DNA of 64,000 bases from Halichondria panicea (lineage: Eukaryota; Porifera; Demospongiae; Suberitida; Halichondriidae). Both the position numbers and the translations under genes were made by a program. A model generated the notes under the pieces. The model was not told the DNA's origin. It searched no databases and saw nothing but the letters and a program-made list of their open reading frames with translations. The DNA lies in the NCBI RefSeq assembly GCF_963675165.1, contig NC_087380.1:6146071-6210070 (forward strand), in the 5' to 3' direction. Each line of letters starts with the position of its first letter. The stretch's first letter is position 1. Positions 1 through 64,000 of the stretch are shown in pieces.

Positions 1-2262
1 ATTACCCGCTATATGGTACTCGACTTAATCTTGTTTTTGGTGACCTCCTTTCTTTGTGTTTAGTAAACTATGTGAAAGCATAGTACATGCATGGCTTTGA
101 TGTGAAACGTGAAGAATTACTGTCATCTTAAACAGGTCATAATATCCTGTGCAATGTACACAATGCTGCATTCATAGAGAGAACCTGCCAGAATGTATCA
201 TCAAAGTAAGGAGAGGGAGTAGCCACTTTCCCTAGATAGTTCAATAACTTCCGCTCTCTGTGAAAATGTTATCCCTACGATACTTATAAAAAAACATTAA
301 GCACAAAATTATAGCTATACGTAGGGTATTCCATATAAGTGTATGTTTAGCCTGCTGATAGCAATTTGCTTACCGACACATGTTTCTAGTTGAATTCATG
401 CTGTTTAAAGTTGAGGTAAATGGCTTCATGCACCTCAACTCAGTTTACATGCCTTGGCATCTATAATAATAGGGGGAGCACATGTATTAGTTATTGCCCA
501 GCCAGAGTGCAACATGCCATATATTGCACGAGGGCGCCTGCAATAACTAACTTGTTGCCCAATGACGTTAAACTCGTCTGACTGGTCATATAAATCGTAA
601 TAAAAGACATGGATATCTCTTAAAGAAATCTACTGCATTTACACACAGTGCAAGTGCATATAATCCAGTGCATTATGCCATATAATGCAGTGCAATAGCA
701 ACATGCCATATACTGAGCACTGGATTGCTTTGATCTGCCCACTCACTGGGCAACAAGTAATCAAAGGAACCTGATAGAAACAGGATACTAGTATAGACTC
801 ACTGCTTGACAGATGTTATTGCTCCATGAAATACTTGAAAGGGGAGCCTTGGGTCTCTCCTATGCAATTGACGTATTAACTGATGATTACATCGAATCAC
901 AATACTCTCAGATTTCAAGCTTGTCCCTCTTAACCTTGAATTGTAATGCATTCATGCATGCATTCCATGCATTGAAATGACGGTGTATAGCGAGATTGTA
1001 TATAGTTTTATATAGGTCTGTGCCAAGCTCATGGAATTAGTACATGGTAATGTTCAGTTATATAGGTGTATATAGTAGTTAACACACGGCCATGTGTTGA
1101 CTGTACATGTATGTATATATACGTATGTTTAGTGACATTTTTCTTTTTGTGGTTGTAGAAATGGCGTGATGGCCATGGTGCCTTTCAGAACATCATTCCA
1201 GCCTCCACTGGAGCAGCCTGGCAAGGCATGTACACTTTAATGTAAACTAACTATACCCACTTAATCTTGTTTGTAGTGACCTTTTTTTGTGTTCAGCAAA
1301 CTATTTTAAACAGCCATACATGCATCTGTATCAATATGTCTTTGATGTGAAACGTGACTGATGTGTGCATGCATGTACGTGAGCTTTACAGCATCAAGTG
1401 AAACAGGTCATATCCTGATATGAACAGCGCTACATTCCTAGAGAGCAACTGCCAAAATGTCTCATCGAAGTAGAGGGGAGGAGAATTCCTAGAGATACGT
1501 ACACTTAACTTAGCCAAGGAATCATTAAAAATACCGTCGTACATGCACAGTTACGTCAAGGCTTACATTTAGAATACAATTACAGGCCTGAGAAAATTGA
1601 AATCTCATTACGTGGATGGGAGTTGTCTCAAAATGCTGGGCCAGGATGGAAGGAATCGTTACAATACTGCATGTTGTTATTCATACATCACGGCTTGCAT
1701 ATATACATCGTGGAATGATTATGCAACAGTGTGATCATGATACGTAGCTAAGGTGATTGAGATTCAGCTGCACATGTGTGTAGACAAACAGTCTGTCCTT
1801 GTACACACGACCAATGTCAATTAAATGGATGTAATATCCAAATTTTTACCTTACATCATTGAATGGTTGAATGCAATAATAAATATAATTATGTTTCTTT
1901 TCACCTTACACAGTGACTGTAAATTGAATAATAGTATTATATCGTCACAAAAATGTAGATCTTTATAATGATGCTATATTATACGATACGGAAGGCCGTG
2001 AGGCTCAAGCTACCTGCTAGCTGTTAATTTCCCATTACAGACCAGACTTAGAATCATATGCCTGGTGAACAGAAGCGAGTCCCTAAATGTTTGCAATTTG
2101 GCATTTAAACTGTAACTAACTCTTTTAACTAGTAACATCCTGTTTAAAGGTGAGTACAGATTTTTCCTAGCTATCGAAATTCCATGAGCATAAGTATACA
2201 CAAAGAATGTAAGCTCCTCAAATTACAATTTGCATGAGCAGATAGTCTCTGGCCTGATGCAT
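1..2262. other. Intergenic spacer upstream of secreted-protein gene 1
   Basis: I see no gene here. The spacer holds non-coding sequence that recurs in diverged form before the second and third gene copies. For example, the stretch at about 1255-1310 around TAGTGACCTCTTTTGTTTG recurs near 20-65, 9275-9330 and 13975-14030. The region immediately upstream of the promoter (2125-2215, CCTGTTTAAAGG to the AGCATAAGTATA stretch) recurs near 10965-11050 and 16690-16780. It is the left part of a tandemly repeated unit. The short open frames are not supported. Confidence 0.6.
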
Positions 2263-2319
2263 GGAGAGCAAAACTTGCATTCTTGTATTACCTAATGTTT
2301 CAATTAAAGTCTATAAAAA
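2263..2319 (+). promoter_or_regulatory. Promoter module of secreted-protein gene 1 (conserved box plus TATA)
   Basis: A conserved box at 2263-2297 beginning GGAGAGCAAAACTTGCATTC and ending TTACCTAATG lies just upstream of a TATA box (TATAAAAAG, 2312-2320). An initiator-like ACTCAGTCAGA follows at about 2333, some 70 bp before the ATG. The box and TATA spacing recur at genes 2 and 3, while the sequence between is more diverged. That pattern suggests a shared cis-regulatory element, though part of the similarity is simply common ancestry of the duplicates. Confidence 0.55.
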
Positions 2320-2407
2320 GAAAGTTTCTTAGACTCAGTCAGATCAAAAGACCTCCAAGACAACTTCTTCGATTACACAACCTATATAAAGCTCACCACT
2401 CTCCGAA

Positions 2408-3116
2408 ATGGCTTCTTCAACCCGACAAATCGTAATGCTCTTTGCAGTAGCTGTACTGCTATTCACCACCTGCAAGGCAGCCCCCATCGTTAAGAGACAA
2501 TCAACTAATGAGTCGGATGCACTCACAAACTATGCTCTGGGACTCATTATTGGAGCTCATATTGCAGTAAGTCACTTCTTGTGTTCAGAGGTTTCTATTG
2601 GCACAGTAGTTTATCAATGCATGTATATGACTTCATTATTTTCTTCTTTAGAATGCCTCACTTGTTGACCGCCTCACAAATCACTCGGCAAACCTCTCAG
2701 AGTCCGCCTTTGGTGCAGTCCGGATCGCTTGTACTCTTCACTCTGGCTACAAGAACATTGACGCTCTCTTACCCAACGACTCTGCTGATGCCTTGATGAG
2801 ACTCATTTCTGAGAACGTCCAAGAAGACGCTTGTGAATTGCTCAAAGAAGAAGTTAGTCCCTCTGTTTTTAGTCTGGATTGTGGGAGTGAGAGTGTGTTT
2901 AGTGATTTGGATGACATCTGTGCTCTCTGGGACTACTCGGTCATGGCTCAGTCAAATGCTGACAACTTAGAGGTTGTCACGGGAACTCGATGCGATTCCG
3001 ATGAGTCTATGAAGATAAAATGTGACGAATGGATTTGCAATCATAATCTTCAAGGCAACAATTCTATTATGAGGGCTAGCCTCACCCCTGAAGAGTGTCC
3101 AGAAGCCACAGTATAA
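2408..3116 (+). CDS. Small secreted cysteine-containing protein, family 1 copy 1
   Basis: This is a two-exon gene: exon 1 2408-2566, a phase-0 GT-AG intron 2567-2651 (GTAAGT / CTTTAG), and exon 2 2652-3116. It encodes about 207 residues. The start MASSTRQIVMLFAVAVLLFT opens a signal peptide ending near CKA-AP, followed directly by a dibasic VKR-Q site. Mature processing at KR would therefore leave an N-terminal Gln. Exon 2 has eight cysteines: RIAC, EDAC, SLDC, DDIC, GTRC, IKC, EWIC and EEC, with the landmark WDYSVM. I do not recognise the family. No membrane segment follows the signal, so it should be secreted. An ATTAAA polyadenylation-like signal lies at 3197. The ATG was chosen because all copies start there, with the signal peptide immediately after. 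Splicing is inferred from identical junctions in all four paralogs. The function is unknown. Confidence 0.85.
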
Positions 3117-3298
3117 ATTGTCATCAGTGATCAAAATTGCAATAATTTAATCAGCAGGACTGTGCCAACCGATATGTTTTCCCTGTTGTTAGAACAATTA
3201 AAGTGTGTATAATTAATTTTTATTTCTGTGCTATGGAATAGTTATCAGAATTTCATTGAATGACATTGTAGCTTATCTGAATTTAGCTTGTCTGCATG

Positions 3299-4338
3299 CA
3301 GAGGAGGTACGACACTCGGTTAAGCTCACCTGGCTGCTATTTCTTGATTGAGTTTTATGCTCTAAACTTGTCTCTTTATGGCGCTTACTTGCCACCAGCT
3401 GAATGTCGTCATTGGATTTAACGACTTCTTTGCTTGCCTTCAGTGAATCTGTTGTAGGCTAGTATAGCTAGAGTTTTACAAGTAGAGGATTAGATTTGTT
3501 GTAAGAACCAAAACTTAGATGTTGATATGCCTCGGTGCGCATGCGCAAGCGAGGTATACAGTTGTTTACGTGTTTGTGTGTCTGTGTGTGTGTGTAGACC
3601 GCTACAGCTGCTCAAGGATGAATCAAGTGCAAGTAAGAGTTTCTATAGGCTTCTAGTCATGTTTACTTGGATTTTAATTCGTGGATTTGCAAAATAATGC
3701 TTTGTTCTCGAGTTATGCCTAGTTTTGCTTACTTGGAATGCTATTGCAGCCTTTTCAGAAGAGTCCGTAGCAAAACTTGTTCACCGAGTGTTACTACTCT
3801 ACTTAGTAGTTAGCTGTACATTAGAAAGCTAGCTATTGGTAGCTGCAAGAGTGAGCAGAGCTAGAGAGCTGCAAGGCTCTGCTGACTTGCAGCCATAATT
3901 TTAGACTTGAACTTTTGGCATCGATCGCTTTTAACAACAATCATGGTTGATCATTACCCACCATTTTCATGCAAAGATGTCCATCATGATAATTATAATC
4001 AATGTGTGTATAAAAGCTAGCTATTAGTAGTTTTATGTTATGTAGCTTTGGCACCTCCACCGAGGCATCAGCACCCGCGGTGCTTTCATTAAAACAGAAT
4101 TACACTAATATTTCAAAATCTTAGTGGTGGTTGAAATTGGTTGAAAAGCTATTTCACATCAGCATAAGCCCAACAATCAACCAGCCTGATCGTAGAACGT
4201 CAAGTGTATTTCTTGAAAGATACACGCCAAAAATTAAAATTATATATCCACTATCGAAGTATACACAGTCTTGAATGATATTTATACAAGTTAATGAGTC
4301 TTTTTGACAGGTCATGTGACCGTGTCGTACCTCCTCTG
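3299..4338. mobile_element. hAT-like non-autonomous element with target duplication
   Basis: The termini match as inverted repeats: CAGAGGAGGTACGACAC at 3299 and its complement ending at 4338. They are flanked by the direct repeat GTCTGCATG at 3290-3298 and 4339-4347. The paralogous spacer behind gene 2 has a single GTCTGCATG (12148-12156) with no element, so it is an empty site. The CAGAGG-type terminus and 8-9 bp target duplication fit hAT-type elements. Inside lies a different repeat with CCTCGGTGCGC at 3531 and its counterpart near 4059. There is no transposase frame. Confidence 0.75.
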
Positions 4339-4347
4339 GTCTGCATG

Positions 4348-5803
4348 ATTGTGTTTTGCATGGATAGGTGTGTCACAGTGTTTACAGTAAGCTCTCACAC
4401 TTAGCAACACACTGACCTAGTTGCTGCGGTGTAGATTATCTGCACTTGCTACATGTACATGTATTAGTGGATAGGTCAGACTCCCCCTGCCTTATAACGT
4501 GGTCAGTTGATATGTACATTAATTGTGTAATTGTTAGGCCTGTGCAAATATTCACCTATTATTCAAATTTTTATTCGCACTGGATCCGCCTATTATTCAA
4601 ATTGATGACACCTATTACTCAAATCATTCAACATACGCAGCAGCGAAATAAAACACCTATAAATTATATGGCACCAAAAAGTGGGATTAAGTCATTAATT
4701 TCAGCAGCGAAATAACAAACTTTATTTAGCACACAAAATGTGGTTTCAACATTGATTGTTACTGCCATGTAAAATGTGGGCGTGTTCTGAGCTACTGCGC
4801 ATGTGCAACTCAATTAAACTATTTTCACAGTGGTACCTATTATTTAAATTATAAAAAAGACTGCCTATTATTCAAAATATTATTCCGGAATATTTGGCAC
4901 AGGTCTAGTAATCGTGCATAGAGCAGTTTCTATAACCCAGCTATATTTGATATTTCAATGGTATAGTTATCTTGAAATGTTGTGGGTCCATGCATGCAGG
5001 TTGCTTTCTGTATATCTCCAAATCGATCAAATTTACTACAGTGATAGCACAGGTGTCATCACTTCATCTTTCGTATACACTATAAGGACTTAATTAAAGA
5101 ATTCAGTGTAGCACTGACCATTTATGAGCGAGTTACATTTGGCAACTTTGCAAGTGCTTATACCATGCATGCATGCACCTCACAGATGTTTGAAAAAACT
5201 TCTCACTGCAATGCGTTTACTATAACGTTATAGGCACTGAAGGTGCATTACAGTGTAGTTATAAAATAACATGATTTGGAAGTTAGTGTAGGGGCCACAA
5301 ACACTCAAGCATGTATACACAAAAGGATGATATTTCAATTATAATAACAAGCTGCAGTATTATGATTTGTTTGCCAACTGTGTTATGATTTGGAAGCTAT
5401 TGTAAGAGCTATTGCAATTATAACAAGCAGTATCATGTATGGTTTGTTTTGCCAACTGCTTGGGATACAAACTATAGTGTGCGTTACATTAAACCAAGCA
5501 ATAGCCATTGCATATTCAAATTTCTCATTGTTTAATGCTCTCATATTCAGTCACTTTAGCAACTATAATAATTATTGGCAACAACATGGTTGAGATAATT
5601 ATAATAATAGTGAGTGATTTGATATAGTTGACAGAAATATGCTATAGCTGGCTTCATACGACCATGCACCTATAATTAATGATTATGTGATATGCAATGG
5701 CTGTACTATAGATCTGTCTTCGAAGTTTGAAGTGGCCTAGCTATATGCATACATGTATAGTTAACCATGCATCCTATGCATTGTACTGGTATATGTAATA
5801 GTT
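4348..5803. other. Non-coding spacer behind gene 1
   Basis: No gene is seen. Parts match the spacer behind gene 2: 4380-4440 with 12170-12230, and 4915-5060 with 12245-12400. Sequence near 5390-5600 recurs near 13520-13700 and 17950-18110. This supports a tandem duplication of gene plus spacer. Confidence 0.5.
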
Positions 5804-5884
5804 GTACCATGGATATCAAGGGTGTATTGGATTTGTACTGCACGAGGTTGTACAATAACAATACACCCTTGATATCCATGGTAC
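5804..5884. repeat. Perfect 25-bp-arm hairpin
   Basis: The arm GTACCATGGATATCAAGGGT and on to 5828 is exactly complementary to 5860-5884, with a 31-nt loop. The total of 81 nt is the size of a small-RNA precursor hairpin, but the sequence could equally be a tiny MITE. No coding frame uses it. Confidence 0.7.
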
Positions 5885-6203
5885 AGGTAGCTTGTACTAT
5901 GAACACATATTGCAATTAGAAGCTGTTATCCAACCCAACAACTAAGTAGTAGTAAACACTCTTTGATCTCTGCCGTGCATGCACTGTGCACATTTTGTGT
6001 GTGTGTGTGTGTGCTTGCACTTGACAAACCACATTTACAACTTCAGTCTTCAGACAACCCACTTCCAATAGGATCCGGTAGTTTTATTGAATGTGATTGG
6101 ATACTGAACAATTGATTGTCACAATTTGATCCAAGTGTTTCTTAGATCATGTTTGTCATAAATACTGCAATCTGATTGGTTAGAGGAAATGTTCTATCCA
6201 ATT

Positions 6204-6286
6204 TAGAAAATCATATACTTCAATAGAAAATCATGTACTTCAATAGAAAATCATGTACTTCACTTAGAAAATCATGTAGCAAAGAT
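6204..6286. repeat. 20-bp tandem repeat, about 3.5 units
   Basis: The unit AGAAAATCATGTACTTCAAT repeats with few changes. It lies in an AT-rich stretch with scattered ATCTGATTGG motifs before a MITE-like inverted repeat. Confidence 0.7.
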
Positions 6287-6347
6287 TAGATAAGAACATT
6301 CAAATCTGATTGGCTAAATACTCATGGTTGCTATGATCTAAAATGCT

Positions 6348-6478
6348 TAGACACTGTTTAGGAAGTTTCCACATGATTTAGAAGTCCTCAGGGCTAGTAG
6401 AACCCTCACTGCGTTCGGGATACTACAACCAGCCCTTTGGGCTTCTAAATCATGTAGAAACTTCCTAAACAGTGTCTA
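6348..6478. repeat. Short inverted-repeat element (MITE-like)
   Basis: The left arm, starting TAGACACTGTTTAGGAAG at 6348, pairs with the right arm ending CTTCCTAAACAGTGTCTA at 6478. The arms are about 45 bp with few mismatches around a roughly 40-bp centre. There is no coding content. Confidence 0.7.
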
Positions 6479-9400
6479 ACTATTATATAGTAGTTTTGTA
6501 TAAAAGAGAGAGCCCTTTAAGGGTGGAGGGTGGGCTTTAGGCTCACTACAAGCAAGCCAATGTACATGGGATTTGTACCTGGAGTATCCTGAGAGTTTGA
6601 ATGGATATTCCTTAGTGTCAGAGCACATCATGGCACAAATATATATTTGTATACTGTGTTCTACTCTGCTGCGTCTTTGCCTGGTACAGCAAATGTGGCG
6701 TGATTAGATAATGGTTGTGTTTGTAAATTTAGTGCATAGCTAAGAAGAGAATTAAATATGAGTGTTGTGAGTGTAATGTGTATGTCTTGTATCCAATTCA
6801 TCACTCAGGTCGTTTGTGCTCATTTGAGGCTAACTAACTCATAGAACAAACTGTCTGCAGTGCTGCAGAGGAACTCTTCAATCTACCCAGAGGAAGTAGC
6901 TTGTAACTCACAAAGAGAGTTTCCCTTTAAACTATTCATCTACCTACCATGCATGAATGCGGCTGAAGTATAGTTGTCATTATACTAAGTTTGTGAGGTG
7001 AGTGATAGAAGGAAGTGGTTGTAATTGGCTGTGGGCCTTTTTGTGTGTGTGGAAGTGGTTGAGAATATGTATACGCATAATGATAGACTCTGTTGTGGAT
7101 GTGGTTAGGGTTTGTGATTTTCCCTGAATATTGGTTCTTGATAGGCCTCTATAACTATAACTATCTTGTTCAATCTCAGCTAAATCGCCGGATTCACGTG
7201 CAGATTTGTGCAACATGCAATTGCGTAGGCAGAGGGGGGCTGACGGGGCTAGAGCCCCCCCCCCTCCCTTTTGTGTTCCATCAACTCCAACTTAACTCAA
7301 TCACTATGATCTGTCAATCTTTTCTGCACTGTACTGCATGCATAGTTACTAGAATGATGTCATGCAATTGAAATGTGGGCAGGGCTATCTGATGCGCATG
7401 CTTACTGCTGTGGAAAAGTGACACTAGATAAAAACTGCGTCAAATTACTCAAGACTTGTAACTGCAGGATAACACCTATAAGTATATCAAGCATGACAAG
7501 GTTAGTAGCAAACTGCAGCGTACATGCACGCTGGCTACCCGCCTACCCGCCACATAACATCTCGGGGGGGCCCTCAAATTTTAAAACTGACGAAAACAGG
7601 CGAGGGGCCCACCTTTCGAACTCCAGTTAAAGGGGGATTTTGCGCCTTCTTTAAGAACCCCCATGCCCATTATAGCGACGGGGGCGCTCCTAAACATGGC
7701 GAAGTGGTTGTACTCTGTCATGCATTTTATAGGCTTGAATGGGATTTCCCACTCCTGTTGTGTATGCGCACAAACGGCGGACAGCCATCAATGTGTTGAG
7801 GCCGTCTCCGATAACTTGAATATCTTTACATGAACACGTGTTTTCGATTTCACTATCAAGGCACCTGCCTACAACCACCGTACAAAATTAAATGCATGGT
7901 AAATGCTCAGTATTATACCTTAGGTTAGCCATAAAAATTATAGCCTCAGTTACGAAAATTTAACAGTTGCACTCGGTAGGCCGAAATGCACTGTTCTAAA
8001 ATAAAGAAGGGATAGCTTTATAGACATGTGCTTTGAATCTGAAAGATTTCGCTCTGTTAACTGCCATGTATTACTGCCACACTCAGTTGTAGTCAATAAT
8101 AGTTTCACTTGCAACACTGTAATTAGCAATGGAGCCGGCTTGTGCTAGAGATATAGCTTTGTAATGTGTGTTTAGCCTGCATGGCTGATAGCAATTTGCT
8201 ATACTGACCCTAAATGTAGCTCAACGTTGAATGTGTGTATGGATTAATTGTTTCTGTGTTTCGCGAGTTGTATTTATGCCTTAATAATATAATTATGCGA
8301 CCTTGGGCCTTCTTAAGTGTTTGACTCTCCAATCGAGATCACAGCTTATTATGATATCATAACATGGCAATTGCATGAATTGGTCAAATTATAAGATGAA
8401 AAGATTACCATTATCATTATATATAGGCGTTCTTGTTATTAGGTAAATGGCGTCATGTTCATCTTCATCTCAACCTAGTTTATCCTTTCGAGCAGTATGG
8501 AACCTGTATAGACAAGGGTACTGCATTAAGGTCACTGAGGTCACTGCATGACAGATGCTATTGCTCCATGAAATATGGAAGGGGAGCCTTGGGCCTCTCC
8601 CATTCAAGTGACGCATTACAGTCTGATGATTACAAACCGAATCACAATACATGCAGGTTTAGAATTTGCTGTATGCCTCTGTGTTGAGCAGATTATATAT
8701 ATATTATATAGTATCTATATGAGTATTATAGTATCTATTAGGGAGATATAACCCATATAATCATGCATGCATGGCCATGCAATAGCCTATAATTTATGAA
8801 ATGTAAAGTTGTACCCCATAGCTCCTTGATGTTGTATATTAATTGCAATGCACTATTTCTAGCAAGGGTCACTATAAAATTAATTATGTTTTCAAATCTG
8901 AAGGGTTCGCTATTGACTGTTGTTAGGCTTCCTGTAGACTACCATGCATTACTGCCGCAGTCGATTTTATCCTAAAGCTGATAACTCTTCCCAAGAAGAA
9001 GGGTAATGAAATTAACAATTTCATTTGCAATGCTGTAAATCAGCATGGGGGCCGATACCCTTAGTCCTAGATACCAGTTGGGTATACGGAAGGGTGCAGT
9101 GTATAGTATAGTGAGTCCTTGATTCTTATTAACTCTCCATGAGCAAATTAAGTGGTTTGTTTTTCTCCCATACATTCCCCATTAAACGACCTCGTAACAT
9201 CAAATACACTTGCAGACATTTTTGTTTATTTCTCACAGCACTATAAACTGTACATGTATAGTTATGCAAACTGACTATACCCACTCCATTTTGTTTTTAG
9301 TGACCTCTTTTGTTTGTGTTCAGCAAAGTATGTGAAACAGCCATCTGTTAAAGCATGGCTTTGATGTGAGATGTTATAAAGTGTATAATTATTATGCGTA

Positions 9401-11098
9401 TCAGATCATATCCTGTGCAATATACACTATCTTTGAACAATGCTGCATTCTTAGAGAGCACCTGCTAAACTTCCTCACATCAAAGTTGAGGGTGTATGCA
9501 CTTCCCTAGAAATAGACTTAGCCAGGATGTAAAGAATCGTTAAAAATGCTGCCATGCATGCGTGCACACTCATGCACGTCAAGGCTCACATTTAGTAGCT
9601 GACAGACCTAGAACAATTGCATATTATAGAGAGAATCTCATTACGAACTGTGTCAAAATGCGGAGAAAGAATCGGTACAATACTGGTGTTATTCATACAT
9701 CAAGGCTTGCATAGTTCTATATTGATGATGCAACAGTGTGATCATGATACATAGTTAAGTGGCAGGAACGTGTAAGTAGTTGACGATTGATATTCAACGA
9801 TTTTAATGCCCTCTATCATAATAATTATACACATGTTTGTAGACAAAGAGGGCTGTCCCTGCACACACGAACAATGGTTGGTATAGATTCCTATACAGTT
9901 GGTGGAATTCCCAATATTTTGTATGATCATTGTTTTTGGTGATTCTTGTACCTATCCATCATGTTGTTTGTTTGATCATTGACTTGAACACGTTAAAGGA
10001 ATGGTTTGCTGGAAATGGATACGTTTCAATGTTTACCCTATATCATTGTATGTTTATGAATGTGTGCATGCAACTACTAATTATGCTACAGGCTGAAAAC
10101 AAAATTAATCATGCCTAACTATACCTCATATTGCAATCTTCAAGTTTTAGAAATGATCTTGTTACAAAGGCAAATGTACACAGAGTATACATATTATGTC
10201 GTCGCAAATAGAAGTATGTATAATATACGTCAATTGTACTATGATTCAATAGTAATTTATGTGCAAATAATACTTCAACAACATATTATAGTATAATTAT
10301 AATTAGCTATACGTCATTGTATCAACGGATTATTCCTTAATATATATACATAACACATATCAAGCTTAGTTTAGCCAGATGCCGCTCACAGCTCACATGC
10401 AGCTAATGCACAACCTCTAAAGATACTTTCTATAGGATGCATTGCAAATGGAATGTACGTGAGTTTTTGACTGCAGGCTATAAGTTATAATGGTAGGGAA
10501 ACTAGAAACTCCCACGGTCAATGGGTTATCTTGTGAATGGTATAATTGCATATACTAACTCATTTTTATGGGTTTTGCTTACATTCTGGAGCATGCATGA
10601 TCATTTGTGTTGCATGCATGTGGCAAACCGTGCATGCATGTGGGTGCTTTATAAGCTAAACTGAATATACCTATTCAGCAGCTGTTTTTAAACTGGACAA
10701 CATCGAACGAGGGACACTATTCATGCAGGCAGAGTATTATAGGCTATCAGGTGTATTATTTGTGTACATCAGCGTGCGCATGCACCTGTCTTATTGGCAT
10801 AATTTATAGAAGTAGCCAATTTCTATCATTACAGCTGCTGTTTAGTGTCTCAACCTGTCTCTACCCTAACTATAATGTCTGCAATTTTATCTTGCATTGG
10901 TATTTGTAATAGCAAGAACTATAGGATATCTGAAACAGAAGCTTTAAAAGAAGCTCTCATAGTAATATCCTGTTTAAAGGTTGAGTACAGATTTTTCATC
11001 AAAATGTTCCATGGTTACCACTGTGAAAATGGAATTCCATTAGCATGAGTACAAAGAATGTAATACAATATACAGGTATAGTCTCTGGCCTGGTGCAT
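6479..11098. other. Long non-coding spacer between genes 1 and 2
   Basis: I find no supported gene. Open frames between 7093 and 7800 have low-complexity composition and no homology I recognise. The stretch at about 8160-8480 resembles 345-465, and 9050-9480 resembles 13790-14180, so both are copies of the tandemly repeated spacer. A G-rich and C-rich pair (about 7230-7265 and 7562-7572) and a TA-rich patch near 8695-8710 are simple-sequence features. Confidence 0.5.
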
Positions 11099-11210
11099 GG
11101 AGAGCAAAACTTGCATTCTTCTATTACCTAATGCTACAAGCTAGGGTGCATGGAGAGCAAAACTTGCATTCTTGTATTACCTAATGCTACAAATAGAGTA
11201 TATAAAAAGA
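11099..11210 (+). promoter_or_regulatory. Promoter of secreted-protein gene 2 with the conserved box duplicated
   Basis: The conserved box beginning GGAGAGCAAAACTTGCATTC occurs twice in direct orientation, at 11099-11133 and 11152-11186. It is followed by the TATA box TATAAAAAGA at 11201 and the initiator-like ACTCAGTCAGACC. Genes 1 and 3 carry one box each. Confidence 0.55.
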
Positions 11211-11295
11211 AGTTCTTAGACTCAGTCAGACCAAAAGACCTCCAAGAAAACAACTTCTTCAATCGCACAGCCTATAAAGCTCACCACTCTCCGAA

Positions 11296-11999
11296 ATGGC
11301 TTCTTCAACCCGACATATTGTAATGCTCTTTGCAGCAGCTGTACTGCTATTCACCACCTGCAAGGCAGCCCCCATCGTTAAGAGACAATCAACTAATGAG
11401 TCGGACGCACTCACAAACTATGCTCTGGGAATGATTATTGGAGCTCATATTGCAGTAAGTTACTACAAATAATTTTTTGAGAGGTTTCTACTGATGGCAC
11501 AGTATTATGACCAACATCTTCATTTCTTCTTTAGAATGCCTCACTTGTTGATCGCCTCACAAATCACTCGGCAAACATCTCAGAGTCTGCCTTTAGTGCA
11601 GTCCGGATCGCTTGTACTCTCCACTCTGGCTACAAGAACATTAACGCTCTCTCACCCAACGACTCTGCTGACGCCTTGATTATACTCATTTCTGAGAAGA
11701 TCCAAGAAGACGCTTGTGAATTGCTCAAGGAAGAAGTTGGTCCCTCTGTTTTTAGTCTGGATTGTGGGAGTGAGAGTGTGTTTAGTGATTTGGACGACAT
11801 CTGTGCTCTCTGGGACTACTCGGTCATGGCTCAGTCAAATGCCGACAATTTAGAGGTTGTCACGGGAACTCGATGTGATTCCGATGAGTCTATGAAGGTA
11901 AAATGTAACGAATGGATTTGCAATCATAATCTTCAAGACAACGATTCTATTATGAGGGCTAGCCTCACCCCTGAAGAGTGTCCAGAAGCCACAGTATAA
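11296..11999 (+). CDS. Small secreted cysteine-containing protein, family 1 copy 2
   Basis: The two exons 11296-11454 and 11535-11999 have the same phase-0 splice sites as copy 1 (GTAAGT donor, TTTAG acceptor) and encode about 207 residues. The signal peptide, the VKR-Q dibasic site and all eight exon-2 cysteines are present. Compared with copy 1 there are only scattered substitutions, for example LIILISEKIQED where copy 1 has LMRLISENVQED. The reading frame is undamaged, so the gene is probably functional. Copies 2 and 3 are closer to each other than to copy 1. The 3' flank has ATTAAA at 12074. It is predicted to be secreted, with unknown function. The neighbours are only paralogs and repeats. 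Confidence 0.85.
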
Positions 12000-14900
12000 C
12001 TTTTCATCACTTATCAAATTATATTATTTATTCAATCAGCAGGATTGTGCATGTTTTCTCCGCTGTGCTAACAATTAAATTGTGATTATTTCTGTGCTAT
12101 AGAATAGTATCAGAACATTTTGAATGAGCTTATCTGAACTTATTTTGTCTGCATGGACAATAATTATGTGGTACTCTCTCACACTTAGCAACACACCGAC
12201 CTAGGTGCTGAGGTGTATAGATTCTCAGTTGATATGTATAATCGTGCATAGAGCAGTTTCTATAACCCAAATGGCAAACAGCTATTTTAACGGTATAGTT
12301 ATCTGCAATGTTGTGCGTCCATGCATGCAGGTTGTGCTTTCTGTAATTTCAAATCAAAGTCAGGTTTGAAATTAAGGCTTACTACAGTGATAGTACAGGC
12401 GTCATCAATTTCATCTTTCGTACACACATTGCTATATGGGGCTTAACTAATTCAGTGTAGTAATACCTTGTTGCCTTCTGACCTCTGTGAGATCAAAGGA
12501 ATAGCAGTGCCAGTATATATAGCATAATGTATAGGGCCAATAATTTATTATAATTATGGCGTATATTGCACTGTTGCAAAGTGACCCTCCAACTAGTGCT
12601 TCAAATCATGGCTTTTGTAGGGACACACTAGCTCACTATAAGACACGTGTGGTTCCATTTTTGCTATTTTATATTTGTATGCAGGGTTTTGATGCAACAA
12701 TATTAATTCCAGCCACCAAAAACAGAACAGAACAAACTATTTTCACAAGTACGACAAAACATTTGCAATGTGAAAAGTTGCTAGGATTGGCCGGGGGAAA
12801 CACCAAAGAGTGTAGAAACAAGAAATCCGGTGAGAGCATAACTCCAATCTGTTACAACGTCACTCACACATACACTTTCAGGTATAGTTTTTCAACCCTA
12901 TTAATTTTGGTGGTTTTCCCGGTCAATCGTAACATTTGGAACGTGCATTTTGTCCAAGCTGTAAGTGAATATTGGCCGCTCTCATTGACAGTGATAATTC
13001 GAGGCCAAAAACCTCTCGCAAGTCACATAAAGATGGCACGTAACAGAAGTTGAGTCTGAGATGTCGTGTGCCTCTTGAAACCAATTGCAAAGCTGAGAAA
13101 AATGCCCATGTTCCAGGTTGTAGCTGTTTGGAAAATGCATTGTTGCAATGATTCTTGTACACGGAGGAAAAGCTTCTCAAGAAACTTACCAACTTAGTCA
13201 GTCACTCATAATATTGATGCGGTAAAGTGTACACTTTTAGAAATGTCCATGTAAACGTTTTTTGATTCTCACAATCATACAAAAGAATAGCTCTAGAAAC
13301 TATCTGTGCAGTTCGTTTTCAGATGTGATCCTTCCCTGCAGAGATATAACAATTTAATCATAGGAGAAAATACGTGAAAAGTGCTATAAAAAAAGCTATA
13401 TAAAAGTAGTGCCAATCCTAGTTAAAGCCTATTGGCTTTTATATGCAGTAAGTGGTTTCTCTATGCTGGTTTTACTACTGGGCCAATAAACAGCTTGTGG
13501 CACTCATGCATAATGATAGCCATGTGATTTGGAAGCCACAAATGCAATTATAACAAGTAATTTATGGTTTGTTTTGCCAACTGCTTGGGAGACAAATCCT
13601 AAATCCTCAACAAGTGGGCGTTTCAAACCCAGCAATGCATCTTCATAAATGCTCTCATATTCGGTCACTTAGCAACTAATGGCAACAACATGGTTGAAAT
13701 GATTATAGTGATTTGATATAGTTGACAGACATATGCTAGCTGGCCCATCAATAGAATAGATCATTTGCAAAGCTGTAATCAGCAGGGGCCGATAACCTTA
13801 GTCCTAGATACCAGTTGGATACGGGAGGGTGCAGTGTATAGTAATGTACTCTCTGAGTGGCTTGTTTTTCTGCCATGCATTCCTTGTTAAACGACCTCAT
13901 AACATCAAATACACTTGCAGACATTTTTGTTCACAATTTCTCACAGCTATAACAGTATAGTTATGCAAACTGACTATACCCACTCCATTTTGTTTTTAGT
14001 GACCTCTTTGTTTGTGTTCAGCAAAGTACATGAAACAGCCATATATCTGTTATGGCTTTGATGTGAGACGTGATAAAATTACTGTGTATATTATGCGTAT
14101 CATATCATATCCTGTGCATTATACATTATCTTTGAACAATGCTGCATTCCTAGAGAGCACCTGCTAAAAATGGCCTAAAAATGGCCTCATCAAAGTTGAG
14201 GGTGTAGCCATTTCCCTAGAAATAGATTTAGCCAGGATGGAAGGAATCGTTAAAAATGCGTGCACACTCATGCACGTCAAGGCTCACGTTTAGGATACAC
14301 TAACTGACAGACTTAGGTATAGAGAGAGTCTTATGTGGATGAGAACTGTGTTAAAATTTGGAGCCAGGAAGGAATTGTTACAATACTAGCGTTATTCATA
14401 CATCAAAGGCTTGCATAATAATTATAATTCTACATTGTTAATGCATTAAAACACCCTCTAGTAAAGCTTGTGAGGCAATAGATGACTTTCATAAGCCTTC
14501 CTTAGCTGATTTATCCTTCTACTTTGTCAAAAAATTTTTGACCGCAACAGTGTGATCATGATACGTATAGTTTAAGAAAATTAATGTGTAAGTAGTTGAC
14601 GAATACCTAGACATAATTATTGTACACAAAAAGGGCTGACCCAGTACACACGACCAATGGTGGTATAGATTCTCCTATACAGTTGTGGAATTCCAAAATG
14701 TTAGTATACAAAATGATCGAGGTTGTTTTTTGTGATTCTTGCACTTACTATATTATGATCATGTTGCTTTGTTTGATCTTTGACTTAGACACAATACTAT
14801 GGAAATTGTTTACCCATTTATGCCACTTTGCTGGAGTTGATTAGAATGGATACACTACACCCAATTGCAAATGTTTACCCTATATCATTGTATGTTTATG

Positions 14901-16812
14901 AATGTGTGCATACAACTACTAATTATGCTATACAGGCTGACTGCCGGGGACAATTTTAACAATGTAAACAAATTGTACCGAATCGTGCCTAACTCTACTA
15001 TGATGAAGCCATACACCTCACATTGCAATTCTAAGTGTTAGGAACGATCTTGTTGCAAAGGCTCATATAAACAGAGTGTATTATGCCGTCACAAAAGGAA
15101 TACATATAGTAAAGTAGATCTATAAAATGATGCATATACATACGTCACTGTATCAATAGATTGTATAATTATGTGCAAAATGAACACATAAGCTTAGTTT
15201 AGCCATGCAAAGCTAATGCGCAATTAGGTAGAAAACCTAAACATAGGATGTATCAAAATTCTAATTGGAGTGTAAGAGTTTCCGGCTGCAGGCTGGCCAC
15301 CTAAACTTATAACGATATAGGGAAACTAGAAACTCTCAAGGTCAATGGTATAATTAACTCATTAACCCAAGGCGCGTAGGCGGCCTCGGTGACAGTAGTC
15401 TGTCAGTCTGTCTGTGTGTCCGTGTGTGTGCCGGTGTCTGTCACTGCTCAGTTTGGCTTACCTGGTGATTTAGGCATCACAATTTTTACGTGTAGGGAAA
15501 CTTGTAGCATTAAAACTAAGACTTAAAATTTGGCAGATTTTGCAAAGAAGTCTTTGTTTCGCAGAAAAGGCGAGCTAAACCTAAGAAGCTTTTTGTGTAA
15601 TTCTAAACGCGGCTATTATTTGAAACACAAGCCAGCCAGCTATATTATACGGCTATTATTCGAAACATAAGCCAATAATGCTTTGTGTGTTTGTGGAACA
15701 GGGTCGATACAATAGAAAGCTAGAATTGTGTCTGTTGTCTCTGTTAGCTGACTCTGGGATCCTACTCCAGGAGCCATACTTCTCTGCATGAGACTCCAGG
15801 CTTCTTTCCTGTGATCCTAGTCCACAGTGCATATATCTATCTATGTACCACTAAAACCTTGTTCTCAAATGTTTCAACATGCCTCCAGTCCGGTTTAGCT
15901 CCTGAGTTGCTGTACTAGACAGTTAAGTCATACATGATATCTACATGCACTGCATTATATCACTTTTCTGGTTTCTTTATAATCATGTCACGTCACCAGC
16001 CGAGGATTTACACTTAAGTGCTCTAGTTTTCATGGGTTTTGCTTACATTCCGGCTCATGTGTGTAGCATGCACGTGGAAAACTGTATGGGAGCCTTTATG
16101 AAGCTAACAGCAGCTGTTTTGAAACTGGACACCAATCATGCAGGCAGGGTAAGGAAGGCCGTGAGGTGACCGTGTATTACTTGTGTACCTCAGCATGCGC
16201 ATGCAGCTGTCTTATTCTATAGAAATAGCCATTTTCTATCGTTGTCTCGACCCTAGCTATAATATCAGTGGCGGATATCTAGGATTCTTGAAAGGGGGGT
16301 TCCAGGGCTCTGAGCGGGTCAAGGACTGTATATTTTTCCTAAAAAAAGGTCGTCACTTTCATAGGCAGTCTGCATGCACTAAGCTGGAGAGTTTTTAGCC
16401 TTCATAGTCACTGAAACTGCACAGACAAAGCTTCGCAGGACTAACAAGGACTAAAGATAAGTGAGAAGTGCATGTGAAAGCTAGTAAAAAAGGAACAACT
16501 TGCTAATTAGTTGCTTGAGCCTCCCACTCACTTCTTTTTCAAAGGGGGGTTTAATTGAACCCAAAGAACCCCCTCTGGATCCGCCACTGAATGTCTGCGA
16601 TTTTATCTTGCATTGGCATTTGTAATAGCAAGAACTATAGGGATCTCTGAAAAAGAAGCTATATAAAAATAGAAGAAGCTTTTTTTATTAGTAATATCCT
16701 GTTTAAAGGTTGAGTTACAGATTTTTCATCAAATTTTCCATGGTTACCACTGTGAAGATAAAATTCCATCAGCATGAGTAAAGAATGTAAGCTCCTCAAA
16801 TAGTAGGCTGGT
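12000..16812. other. Non-coding spacer between genes 2 and 3
   Basis: No supported gene lies here. The open frame at 12556-13053 is mostly repeat: 12757-12866 is one arm of the inverted-repeat element seen complete at 53451-53988. The stretch 13321-13450 resembles one arm of the palindromic element at 25475-25935. The stretch 13790-14420 copies 9050-9720. A repeat with CCTCGGTGACAG and TG-rich sequence starts near 15365. The stretch 16262-16595 is a short inverted-repeat insertion: its ends, CAGTGGCGGAT near 16268 and ATCCGCCACTG near 16580, are complementary. Confidence 0.5.
16265..16591. repeat. Inverted-repeat element upstream of gene 3
   Basis: The complementary ends AGTGGCGGAT (left) and ATCCGCCACT (right) enclose about 310 bp with internal pairing of GGGGGGTT and AACCCCC-like stretches. 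It sits in the spacer shared with copy 2, where the corresponding position near 10870 reads ATAATGTCTGCAATTTTATC without an insert. It is therefore an insertion in copy 3. Confidence 0.55.
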
Positions 16813-16878
16813 GGAGAGCAAAACCTGGATTCTTGCATTACCTAATCTTACAAGTACATGCAGAGTAACTATAAAAAG
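16813..16878 (+). promoter_or_regulatory. Promoter of secreted-protein gene 3
   Basis: The conserved box beginning GGAGAGCAAAACC at 16813-16846 is more diverged than in copies 1 and 2. It is followed by TATAAAAAG at 16870 and the initiator-like GCAGTCAGACC. Confidence 0.5.
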
Positions 16879-16947
16879 AAAGGCTCATGCAGTCAGACCA
16901 AAAGACCTCCAATAAAACACTTCCTTGCACTGTCTACACTCTCCGAA

Positions 16948-17619
16948 ATGGCTTCTTCAACCCCACAAATCGTAATGCTCTTTGCAGCAGCTGTACTGCT
17001 ATTCACCACCTGCAAAGCAGCCCCCATCGTTAAGAGACAATCAACTAATGAGTCGGACGCACTCACAAACTATGCTCTGGGAGTGATTATTGGAGCTCAT
17101 ATTGCAGTAAGTTACTACAAATAGTATTATGACCAAAATCAATTTCTTCATTAGAATGCCTCACTTGTTGATCGCCTCACAAATCACTCGGCAAACATCT
17201 CAGAGTCCGCCTTTGGTGCAGTCCGGATTGCTTGTACTCTCCACTCTGGCTACAAGAACATTGACGCTCTCTCACCCAACGACTCTGCTGATGCCTTGAT
17301 TATACTCATTTCTGAGAAGATCCAAGAAGACGCTTGTGAATTGCTCAAGGAAGAAGTTGGTCCCTCTGTTTTTAGTCTGGATTGTGGGAGTGAGAGTGTG
17401 TTTAGTGATTTGGACGACATCTGTGCTCTCTGGGACTACTCGGTCATGGCTCAGTCAAATGCTGACAATTTAGAGGTTGTCACGGGAACTCGATGTGATT
17501 CCGATGAGTCTATGAAGGTAAAATGTGACGAATGGATTTGCAATCATAATCTTCAAGACAACAATTCTATTATGAGGGCTAGCCTCACTCCTGAAGAGTG
17601 TCCAGAAGCCACAGTATAA
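16948..17619 (+). CDS. Small secreted cysteine-containing protein, family 1 copy 3
   Basis: The two exons 16948-17106 and 17155-17619 flank a 48-bp intron, shorter than in copies 1 and 2 (85 and 80 bp). They encode about 207 residues. The signal peptide, KR-Q site and eight cysteines are intact and the frame is undamaged. Almost all differences from copy 2 are single substitutions (NPQIV for TRHIV near the start, GVIIG for GMIIG at the exon end). A longer in-frame upstream start at 16858 exists, but the ATG at 16948 is the one conserved in all copies and is followed directly by the signal peptide. The function is unknown. Confidence 0.85.
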
Positions 17620-19236
17620 CTTTTCATCACTGATCAAATTACTGCAATCAACAGGATTGTGCCGATCGATTATATTTTCTCTGTTGTTAGAGATTCACAA
17701 TGATTAATATTTCTGTGTTATGGAATTGTTATCAGAATGTCATTAATGGTGGCTGAACTTAGTTTTATCTGCATAAGTTTGTTTTGCATGGACAGGTGTA
17801 CTGCATGTGTCATAGTGTGTGTGGGGTACAGTGGTTTGCAAAATAATTGTCATACTCACACTTATAGCTATCTTGTATTATGGGTCCAGGTTACTTTTTG
17901 TAGTTGAGATAATTTGCGAGTGATTACATTTGGCAAGTGCTATACCACAGACAATATATGGTTTGTTTTGCCAACTGCGTAGGAGACAAATCTCAACAAG
18001 TGGGTGTCAAATAAACTCAGCACCAAGCAATATAGAAGCATTGCGTATTAAATTACTCATTGCTTAAATGCTCTCATATTCAGTCACTTAGCAACTAATG
18101 GCAATAACAGTGATTTGATATAGTTGACAGACCATATGCTAGCTGACTCATCATACGACCACCTGCAGTTGCAGCAGAGCCCCTCCCATTGCGAAATTGC
18201 TTCCTACGCCACTGACCTGTATGTGATATGCATAGCCTGTAGAATGGTTCGAGTGGCTAAGCTATAATACTGAGAAAAGCTATAGCCTCCCATAATTATA
18301 TGCTAACATGTATATGCATTGTTATAATATGCTGCGTCTTGTTTTGCCTGCATGGTATACAGTACGTAAGTATGATTTACAAGATTATAATGTTGTGTTT
18401 GTAAACTTTAAGCACATAAAATGTAGCAAAGAATACTAAAAATGAGTGTTGTGAGTGTAATGTGTAATATTTCCCACCTACTACACTTTTGCCATGTAGT
18501 CTAGTGGGGTTTAACTGTCATAAATTGGCACCTCAGGGCTACAAGGGAAAATATGGCTCATAAATTGGCACCTCAAGCATATGCAGTAAAAATAAATGAA
18601 TGAAAATGTCTTGCATGAGAAACAAAATGTCATAAATGAAAACATAGAGACAGAGGGTGTAGTCTGTAGACTAGTTCATCAAAAATTCTGCTGTGTGCTT
18701 GCAGAAGGAGCTGCTTTAGAGACACTCTGGGAGAGGGCTAGGGCTCAGGCTGAGCCTTGCTCACTAGCACTAGTACTGCACGCACTGCACTAGGCCTGTT
18801 CAGCTTCTGTATTTAAATAAAAAGAAGCCAGTTTAGTAATAATATAGGAGTGGCTATTTTAAGCTTACCTTTGCTTGCCTACTATACTAGCCTGGCATAG
18901 CTGAAGAGAGCTGGTCTAGACACCGTCTAGAGCTAGCTGTTGTGTTGTTTCTTCTGGCTGTTTGCTGCGCAGTAAGTGGAGGGAGGGGCTGACTAATTGA
19001 ACAGAGAGGGGGAGTGGCTCTGTACCGTTCGCTTTGAGGGAGGGGCTGGCTGCTCATATTCTGTCCAGGCTGCGCAAGGATTTGAGTGTGGACAGCAGCC
19101 CTGGTGTGAACGAGCTATCTTTTCCTAGTTGTCTTCTTGTTTGAATAGTGTTGCTATGTGGTAGTCATGCAGCTTGATGCATAGCAACCAGTCAGCCAAT
19201 CAGATGGGACATATATCAATTAATGCACAGTGCCTC

Positions 19237-19313
19237 GGGGTTTATGACAGTAAACCACACCTCCCCCTCGGGCTTACACCCTCGTAGTCGGGAGGTTTAC
19301 TGTCATAAACCCC
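19237..19313. repeat. Short inverted repeat
   Basis: GGGGTTTATGACAGTAAACC at 19237-19256 is complementary to GGTTTACTGTCATAAACCCC at 19294-19313, around a C-rich loop of 37 nt. Confidence 0.7.
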
Positions 19314-20289
19314 TCTACACTGTACATTAACTAATACTTATTTTGTATCCAATTCATCATTCAGGTTGTTTGTTTGTGTTCTCATGCATTTGCTCTTTGA
19401 ACTAACTCACAGAACAAACTCTCTGCAGTGCTGAAGAGAAGGTCTTCAATGCAATCCACCCAGGGGAAGTATATAGCTTGTACTGTACTAGAATGTTTTG
19501 CGAGCATCAAACATTTGCGAACTTTGCGATGGTTGATCAATTCGCAATAATAAAATTCGCAAAATCTAAATTAATACACGCAATCCTTGCCAGAGCGCAA
19601 TAGTTAGATCGCACAGGGTCAAATTTCTGCTGATTTGGCTCATTCGCAAAGGTTTTTCACCAGCAAAATATTCTGGTAATACGGTAACTCGTCTGTCACA
19701 AAGAGCACTTTCATGATTCATGCAGATGCATGTGGCTGCATGCATGGGAGTGGTAGCACAAGGTGCTTACCACTTAATGTGCACATGCAACAGATATTCA
19801 AAAGTTATATGTACGTATATATCTAGCTGTGTTGCACAATACGGCACAGTCTGTCAGCCAGCCTTTGTCACAACATTACTTTGTTTTTGTATCACGTTAC
19901 AGGCATAATATGGTCGAACAACAAAATTAATATACAATTTAAGTGACAGGATATGCATGGTCAAGTCTCCCTGTGTATGTTGTGGATATAGTTATAGGGA
20001 TTTTCCCTTGAATACTGCAAGGTTCCTAAAATATCCTATAAAAATGCATCAAACACATTTTGAGCTGAAACGTTCGTTTATGATTAAAGAGTGCAAATTT
20101 TAGCATACCTTGTCCAAGCTTCACAAATTTTAAACCAAAAATTAATTTCTCTAGTGTAAAAATTGTATTGAATTGTACAACATCACACAAAAAGCCAGTT
20201 TTACACATTTGTACTCCTATATATATATATATATAACTGTACAAGTTTGTACCCTTAGAGTACTCAAATCCTACTCTGAATTTGCAGTA

Positions 20290-21310
20290 CAAGTTTGTAC
20301 ACTATGTTTATGCCTCGAAGCGTAGCTGCACGAAGGATATACGGTAAAGTGTGTGTGTATTCCAGCTGTAACTGCTAAACGGTTGCAGTGCAACACAAAC
20401 TAAGATTCTAGCCACTTTCCCTTGGATTTTGATTCGTGCTAAAACCAACTCGAGTTATGGCTATAGTTTTACTTACAGAGAAGGCTGTTGTAGCATCATC
20501 TGTTTGCCAAACTTTCTATATTCAACTTATGAGTTAGCATTGCAACTAAAGCGCTAGCAGGCTATTTTTTAGCTACAAGAGTAAAGCTGTACACAAGTCT
20601 CGGGGGTAAAATCAAGTAGAGCTAGGAGGTCTGGAGACTCTTCCAGCATTTCGGTGTGCTCTAGCGGAATGTGGTCAGAGTAGATGGCAATGAAACAGAA
20701 GAGGTCTGACATGCATGCACAAATCACTACAAGTTCAGTGCATTGCGGTCACGTGATACCATCCAGGAATACACTAGCACTTATAGTTATTCATGCACGA
20801 CGCATCCTATGTCATGTGATTAGAAGCGAGTATTGCCTCTATGGAAGTTGGATTTTTTTGGTGGAATTTGGATAGTACCAATGAAATGTGAGTATTGCTA
20901 CATCTACTCGTTCTTTAAGCCTCCAATGTCACAAAGTCTCTAAGTAATTGACATTCCCCAAGAGCACACAGAAATGTTTCAAGAGTCTCCAGACCTTTTC
21001 TCCCTTCTTTCCGGTATGGCCCCCAGACTAACAATGTACACAGTACTACAGCCCAGAAGCCAGCAGCCCAGAGGAGGCGGGACATGTGTCATCTAGTCAC
21101 ATTGCAATGGAATGTGTGGCATACAATGTTTACGTTAGGCTTTTGACCTTTAACCTTTCCTTGCATTTTAGTGTAGCTATGGTGCCTGCGGTACATGCGG
21201 TAGATCTACTGCTGTGCTCTCCAGCAAGCTCATATCACCTTCTAGTAATCTCAAATATTGTAAACTGTTATGGAACGGCAACCTATCTGAGTTAACCTCC
21301 CTAAATTGCT
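20290..21310. repeat. Source block of an inverted duplication; contains an imperfect palindrome
   Basis: This ~1.0 kb block reappears in reverse orientation at about 50461-51480 with few differences. Within it, the segment from AGGTCTGGAGACTCTTCCAG near 20628 pairs imperfectly with the segment ending AGAGTCTCCAGACCTTTT near 20998, so it is itself an inverted-repeat element. A 69-codon open frame at 21086-21295 is kept in the copy, but the duplication is too recent for that to mean selection. Confidence 0.7.
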
Positions 21311-22162
21311 TTCCATAATTATAGTAGCTTATGTACAGTAAAAACCACTAGGTTTGATGGTGATTTCAAGATACTGAGCCAGAATCCCACTGGGATCGCT
21401 GAGTGATCAACAAGTCAGTACTATGACCGTGGGATCACTACTGTTTTGGCTGCTTGAAGATCCGCACTTTTCACCTTGTCTAAATCATTGCAGTTAAACC
21501 TGGATGGTTAATTCCTGAGGCGCATGTGATGCGTGTCCTACCTCCTCTGTCAGCAGCCCTTGTGAACTCCACCTCAGATCCATGCCTTTTTTATTCATTG
21601 ACAGGAAATGCGAACTATACATGCACATGTATACATGTTCTATCCTTGAAGATCATTCATCAAGCCATCAGATATAAACTTCTGTTTCCAGAGCTCCTCT
21701 TCTATATGACAATTTATGGAATTCAATTCGTTCATTGTCAACAATTGCAAGACTAGACTTAGTGCAAATTATTTTGCAACGTAACGTATACAAAGCAAAG
21801 TACTCTTCCATAATACTCTAATACTTTTGAAACATGCCAAGAGGCATTAGCACAGCGCAAGCTTGCAACATTAATTTTATCCTGTTTTGTTTCTTCCGAG
21901 AATTGTATAAACATGCATAACTGTAGTGTATATCATAACTATTAGTGCCAGCGTGATAGTTTGTGATGCCTGTATAAGGTAACAGCGAAACATGAGAAGG
22001 TTATTGATATACAGTTCATAAATAAGCATTTCAATGGCTATATATGATCTACCTGCATAATGATTGGTATAATTATACTGTAGTATATAGTCCAAGCGAA
22101 ACAGAGGAATGTTCTAGTGATACTTCTGCTAAATTAATGTACAGTTCTCTCGATCAACAGGT

Positions 22163-22947
22163 TTAGCTTTCAATAACTTGACTTTCAGGAAAAAGGTTTG
22201 TGGTCGCACGTCCAGTCCTTTTTCGTGGTTGGGTTGTAGGAGGAGGCGTTGATCTCGTTGGTCTCTCTGTTGTTGGTGGAGGAGTAAACTTGGTGGGGGG
22301 TGCAGTTGGACATGAGTTTATTGGGAAACCGGCAAGCATCACTGCAGAGTTGCTTTGTAGACCATGATTACAAACCCATCTGTCTACTTCACTCATCAAT
22401 TCAGTACTGCTAAAGGAATCGTAAGCAACGGATGCTGCCATTACTGAGTAGTCCCAAACTGTACAGACTCTATCAATAGTAGTCTTGATATCTTCAACAC
22501 TTTCGCTGCAACTTAGAGGGAAGGTGGAAGGATTTGGTACCCCTTCTCTTAGCCACTGACAAATTTCCTGCTCAACTTGAACAGCAGTTGTTCGCATTAG
22601 ATTGTCGAAATCACTTGTCGAAAGAGCATCAAAATTCTTTTTTCCCGAGTTGTAAAGGCAAGCGATTCTGACTCCATTAGCAGTAGATTCCGAAAGTGTG
22701 TTTCCTAGGAATCTGGAAAGAGAAGCGTTCTGCAATAGAGAATGTTTATGTAATCAAATGTTAACATAATTATAGGATTAATTGAACTCACAGCACTTTT
22801 AGATCCAACAAACAACCCAAGAGCATAGTTTTTCAGTGCAGTCGAGTCATCAATTGCTTGTCTCTTAAAGGGAGCTGCCCTGCTGGTGGTCAAGAGCAGT
22901 ACAGCTACTGCAAAGAGCAGTAGAACTTTTCGGGTCGAGGAAACCAT
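22163..22947 (-). CDS. Secreted protein, family 1 copy 4, with Thr/Pro-rich tail
   Basis: Two exons on the minus strand, 22947-22792 and 22729-22163, are joined in phase 0 (donor GTGAGT, acceptor TTGCAG) to encode about 240 residues. It shares with copies 1-3 the start MVSSTRKVLLLFAVAVLLL, the dibasic KRQ directly after the signal peptide, RIAC, VWDYSVM, a WVCNH-type motif and the intron position. It has six of the eight cysteines; the GTRC and KC pair is absent. After the last cysteine it carries about 45 extra residues rich in Pro and Thr (TPPPTTERP repeated), then ends in a basic stretch. A mucin-like, possibly O-glycosylated tail is my inference. The function is unknown. Confidence 0.8.
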
Positions 22948-24609
22948 TTTGGAGAGTGATCGGGTAGATATCAGGAAATGAAAGTAGTCTCAATGTAGAT
23001 GTATTCTGAAAGATCTTCTTGAGTTGTGTGTCTTTTGCTCAGTATCTACTTCTTTTATACACCTTAGATCAGGTGAGTAAATTGCAAGTGTGTGACCTGT
23101 TATACTTGCTCACACATGGTAGGTCAGCCTGTTGAAATCATATTTAATATAGGTTTAATACTGTTACTACACATGTTTAACCACCAGTGTGTGTAACTTG
23201 AGAAGCTTACATTCCAACAATCATCCTAATGGCATTCTGCAGGGGGTTACTATGGAAGTTATCAGCAGCAGAACTCACTTCCTATCTCATATCAGGATGT
23301 CAATAATGAAATGTGTAGGAAACTGCTCACTTCCTTCTTGTACAAACTAACCTGTGACTAATGGTGAGCACATTGTATGTATACATAAAACTCTTGACTC
23401 ATGACATTTTTCTTGGAATCATATACATACTTTGTTCCGCATGCAGGTTCTGGACTGTCGGACAGTGACAGGTGAGAATGCAGCAAAACAATGATTGAGT
23501 ACAAGAGCTATAATACAACAGTATATATAATTATAGTAAGTGTACGTATGCAGAGGCTCATGCATGCACTTAAATACCTATATAGCTATCTCAAACTTAT
23601 CTTTCTAACTGAAAACAATTTTGTCATGAATTTTTGTGATCGATTGTTTTATGCATGTTGTTAAATAATTTATAATTATGTGTCTGTATACCTACCATCT
23701 CGGAATTTTGTGTAAGCCGTCAAATCGTTGACTCAATTCTGCTTAGCGCTATAACACTCATTTACTGTTTAAACAGTATACGTCGCTTATGTCACAGTCC
23801 CACACAATTACAGAAATCTGTATAATTATATAATAGGCTTAGGTACGAAAGAGCAACATCCCTGCAGCTAAAAACAGTTTTCTAATAGTGCAAAATACAG
23901 ACGTTATATACAATGTACTAACACGGTCATATAGACTGTCCACTGTCTGTCTATAGAACCAACATAGATCATGGACACTGCCATTGCCAATGCAATGCAG
24001 GCTCTGGAGCGTATGTGAATTATTAATAAATCAACAGCACTGTGTCTTAGCATTCATATTGTGTGCGACTCCCTATATAGCTGTCATTGCTTTAATTAAC
24101 ACCTCGTATTTGCTTTCGATCTGTGAGCACAATTATTAAGCAAGTTCGGAATTGGTCAACAGATTGCGACATCTCTGGCTAGTCTCTATAGACTCTTTGG
24201 AGTGCATTGTTCCTATCAATGGAGTTGCATCACACATGCAAGGGCCCATGCAGCCTGTACACCAATTCATCCCATTATTCTTGCCTATTCTACTGTAGTC
24301 TACGAAAACATTAGCCTCTACACAGGCTCTCCTTTTTCTTTTTTCTGTTTTCAGTTTTTAACAATCGTTCAATAAGATAAAATACTGTATTAATTGTTCA
24401 ATGAGATAAAATACGATATTAATTGGAGGAATAAAGAAAGAAATAGACGTAGAGTTAGTAAAAAGGTACGCCCATTTCTTTCTTTGCTGCCTCATTTTGT
24501 CTATTCTTTTTTGCTACCTTCTATTTATGGACAAACAGTGACAACAGCAAGAAAAAGTATAAGGCCTGGGAACGAGGCTACGAAAACATATTCCATGCAC
24601 ATGCATTCA

Positions 24610-24780
24610 TGGTAGATAAGTAAGTAAGTACGTATAAGTAAGTCGGTTTCTTGCCCATGCAGCATTTTCTCCAAGTACAGCTATCTCCATGAAATTCTGC
24701 ACAAGGTTTCCAAATGACTACAACCTGGATTACAAAGTGCTTCTTCAGACGTTCGATTGCTTCCACGAGGCAGATGACCT
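24610..24780. repeat. Dispersed repeat with TAAG microsatellite
   Basis: A run of AGTAAGTAAG followed by TTTCTTGCCCATGCAG and about 130 bp of shared sequence recurs in the same orientation at about 52890-53060. It is non-coding. The duplicate is diverged, so it is a dispersed family and not part of the recent block duplication. Confidence 0.65.
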
Positions 24781-25474
24781 CTCAGGCTCTGTACTTATCT
24801 TACCTAGACAATTCCGCTATCTTTAAGATAGGCGTAGCTGAGAAACCGTGAGTACAGTGCCGGCTTCTTTTCTTCAGCTCTCCATTCTCAGGTATGCTAT
24901 ATAGATATGCATGCACTGGCTAGGCATAGGCTTCCATGCTCTTGAAAGACTGCACTTTAAAGATTTACAGTATAAGATGGCTGTCATTTATAACGTTGGT
25001 TCTTACTTCACATATCTGTTCTCAAGTGTGGCATCCAAACCTATACTACAAGACATAACTCGACATAAAGCCACCAAATATAATTATATTGCAAAACTGG
25101 GATATACTACAAAGATATGGACTTATAATGCTCAAATTAATGTGCTGGCTTGAATTACAAAGACATTGTGTTCTTTAATTGTGAAATGCACAGCCAGCTG
25201 ACAACTTCGACATAACCCAGTACATCAAGTTTGCAGAATTAACCTCCTATATAGCTGTCGTATCTCCTGGAAAATGATTATCACTTTCTATATTAGTGAC
25301 CCTTTCCAGCTATTTTATGGTAAAGAATGTTAACCCATTAAATCAATCTCAAAGATCAAAAATTGTGTAATTGAGTGTAACGACACGTTGGGAAGTTGAA
25401 AACGTGGCGTTTTAATAAGTCAGACAAAGTGCGGTGTCAAAACAGAAAAGGCTAAATTAGCAAACCATGCAGTA

Positions 25475-25935
25475 TAGGTTTTACATAGGATTGGCAGTGA
25501 TTTGCTAGCCTCGACCCCAGGCTGGTATGTCTCCAATTTAACACTAGGTCGCCTCCTCAGCCTGGCATTGATTGTATCTAGGCGTGTATCTGCATGGGCA
25601 TGTGCTGTATTTGCTCCACTTTGCTCAGGTATTCGCTCAAAACTCGGCCTGGGTCGAGGCTATGGGTTTGCCGGCACCTGCATGTGTTTATATACCAATA
25701 TTTCACATAATATTATTTTGACTCATGTTCAAACTGTTCTATATCTACAGGGAAAGGTCACATATATCTAGGAACTGGCTGGACAGATCGTTTATTTAGC
25801 CTTTTCTCAATAAACTATCTGTCCAGCCAGTTCCCGGCTAGATGTGGCCTTTCCCTGCAGAGATAGAACACTTTGAACATGAGTTAAAATATGCCAGCGG
25901 TGTAAACACAGGTAAACCCACTGGCACTGCACTGG
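25475..25935. repeat. Palindromic dispersed element
   Basis: The halves are inverted around about 25800. CTGTTCTATATCTACAGGGA near 25735 pairs with TCCCTGCAGAGATAGAACA near 25852, and GGAACTGGCTGGACAGAT pairs with ATCTGTCCAGCCAGTTCC. One-armed relatives starting ACATAGGATTGGCAGTG lie near 44264-44340 and 52300-52440, with a weaker one near 13321-13450. Confidence 0.7.
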
Positions 25936-26018
25936 AAGTGAAACAAAAGCCTATGATCCTCCTATATAGGCTATTAGTATAGCCAGGCAATCGCATAGAC
26001 AAAGCCACGGCACACACA

Positions 26019-26590
26019 CTGCTGTGGCCGTGGGTGCAGTATTACAGTGATTATCGTGCCCAAAAGGCGGATTCCCCTCAATTCGACATAATGAGATTCG
26101 GAATGTGTCTGCCCAACTGATGTCAGAAGTGTGCCACAATGTCTCGATCGAACCCGACACAACCCATTACTGGTGAATCATCTTCTGGTGACATTGCTGC
26201 GAACGGTTTTTGGGAAGCCGCTTTGAGAAAACGTACTTTGGATGTTCGAGTGTTTAATCTACATGCCCCTTCAAATTGAATGTCCTCACTATCTACCACC
26301 TATAGAAAGCACGAAAATATCAAGAAAAGAGCATAAACAAAGAGTAAGAGAAGTGGAGCACAGCTCCTTTACCCCAATCGTTCTGTCACTCACTGGAGGC
26401 CTGGGCAATGCTGCCACCACATGCTACAAAAAACTGGCATCACTACTCTCAGTAAAACGTGGCCAACACTACAACACAACCATGAGTTGGTTAAGATGCA
26501 GGCTCTCTTTCTCCCTACTACGTTCCTCAATTATGTGCATTAGGGGTGCAAGATCGTCTCAAGGCCACCCCATTAAATTAGACGTGCTGC
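26019..26590 (+). pseudogene. Broken retroelement ORF fragment
   Basis: Three frames must be pieced together. One frame has a KGGFPSIRHNEIRNVSAQL stretch near 26050-26110, the next DIAANGFWEA and RTLDVRVFNLHAPS near 26190-26275, and the third VREVEHSSFTPIVLS, TGGLGNAAT and MSWLRCRLSFSLLRSSIMCI near 26350-26545. These are motifs I associate with the C-terminal region of a reverse-transcriptase-bearing element common in invertebrate genomes. Stops and frameshifts separate them, so it is dead. No reverse-transcriptase catalytic part is visible upstream. The exact element class is uncertain. Confidence 0.6.
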
Positions 26591-26942
26591 CAATGGATCT
26601 ACTATAGTAGCCCAAGAATCAAATCTGCTCATTCTGATCACCTAACACGTGTAACTCTTAGCCACAAAATATATCATAATATTATGATAGTCACCGCCGA
26701 TTACACCGATTATACTGCTCAATAATTTATGGCTCGAGTTTCATATTGAAGTGTGTTATTAAGAAATTGCACTCGAGTCAGTATACACGTTTTATCCATA
26801 CGCTCAACACCTACGTAACAGGTCCCCATATTGGAAATATTCGCACACGGACATCTTAAAAATTGTGAAACATTTTCAGTCCGAACATTGAAAGGAAAAT
26901 CTGAAATGGATTTGTAACTAGGTAAACGTAAGGTCGTTTATT

Positions 26943-27203
26943 TTGAGAAAGACAACCTCGCAGCATTTGTCCAACGTAACTGAACCAACATACCTAATAC
27001 CCAAGAACTCTAATTTTGAGGCAGTCGACTCTATATATGTGGATGGAACCAATAGTTATGCATTTCAAATGACTATGAACAAAACCCATCCTTTGAGGAA
27101 GAATGGCCTGGACAGTCAGAACTGCATTGAATTTAAAAAAGCTTCAAGTGTATTTTGTTTTGCGTCGAGATTTACACGGATTACAAGCCACAAAACTATT
27201 TAG
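26943..27203 (+). pseudogene. Possible fragment of a repetitive gene family (uncertain)
   Basis: An 86-codon frame contains IYVDGTNSYAFQMTMNKTHP. This resembles the C-terminal part of the large, repeat-associated families whose proteins carry a YxFQxT..HP motif (Crinkler/RHS-like restriction-fold proteins). There is no upstream continuation and no good splice structure. It may be a degraded fragment or chance. Its last 30 bp mark the edge of the segment copied to 49776-50460. Confidence 0.3.
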
Positions 27204-27390
27204 GAGCCTAAGACTTCTCTTTCTTCGCCATTTAACGACTGTGAACAGTGGGCCCTGAAAATGAATATTCTCCCTTCAACGCTTGACTACAGTTTTGACT
27301 TATGAGAACACCCAAAATTTTAACACTTTTAGCACATGTGTAATAATTCAATGTCACTATCAAGGGCGTATTTGTGAAATTCAATGTAAC

Positions 27391-27720
27391 TTAATTTTTG
27401 TGCCTAGCTATAGGGGCCCGCTCCAGGCGGCTCTTTGTGTATGGGAGCCTCTGCTCCACTGCCTTTTGTCTTGTGCATATACTTATATGTATCAAGGGTG
27501 TTGTATATATTTGTAGTAATGTAGGTATTGTTGCTCTTTGTTCCATAATTAATTTTTGTGGCTAGCTATAGGCGGCTCTTTGTGTATATATGGGAGCTCG
27601 AGCCTCTGCTACACTACTCACCCTCCACCCCTCAGTCACCCTCCACCCTCTCACCCTGTCTTTTGTCTTGTGCATGCATACTTATACATGTAAGGATTTG
27701 TTCTTGTGCATGCATTTATC
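27391..27720. repeat. Two diverged direct repeats
   Basis: A unit starting TAATTTTTGTG(C/G)CTAGCTATAG, continuing through GGCGGCTCTTTGTGTAT and ending TTTTGTCTTGTGCAT, occurs at about 27391-27500 and 27549-27690. The second unit carries an extra CACCCTCCACC-rich insert. Both are copied inverted at 49900-50240. Confidence 0.6.
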
Positions 27721-28044
27721 AGAATACTTTGATGTAGGCCTATAAACAATGTGTTAGTGATTTTCAGCAAAATTAATTTATAGTTTGTAATGGTATACTG
27801 GTTAACATGGTTAACAAAAATGAGAGCATGACAAGCATGTAAAAAAAGGTGCACATAGTGCAAAACATAACATTGCAAAAAAGCAACGATCTAAAATTTA
27901 GTAAATGTTACCTATAAGCACAATTTTAAAATGAGCTTTTCTATGTAAATTTTTAATGCTTAAACACATGATACAATTCCATCTCATAGAGCTAGATTTA
28001 GTAGAAGCAGCAATTCATTCAATTAAACCGAGAATCAGCATCAA

Positions 28045-29112
28045 TCACAGCCCCATGGGCTCATTGTGAACATACTGAACAAATCTCTGAAGCAGAGGCA
28101 TGGAGGAGTCTGGTTGAGGGAGGTTGGTCTCTATCCAGCTAATCTCTCCGCTGATTGTGGGTTTATAAGCCTCCATTATGAGAATGGTCTCTTTGGCTTG
28201 GCTGAGGAAATTGAATTCATCACAGATGTAGTCTATCTCCTCACAGGTGCATTGAAGGTGTAGCATTGATTGGGGGTATAATTGAGATAGGATGTTCTTC
28301 GTCTGAAGAGAAAGGAAGGAGATATAATTATAGCTAGCTTTGTACAGGCAAACAAACTAAGATAGTTCATTAATTATGTGAAGCTGCAGTAATGTTTGGC
28401 AGTAGTATATACAATGTTGTGGTCACCCTTAGCTATTACAATACTGTTGGTCTTCCTTATAATTTTTAAAGGGGTGTTTCACTAGCTGTTTAACAATAAA
28501 ATTTAAGCAAGCATACTGCATACTTACCCATTCACACGAAGTGCGCACCAGTTTGTCAGCAACATATCGTAGCAACCTTACATCTGTATCAGGTTGCTCC
28601 CCAGTAATCGCTTCGAGAGACCAGAGATTAGCTTTAGCATCTCTTAAGGCACAAGTGATATTGAGGGCTTTTGATAGAAGGTCGAGAGAAAAAGTATTGC
28701 TCTGGATTGATCTGGATTCATCCTCTTCATCTCGAATAACTGAGAATAACTTCCCTTCCTGTAAATGTGAAGATTCACGAAATTAGACCTTTTGTTCAGC
28801 ACATTCATACATAGTACGATTTTGAATCAATAACTGTGTATTTCACCTCAGATATATGGGTATTCAATTGCATAGAGTGCACATGAATGTTACGAAGCAA
28901 TTTGATTTAATTATAAAGGAACTCACATGAACTCGACGTAAGACCTCTATTCCATTTTTCATCTGTGTGAGAGCTTGTGTAGCATTGAGCTCTGCACAGT
29001 CAGAGGCTGAGGGTGCCGAGGTGGGAGCAGCTGTCACTAGTCCTGCTGTTAGAGACAAGAGAATCAGCTGTACTGCAATACTTGAGAGGTTGCCTCGACT
29101 GAGTGTGGCCAT
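28045..29112 (-). CDS. Secreted, probably helical protein, family 2 copy A
   Basis: Three exons on the minus strand, 29112-28927, 28758-28528 and 28302-28045, all have phase-0 introns (donors GTGAGT and GTAAGT, acceptors TTTACAG and TCTTCAG). The 62+77+85 residues make 224. The start MATLSRGNLSSIAVQLILLS opens a signal peptide cut near VTA-AP. The mature part is about 195 residues with amphipathic, helix-like stretches (around TQALTQMKNGIEVLRRV, LLSKALNIT, RLLRYVADKL and ISWIETNL). Its cysteines are SDC, ITC, TSC, LQCTC and YIC. The size, secretion, helical content and phase-0 introns recall helical cytokines, but I see no sequence match, so that is only a structural suggestion. An intact near-identical copy lies at 54712-55775. 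The function is unknown. Confidence 0.85.
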
Positions 29113-29240
29113 TTCTATGGTTGCTTGTAGGGAAAGATTTCTGATTAGGTCTCAATAAAAAGTTGCACTGGAGTTAGACAGCTGATTGTTTGTCTTCAAA
29201 CTAAGCACTATAATGAGTTGTGTTGTGGAGTGAGTACCCT

Positions 29241-29248
29241 TTTTTATA
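29241..29248 (-). promoter_or_regulatory. TATA box of family 2 copy A
   Basis: TATAAAAA on the minus strand lies about 130 bp upstream of the ATG. The same TATA, with flanks of about 100 bp, is preserved at copy B (54576-54584), so both copies retain their core promoter. Confidence 0.6.
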
Positions 29249-30100
29249 GTACCTATTTCTGAATGACAACACTATCGTCACAGTGATCAAATTCCACACT
29301 GATGGGTTCCATCCTTCCAATAAAAGGCTTCTCATAATTTATAGTAAACAATCTCCTTGCCAACATAAATTAGCGACACTGTAACTAATTAACCACTGCA
29401 AGGTGCTTCCAAGTGTATATGACAGGCGTTCAGTTGGTATAATTATTACACAAGATCCTATGAAGCTTTAACAAATGATAATTTGCTGAAACTTTAATAA
29501 TTAAGTAATATATACTTGCAATTGTAGCTGCATGATTATTGTGAACGTTTTTACAACACTACATATAATAATAAATTATAGTAATGTATGGTAGCGAACC
29601 AATTAACCGGTGACACCAAAGATTAATTAATATGAGCCATTAAGCTATAATTATGTATACATGCAGTTGATAGATAGTAATCAAGTCAGCTGTACTTGCT
29701 GTAATGTTCCATGCAATAATGTGTACATGACTATAACGCCCACATACTCTTAGTCACTCACACCATGCACCCACCACATGCAGGAGTAACCAATTGTTCA
29801 CTATAAGAGATGTCAATGTACAAGCAGAGGCCATAATTATCTGAACATTTCGTAAGATCTTCATTTGGGAATTGGATATTAAAAAGGCAGAAAATTATTG
29901 GCTGCATACCAATGTAATGTGAAATGTGTACATGCACATACACACAGGATCCTTGCAACATGACATTGTATACAAATTAATAATTGTAGACAATAGTACA
30001 ACATAATTATGCTCACACAAATCTTTGGTTAATAAATTCAGTATAATTACGCTCTACTATGAAGAAGGAAACATTTCATGATTCATGGCACAGTTTGTGT

Positions 30101-33100
30101 TCACTCAGTCTGTGGATTTGTCATTATGTACTTGTACAGTTCCATTAACTTTTTCTGTAGGACGGGATCTGATGTGTCGGTACTCTCGGCCACATCTTCT
30201 TCTGATTCTTCCACTATCTCCTCTAGCCCTTGCAAGGTCTTTAGTTCCTTCTTCAGTTCGTTTAACTTCAAACGGAGCCCGTCAATGCTCCTAAGAAGCT
30301 CATTGTGGGTGAGCTGGTCATCTTTATTGGAATCCAACATATTGAAGATGCGCCGAGTCGGTATTTCTTTGTAGAACTCGTCAGCATCGATACTTTTGGT
30401 ATCGTCCAGGTCCAGGGAATTGAATTTGAAAGAAAAAGCTGTGATAGAAAGAAAAAGCGTTCTTGACTGCACCAAACTGTACATACACATACACATACAT
30501 GTACAGCATAATTATAATAATAATCTATATGGTCACGTAAAATGTACTCACATTGAAGCAACTCGATTGCATTTCTTGTTTTATTTATCTCCACTCCCAC
30601 AATATTAATGTTCCTCTCAATCTCTACCTCTTTCTCTATCAGTTTAACCTCCTTATCTATCAATGATGACGGGGTCCCTTCGTCCTCTACTTCGCTATCA
30701 ATAGGAACACTGTCCTCTGTCGCCCCCGTGGACTCAGTGGAATCAGGGGGTGTGGTAGTAGGAGGTGGGGTAGTAGGGGGTGGGGTAGTAAGGGGTGCGG
30801 TAGTAAGGGGTGGGGTAGTAGGCTTGCTACTCGGCTCTGTTTCCTCCTTTACAGAAACTGTAGGGAGTGAAAACACAATCTACATTTGTGTTGTCTGACC
30901 ATGCAGCATAACTGATTCTTTGCACATGCATGTATATACAAGCATGTACAATGTACATGTGTTACATGTGAGCATATACAATGTACATGTGTTATGTTAC
31001 GTGTGAGCATGTACAATGTACATGTGTTACATACATGTGAGCATATACAATGTACATGTGTTAGGTTACATGTGAGCATATACAATGTACATGTGTTACA
31101 TGTAAGATACAGATAAGCTCACCTGGCAGTTCACTCTCACTGGAGGGTGTTAGGGTGGGTGGAGGAGCAGTAGGAGTGTGGTCCATCGTTTCAGCAGAAG
31201 AAGAGTCTGTGGAGTGAAGACAAACAAAATGAATGGGCATATATACGCATAAAATGCAGGTACATTGTAACATATACACAGTCAAGCAAATGCCGTATTA
31301 GCCGGAAATTTTCGTTTGTACAAATTTCACTATTTGGCTCGAGAGCCCTCAGAAGAAATTGTTCGCAGTTGTAATATTTGCGTTTCAATACCTGAAAACC
31401 ATTGTGAAATACAGATACACGGGAGTTTCTCTCGCGTTAACCTCGAAGAACGCGAAATTTTGCACCCCACGAAAATTTCCCGCTATACGGTAGCTTAAAA
31501 ACCCTCTAGGGAAAGTTAGAGAATTGTCTGATTCAAAAGTTATTTGTACATACTTCGTACATGTACATGCATGTATCTATTCTTTGAAGTAGAAACAATG
31601 TCTTGTGACTGAGTAACTGCATGGGACTAACTTGGGAAGAGTCAAGATACTACAGTGGAAGAAACTGGAGGTGCATGCATGGCCAATGTTTAACAGAAGC
31701 CATTCTATGTATGTTAAGCAGCAGGTTAAATTACATACACAAACACTAACGTACACATGTAGTCACGATGGCAAAGCTACGCACGGCTATAGGACATTAA
31801 AGGAAAAAGAATGTAAACATGAATTAGATAACTGCAACTGCCATCAAATTATAATCGATCTATAGTGCTAGAAATGACTCTAAAGGTGAGGAAGTTCAAA
31901 GATAACTTCGCCAAATAGGAACTTTTGGTTAATAAGCGCACATCAACTAATAGGCGCATACTGGTTAGCAAGCCTGGATAGAAGGCGCATGGTTTTCTGC
32001 ACAGTTCTCTGCCAACAACTGGTCTTCAAAAAGCAACTCTCTAAGCACATACACTGTACAACTTGTCTGGTGTTAGTCCAACCCTACATGTACCTGTACC
32101 TTACACAGTTAAACTATAGAATGTATAATGAGGTCCTATAGAGCAGTTTCCTACTCTGTTGCTAGGGGGCACAGAAAATTATCAGAAAACGCGCACTCCC
32201 AATGACATCCGGAGTTAATTTGATGTTTACTGGAACCAGGGATTAAGACATACTGTCGGAAAAGTATGGCCACGAGGAATGCTAGGGACTTACAATGACT
32301 GTGCTAGTTCTCAACCAGACAAAACATATACATCATCAACCCACACATTTTAAGGAAAAGTCTTCATATTAGCTATTTCCGAGTGCAACTTACCAGGAGT
32401 TTGGTTTTGAAGCAGCACAAGTTTTTCCTGCAGGCCAGAGAGACCGTGGGCAAATCTTTCCAATGAAGTGTTCATCTAGGAAAAATTAAAGTGGAAAATT
32501 AACCTCAGACGATATTATATGGATTCGAACGATACTAAATTAACAAAAACTAACATAATTATTGAAAAATACATTGCTTCGCCACACGCTCATACATGTA
32601 CATACAAAACAGAAAGGCTGGCAAATAAACGCACTCTTAAGAGAGCAGGAAAGCTGAAACTTAGTTCTGGTCATGAATTACGGTAGTAAGCCTAAGGTAC
32701 GGATTCTTAGTCTGGAGGGGCTTCTGTTGTCAATGAGCACTATACATGTAGTTAATATTCACGAAGTGAGCCTCGTGCTATACAGTTTAACACGTGGCTG
32801 GCTTTCGTGGCATGATGTAAGTGCTTCAGCACAATAACCAATTCTAACAAGAATAGTTTTTATTCTTCAATGAAGATATTTTCTTAGCGCCAGCACTTGA
32901 CCCCTCAGCAAAATAAATTATTAACGCCTCTGTGTGAGGAGCAGTGAATACTGACTCAAAATTCCTTGCTTAATACCCACTACCGTTTTCGTTTTTAGTG
33001 GGACAACATACCCTTGATTAATGTATGTAATTCAATTCGTTCATTGCCACCAATTACAAATTTGCAAACATTATTAATACATGTACCTCTTCTATAACAC

Positions 33101-34454
33101 TCTGATATTTTTCAGCCAGTAAAACGTGGCGAGAGGCATTAGCACAGCGCAGCTTGCAACATTCATGTAACAAGCAGCATGCCTGGTATTAATTACAGAC
33201 CTAAGCTATTCAGCTGTGGCTTCCTTTAAAGTGTAAAGGGTGAAAAGAGATCCAACAACCCTCCATAATATCACACTGCACTGTACATTGTTCGAGGGGA
33301 ATACCACAAGAAAATTAATCAAAACTGATACATGTTATGAAATGCAACCGCACATTCCAGAGTTGAACTGTAGGCTCTCTGTAGGTCAGCTATGCAATTG
33401 GAATCATGGAGACTGATTGAGAATAGGATCATATGTACTTAAATTAATGAGTTTCCTTAGAATTGCATTTTTTAGTGCCTTTTAACGACAAAATTACCTC
33501 TTCACAGTGCAAGGCGTACTACATGGCAACCAGTGAATGTTGTGAAATAATTGGGTTTTGCAGAATCTTTGCACACAAAAAAGCGTTTTGTGTTGAGCGT
33601 TCCTTATAAGGTTATCTGTGGTCAATCATAAAGTTGTAGATACATTGTATAAGTCAGCATGTCAACAATGCACTATTCTGCAAACAGTTGATTGAAGATT
33701 CTCAGCGAAACTTTGATAAGACAGTCCAAGCAGCTCTGTCTGATGCACTATTCTCCATCTTATATCCCAAATAATGCCTTGGTCAGCTTTTTTCACAAGA
33801 AAAAGCCATTTTGTTTTTGAATTTTGCTTCCTAAATCAGACTTGGCATTTCACCACAATGTGTTTATGAGACCACAGTGTGTAAAGATTAGATGTCCATA
33901 TAAGGAACGCTCTACACCCTCAATTTCAAAGATTCTGCAAAACCCTGTACAGTAGAACCTCGATTATCCGGCCCTCGATTATCCGGCTTGGCAGTTTTCT
34001 TGTTATCAGATCAGAAAATGGGCGTGTCCCTAAAACGCGCATGCACGTTGCAGCTGTTACCATGGAGACATGCCTGCTTATCTTCTGCGCATGCGCAGAC
34101 AACCATGTGGCACTGTTTATGAATAAAGTGGGTGGATCAAGGCGTGGTTTATCTATTCGATTATCCGGCATATTCACTTATCCGGCCTGCTTCAGGAACC
34201 AAGGTGTCCGGATAATCGAGGTTCTACTGTATTTACATTTTGTGGGCAACACAATACAACACAACATGCAGTTGTTAATGAGGGTCTGGTCTCATAAAAC
34301 AGTCGATAATTCATATACATGCACAGTCACTACACTATATAACGAGTTGACTCACCATGGTAACGTTGGCCCAGAGGCTGTCCACTTCGTGACTTAGAGA
34401 CTCATTGAGAGCAGTCACACTCGACTTCACACTGGTCACTTGCTGCAGCCACAC

Positions 34455-34487
<33 letters not shown>

Positions 34488-37107
34488 TAACTCCATACTC
34501 AATAAAACTGTGGTGCACACAATACTTGGAAATAATTATGACTCTTGGCAGCTAAAATGGCTACAAACGTTACATGTATTTCACAATTATAATGAGGCCT
34601 GACAGAAGCCATTAAGACACAAGATATGGCTGGATGTATGATGGACATAGCAGTTAGCACGGCTAGATAGAGAATGCCGTATTAATTGAATATAGTCTTA
34701 AAATGGAAGGGAAACAAAAATAAACACTAATGGTCATACTGTAGTTAGTAAACCGGTTTTTTGGGAAGAAGAGAGTAAAGCCTTACGATAGCTACAAGTA
34801 CATACATGCTGCAACTTGGTCAAAACACTTGCAGTCCAGACATACATGTATATACAGTGTACTACTATTTGCTCTCAACTCCTCTCTGACAGCAGCTACT
34901 TCAACTTAAGTGCAAAGCTAAATGTGTGTGTCACCCACCGCTGTAAGTAGGTCTGTGGTCTGTTGCATCTGGGAGGTGGAGGAGGTGTGGGCCGAGTCAA
35001 TAGAGTCTATTCTGGTCTGCAATGGGAAGGATGCATGAGAACAGGAAATTCCAAATAGTATATAAACATGGGTGCACTGAAACAATCACCAGAGATCAAA
35101 TGAACCGTACATGTATGCACAACAGTAGCTAACAAGTACATGTATTATAATAGTGGTGGTCTCAACGCATTACAAAACGTACACTTTCAAGAACGTTCTC
35201 TCTAGCTAATAAAAATTGTGCCAGCTTTTATGCCCTAGGCATTCCAGTACAACAACCACCAAAACACATGTACATGTAGCCGTATCATACCACGAACCTT
35301 GAACCCAGCAGCAGTATTGACTGCAGCGTCCACAGAGTCTTTCATCTCCTTGTTCTCCTGGCGAACGCCCCCTATGCTCTCCTTAATTATTCGGAGCTGG
35401 TCGTCATAGGAATTAGTGATGGATTCCAAGCCTGCCATCTGAGTCTTGACTGCTTTGATGTCTGCCAGGGACTTGTTGAGCTGTCGCATGCTGGCGTTCA
35501 TAACACCTATCTAGAGAGAGAGAGGGGGGGGGAGGGGGGGAGAGGGAGGAAGAGAGAGAGAGAGGGAGGGAGGGGGGAGGGAAGAGGGAGAGAGAGAGAG
35601 AGGGAGAGAGGGAGAGAGAGAGAGAGGGAGAGAGGGAGAGAGAGAGGGAGACAGAGACAAGAAAATAATAAAAACTCCTAGGATTTACTGCTACATGTAC
35701 GTAAGGCCACTGCAACTTTGACTTCAGTTTCCCGTCCAGCTCCCTCATGCTCAGTAGCTCACCTCATGGATTTGTCTATTATTCCTTTATTGCATTACGT
35801 TGCATTATGTAATGCCAAAACGGGCCTTCTTGCTGATGCTGACTGAACATTTTAAATTAAACGTTTATTTGTGAAATTTCAGAAAATTTGCATTTCCTGG
35901 TGGGAAACTAAAGTCAAAGTTGCAGTGGCCTAAAGTCTTTTCCGGCGTCTTGGAATTACAATTTTTATTAGTTCCAATTAGTATTTCCCGATAATTGAAT
36001 TGCATTCCGTACAGGTAAACAGTTACTGTACATAGGAATGCAATAATCAATCCTCACATCTTTATTGATGGTATCCACTTGTTTGATGAGCATCTCTTGT
36101 GGCTTGCTCTCCAAAACCTTCAGCCTCTCGTCCAAAACTTTGACCTCTGACCTGGCGTCTTTAAGGGAATTCCCCATGCTTCCATGCACCGACTGTAGCG
36201 AGTTCTTTGTTTGATTGAGAGTATTCCTCAGTGACCACAGCTCCTGTTGCAGTGCAGAGTATTTGTTATTCATCTCAGTCTTGTAGCGGTTCATGTCTAA
36301 AGGGGAGGAGGACCAATTTATGCAAAAAATATCGCTTTGTGCATGTCAGGAGCACACGAGGAGATGGAGTGTCTTACTAGTATTGCGGACTCACTATCGT
36401 CTATGCCACATTTCCTTATTTGCAATGTGCTAAGTGCTCCTTGTACATGTGCGGCTGATAACGCGTTTGATAATGACAGTGAATACAAAGAATAATGTTA
36501 GCAGCACTTAGCGGTTTGACAGACAATGTTTGTACATAGCAGGACAATATTAAATATGTGTTGTAAGACGCTCCATCTCCTCATGTGCTCCTGTGCATAT
36601 GATTTTATATACAATAAAATTCTCAATTGTTGCAAAATAATTTTATGAAGAGCAGCAGCACTACCATTGCTATACTGAACACTCACGTGTTCTCGCAAAT
36701 TTAATAGTTCTGTTTATACAATACGTTCTTGCAAACCCACTTATTTTAGCCCATACTGACTACATTACAAACTGCAGACAAAATCGAACATACAAATAAA
36801 TGAGTACTGACCTCCCTCTATGTTGGCTAGTCTCGAGTTTAGATCAATATGTGTGTTGGCGGTTGTGTCCGTCATCTGCCAGAGGTTAAAGGTCAAGTAG
36901 CTGCAGTAGAGACCCAGGAGAACAAGCAGACACGTGAGGAAGCCAAAGTAGAGAGCACTACACCAGCAGCAGCAACTGTGTGTGTGTGTGTGTGGGGGGG
37001 GGGGGCGATGAATAATGGGATGTGGGCGATAAGTACGAATAGAGTGGAGTAAGAACGATATGCAATGTATATATTTATTTGCGCAGTTTACGCCTTTACA
37101 GTAACAG

Positions 37108-37143
<36 letters not shown>

Positions 37144-38157
37144 TGTATTCAGATGTAACTGCTTAACGATTGCAATACGAGAACAACTAAAAGCTTCTAT
37201 AGACTTCTAGCCGCGTCTTCTGGGAATTTGACTTGTGTGTGTAGTATATTGTGTACAATACAGCTGACGGTTAGACAGGAGGAGGGCCCAACTACATCAT
37301 TTTGCAATACTTTGGCAATGTTTCTTCATAGACGTTATTCCTAACAATAGGCCCGAGGGAAAAAATATGAGACATGTTAATTTGTTTGATTTCCTTATTT
37401 ATGCATGGCCAAATAGAGTCAGACACACGTGTCACTGTTGACACTTCCTCTCCGAATCTGAGAGTTTTCTGATAATATGAATGATTTAACTTCCACTTCT
37501 CACTCATCACAAAACCGTATAAGAATATCTTGTGAAATGAGCATGCACATAATTGTATCATACATTGTTTACGAATTAATATATTCATGTGCTTCAAACT
37601 GTCGCCATAATAAATACAATACACTGAAATCATATCAATTCCATGTGCACCAGACTGAAACCTAGGTCGTTACATGCACTGACTTCCTCCTAGAACATTC
37701 CATTGTGACTATGACATGTAGGCTCTGATATGCCTGGAAGGAAATTAGGTTGCTATCCCATATATGTACCTATAATTACGCCTTTTGCAGTAGCTGTACG
37801 ATGGTCACACTAGTATGTGGTCACAGTAGACGGTCTAACATAGTGTTCGTGTTCGTGTATGCGTGTGCGCCTATTCCACTAATCCCCACCACCATCCCAG
37901 CATAACAACTGTACAATGTAACGCCTAATGTATTACTATGTGTAGGAGGTGTGTTCACTTTACGATACCCCTAATACGGTATGGTTTCACCTGTTCCACC
38001 GGCCACGAGACTCCCCCTCCTCAACTGCAGTCAGGTCCAATAGATCGGTCTCACTTCCACTGTCTCCAAGGGTACCATTTCCCAGAGAAGTAAACTCTGC
38101 AAGTTCATGGTTCTCCAGCTTCTTAAAACCCTTCTTTGATTTACGTGTGGATGTCAT
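30101..38157 (-). CDS. EFCAB14-like type II membrane protein with coiled coil and EF-hand pair
   Basis: There are ten exons: 38157-37991, 36957-36812, 36296-36058, 35510-35298, 35016-34939, 34442-34356, 32475-32394, 31206-31123, 30857-30552 and 30438-30101. The phases close into 1740 nt, 579 residues. Order: cytoplasmic tail 1-56, one membrane segment about 57-81 (FGFLTCLLVLLGLYCSYLTF), and no signal peptide, hence type II. Next come coiled-coil heptads about 95-330, a Thr/Pro stalk about 378-404, and an acidic helical part. Two EF-hand loops follow: 477-488 (DLDDTKSIDADE) and 503-514 (DSNKDDQLTHNE), both with calcium-ligand positions filled. A last charged helix ends the protein. This order matches what I know of vertebrate EFCAB14. 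The function of that family is poorly known; calcium binding at the luminal or extracellular C-terminus is inferred. The start is the first ATG of the exon preceding the membrane exon. An upstream 5' exon is not excluded. Confidence 0.8.
30740..30832. repeat. 15-bp coding minisatellite in the Thr/Pro stalk
   Basis: On the minus strand, units of about 15 bp (ACTACCCCACCCCCT) repeat five to six times and encode the TTPPP-type repeats of the stalk in exon 9 of the EFCAB14-like gene. Being in-frame, the array can change stalk length without breaking the gene. Confidence 0.7.
30941..31104. repeat. Intronic minisatellite, five units of about 30-36 bp
   Basis: The unit AGCATATACAATGTACATGT plus a short variable GTTA(C)ATGTG spacer is repeated five times. 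TGTACA and ACATGT palindromes lie within each unit. It lies in the intron between exons 8 and 9 of the EFCAB14-like gene. Confidence 0.75.
31290..31494. repeat. MITE in intron
   Basis: The terminal inverted repeats GCCGTATTAGCCGGAAATTT (left) and the complement of AAATTTCCCGCTATACGG (right) enclose about 205 bp. Related single ends lie near 56385 and 58985 (ACCGTATAGCGCGAAATTTT). Confidence 0.65.
33950..34229. repeat. Tc1/mariner-pogo-type MITE with TA target site
   Basis: CAGTAGAACCTCGATTATCC at the left is mirrored by GGATAATCGAGGTTCTACTG at the right, and TA flanks both ends (33948-33949 and 34230-34231). TA duplication and CAG termini fit Tc1/mariner-pogo elements. It lies in an intron of the EFCAB14-like gene and has no transposase. 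Confidence 0.75.
34451..34485. repeat. CA microsatellite
   Basis: An uninterrupted CA run begins 10 bp upstream (minus-strand sense) of the acceptor of the exon at 34442-34356. In the transcript it is a TG run just before TGCAG. Confidence 0.85.
35514..35651. repeat. Purine-rich GA tract abutting a splice acceptor
   Basis: About 140 bp of G and A on the plus strand form a long pyrimidine tract in the transcript. It ends directly in the CTAG acceptor of the 35510-35298 exon of the EFCAB14-like gene. Confidence 0.85.
37109..37141. repeat. TG microsatellite in first intron
   Basis: A pure TG run of about 32 bp in intron 1 of the EFCAB14-like gene. A shorter TG run followed by a run of G lies at 36977-37006, just upstream of the membrane-exon acceptor. 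Confidence 0.85.
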
Positions 38158-38417
38158 TGTCCTAACTAATGGTCCTCCTTATTGTTTGGCACTTGGAACA
38201 CACAGCAGAGCTTGAGGCGGCACGGAGGCCAAGGAGATCAAAGAATTAAGCTGACACTACACAAAAGGTCCATAAACAAAGAGGGTTCAAAGGTCAGTAG
38301 CAACCTACTAGCTAGGAAGTTAACCTCTGACCCTATTACAAGCATGTGCATGTAATGCAGAAACACAACAGAAGAACACACAATACTAAATATTAACACT
38401 GTAAAGAAATGCTCTAT

Positions 38418-41400
38418 CTATTGATCAGTTACAACAGTCAGATAGGATGAGAACAGTTCTTGAGCAGGTACAATAGTTTTTGTTGACATCAATGCCACAA
38501 GTCGCAGCGGCATCCTGTAGAGGGCAACACCACCGGCATAACACACATGCATGTACACATTATAGGGTTTCCAACTTCCACAACAATTGCTCATTGTATA
38601 TATACATGCACGAGGATTCATAGAGTCTTATACGGCCTAAAATTCAATTCAGACAAGCTAACCCTGACACTTCACATTGCAAAGCCATTATCTCTGAAAT
38701 CATTTTCCCCAGTATAATGATGTTGATGCAATATGTCATTAATTACTACCCACTGCTTTTGACTGATTAATTTCTTTATGGAGACAATAGAAACAAAGCA
38801 CATAGAAGGCCGAGAGGTCTGAGACACATGTTATATCTATTACCAATTATTAAGGGAATCAATTACCACGACAATAATGCATGCATTTATGGTGGAACCT
38901 CCGTAAAACAGACACATTATAGGAAACTGCCTTTCGAGAGCTGGGGGGGTCTTAAGAGTTGAGACGTTTCGATTGCCTCCCACATGTATGGTCATGAGTC
39001 AATTCCTGCTCAAGTGAATCTTGGAGCTTTGCTAACAGCTTCTCTAACTCATTTTTCTCTATTTAAAGGCTTAAATTTGGGGCAAGCTAAGTTTCATGCC
39101 ACAATTGTGCAGAATAATTCATATCTCAGTAATAATTTTCTGCTGATTCAGAGTGTGGCTGCATGTTTGTTCTGGGAGGTTATTACCCGAGGTGTGCGTG
39201 GGCAGCCACGGGTATAGTAGTCGTTTGGTTTGTTTGTTGTAATTTCTGAGCCTGCTTACCTGGATGCCATAGCACTGCGTTTACAGCATGGATAGCCTTC
39301 ACACAATAATTTATTAGTTTTAACAATGGCAGATTTCGATAAAGCTCCGTTGTCATATAAAAGCAAGAAAAAACTAACTTATTCGAGGTAGATAATTTAT
39401 CCATGTCAACAGCCGAGGGTTAGCACTTTAGTACTCTTCAATTGCTAAAGTTGATCCAGGGACTATAAAAAAACTGCTCATTGTACAGAGTACAGAGGTG
39501 GCCGTTTCTGAGAGGTTGCTTTACATTAAAGTCTCAATCCGGACCTGAGTTACTGCTTTATAGCTGGTGGTTGCTCTTCAGAGGCAGAGGAAGATCGTCA
39601 GGGTCAAAAGGTATTAATCATAAAGCCGCTTCCGGAGGACTTTGATTGAATTCCACTCATCTACTTTTCCTTTAGTATCTACAATTTATGTGGAGCTATT
39701 GCTGAGTGGAATTTAATTAAAGTCCTCTGGAAGAAGTTGTATGATTAAGACCTTTTGACCATGACGATCCTCTTTAGCTTCAGAGGTGGTTGAAAAGGAG
39801 GTTCCACTGTATTAATTATTAATTAAGAGTAATAACCCTTGACCACAATAGTACACACTTCATGATGCCTCCGCATTTTATGCTGGGTGCGCATATACAA
39901 AGCTTTCACCTAGCGTCCGCAGTCCAGCTGCTATAAAAGACATTGGGCAGAAACTGTCTCAGCTGCAATGGAAACCCCTGGGGCAAGCTTACCTCCACAT
40001 ACTCCACGTTCTGACGGAAACCTGAGAAAACGTGTGCAGCAGGTGTGATTCGGAGCAAACAAACATAGACACTGAAAGCTTGTGTTTGAATTGGGACTTC
40101 TTAAAACTCAACTATTGCAGTGCAACGAACTACTGTATCCTTATACGAAGATTAATGATACATGTATAATTATAGAGGCATATCAAATTATAGACTTCCT
40201 ACAGAATGCACTATTAGCAACTATATTGTGATTCTCTGTTACAAATCAAATGGGCCCTCAAATTAAACATCATGCAGGATTCTCAATCATGCAGGATTCT
40301 CAGAAACATGCAAGCTCCCAAAGAGCTATTGAATGCAACATTTCCTTACACGAAATGGCGTGTTCTATAGACCCCCAACATTTGAGAGTATAATTATACA
40401 TGCATGTAAAGTAGGTGAAGTGATTCGTACTTGGTGAATGGTTGTTCACCATCTGTCCAATGGAGAGAGGGTTGAGTGGAGTGTGCAGCAGCCACGTCAG
40501 GTCACATGACATATGCGGACCTATCACATCACGATACGCGCAAGACCTGCATGTATAAACAATAAATGAGGAAGCCATTCCCGTGGTCTGTATATGCATT
40601 CTTCTCTATAAACAGTACGGTACGGTTGCCTAGATACATAGCACGCATGTTTACATTGTCAGTGCTAATTTCCGAGGCTAATTAATGTCTTGGCATGCAT
40701 AGCCATTAAGTAGTCTTAAGCACTCACAATCTTATTATGCATGGTCACCCTTTATAACTACAGTATACCGAATATATAGAAACTGGATTATTAGCGCTTT
40801 AATACTTGATTATATTATTATCTTTATTTTAAGCGCATGCTCAACTGCAGGTTTTTTGTACTTAAATTGAAGCGCTTTTCCAATTATGAGAAGGTAATTG
40901 ATTCAGCTAATTTCGTTTATCTATATATGAGTTAGCTAAATTGTACAGTGCATGGTAGCTATATATAGTAGTTTCATGAATCATGCAGCCGCCCTTCTTT
41001 TGGGTCCCAAGAGAAGGGCGGCTGATTCATGAGACTAGCCATATAGCTGGTGATATCCATCTGGAAGGACTCTCTGGGCATGCTGTTACCTTGTCTGATC
41101 ACGCTGAAAAAATGTGAGGACATGATGAGGTGGACTTGGACCCTTTTGTTCTCATTCCTCAATATGAATTAAGAACTGCGAAATGAACTGGAACTGTAAC
41201 GTAACTGATATATAGATCCAGCTACTTGCTCACTTTTTGCTAGCTTACGAGTCAGCTCTCATCACAGAGACATCCGGTTACTGAGTCGGGCTTGAAAATG
41301 ACTGCATTATAGGTGCACGCTCTAATATATCTCTGCTGTTGACCCCATGCATGAGCGCATGCGCTAATAATCCAGTTTTGTCTTGAATTTTGCCTAACAG

Positions 41401-44400
41401 AGCAATATACAGTTGAGCCTCGATTATTCAAACCCCAATCATCTTAAATCTCGATTATTCGGGTAAAATATTCGGCCATAGTTAATGATATTCATAGCAA
41501 ACACCTACTCGTATTCGGATGCGCAAAGTGTCCACGTGGTTTAAAATTGTGTTGCTGATTAACAGAAGCAGCTAAACGCTTCAGCGTAGCCTAACAGTAT
41601 AGCTTGCTACTTTGTTCGGTCTTGATGCATTATGTCCCAAGACTAGTACATTTGTAACAGCTAGCTCTGGACATTGTTTGCTGATTTTGCATGCAGAGTC
41701 ATTCTGGGATCCAAATATTTCAGCCATCCGAATGAGGTGGGGACACCAAGTGTTCGGATGCTCAACTGTACAATCAACTTGAAAGTATATAGTTCAATCA
41801 AAGGCCTATATAATTATAATTATAATTAAACACACTAGATACATTCATCAGGGTTAATTTCAGGGGAAATTAGAGAGGCTTTTACCCCCCTCGGAAATGC
41901 ATGGTGTCAACTTTGTCCTCACCCTTCCTAAAATTTACTATTAGAAATTTCCTGGATTGGATCAAAGGTACTAAAGTTACAGACGTTCAACTACAACCTC
42001 CCCTGTTTAATCAATGCTTCGGGGACTCCTCTGATTTTCTGATTTTCTGAAAGTTCAGAAAGAGACCTCTCAAATGGTATATCATCAAAGTTTATACCAT
42101 GGATTATAATAGCCTATGGGTCCAAGCCCGAAAAATGACAAATTATGGCCCCGACAAAGTTTTGGATTTAAACAGTATACAAATAAACAATGATGGTACT
42201 TAATTGTAGATCCAGTTGGACAATCCACGAGAATGGCCATCAATCATCCAGCCATCTGCACACCGGAACAAGAACGGGTTGCCTAGCGACTGCAGGAGAA
42301 CAGGCTCGGAGGGAAGATATACAGTGCCTGAGATTAGGTAAAGATCATCAAAGTTGTATGTGAGAAATGAGCAATGCAGCACATTGGTAAGGATCATCAT
42401 ATTGTAAATCATAATAACACACACAAGCACACGTGCACCAAACCAAAAGGATTTTTTCTACATACAAATAATATAATGCCACACTTTCTAAGCACAGAGT
42501 TGGTCCATACAGTGACATATACCCCATGCAGTATACTTATAATCTCACCAGGATAGAGAGCTACAAGCTTTCCCGGGGGTATCGTACACGAGTCCTCCGA
42601 TAGGAACACGCCCCTCCCTCCCCCTGGGATGTTACTGTCTCTCAGCTCCAGTCGAAATCCAAACACTTTCAGCATCTAAGAATACGGCCAGAGAGAATTA
42701 CAAAGCCAACTATTCAACGCCATGCATAATAAATTTTATATATGTGTGCATGTAACTATCAGTACAATACAGGGCCATGCTTTTAATTCGAAAACAGCTC
42801 ATTCAGATGGTATAAATATGCTAAGCTTATAACTCACAAATTATAATCGGATCAAATTTTGCACTTTTCCCTAGTTTGCACAACTGGCTGACCCCCGGTA
42901 GTAATCTTTGATATCTGAGTGTACCGGTTCAGAAAATTTGAAATTGGACTATCCAAACTCAAGTTACGGCCATTCTAACATAACAAATTTTGGGCCCTAA
43001 ACGTATGAATACAACATCACCTCTTTTGCTGCCTTATCTGCCAGGGGTATTAATGTCGAGGGTGACTTGAGCAGCCATTGGACGTCCCTCACAGGAAGTG
43101 GAGGTGTGGTGTGTGCGAGGGAGGAGAGGAGGGTGTTCAACTGTGCTAGACCAGCTTCTTCCTTGACCAGGTCAGAGAGACGGTTTGTCTGCTTGACTGA
43201 TCTGTACAGTAGTGGGAGGTGGGGTCGTACATGTAAAATAAATGTGTCAAGTGTTACAATGCTTGTAACTGTAGTGCATAAGAGGCTGGTAACTTTCTAT
43301 AGAAGTACTATAATTAAAAGTACACACGAATACTGGACTAATATAAATTATTTGCAAACAGAACATTGTTGAAAATAAGCTGCCACTGCAATATTTGTAC
43401 TACACCAACCGCACCCTTTGGTATACAATACATGGAGCACCATAATTATAGACTAGAAAGGTGAAGTGTGTACATGTAAGACATTTGATCAAAGTGACGT
43501 GATTAATGACTCGAGCCAAATCGGTCATCCTGTGTGAACACTATAGTCTAAAGCCTATATCTTTATACCACTACAGTTTAAAACACAATGATTTCTCTAT
43601 CCCGTGGATTTATTGAATGGAACAACAAAACGTTTTTTGGCAGTAGAATTTTGTTACTAGAGAAAAGAAGGCAATTAGACAAAATTCACTTATTGATTGA
43701 GGACTCCCACGACTTGCATGCTGTAACTATAGCAATGCCATTAATTATTATGTACACGGCTCACAACTTGATGGCAAGCCAAACAAACAACACTTCTTGA
43801 CTCGCACAAAGTTTAGACAATTAATTGAATTAGGAGGGGTGTACTACGTAGGTCAAGTATTTGAGCTGCATGGGATACCAGCAAGGCTATGACAGAGTGA
43901 TCTTTAGGAACTCAAGGGTATTTGCTCAACAAATCAATAAAGATGTTCACTAATTATGAGAAGCTTTGAAGCTAGATCCTCATTAACACAGCCCTTTTAA
44001 AGTATCGATCAATGGACTGTGACAGCAAGAGCTACAACATGCAACATGTTCTAGAGGAAAATAAATCCTCCAAAGAAGTTGATGATTAATTATCTTGTAC
44101 AGCTAATAGCTAAAGCACAGGTCATTGCAATAATTCTGTCCGTAGTTATCACCTTTTAGCCAGACAAACAGTGGCATAGCCTGCTAAGTTAAAACACACA
44201 CTATATATGGAGCTTATATTTGGCTGTATTCTATAGAGGGTGACCTACTTATTAGTAGGTTACACATAGGATTGGCAGTGGGTTTGCCTGTGTTTAGCAA
44301 TATTTCACATATTTTTTGACTCATGTTCATAGAGGTGACCACAATAGACAGGTTTCAACTATTTGACAGATTGATTTGACAATGCATGTCCATTAGACAC

Positions 44401-45642
44401 ACACGTTATTATCAGTTAAGGAGACAGGATTATTGCACAGCCCACACACTACTATACAAGTAAAATGAGCTAGTCAATATATTCCCCGTAATGTAGCGAC
44501 TTGGCAGCCAATATGTGACCTTGTGACCTTAAAACAGGACGACTGAAGTGTGACATACGTAGGTGCATAGTCTCAACTCGTGTTAGAACAGTAGACATAA
44601 CACACACTTACGGTGACAACGAAAACAATACTAGCCTGAGAATTAACAATTGTCTAAACTGTTCATCATAATCGAGTTAAGCTCAGACAAAAATGCGTCA
44701 ATTTCACAATTATGGAAATGTAGATGTATCTCTATTGTATTATCTACGGATGTGAAAGTTGACCTACAAGTCTCAACTTCTGTCCCCACTGGTTAACGCC
44801 CAAAGCTGTTAAAGTAGCAACAGTCTAACGGACCAATTAGGGTTGTTTAGACTTGATTTATGGTATAGTTACTATTAATTGCCTAGGGGTATTGTCGATG
44901 GACTGCAGCTAACGTGTACGTGAGTCTGTATACACTAGAAACGCACACTCCCAATTCCCTCAATTCCGATGAGTATACCCCCACAATCGGGAATTATTGC
45001 ATAGTAACAGCTAGAACTTACAAAACCAACATTAATAATTACAGTAGATGCATGCAGTAGTGTACACGTGCAACAGAGAATTTCAGCAAATCCACAATTG
45101 TATGAAGTATGAAAGTGAAGATATTCAGCACCAAGACTGCTGTACTAACATTACAATTTTTGTATGACCCTAGGGAGATCGTAGCAATTGCATGGGGTAA
45201 ATAATAACAATAATAGGCCTCGCTAATTAAATGGATGAACATTAACTAACACTGTGTGCCCACTCTAGTACAAATTAATTATGGATAAACAGACACAGTT
45301 TCCCACTTTCAACTGAGGACAACCTCTGTTTGACACCAAGGTGGTGGGTTGCAATTTGTTAGGTGACATAAGAGGATACTTAGTGTGGTGGTAAAATGAA
45401 ATAACACTAATGAAATAATAACAGTAAAATTTAGGTAGGTGGGTGTGGCAAATACATTCTGAACCTAATTCTATGACTGAACACAACTTCTTGTCAAGTG
45501 CTACTGAGACTGAGTTATAACTAAATAATAGTATGCATGAAGGTTGCTAAAGGCCTGTGGAACTACAGTGTTACCTAGTCTTCCAATTGAGAGCCAGCCA
45601 TGGGACAAAGCGGTGTCTATAGCTTCTCCACCTTCTCATCAT
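38418..45642 (-). CDS. SETD9: SETD9-like SET-domain protein
   Basis: There are seven exons: 45642-45575, 43201-43021, 42675-42549, 42327-42204, 40546-40431, 40021-39910 and 38514-38418. The total is 825 nt, 274 residues, close to the roughly 300 of vertebrate SETD9. Landmarks shared with SETD9 are the N-terminal RHRFVPWLALN, then IPGGGRGVF, LYPGTVY, LQSLGNPFLFRCADGWMIDG, LNPLSIGQMVNNHSP (the SET NHS-type motif, residues about 190-205) and the C-terminal AQELFSSY. SET proteins usually transfer methyl groups from S-adenosylmethionine to lysines; the substrate of SETD9 is not established to my knowledge. The start is fixed by an in-frame TGA six bases upstream of TCTGAGTGC-ATG. Oddity: the donor after exon 4 reads AA-TTAAGTACC, with T where the +1 G should be. 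Reading on gives TAA. The next exon fits the frame and homology only if splicing occurs there. Confidence 0.8.
38892..39810. repeat. Inverted-repeat element with internal 211-bp palindrome, in last SETD9 intron
   Basis: The ends GGTGGAACCTCCG (left) and GAGGTTCCACTG (right) are complementary, like the element at 46914-47092. Inside, 39576-39786 is a long imperfect palindrome. CTTCAGAGGCAGAGGAAGAT near its left end pairs with ATCCTCTTTAGCTTCAGAGG near its right, with arms of about 90 bp. Confidence 0.65.
40957..41048. repeat. 92-nt hairpin in SETD9 intron
   Basis: AGTTTCATGAATCATGCAGC followed by CGCCCTTCT pairs with AGAAGGGCGGCTGATTCATG followed by AGACT. The loop is about 10 nt and pairing extends through AGCTATAT at both ends. 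The arms differ by a small bulge. The size and shape fit a small-RNA precursor or a minimal MITE. Confidence 0.7.
41410..41768. repeat. TA-flanked inverted-repeat element in SETD9 intron
   Basis: CAGTTGAGCCTCGATTATTC at the left and TTCGGATGCTCAACTG at the right are partly complementary at the outermost 10 bases, with TA on both flanks. It resembles the Tc1/mariner-pogo MITE at 33950-34229 but is more diverged. Confidence 0.55.
42676..45574. other. Introns 1 and 2 of the SETD9-like gene (exon 43021-43201 excepted)
   Basis: Apart from the exon at 43201-43021, I see no coding sequence in this stretch. A one-armed relative of the 25475-25935 element lies at about 44264-44340. Open frames such as 43588-43800 have no splice partners or recognisable motifs. 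Confidence 0.5.
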
Positions 45643-45923
45643 GCACTCAGATCAGGGAGGCCAGGATGAGGATCCAGTATTCTGCATGACGTCAAATTGC
45701 ATGTCTTCCTGTGCATGAACTGCATTGCGCATGTGCAAACTGGTGACTAAAAAGCAAGCAGCTTGAGTATCATGGTATTATTAACAGACACCTGGAAATC
45801 ACACTACTATGCCAGAAGCAACTGTTTAGATAAAGATCAACAGTAAGTTCTTATGCTGAATTGTAGAGAATGCAGAGAATCATAGTTAAAACTTCATCTG
45901 TATACCTTTTATTTACAGCAGCC
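45643..45923. promoter_or_regulatory. Bidirectional promoter region, SETD9-like / subtilase
   Basis: Only 281 bp separate the divergent start codons. The region contains GCGCATGTGC near 45728 and a likely splice acceptor for the protease gene (TTTTATTTACAG, ending 45918). The protease may therefore have a non-coding first exon within or upstream of this stretch. No TATA box was recognised. Confidence 0.45.
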
Positions 45924-48248
45924 ATGAAGAAGAAGCTCGCCCACTTTCCAAGCTCATCGAACAGCAGATATCACCTGCTGACAATTTTCCTGCTGCTTTG
46001 TGCTATTATTCACAGCTGTAACAGTGGCATTGCTCGCAAAAGACTACACAGAGCTAAAGCAGACAGAGTACCTAACTGCTATTTTGTTCATTTCAAGCGG
46101 GACACAGCTATCACGGAGGGGGAGCAACTGATTGACGACTTGAAGAGATTTAATCGGAATTCTTCAATGCCCAAGTTCAGTGCAACGATACAAGGAATTC
46201 TCACAAAAACTGGTCACGGATTTGCAGCTAATATGTCTGATGAAGCTTTGAAATTTGTGAGTTCGTAGATTATGCATTCAAGCGTGTCAGTATAAATTAG
46301 TTATGGTCCAACATAGCATTCCAGCCTACTTGTATTTGAAATTTGACCAGTGTATGGTATTGCACTCTAGGCGGTTGTATGATGGAATGCTTACCTGTGT
46401 TATCATACTGTATAATTATTGTGAGCTTTATAGATGATAACCTAATTAAGTTGAGTCCGGAAATAAGGTTAAACAAGCTTATCCTTCTAGACCAGTGTAC
46501 TTGAGATTCTTAAAAGTTAACTAGCCATGGACTATCCTTTAACTGGAATGGATGAACGTGTACTAGTGACAACAATGTTTGTCAGCAGTCTGGCTAAACT
46601 AACAACGATAGTCTAGACAAAGACAACGGCTCATAAATTTCCTAGCATCTATTGGCACAACAAGCGAGAATTTAATTTTGTGTAGCTACAGATCTATAGT
46701 ATACCTTAAGGTGACATATTTTCACAGGTAGATTTGTTTGCGTTTTTACAGTTTTGTACATTTTGTTGGTATAATTTTTTGCGAAAAGTTGATCTGGATA
46801 CATTAAACAAGAGGGCGGCCAATTATTTGCGAGTACTAATTTTTGTGATTTTACTCTCATTCGCAGAAATAGCAGAAATTAATACACGCGAAAATATGTC
46901 ACCTTAAGGTATAGTGGAACCCCTCTATAACGGACATCTATGGGGAACAATGTTTTGGGCCTTTATACATGCAGAGGGTGGCCTTTGTTGAGAGGTTGTT
47001 TGTACACAAACAGTTCATTTGGGACCTGGGTGCCTGGCTGTTATATAGTAACTGGCCTTTATTGGAGGTGGTTGTTAACAGAGGTTCCACTGTATATGCA
47101 AGCTAAGTATCAATTTACTTGTACATTCAGAAATGTGCGCACAGGTACACAGGCTAATGTTTGAGCTGTGGGATTAAATGCAAGCTATAATAATTATTGT
47201 GTACACTATACATGCATGCACATTGCAGGTTGTGGATCACGACAAAGTAAACTTTGTAGAAGAAGACAGCTACATTCGAGGGGCCCAGTTGGGAGAGTTT
47301 AACTCAACAAATACAAGAGTCACTGGAAACTGGGGTATTGATAGAATGGACACAAAGACTATCCAATACGACGGCCATTACACACCGCCATGTGGGCTGA
47401 CTGGACGAGGTGTAGACGTTTATGTGGTTGACACTGGTTTATATTATGAGCACATTCAGTTTGGAGGGAGAGCAGTATTCTCAGGTTGTGATTCAATCGA
47501 TGTGATGACCAATACCTCTGAGTCAGCTATGGGTAGAGATTGCAATGGACATGGAACTATTGTAGCGGGAGTTATTGGAAGTACAACTGCAGGGGTAGCC
47601 CCTGGAGCTCATCTTTTGTCTGTTCGAGTACTTGGCTGTGACAGAACTGGATCGTGGAACTCAATTTTGCTTGGATTAGAATGCATTATCAACAGAGTTA
47701 ACAAGTACAAAAGCCGATCAGCAGTAGTGAACCTATCTGTTACTGGAGCTAGCAAAAATCGAGCAATAAAAAGAGCAATTGATAAATTAATCGACAGTGG
47801 AGTAACAATTGTTGGAATCTCAGGAAACAGCCGGACTGAAAATTCTGGAAATTCTTGCAAGACTATGCCAGGTTCAATTCCCGGTGTCATTACTGTCGCA
47901 GGGTCCACAAGAGAAGACGAAATATTCAATCGAACACTGCTAGGAAGATGTGTGGATATTCTCGCTCCTGGTAAGGACATTACAAGCATTTGTTTAAACT
48001 CAATTAATTGCACTGAATCGAAGTTACATGGATCTTCCTTTGCTGGACCTCATGTCACTGGAGCTATTGCGTTGCTTCTGGAGAAATGCCCTAAATTGTC
48101 CCCATGGAAAGTACGATATTATCTGCAAACAAAGATGGCCGTTCCCGATATGCTGCATGCAAAAGGAATCATTTCTACAAAGTACCGAGGCACTACACCA
48201 AACCTTTTAGTTCACACTGGACCTGAAATGTGCTCGATAGTGTGTTGA
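45924..48248 (+). CDS. Secreted subtilisin-family (S8, proteinase-K-like) serine protease
   Basis: Exon 1 45924-46256 and exon 2 47229-48248 are joined in phase 0 (GTGAGT donor, TTGCAG acceptor) to encode 450 residues. Order: signal peptide about 1-34 (LLTIFLLLCAIIHSCNS), inhibitor-I9-type propeptide about 45-125 (NCYFVHFKRD to VNFVEED), then the catalytic domain. The triad is Asp179 in VYVVDTG, His219 in CNGHGTIVAG and Ser381 in HGSSFAGPHVTG. The oxyanion Asn is 311 in ISGN. The usual GTSMAAPHV block is here GSSFAGPHV. Several cysteines suggest disulfides, as expected for a secreted enzyme. The start at 45924 is preferred over the in-frame upstream ATG at 45870, because a splice acceptor lies between them and the signal peptide follows the later ATG. 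A truncated copy lies at 56527-57087. The substrate is unknown. Confidence 0.85.
46702..46911. repeat. 210-bp MITE in protease intron
   Basis: TACCTTAAGGTGACATATTT at the left is exactly complementary to AAATATGTCACCTTAAGGTA at the right, flanked by TA. It abuts a second element at 46914. Confidence 0.75.
46914..47092. repeat. Second MITE, adjacent, in protease intron
   Basis: GTGGAACCCCTCTATAACGG at the left and AACAGAGGTTCCACTG at the right are complementary at the ends. The family is the same as 38892-39810. With the preceding element it accounts for about 40% of the intron. Confidence 0.65.
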
Positions 48249-48517
48249 TATTTCACCAGTTTCTTGTCCCCCTTTACCAAACACGATCCAATTTTTTTAT
48301 GTAATTATACTCACAACTGCACTTGATGAAAACCATGACAACACATTCATGGAACACAGGGATTCACAAAAAGAGTATACTACTGCAAAAATTAATGTGG
48401 GCAAAAATGTCTTTTTTGAGTAAACAGAGACAAAATAATGGGTTTTTAACAATAATAAAGAGTGAGACTATAATATTATAAAGGGTACGTACACTTTTAT
48501 AAGAGTATCTTTAAAAT

Positions 48518-49723
48518 GACATAATTCGCTTCCGGTAAATCGTTTCGCTTTTCTTGCTGCAACATTGAGCAGGGCATTCTTTAATAAAATCGCTCCACAG
48601 CAGCAGTCAAAATCTTCATTTTATTCATGTATTCTTTACAATGGAGGCATTGACTTGACTCTTGTGGCATAGTGCTGGCCTTTTTATTCGAGAATTTTGG
48701 CACCGGTGTTCTCTTCGCACTTAGAATTTCAGGTTGTGGTATGACAGGAAATGGGGGGCGTAGCAGATAAGTCCTAGGGGAGAGTGGTTGATTACGACTG
48801 CTAGGCATCGGAATGGGAGGTAGATGTGATCGTGGTGGTGAAAGAGTTGGAAGAGTAACCTGTTCGGGATTGACCTGTTGAAGAGCACAAGGTACGTTTC
48901 CGCGTCGAAGTCTCGAAGATTCTTTCCTTGAATTGAGGTCCTGGCACCATCGCTTGTACAATTGCTTGATTTAGCCGAGTGGATACATCCTTGCTCCACT
49001 ACTGATGAAGGTAGAGAAGGGAGATTGATAGGAGAGGTTTGAGTGATTGGATTAGAAGCACCACGACTAAGTAGAGTGGTAGGCTTTCCCGATGACCCTA
49101 GTACAAGTTGACATTTTTCTTGCTTCGAGGCCTCTTTAACTGAACGTGGTAGTGTTAGCTCCATTTCAGCAGTGGTCTCAAAATGTATCTAAGAGGGATA
49201 CATTTTTCAAAGTGCGTACATGTATGTATACACATGAATTTTGATGACATGGAGCACTTTTTATGCTAAGCAAGCAACACATAATTTGAAACGGGATACA
49301 AGTAAAACAAATTAGACTCTAAGGACAGATATGCTATGAGGATCCTAAGCTAGCATTGTCTATAATTATACACTCAAATTTATGTACATGCCTGATTGCT
49401 TGCTGTTGGAGCATCCAATGTGCCTGATCTGTCTTCTCGGAACATCAACAGCTCACCAGCACGTTTCAAGCTCTGATTTGAAGTAGCTTCTACTCCAGTT
49501 TCTTTCTGAAGTTTCGAAGTGAGTCAGCGCTCCAACGCTCGACATATTCAGCTTTGCCTGAGAGCTTTTCGATGTCTTCTGCCTTCTGAAAAAGATCATC
49601 AGAACTTTCCCTCAGTTGTTGTGCTGTTTGTCTGAGGGACTGTGGAGTTTCGTTAAGTGCTCGCTGCTTATCTTGTATGAGGGTCAGAACATGTGAGGCT
49701 CTCCTATTGGACACCGACTGCAT
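48518..49723 (-). pseudogene. Coiled-coil / Pro-rich protein gene, frameshifted copy 1
   Basis: This is the same two-exon layout as the intact copy at 57335-58541, but with three single-base indels relative to it. One base is missing near 49515 (AAGTTTCGAAG versus AAGTTTTCGAAG), one near 48935, and one is added near 48591. The result is three frame breaks: RNFRKKLE-stop in exon 1, a switch after TSDGARTS in exon 2, and an early stop after AAVERFY. The short CLHCK motif near the C-terminus is still readable in one frame. It lies convergent to the intact protease. Alternative splicing cannot restore the frame at these places. Confidence 0.7.
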
Positions 49724-51489
49724 GTGTAGAAATTTTATTTAGTGATGACCATCAGCAAAATACTACAGTATGATTTCTCATTTTTGTTAACCATTTTTGT
49801 TAACCATGTTAACCAGTATACCATTACAAACTATAATTCAATTAATTTTGCTGAAAATCACTAACACATTGTTTATAGGCCTACATCAAAGTATTCTGAT
49901 AAATGCACAAGAACAAAGCCTTTAAGGTATACATGTATATAAGTATGCACAAGACAAAAGACAGGGTGAGAGGGTGGAGGGTGACTGAGGGGTGGAGGGT
50001 GAGTAGTGTAGTAGAGGCTCGAGCTCCCATATATACACAAAGAGCCGTCTATATATAGCTAGCCACAAAAATTAATTATGACAAAGAACAACAATACCCA
50101 CATTACTACAAATATATACACCCTTGATAGTGAGTATTACATATAAGTATATGCACAAGACAAAAGGCAGTGGAGCGGAGGCTCCCATACACAAAGAGCC
50201 GCCTGGAGCGGGCAGCTATAGCTAAGCACAAAAATTAAGTTACATTGAATTTCATACAAATACGCCCTTGATATAGTGACATTGATTTATTACACATGTG
50301 CTAAAAGTGTTAAAATTGTGGGTGTTCTCATAAGTCAAAACTGTAGTCAAGCGTTGAAGGGAGAATATTCATTTTCAGGGCCCACTGTTCACAGTCGTTA
50401 AATGGTGAAGAAAGAGAAGTCTTAGGCTAGAAATAGTTTTGTGGCTTGTAATCCGTGTTATTACTAACAATTTAGGGAGGTTAACTCAGGTAGGTTGCCG
50501 TTCCATAACAGTTTACAATATTCGAGATTACTAGAAGGTGATGTGAGCTTGCTGGAGAGCACAACAGTAGATCTACCGCATGTACCGCAGGCACCATAGC
50601 TACACTAAAATGTAAGGAAAGGTTAAAGGTCAAAAGCCTAACGTAAACATTGTATGCCACACATTCCATTGCAATGTGACTAGATGACATGTCTCGCCTC
50701 CTCTGGGCTGCTGGCTTCTGGGCTGTAGTACTGTGTACATTGTTAGTCTGGGGGCCATACCGGAAAGAAGGGAGAAAAGGTCTGGAGACTCTTGAAACAT
50801 TTCTGTGTGCTCTTGGGGAATGTCAATTACTTAGAGACTTTGTGACATTGGAGGCTTAAAGAACGAGTAGATGTAGCAATACTCGCATTTCATTGGTACT
50901 ATCCAAATTCCACCAAAAAAATCCAACTTCCATAGAGGCAATACTTGCTTCTAATCACATGACATAGGATGTGTGGTGCATGAATAACTATAAGTGCTGT
51001 GTATTCCTGGATGGTATCACATGACCGCAATGCACTGAACTTGTAGTGATTTGTGCATGCATGTCAGACCTCTTCTGTTTCATTGCCATCGACTCTGACC
51101 ACATTCCGCTAGAGCACACCGAAATGCTGCAAGAGTCTCCAGACCTCCTAGCTCTACTTGATTTTGCCCTCGAGACTTGTGTACAGCTTTACTCTTGTAG
51201 CTAACAAATAGCCTGCTAGCGCTTTAGTTGCAATGCTAACTCATAAGTTAAATATAGAAAGTTTGTGCAAACAGATGATGCTACAACAGCCTTCTCTGTA
51301 AGTAAACTATAGCCATAACTCGAGTTGGTTTTAGCACGAATCAAAATCCAAGGGAAAGTGGCTAGAATCTTAGTTTGTATTGCACTGTAACCATTTAGCA
51401 GTTACACCACACACACTTTACCGTATCCCTCGTGCGGCTACGCTTCGAGGCATAAACATAGTGTACAAATTTGTACTGCAAAAAAATTT

Positions 51490-51916
51490 ATGGATAAGGA
51501 GGTTGAACTGATAGAGAAAGAGGTGGAGATTGAGAGGGACATTAGTATTGTGGCAAAGGAGATAAATAAAACAAGAAATGCAATCGAGTTGCTTCAATGT
51601 GAGTACATTTTACAATTCCAAAACTATCGATGCTGGCGAGTTCGACGAAGAAATACCGACTCAGCACATCTTCACACTGTTGGATTCCGATAAAGATGAT
51701 CAGCTCACCCACGATGAGCTTCTTAGGAGCATTGACGGGCTCCGTTTGAAGTTAAACGAACTGAAGAAGGAACTAAAGACCTTGCAAGGGCTAGAGGAGA
51801 TAGTGGAAGAATCAGAAGAGGATGTGGCCGAGAGTACCGACACATCAGATCCCGTCCTACAGAAAAAGTTAATGGAACTGTACAAGTACATAATGACAAA
51901 TCCACAGACTGAGTGA
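51490..51916 (+). pseudogene. Truncated 3' end of the EFCAB14-like gene
   Basis: This is an inverted copy of the last part of exon 9 (DKEVELIEKEVEIERDISIV) and most of exon 10 of the gene at 30101-38157. The intron between them and the first half of EF-hand 1 are deleted: TACATTTTACAATTCC runs straight into AAAACTATCGATGC. The second EF loop (DSDKDDQLTHDE) and the C-terminus to PQTE are intact. It has no transmembrane exon, stalk or promoter. The fused frame is open, but the exons are not joined in the original phase. It is almost certainly non-functional as the parent protein. Confidence 0.7.
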
Positions 51917-52073
51917 ACACAAACTGTGCCATGAATCATGAAATGTTTCCTTCTTCATAGTAGAGCGTAATTATACTGAATAACCAAAGATTTATGTGAG
52001 CATAATTATGTTGTACTATTGTCTACAATTATTAATTTGTATACGATGTCATGTTGCAAGGATCCTGTGTGTA

Positions 52074-52142
52074 TGTGCATCCTTTGTGTATGTGCATCCT
52101 TTGTGTATGTGCATCCTTTGTGTATGTGCATCCTTTGTGTAC
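52074..52142. repeat. 17-bp tandem repeat, four units
   Basis: Units of GTGTATGTGCATCCTTT are repeated in the right copy. The source locus (about 29930-29950) has a single unit, so the array grew after the duplication. Confidence 0.75.
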
Positions 52143-52274
52143 GTGTCATGTTGCGAAATGTTCAGATATGGCCTCTGCGTGTACATTGACATCTCTTATA
52201 GTGAACGATTGGTTACTCCTGTGGTGGGTGCATGTGTGGGTGTGAGTGACTGAGAGTATGTGGGCGTTATAGTC

Positions 52275-54040
52275 ATTAGTAAAACCATGTACCAGTAGGT
52301 TTTACATAGGATTGGCAGTGGGTTTGCCCGTGATTAGCAATATTTGACTCATGTTCAAACTGTTCTATCTCTGCAGGGAAAGGCCACATCAAGAAACTGG
52401 CTGAACAGATATAGTTTATTTAGCCTTTTCTCTCTTTGTATCTCTCATTTCATAATTCATGAACATTTTAATGAATGAATAATGTCATTTTAAAAATGGC
52501 ACTATTTCGACGTTTCACCGCTCTTTGTCTGACTGACTAATGCACCTATCAATTTCAGTCCCCACTACCCCCCATGCGGGCTAGGTCGGGGTTTAGTGGG
52601 GATTTGATTTACATCAATATCAATTGCCCCACCCCAGGGGGCCTGGTTGAAATCAAATCCCCACTTCTCCTCCCATACACCCACTTAACAACCCCGGGAT
52701 TTGACTACACGTGTGTATGTGCTATACTTTTCCGGATATTACTGCTATAAGTTTGTATATTGAGGAAGTCAAATTCCCCACCCTATCCCGCACCTCGGGG
52801 TTACTTGCTGAATCAAAACCCCAACAAAACCCCACTATGCCCCGCAGGGGGGGGGTAGAGGGGACTGACATTAATAGGTGCATAAGTAAGTAAGTAAATG
52901 AGTGAGTGAGTAAGTAAGTAAGTAAGTTTCTTGCCCAGCATTTACTCCAAGTACAGCCATCTCCAGGACATTCTGCACAGGGTTTCCAAACGACTACAAC
53001 CTGGATTACAAAGCGCTTCTTCAGATTTGCGATTGCTTCCACGAGGCAGATGACCTCTCAGTCTCTATTTCTCTTACCTAGACAATTCCGCCATCTTTAA
53101 TGACTCAGCAATTGCGGTGTGGCCAATAATAATAGATAGGCGTGGCTAAGAAACCGTGTGCCTAAAATCAGTGCAGCAGCAGTGCTTTTCCAGACTGAGA
53201 GCCTGTTGCTTTTCTTCACATTGTTCAGCTCTAGCTCCCTTTCTCTGACGGCATTTATAATACTAATTCACAAATTCAACATATCAAGCAATACTGATTA
53301 CTCATTACTGAATTATTAGTCCAAAGACATTCGAGAAGATATCTGATTAGTCCTGTCTTCTCTTCTTCAACTTCTGTACTGCCTCTTGACGTTCCACTTA
53401 TGCATGTCATAATACGTAAATTTATACTTCTGTGCTGAAAAAGAAAGGGAGAAAAACATTTGCAATGTGAAGATTGGCCAGGGGAACCACAAAAAAGCGT
53501 GGAAACAAGAAATCAGACGAGAGCATAACTCCAATCCGTTACAACGTCATGAACATGTACAATGCATAGTATATAGACTGTGTTCCAGATCCATCTACCA
53601 TGCATGCAGCTTCCATCCACCACATCATTCCATGCAGGTCACCATGCAGTACGGTCCGTGAATGTTACTACACATGGATGGACTGTGTATACCTGTGCTC
53701 AAGACTCCATGTATTAGGAACATCAATTCAGTACAAATCACATGATTATATTCCCGCACATTCCAAAATATAAATATATAGGGATTGCATGGTCATCACT
53801 CCATGCACCAGTAAAAATTGCGTGGTATATTGGCGCATGGACGGGAAAACATGGAAAACTAGCTACCAGTACATGTGATTGACGTTGTAACGGATTGGAG
53901 TTGTGCTCTAGTCTGATTTCTTGTTTCCACACTTTTTTGTGGTTCCCCTGGCCAATCCTAACAATTTTTCACATTGCAAGTGTTTTTCTAGTTGGATGTA
54001 CACATTATTGCATGGAAGTAGAGCTGACTTGATTACTATC
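52275..54040. repeat. Repeat-filled segment absent from the source locus
   Basis: Relative to 29690-29735 this is an extra 1.77 kb. It contains one arm of the 25475-25935 family (52300-52440), a CCCCAC-rich inverted repeat about 52555-52870 (CAGTCCCCAC near 52557 and GGGGACTGAC near 52860), a TAAG microsatellite with its repeat (52885-53060), and the element at 53451-53988. No gene is present. Confidence 0.55.
53451..53988. repeat. Long-terminal-inverted-repeat MITE
   Basis: The arms at about 53451-53547 and 53881-53988 are inverted, around GAAAAACATTTGCAATGTG (left) and CACATTGCAAGTGTTTTTC (right). Both run through TTGGCCAGGGGAACCAC and AACTCCAATCCGTTACAACG. Each arm is about 100 bp. A single arm is present at 12757-12866. 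Confidence 0.75.
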
Positions 54041-54575
54041 TATCGACTGCATGTATACATAATTATAGCTTAATGGGCTCATATTAATTAATCTTTGGTG
54101 TCACCGGTTGGTTCGCTACCATACATGACTATAATTTATATATGTAGTGTTGTAAAAATGTTCACAATAATCATGCAGCTACAATTGCAAGTATAGGTAA
54201 AGTTTCAACACGTTAAACTCTTTTGTACTCCTTTTCACATCGTTTATACTGAAAATCATCACCAAATACGGATTACATACGGAAAAATGTAATAATGAAA
54301 AGAAAAGTTTCTACTTGGAGACTCTGAGCAGTGCAGCTCGATCTTTCCTCACCCTTGCAGGTAAGTTTAAAGCTTTATAGGTAATAATTGCACCAACTGA
54401 ACGCCTGTCATGCATGTACACTTGGAAGCACCTTGCAGTGGTTAATTAGTTACAGTGTCGCTAATTTATGTTGGTAAGGAGATTGTAATTATGAGAAGCC
54501 TTTTATTGGAAGGATGGAACCCATCAGTGTGAAATTTGATCACTGTGACGATAGTGTTGTTTCAGAAATAGGTAC

Positions 54576-54584
54576 TATAAAAAA
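54576..54584 (+). promoter_or_regulatory. TATA box of family 2 copy B
   Basis: TATAAAAAA lies about 130 bp before the ATG with the same flanks as copy A, so the duplicated gene kept its core promoter. Further upstream (beyond about 54390) the two copies diverge through insertions. Confidence 0.6.
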
Positions 54585-54711
54585 GGGTACTCACTCCACA
54601 ACACAACTCATTATAGTGCTTAGTTCGAAGACAAATAATCAGCTGTCTAACTCCAGTGCAACTTTTTATTGAGACCTAATCAGAAATCTTTCCCTACAAG
54701 CAACCATAGAA

Positions 54712-55775
54712 ATGGCCACACTCAGTCGAGGCAACCTCTCAAGTATTGCAGTACAGCTGATTCTCTTGTCTCTAACAGCAGGACTAGTGACAGCTGCTCC
54801 CACCTCGGCACCCTCAGCCTCCGACTGTGCAGAGCTCAATGCTACACAAGCTCTCACACAGATGAAAAATGGAATAGAGGTCTTACGTCGAGTTCATGTG
54901 AGTTCCTTCATAATTAAATCAAATTGCTTCGTAACATGCATGTGCACTGTATGCAATTGAATACCCATATATCTGAGGTGAAATACACATTCAAAATTGT
55001 ACTATGTATGGATGTGCTGAACAAAAGGTCTAATTTCGTAAATCTTCACATTTACAGGAAGGGAAGTTATTCTCAGTTATTCGAGATGAAGAGGATGAAT
55101 CCAGATCAATCCAGAGCAATACTTTTTCTCTCGACCTTCTATCAAAAGCCCTCAATATCACTTGTGCCTTAAGAGATGCTAAAGCTAATCTCTGGTCTCT
55201 CGAAGCGATTACTGGGGAGCAACCTGATGCAGATGTAAGGTTGCTACGATATGTTGCTGACAAACTGGTGCGCACTTCGTGTGAATGGGTAAGTATGCAG
55301 TATGCTTGCTTAAATTTTATTGTTGAACAGCTAGTGAAACACCCCTTTAAAAATTATAAGAAAGACCAACAGTATTGTAATAGCTAAGGGTGACCACAAC
55401 ATTGTATAATTATACTACTGCCAAACATTACTGCAGCTTCACATAATTAATTAACTATCTTAGTTTGTTTGCCTGTACAAAGCTAGCTATAATTATATCT
55501 CCTTCCTTTCTCTTCAGACGAAGAACATCCTATCTCAACTATACCCCCAATCAATGCTACACCTTCAATGCACCTGTGAGGAAATAGACTACATCTGTGA
55601 CGAATTCAATTTCCTCAGCCAAGCCAAAGAGACCATTCTCATAATGGAGGCTTATAACCCCACAATCAGCGGAGAGATTAGCTGGATAGAGACCAACCTC
55701 CCTCAACCAGACTTCTCCATGCCTCTGCTTCAGAGATTTGTTCAGTATGTTCACAATGAGCCCATGGGGCTGTGA
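54712..55775 (+). CDS. Secreted, probably helical protein, family 2 copy B
   Basis: The exons are 54712-54897, 55058-55288 and 55518-55775, with three undamaged phase-0 exons encoding 224 residues. It is the inverted duplicate of 28045-29112. The few differences in the coding region are EQPDA for EQPDT, EAYNP for EAYKP and PDFSM for PDSSM. The signal peptide (MATLSRGNLSSIAVQLILLS), the cysteines and the splice sites are all kept. It lies at the end of the inserted block at 49776-55998, so it now sits beside the protease and coiled-coil genes. It is probably still expressed because its TATA region came with it. The function is unknown. Confidence 0.85.
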
Positions 55776-56030
55776 TTGATGCTGATTCTCGGTTTAATTG
55801 AATGAATTTGCTTCTACTAAATCTAGCTCTATGAGATGGAATTGTATCATGTGTTTAAGCATTAAATTTACATAGAAAAGCTCATTTTATATACTTGTAC
55901 TTATAGGTAACATTTACTAAATTTTAGATCGTTGCTTTTTTGCAATGTTATATGTTTTGCACTATGTGCACCTTTTTTTACATGCTTGTCATGCTCTCAT
56001 AGTAAGTACACAAGTCACACACCTACATAG

Positions 56031-56184
56031 CAGAGGAGGTCCGACAGGCGCGGTGCAGCTCAAGCAATTAGCCACTGATTACTCTCAGCAAAAACATACG
56101 ACGTGGGCGGGGCGTGGGCGGATAATTATTGCTCAATCAAAGGCTAATTGCCTGAGCTGCACCGTGCCTGTCGTACCTCCTCTG
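56031..56184. repeat. 154-bp hAT-like MITE with target duplication
   Basis: The terminal inverted repeats are about 43 bp, with the outermost CAGAGGAGGTCCGACAGG against CCTGTCGTACCTCCTCTG. They are flanked by CCTACATAG (56022-56030) and CCTACATGG (56185-56193). The outer 16 bp match the element at 3299-4338, so the two belong to one family. Confidence 0.75.
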
Positions 56185-56526
56185 CCTACATGGGGGCCAC
56201 ATGTGTCTGGCTACACCACCTCCCACTTTATAAATTCCTATGGTACAGTGCTTACCTTCCAAACTGCAGGTGGGTGCTTTGGATGGTGAGACTGCAATAA
56301 CGAAGCCAAACCATAATACATTATTCAGATACACCCTATCCATATTTGATTAGTTATATAGCTGTGGCATTGAAAGACTTATACCGGATAGCGTAACATT
56401 TTCGAGGGGGCTTTATTTTTGCTGTTTTTTCGTGTTAGCAATCCTAGTCTACGAAATGCTTAGCTATGTGCACCTTTTAGCAGCTCCTTTTAGCAGCTCC
56501 TTTTAGCTACCTGCAGCTCCAGGTAG

Positions 56527-57087
56527 CCCCTGGAGCTCATCTTCTGTCTGTTCATCTTCTGTCTGTTCGAGTACTTGGCTGTGACAGAACTGGATCGTGG
56601 AACTCAATTTTGCTTGGATTAGAATGCATTATCAACAGAGTTAACAAGTACAAAAGCCGATCAGCAGTAGTGAACCTATCTGTTACTGGAGCTAGCAAAA
56701 ATCGAGCAATAAAAAGAGCAATTGACAGTGGAGTAACAATTGTTGGAATCTCAGGAAACAGCCGGACTGAAAGTTCTGGAAATTCTTGCAAGACTATACC
56801 AGGTTCAATTCCCGGTGTCATTACTGTTGCAGGGTCCACAAGAGAAGATGAAATATTCAATCGAACACTGATCCTCTTTTGCTGGACCTCATGTCACTGG
56901 AGCTATTGCACTGCTTCTGGAGAAATGCTCTAAATTGTCCCCATAGAAAGTACGATATTATCTGCAAACAAAGATGGCCGTTCCCGATATGCTGCATGCA
57001 AGAGGAATCATTTCTACAAAGTATCGAGGCACTACACCAAACCTTTTAGTTCACACTGGACCTGAAATGTGCTCGATAGTGTGTTGA
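56527..57087 (+). pseudogene. Truncated subtilase copy
   Basis: This copies the protease exon 2 from the codons for APGAHLLSV onwards. It lacks exon 1, the propeptide, and the catalytic Asp and His. A 9-bp in-frame deletion removes KLI. A deletion of about 100 bp then removes the region just before the Ser motif and shifts the frame, and the codon after the serine region becomes TAG. The 3' flank still matches the parent. The coding frame is dead. Confidence 0.8.
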
Positions 57088-57334
57088 TATTTCACCAGTT
57101 TCTTGTCCCCCTTTACCAAACACGATCGAATTTTTTTATGTAAATATACTCACACTTTGAGGAAAACCATGACAACACATTCATGGAACATAGTGATCCA
57201 CAAAAAGATTATAGACTACTACTGCAAAAAATTAATGTATACAAAAATGTCTTTTTTGAGTAAACATGCAGGGACAAAATAATGGGTTTTTATTATAAGA
57301 GTGAGACTATAATAATAAAGGGTACACTTTTAAT

Positions 57335-58541
57335 TTAAACTGACATAAATCGCTTCCGGTAGGGTGTTTCGCTTTTCTTGCTGCAACTGTGAGTAGGGCA
57401 TTCTTTAATAAATCCCTCCACAGCAAAAGTCAAAACCTTTATTTTCTTCATGTATACTTTACAATGGAGGCATTGACTTGACTCTTGTGGCATAGTGCTG
57501 GCCTTTTTATTCGAGAATTTTGGCACCGGTGTTCTCTTCGCACTTAGAATTTCAGGTTGTGGTGTGACAGGAAATGGGGGGCGTAGCGGATAAGCCCTAG
57601 GGGAGAGTGGTTGATTACGACTGCTAGGCATCGGAATGGGAGGTAGATGTGATGGTGGTGAAAGAGTTGGAAGAGTAACCTGTTCGGGATTGACCTGTTG
57701 AAGAGCAGAAGGTACGTTTCGGCGTCGAATTCTCGAAGATTCCTTCCTTGGACTTGAGGCCCTGGCACCATCGCTTGTACAGTTGCTTGCTTTAGCCGAG
57801 TGGATACATCCTTGCTCCACTACTGATGATGGTAGAGAAGGAAGATTGATAGGAGAAGTTTGAGTGATTGGATTAGAAGCACCACGAATAAGTAGAGTGG
57901 TAGGCTTTCCCGATGACCCTGGTACAAGTTGACGTTTTTCTTGCTTCGAGGCCTCTTTAACTGAACGTGGTAGTGTTAGCTCCATTTCAGGAGTGGTCTC
58001 AAAATGTATCTATATATAAGAGGGATACATTTGTTAAAGTGCGTACACATGAATTTTGATGACGTGTGGAGTACTTTTTTACGCTAAGCAAGCAACACAT
58101 AATTTGAAACGGGATACAAGTAAAATAAATTAGACTCTAAGGACAGATATGCTATGAGGATCCTAAGCTAGCATTGTCTATAATTATACACTCAATTTAT
58201 GCACATGCCTGATTGCTTGCTGTTGGAGCATCCAATGTGCCTGATCTGTCTTCTCGGAACATCAACAGCTCACCAGCACGTTTCAAGCTCTGATTTGAAG
58301 TAGCTTCTGCTCCAGTTTCTTTCTGAAGTTTTCGAAGTGAGTCAGCGCTCCAACGCTCGACATATTCAGCTTTGCCTGAGAGCTTTTCGATGTTTTCTGC
58401 CTTCTGAATGAGATCATCAGAACTTTGCTTCAGTTGTTGTGCTGTTTGTCTGAGGGATTGTGGAGTTTCGTTAAGTGCTCGCTGCTTATCTTGTATGGGG
58501 ATCAGAACATGTGAGGCTCTCCTTTTGGACACCGACTGCAT
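57335..58541 (-). CDS. Coiled-coil and proline-rich protein with C-terminal CLHC motif (intact copy)
   Basis: Exon 1 58541-58209 and exon 2 58009-57335 are joined in phase 0 to encode 335 residues. Residues about 1-75 form charged, heptad-like helix (LNETPQSLRQTAQQL, DDLIQKAENIEKLSGKAEY). Residues about 150-285 are Pro/Ser-rich (LPTLSPPSHLPPIPMPSS). The end has QCLHCK followed by a basic helix. There is no signal peptide or membrane segment, so it is probably intracellular. The intron appears to start with GC (CAG-GCATGT) and ends TATAG. I recognise no family. Paralogs at 48518-49723 (frameshifted) and 62902-63865 keep the CxHCK motif and the DxSGTxD stretch near the exon junction, which supports this as a real gene. 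Confidence 0.65.
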
Positions 58542-58693
58542 GTGTAGACATTTTATTTAGTCATGACCATTAGCAAAATACTACAGTACGATAGTAAGTA
58601 CAAGTAATAATTATTGGTACCAAGTAATATTGGTGTAAATATGCATGGTCATCATGTGTACACCTACTGTGGCTACATGTATGTTAATGTTAT

Positions 58694-58813
58694 ACAGGGG
58701 CCACATGTCTGGCTGTCTCAGTTGTGAATTCTCTTTGCACCCCACACCCCAATACAGGGGCCACATGTCTGGCTGTCTCGGTTGTGAATTATCTTTGCAC
58801 CCCACACCCTCAC
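58694..58813. repeat. 60-bp tandem repeat, two units
   Basis: The unit, starting ACAGGGGCCACATGTCTGGC and ending with the CACCCCACACCC stretch, occurs at 58694 and 58754. The other tandem unit has one diverged copy near 56193. Confidence 0.7.
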
Positions 58814-58986
58814 CTTATAAATTCCTGCAGTACAGTGCTTACCTCCCAAACTGCAGGTGGATGCTTTGGATGATGAGACTGCAATAACAAAGCCAAACCA
58901 TAACACATTATTCAGATACACCCTATCCATATTTGATTAGCATGATTATACAGCTGTGGCATTGTAAGGACTCACAAGAACTTATA

Positions 58987-59260
58987 CCGTATAGCGCGAA
59001 ATTTTCGAGGGGCTTTATTTCGCTGTTTTCATGGTTTAGCAATCTTGGTCCACGAAATGCGATTTAGAGGCCATTCCACGAAATTTAAGTGCCTCTCGAA
59101 AATTTACAAGGAAATAAGTTATAGGAAATCTGTAGTACAGCAGTTTTCAGAGTTCTTGCATTTGCAATATCTAGAGCGAAAGTACCTGTCACATGAACAT
59201 TACCTAACAAAAGACTCATTTCAAACCGATTTTTCTCCAATACGTTAGATATGCGATAAA
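58987..59260. repeat. Repeat end and inverted copy of a TRAF-like exon
   Basis: ACCGTATAGCGCGAAATTTT at 58987 is one end of the MITE family at 31290. The stretch 59130-59205 (AGTTTTCAGAGTTCTTGCAT and on) matches the fourth exon of the TRAF-like gene (61657-61595) in opposite orientation, with several changes. It is diverged and without splice context, so it is a fragment. Confidence 0.6.
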
Positions 59261-59540
59261 CTGGGAGAAAATCAACCTTGGAAAGAGCCTTTGAAAGCCT
59301 TTGCACCACCGCTGAAGCTATCCTTGAGATTGTAAGCAGTTCCAATAGTTTTGTGAGCTACTATTAGTTACACAGGACTGGATGTCTCAGTCTAGAACTA
59401 AGTCTAAAAGAGATTCTACTGTCTATATGACTCTTGCAGCAACACAAAATAAGTATTATAGGCAGGCCAGGGGCTGGGCAAGCCACTTCAAACATGCAGT
59501 TCTGGGAATCTACACGCCTATTTCAGACTCTGAATAACTA

Positions 59541-61486
59541 CACTGTTAAAAATGGGGTGTTACGTAGCACACTAATTTTAGTAGGTAAATGTCAGTGGTG
59601 TGTTAATGAACACACTCGTGTGTTTGTCGTGCTCAACAACACACTTGGGTGACACAACAGAATGGTGTGTTACTGAACACACTGACATCCATACAGTGGT
59701 GTAAAGTAGCACACGATATATAAGATATTAAGAAGGTCTTTTTACTTTTCAGATACCAGAATTAATATTTATGTTCCACTTAGTAAAGTTAGATCACCAA
59801 GAGTGCTAAGTATGTGCAAGTGAAATAAGAGTTGAAATGCTGCAGTCCCTGCAAATGCGGAAAACAACTTGCTATCACTCTCAAAGGAAGCTTTATACTT
59901 TGCAAACCCAGAAATCCAGGTCCTAAAAGTATGGCTATAGTATATAGAAGCCTGCAATGCATGTAGAATCTCTACATGCATGCTATATAGAGCTAAGTGG
60001 CTAAGTCCAGACCTTCTGTGTGCGCATGCGCATTGAGGCTAGAAGCACATGTAGTGTGCTTTAATTAAAATCAACAAAGACTCAAGAACTGGAGAAGAAC
60101 TCAATTTAGCTCTATACTAACTGCACTGAGTATTTAGCTTTCCTGAAGAACATACACTACTGTAGCACTTCATGGAGCTTCCAAAGGCCATTCATGTGGT
60201 AAGCTGGTGCAATACTATGTGTGATATGATCATATAAATTATATATAGCCTTTCTCACAACTCAGCCCAGAACTTGACCTCATTTTTGACTTGAGCACTG
60301 GTTTGGGTACAGAAGTGACTATTCTCTGGGACATACTAACTGCTATAAATGTGCAGAAAAGTATCCAGGTACGTGGAGTAATAGATATGCTTACCAGACA
60401 TAATTATATTTATTATTTAGGACAAGACAAGATGACAAGATGACAAGATGACTTCAATCAAAATGTGCTACTGCTGCTGTGCGCTCTTTCGTCAAAAAGG
60501 GAACATGTGATGTGCTGTCATTAACAGTAATGTGTTGTAATGATCCGTATAACATTTAAATAGTCATTCGTTGTATAGATGTGTTTTTAAATTGTGTTAA
60601 ATGACTTGTACATTTCGTTGAAATTGCAACAGCACCAAGCTAACTAACATAGAGCAACTACACTATACCGTCCTGAAAATAACCAAGTTACGAGGTGCAC
60701 ATGCACTGTATGCATGTGCTAGACAACCATTATTAGTGTGCTTGAACGCACTGTATGCATGTGCTAGACAACACTTTACCATTATTAGTGTGCTTGAAGG
60801 CACTGTATGTAATTATGTGCTAGACAACACTTTACCATTATTAGTGTGCTTGAAGGCACTTATGCATGTGCTAGATAACACACTTGCCAATGTGTTCAGC
60901 GACACACAACATGACAAGATGACAAGATGACTTCAATCAAAATGTGCTACTGCTGCTGTGCGCTCTTTCGTCAAAAAGGGAACATGTGATGTGCTGTCAT
61001 TAACAGTAATGTGTTGTAATGATCCGTATAACATTTAAATAGTCATTCGTTGTATAGATGTGTTTTTAATTTGTGTTAAATGACTTGTACATTTCGTTGA
61101 AATTGCAACAGCACCAAGCTAACTAACATAGAGCAACTACACTATACCGTCCTGAAAATAACCAAGTTACGAGGTGCACATGCACTGTATGCATGTGCTA
61201 GACAACCATTATTAGTGTGCTTGAACGCACTGTATGCATGTGCTAGACAACACTTTACCATTATTAGTGTGCTTGAAGGCACTGTATGTAATTATGTGCT
61301 AGACAACACTTTACCATTATTAGTGTGCTTGAAGGCACTTATGCATGTGCTAGATAACACACTTGCCAATGTGTTCAGCGACACACAACAGTCTATGTGT
61401 TACAAAACACCTTTAGGGGTGTCAAATTTAAAGTGTCATACCAACATCCCAAAAGTGTGTTCCAGAACACATCATTTTTAACAGTG
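59541..61486. mobile_element. TA-flanked DNA transposon remnant with internal tandem repeat
   Basis: CACTGTTAAAAATGGGGTGT at the left is mirrored by ACATCATTTTTAACAGTG at the right, with TA at both ends (59539-59540 and 61487-61488). No transposase is recognisable. Most of the interior is two 479-bp tandem units. It lies just downstream of the last visible TRAF-like exon. Confidence 0.65.
60432..61389. repeat. 479-bp tandem duplication
   Basis: The units 60432-60910 and 60911-61389 are nearly identical (I noted AAATTGTG versus AATTTGTG). Each unit contains about four diverged 50-bp subrepeats around TTATTAGTGTGCTTGAA. The open frames in it are repeat artefacts. Confidence 0.85.
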
Positions 61487-61594
61487 TAGTAACGAGTAAT
61501 TTTTTTTGTGCTTACATTGAAAACTCGATGTAAAAAACTTGCCTGACTCAGCAATAATAGTGCTCGCGTGATGTTGTCCAGCCTCAATGCTTAC

Positions 61595-62213
61595 AAGAAT
61601 ATCACGTGACAGGTATTTTCGCTCTAGACATTGGAGATGCAAGAACTCTGAAAACCGCTGTAAGACCCCATAATTATGTGCAACTCGTGTGCAGCTAACA
61701 TGTGAATTAATCAGAGGAAAGGAGACATACTGTGTAATCTTTGTAGCACCCATTCCAATCACATCCATGTATACAGCATGTCACTTGCAGTTCGTCTATC
61801 TCTCTACGCAAATGTTTGTCAGGAAAATACTGTGGGACAAGACAATTAATAATTAACACTATAATTATAGTGACTATAGATCGTTTGTTAATAGCTAAAA
61901 ACATTACAACTGAACTATACCTTAGTTCCATCACTTCCGAGCAATATTTGCCTGCAGCCATTCTGTGGACACCGTGTTGCCCTGTACGGAGAGGAGGGTA
62001 TCAATACTATAGCATGCTAGCGCGCTTATAAGTCTATACTTACTCTTTGTGTGTGTAGAATAACAGTCCAGCACAGTCTTCGCAGAGAAAATGCCCACAG
62101 TTGGTCTGCACAGCATCCTTCAAAATGTCATTACAACCTGGACAAATATAGTGCTGGTACTTTTCAGTATCTCCAACTCCAAAGAGATCTTCAAGATACA
62201 TTTTAGAAGACAT
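61595..62213 (-). CDS. TRAF-like RING and zinc-finger protein, 5' part
   Basis: Four exons, 62213-62044, 61981-61921, 61829-61731 and 61657-61595, form an open frame of 131 residues. The RING finger has its eight ligands: Cys24, Cys27, Cys39, His41, Cys44, Cys47, Cys61 and Cys66 (ICPGC, NCGHFLCEDC, RCPQNGC). A TRAF-type zinc finger follows (CCIHGCDWNGC to HLQC, residues about 95-120), preceded by the linker FPDKHLRREIDEL that TRAFs also have. TRAF proteins couple receptors to ubiquitin signalling in the cytoplasm; that role is inferred. The last exon ends in a good GTAAGC donor, but I find no further exon, coiled coil or MATH domain in the 3 kb beyond. That stretch holds a transposon. The gene may be truncated or continue beyond a long intron. 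Confidence 0.65.
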
Positions 62214-62296
62214 TGTAGATCTATCAGAGTATTTTAGAGTAGACGTGCAAGGATAGCTACAGCTAGATCTAAACTAAATTATCTACTGTACAGACC

Positions 62297-62588
62297 TAGA
62301 CTCGCAAGCCGTCACTGTTGCAGGCGAACACAGTAGACTGGTCAAACTCCGTGTAGAGACTCGTGTAAGGTTTGCCACGATATTTGTGGCAACTAACCGC
62401 ATGCGGTTAGTTGCCACTTACCGCAAGAGTTGATAGTGACGTTCTACGTAGCACAGCAGTATAGTGACGTCACGAAAACCGCAGCCACTTAGAATCTTAT
62501 CTGATATGCTGACTGTGCAACACAAGTCTCTACACGGAGTTTGACCAGTCTACTGTTCGCCTGCAACAGTGACGGCTTGCGAGTCTAG
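62297..62588. repeat. MITE in the TRAF-like promoter, with perfect 32-bp palindrome
   Basis: The arms of about 65 bp start TAGACTCGCAAGCCGTCACT and end with its complement at 62588. The 8-bp target duplication TACAGACC lies at 62289-62296 and 62589-62596. At the centre, 62386-62417 is a perfect palindrome (GTGGCAACTAACCGCA and its complement). It begins 84 bp upstream of the TRAF-like ATG. Confidence 0.8.
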
Positions 62589-62901
62589 TACAGACCAGCT
62601 GCCATTTCAGGCTGACCAGCAACCTGACATCTATATTATAGCTAGCTATCTAGCTACGTAGGTACCTGTAAGTGACTGTACTACGTACGTAGACTACGTA
62701 CCTTTATAGAGCCCTTAGGCCTATTAGGGAAAGTACTTGAGAGCGCCCTGGAATCGAGGCTAACCCACAATTGCTGTAAATTTTTATTTCGCAAGCATTT
62801 GTATAGTGACTGTCTCAAATATTGAGAAGAATTCTCGCACGCATGAATGCATACACAATTATTTATGACATTGTAGCAAATATGGAGTTGCCACGAAATT
62901 A

Positions 62902-63865
62902 CTAGACTCTTAGTTCAGCTTCAGCTTTCAACCGCTGTATCTCAAAGTCTTTATGCTTACAGTGCACGCATTCACCGGAGGTAGGCTTTTGCTTTGGAGA
63001 ATGGACGAAGAAATTTTCTGCAAGGGTGGTAAACATATTTTTCGTGTGGGTGATGGAAGTCCAATGGCAAAGCATGTGGCCTTTGCCGAGGTAGGTCGTT
63101 TCCGTGGAGCAGACACATCAGCTGACACTAGTGGCATTGTGAGGGAAGTTTGTCTTGAACGGCAGTGAGACTTCTGTACTGCACTGGTGGTTTTGACACT
63201 TTCCATGAGAGGTTGATTACCCTTTACAAGGTTTAAAGGTATAGGTGGAAGACTGAGAGATCTGGAGTGAGACTTTTGGCCTTGTTTCACTGCCGACAGT
63301 TGATGGCGCTTACCTGATGACACTCTATTCACGGGTGGTTGTTGATGTGGATCGGGTATCTTTTGAAGAGAATCCATTTGCTTTGCTAATGGTTGCAGTT
63401 CGTGTTGAGTAAGGGGTAGTCTTGTGCAGAGATACTAAATGTATCGGAGAAGCCTGCACTTCCAGATACCAGCTGCGAAACCTCGCCCATGCGGTTGGTG
63501 CTCTCAGGGTCTGGTATACTCTCAAGATGAAGCTATTAAAAAAATTGCAGTATAGATGAGCATGCATGATATAAGGGTTTTACCTCGTTCTGAAAATAGT
63601 CTATCTGAGTGCCTGATACGTCTTGAAGAACCACCATAGGTTGAGTTACTTGTTCAAAGCATGAAAAGCTTTCAATTCCAGAGTCGAAACTTACTCTACT
63701 TTTAATGTCGGCAGCCACTTTTAGGGAGATACGATGTTGTGAGACTGAGGTGACACCTTTCCCTGGTAGCTCCTGAATCATGATAAGGCATCCATATGAT
63801 GGATGGAATGAAATACTCACACAACTTACCTGCACCAGAAACAAATGCATTTCTGTGTAATGGTC
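62902..63865 (-). pseudogene. Third coiled-coil/Pro-rich paralog, partial and frameshifted
   Basis: The exons 63865-63830, 63772-63584 and 63532-62902 are seen on the minus strand. The first begins with a TTTTTTCAG acceptor, so the gene continues beyond the right edge. Similarities to 57335-58541 are DVSGTQID at the end of exon 2, QLVSGSAG in exon 3, LSLPPIPLN with NQPL, and GECVHCKHK near the stop. In exon 3 the matching stretches lie in different frames: QLVSGSAG in one, PPIPLN in another, CVHCK in a third. At least two frameshifts, or unrecognised small introns, separate them. I lean to a pseudogene. Confidence 0.5.
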
Positions 63866-64000
63866 CTGAAAAAAGGAATAATTTATGTAAACATGACAAT
63901 ACTCGTTTACATAGTTTTTTCCTTAGTTTGGAACACTAGATTACCAGATTACCGTACAGTGAGACATTTTTGTGAGGTGCAAAATTGAATGTTTTTCGAG

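Follow-up and report, generated by a model that had tools for sequence, protein, structure and literature searches.

A gene-bearing segment of the Halichondria panicea genome is present a second time 20-30 kb away on the same chromosome, copied backwards and with its order rotated, and this copy probably arose through a circular DNA intermediate. The window, which is the whole 64,000-nucleotide stretch of DNA that was analysed, was compared with itself by BLAST. Positions 49775-56000, referred to here as the block, correspond to a minus-strand copy of source 27822-27174, then 21308-20281 and then 30664-27820. This layout agrees with the preliminary description, in which the block was read as the minus strand of three source stretches, and the edges agree to within a few bases. 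All pieces of the block lie in minus orientation relative to the source. A plain inverted copy would be expected to run from 30664 down to 20281; the block instead runs through pieces A, B, C and D. Its start and its end both correspond to a single source point, and the far ends of the source are fused at ~51483, close to the ~51480 first proposed for this joint. Across 4015 aligned columns of block and source, 93 are substituted, and chance cannot be the origin of this match. The features of the source and of the block are as follows.

20281-21308, minus strand: source piece B, one end of the putatively circularised segment; holds interspersed repeats; 990 of 1014 ungapped columns agree with block 50468-51482
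21309-27173, no strand assigned: source interval with no counterpart in the block, repeat fragments excepted (self-BLAST)
27174-27822, minus strand: source piece A, ending on the right at the point where the putative circle would have been opened
27820-30668, minus strand: source pieces D and C; 30664-30668, where the putatively circularised segment would end on the other side, is within an open frame extending further upstream
49775-49792, plus strand: left edge scar, TT and then CTCATTTTTGTTAACC, which gives a 13-bp direct duplication (raw edge compared with the source)
49792-50458, plus strand: block piece A, source 27822-27174 inverted
50459-50467, plus strand: joint J2, ~9 bp of filler that joins 27174 to 21308
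50468-51482, plus strand: block piece B, source 21308-20281 inverted
51483-51485, plus strand: joint J3, the putative circle-closing point, which fuses source ends 20281 and ~30664-30668
51486-52276, plus strand: block piece C, source 30664-29727 inverted, with a 5'-truncated EF-hand exon; aligned parts are 51486-51613 (30664-30537) and 51612-52276 (30405-29727)
52277-53995, plus strand: interspersed repeat, a later insertion that is itself interrupted; splits source 29727/29728
53996-56000, plus strand: block piece D, source 29728-27820 inverted, with two open frames that are open in the source too; aligned parts are 53996-54195 (29728-29511) and 54367-56000 (29471-27820)
54196-54366, plus strand: 171 bp of non-source sequence that replaces ~40 bp of source

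The interval 21309-27173 yields only repeat fragments in the self-comparison, as expected from the earlier statement that source 21310-27175 is not in the block. Genome searches with 22000-24600 and 25000-27173 gave partial matches, and no second full copy of this interval was found among the best 40 of 873 and the best 40 of 578 candidates, respectively. The EF-hand exon in piece C matches Pfam EF-hand_6 at 25.8 bits (cut-off 25) and Med9 at 27.4 bits (cut-off 26.9). An identity as LETM1 was considered for this exon and rejected, as neuronal calcium sensor 1 is its best match among solved structures (E 0.0011). A protein search with the exon returned the source and the block only (2 of 2 candidates). 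In the two open frames of piece D, 0 synonymous and 4 nonsynonymous changes are observed in the first and 3 and 2 in the second, numbers too few to judge selection. The element at 52277-53995 is ~1.4 kb long, is interrupted by ~350 bp, and has matches longer than 450 bp at at least 40 other loci (best 40 of 1075 candidates). Elsewhere in the window, three head-to-tail colinear units occupy 1-18153 and repeat a cysteine-containing open frame of 154 amino acids at 2652, 11535 and 17155. An inverted relative of this frame is found at 22163-22753, and the frames at 2652 and 22163 have no Pfam match at E≤0.1. At 60427-61390, a 485-bp stretch is tandemly duplicated with copies that are 99.6% identical, a smaller difference than that between the rotated block and its source.

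The block interrupts one of two tandem units, and the other unit retains the empty target site:

47609-49774, plus strand: tandem unit A, the left flank of the insertion; matches 56552-58592 with 81 of 2021 columns substituted
56552-58592, plus strand: sister tandem unit without the insertion
58578-58602, plus strand: empty target site in the sister unit; the insertion point lies between 58592 and 58593
56010-56180 (approximate), no strand assigned: small element with inverted-repeat ends, to the right of the block, which breaks the flank homology (raw sequence inspected by eye)

The sister unit reads GATAGTAAGTACA, and the left and right flanks of unit A join at this position as GAT+AGTAAGTACA, which upholds the earlier claim that the empty target is kept in the sister unit. 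From this reading, no target base was lost and at most AT is shared. The match of the right flank to the sister unit is only 10 bp long (12 bp with the ambiguous AT) and resumes at 56224, which corresponds to 58811. Within the small element, 29-41 bp at 56020-56060 recur at at least 40 places in the genome. The tandem unit that received the insertion also contains an open frame of the Subtilase family (Peptidase_S8) at 47178-48248, with a partial second copy in the sister unit. A sister tandem unit of this kind can act as an empty-site control with no relative at hand.

The divergence of the pieces is consistent with a single event. Relative to the source, piece A carries 16 substitutions in 642 columns, piece B 24 in 1014 and piece D 31 in 1821 (4/199 and 27/1622), for a block divergence of ~2%. 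These three pieces do not differ in their divergence (p=0.33, piece C not being part of this test) and, among themselves, give no sign of the insertions of different ages named in the preliminary description. The tandem units differ more from each other than the block does from its source, which fits an insertion after the tandem duplication. In genome searches, no long match except the source was found for pieces A, C and D (best 40 of 63, 3 of 3 and best 40 of 62 candidates; 54021-54366 lay outside the searched part of the block); the other matches were to a repeat of ~90 bp in one search and to sequence outside the block in another. As A, C and D have no other long match among the scored candidates, a single reinsertion is favored. 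Piece C, with 38 substitutions in 761 columns, is more diverged than A, B and D in both of its parts (C1, 9/128; C2, 29/633), as would be expected if the pieces had been inserted separately at different times. Against such a history, the divergence of A, B and D is alike and the first diverged stretch of C ends inside one exon. A block that is only an artefact of assembly is at odds with the ~2% divergence, the insertions and deletions private to the block and the matching empty site, all of which are unlike misassembly. Separate insertions and artefact are, taken together, scarcely credible.

The source is the ancestral copy, with the direction of transfer running from the 20-30 kb locus to the 50-56 kb locus. 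At J2, this polarity is demonstrated by the continuity of a repeat: the repeat in piece B runs past 21308 in the source and is cut at the same point in the block. Sixteen copies of this repeat were fetched, of which ten are unbroken across the point corresponding to 21308, three (L043, L044 and L045) are interrupted within ~25 bp of it, and three (L047, L048 and L049) do not cover it. An alignment of six of the ten unbroken copies shows each of them running on beyond the point at which the block breaks off. At the other end, an open frame that runs on past 30664 in the source is truncated at that position in the block. The empty sister unit, the continuity of the B repeat in the source and the open frame cut at 30664 together argue that the block derives from the source. 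A 9-bp insertion is common to source and block and absent from the six aligned repeat copies; since it is shared by these two alone, piece B came from this particular source copy. An independent transposable-element insertion was rejected as the origin of piece B, given its match to the source copy over the columns listed above and its being cut inside a repeat. In the other genome matches of B, identity does not exceed 88% over lengths above 150 bp and is up to 93% in shorter pieces (best 40 of 2089 candidates), with one 40-bp piece of the repeat reaching 97.5% elsewhere. Since three of the 16 repeat copies are interrupted at the J2 spot, with three more not covering it, breakage or insertion may occur readily at this spot. 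The break point in the B repeat, at 21303-21331, lies near the interruptions of L043, L044 and L045 and is perhaps a favored site of insertion or breakage.

At the outer edges of the block, the two sides of one source point are found. At the left edge, unit A (...AGTATGAT) is followed by TT, CTCATTTTTGTTAACC and ATTTTTGTTAACCATG..., where the source reads GCTCTCATTTTTGTTAACCATG; the 13-bp direct duplication at this edge is ATTTTTGTTAACC, preceded by TT. The right edge reads ...GCTCTCAT and then AGTAAGTACA. It had been claimed that one source junction is split to the two outer edges. The single point holds, at 27820-27822; the split is not perfectly clean, as each edge carries CTCAT, an overlap of up to 5 bp there. 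At J3 (20281/30664-30668), a few bases at most are ambiguous. No homology was found at E≤1 between the circle ends (20281±500 compared with 30664±500). At the same threshold, the opening point and the target share only three matches of 14-21 bp (E 0.43), and the two sides of J2 share three matches of 11-17 bp (E 0.12-0.43). The joints display short indels or microhomology only, with neither long homology nor transposon ends.

These joints bear on several other routes of insertion. Terminal inverted repeats are absent from the ends of the block, where the best score was equalled by 10.7% of 300 random pairs. Insertion as a DNA transposon was rejected on this basis, together with the sharing of at most AT with the target and the lack of further long matches to A, C and D among the scored candidates. 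Helitrons have TC...CTRR ends and integrate between A and T; the right end of the block, read by eye from the raw edges, is CTCAT, for comparison with CTRR. Template switching (MMBIR/FoSTeS), in which the three source pieces would have been copied in turn into the target with no circle, fits the J2 filler and the templated-looking left edge, both of which resemble the products of switching polymerases, and MMBIR has been invoked for the insertion of circles too (PMC7450558). What this process does not predict is that the end of the last piece meets the start of the first within 5 bp. For an independent end, the chance of such a meeting is ~0.1% if the whole 10.4-kb source is considered and 0.24% if the retained length is taken instead, and template switching is accordingly held to be highly improbable.

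A circle accommodates this closure directly. The earlier proposal that the rotation is what a circle predicts is supported by the fused source ends, the single opening point, the one orientation, the empty target and the equal divergence of A, B and D. In the proposed mechanism, a segment from ~20281 to 30664-30668 would have been broken or copied out of its chromosome or sister chromatid, and its two ends would have been joined to give a circle of ~10.4 kb, or of ~4.5 kb if 21309-27173 had already been lost. The circle would then have been opened once, at source point 27820-27822, and the linearised molecule inserted in reverse orientation at a break in one of the tandem units, 20-30 kb distant. 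Repair would have proceeded by end joining with a small fill-in that left the templated-looking scar, perhaps by a pathway of the polymerase-theta type. Joint J2 would represent an extra deletion, which may have occurred before or after the circle stage. Points that weigh against a circle include the need for J2 beyond the circle alone, a right-flank homology to the sister unit of only 10-12 bp, the interrupted repeat copies near J2, the raised substitution across J3 described below, and the observation of a single event (n=1), which makes a chance rotation by re-ligated fragments possible.

The strongest rival is random stitching: the source would have broken into three fragments, with no circle, and chance ligation at the target would have produced the rotated order. 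It holds this place because three fragments can be arranged in 48 ways, counting order and orientation, of which 6 are compatible with a circle, and 4 of these 6 are not colinear. For two fragments, 4 of 8 arrangements are circle-compatible, again with colinear ones counted. CTCAT would also stand at both edges after a clean break at 27820-27822 whose stagger was filled in, and J2 demands an extra joint in any case. On the other side, the shared orientation and cyclic order are expected in just 12.5% of random arrangements, colinear ones included, and the outer edges of the block carry both sides of one source point. Shattering is on balance unlikely, and the circular intermediate is retained as the preferred explanation.

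The substitutions in the block are not evenly distributed. The best-scoring segment of raised substitution, block 51379-51713, extends to both sides of J3 and carries 27 substitutions in 317 columns, compared with 66 in 3698 elsewhere. In a permutation test, 0 of 5000 permutations reached the observed score (best 18.1, compared with 18.76). This count covered 4015 columns and excluded the edges, the joints, 51613-51626, 52039-52276 and the insertions at 52277-53995 and 54196-54366. Within this first raised stretch, deletions of ~143 and 18 bp of source are found at 51612-51626. Loss of an intron through RNA was rejected for the gap at 51612, which begins at a possible GT donor and does not end at AG (by eye). 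A second raised stretch, 52014-52276 (13/233), falls in a repetitive and poorly aligned part outside the cluster count; between the two stretches, at 51714-52013, 2 of 300 columns are substituted. Either raised stretch could point to a different history for piece C. The idea that only the block mutated is not supported as the cause of the J3 cluster, as the changes fall on both copies where the repeat copies permit judgement. Comparison with ten other repeat copies over the first 250 bp of B assigns 5 changed sites to the source and 2 to the block, and one of these 2 is part of the J2 filler. In the final ~115 bp of B, adjoining J3, 3 substitutions are assigned to the block and 2 to the source, with 2 undecided (by eye, two copies).

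The arrangement of the block resembles that of previously described duplications. Chicote et al. (2020) gave a change of order from A-B/C-D to B-A/D-C as the signature of human segmental duplications mediated by circular DNA (PMC7450558). The block has in common with these duplications the B-A/D-C order, the internally fused source ends and the presence of two copies. The joints are also alike in lacking long homology and carrying short indels or microhomology; those of the human cases display gains or losses of 1-27 bp and microhomologies of 1-2 bp (PMC7450558). The block thus fits the human signature in all features tested and is a real case of an already known kind. In contrast to the human ancestral copies, which are 22-3918 kb long and form intrachromosomal pairs 0.09-58.48 Mb apart (PMC7450558), the block involves ~4.5-10.4 kb moved over 20-30 kb, is inverted and has the extra internal joint J2. 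The same rotation test, seen as two parallel lines in a dot plot, is described in PMC7188851. A lariat-type (eltDNA) duplication, as described in that source, needs pieces in opposite directions and was rejected, because the pieces of the block are all minus. Insertion of a circle by recombination between repeats has been described as well (PMC9132208).

The preliminary description had placed the precedents in vertebrates. Fish, cattle and human cases agree with this statement, which is nevertheless too narrow, as yeast is also represented (PMC7450558). In the cattle color-sidedness translocations (Durkin et al. 2012, as cited in PMC7450558), a segment moved via a circular intermediate, as is proposed for the block; unlike the block, these segments are 492 and 575 kb long, carry KIT and have a phenotype. 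For the yeast five-ORF clusters and the 28-kb tilapia vasa duplication (as cited in PMC7450558), reintegration of a circle was proposed that, like that of the block, involves neither classical transposition nor homologous recombination. The yeast clusters reflect many integrations (PMC7450558), whereas the block reflects a single one.

According to the account in PMC7450558, the arguments made so far for duplication through circles concern very large segments in mammals, together with a small number of other cases. Among the titles and opening lines of abstracts listed in a literature search, none reported that a chromosomal segment had been duplicated through a circle in a sponge; one listed paper deals with microDNAs and mitochondrial DNA in sponges (PMC11572364). 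The block therefore offers a small case in a compact animal genome (131,455,214 bases in 39 contigs) in which the closing joint, the opening point and the empty site can be read to a few bases. The Wnt family, which is specific to animals, has 10 matches above the cut-off in this genome and none in 14 control genomes. A bolder proposal, which is distinctly doubtful, is that small gene-bearing DNA circles in the germline are a regular route of local gene dispersal in this animal lineage and that circle closing is mutagenic, such that a cluster of substitutions at the joint would mark old events. Should the block turn out to be typical, many lineages could have genes moved locally by circles a few kb in size, and such events could be counted by a simple dot-plot rule.
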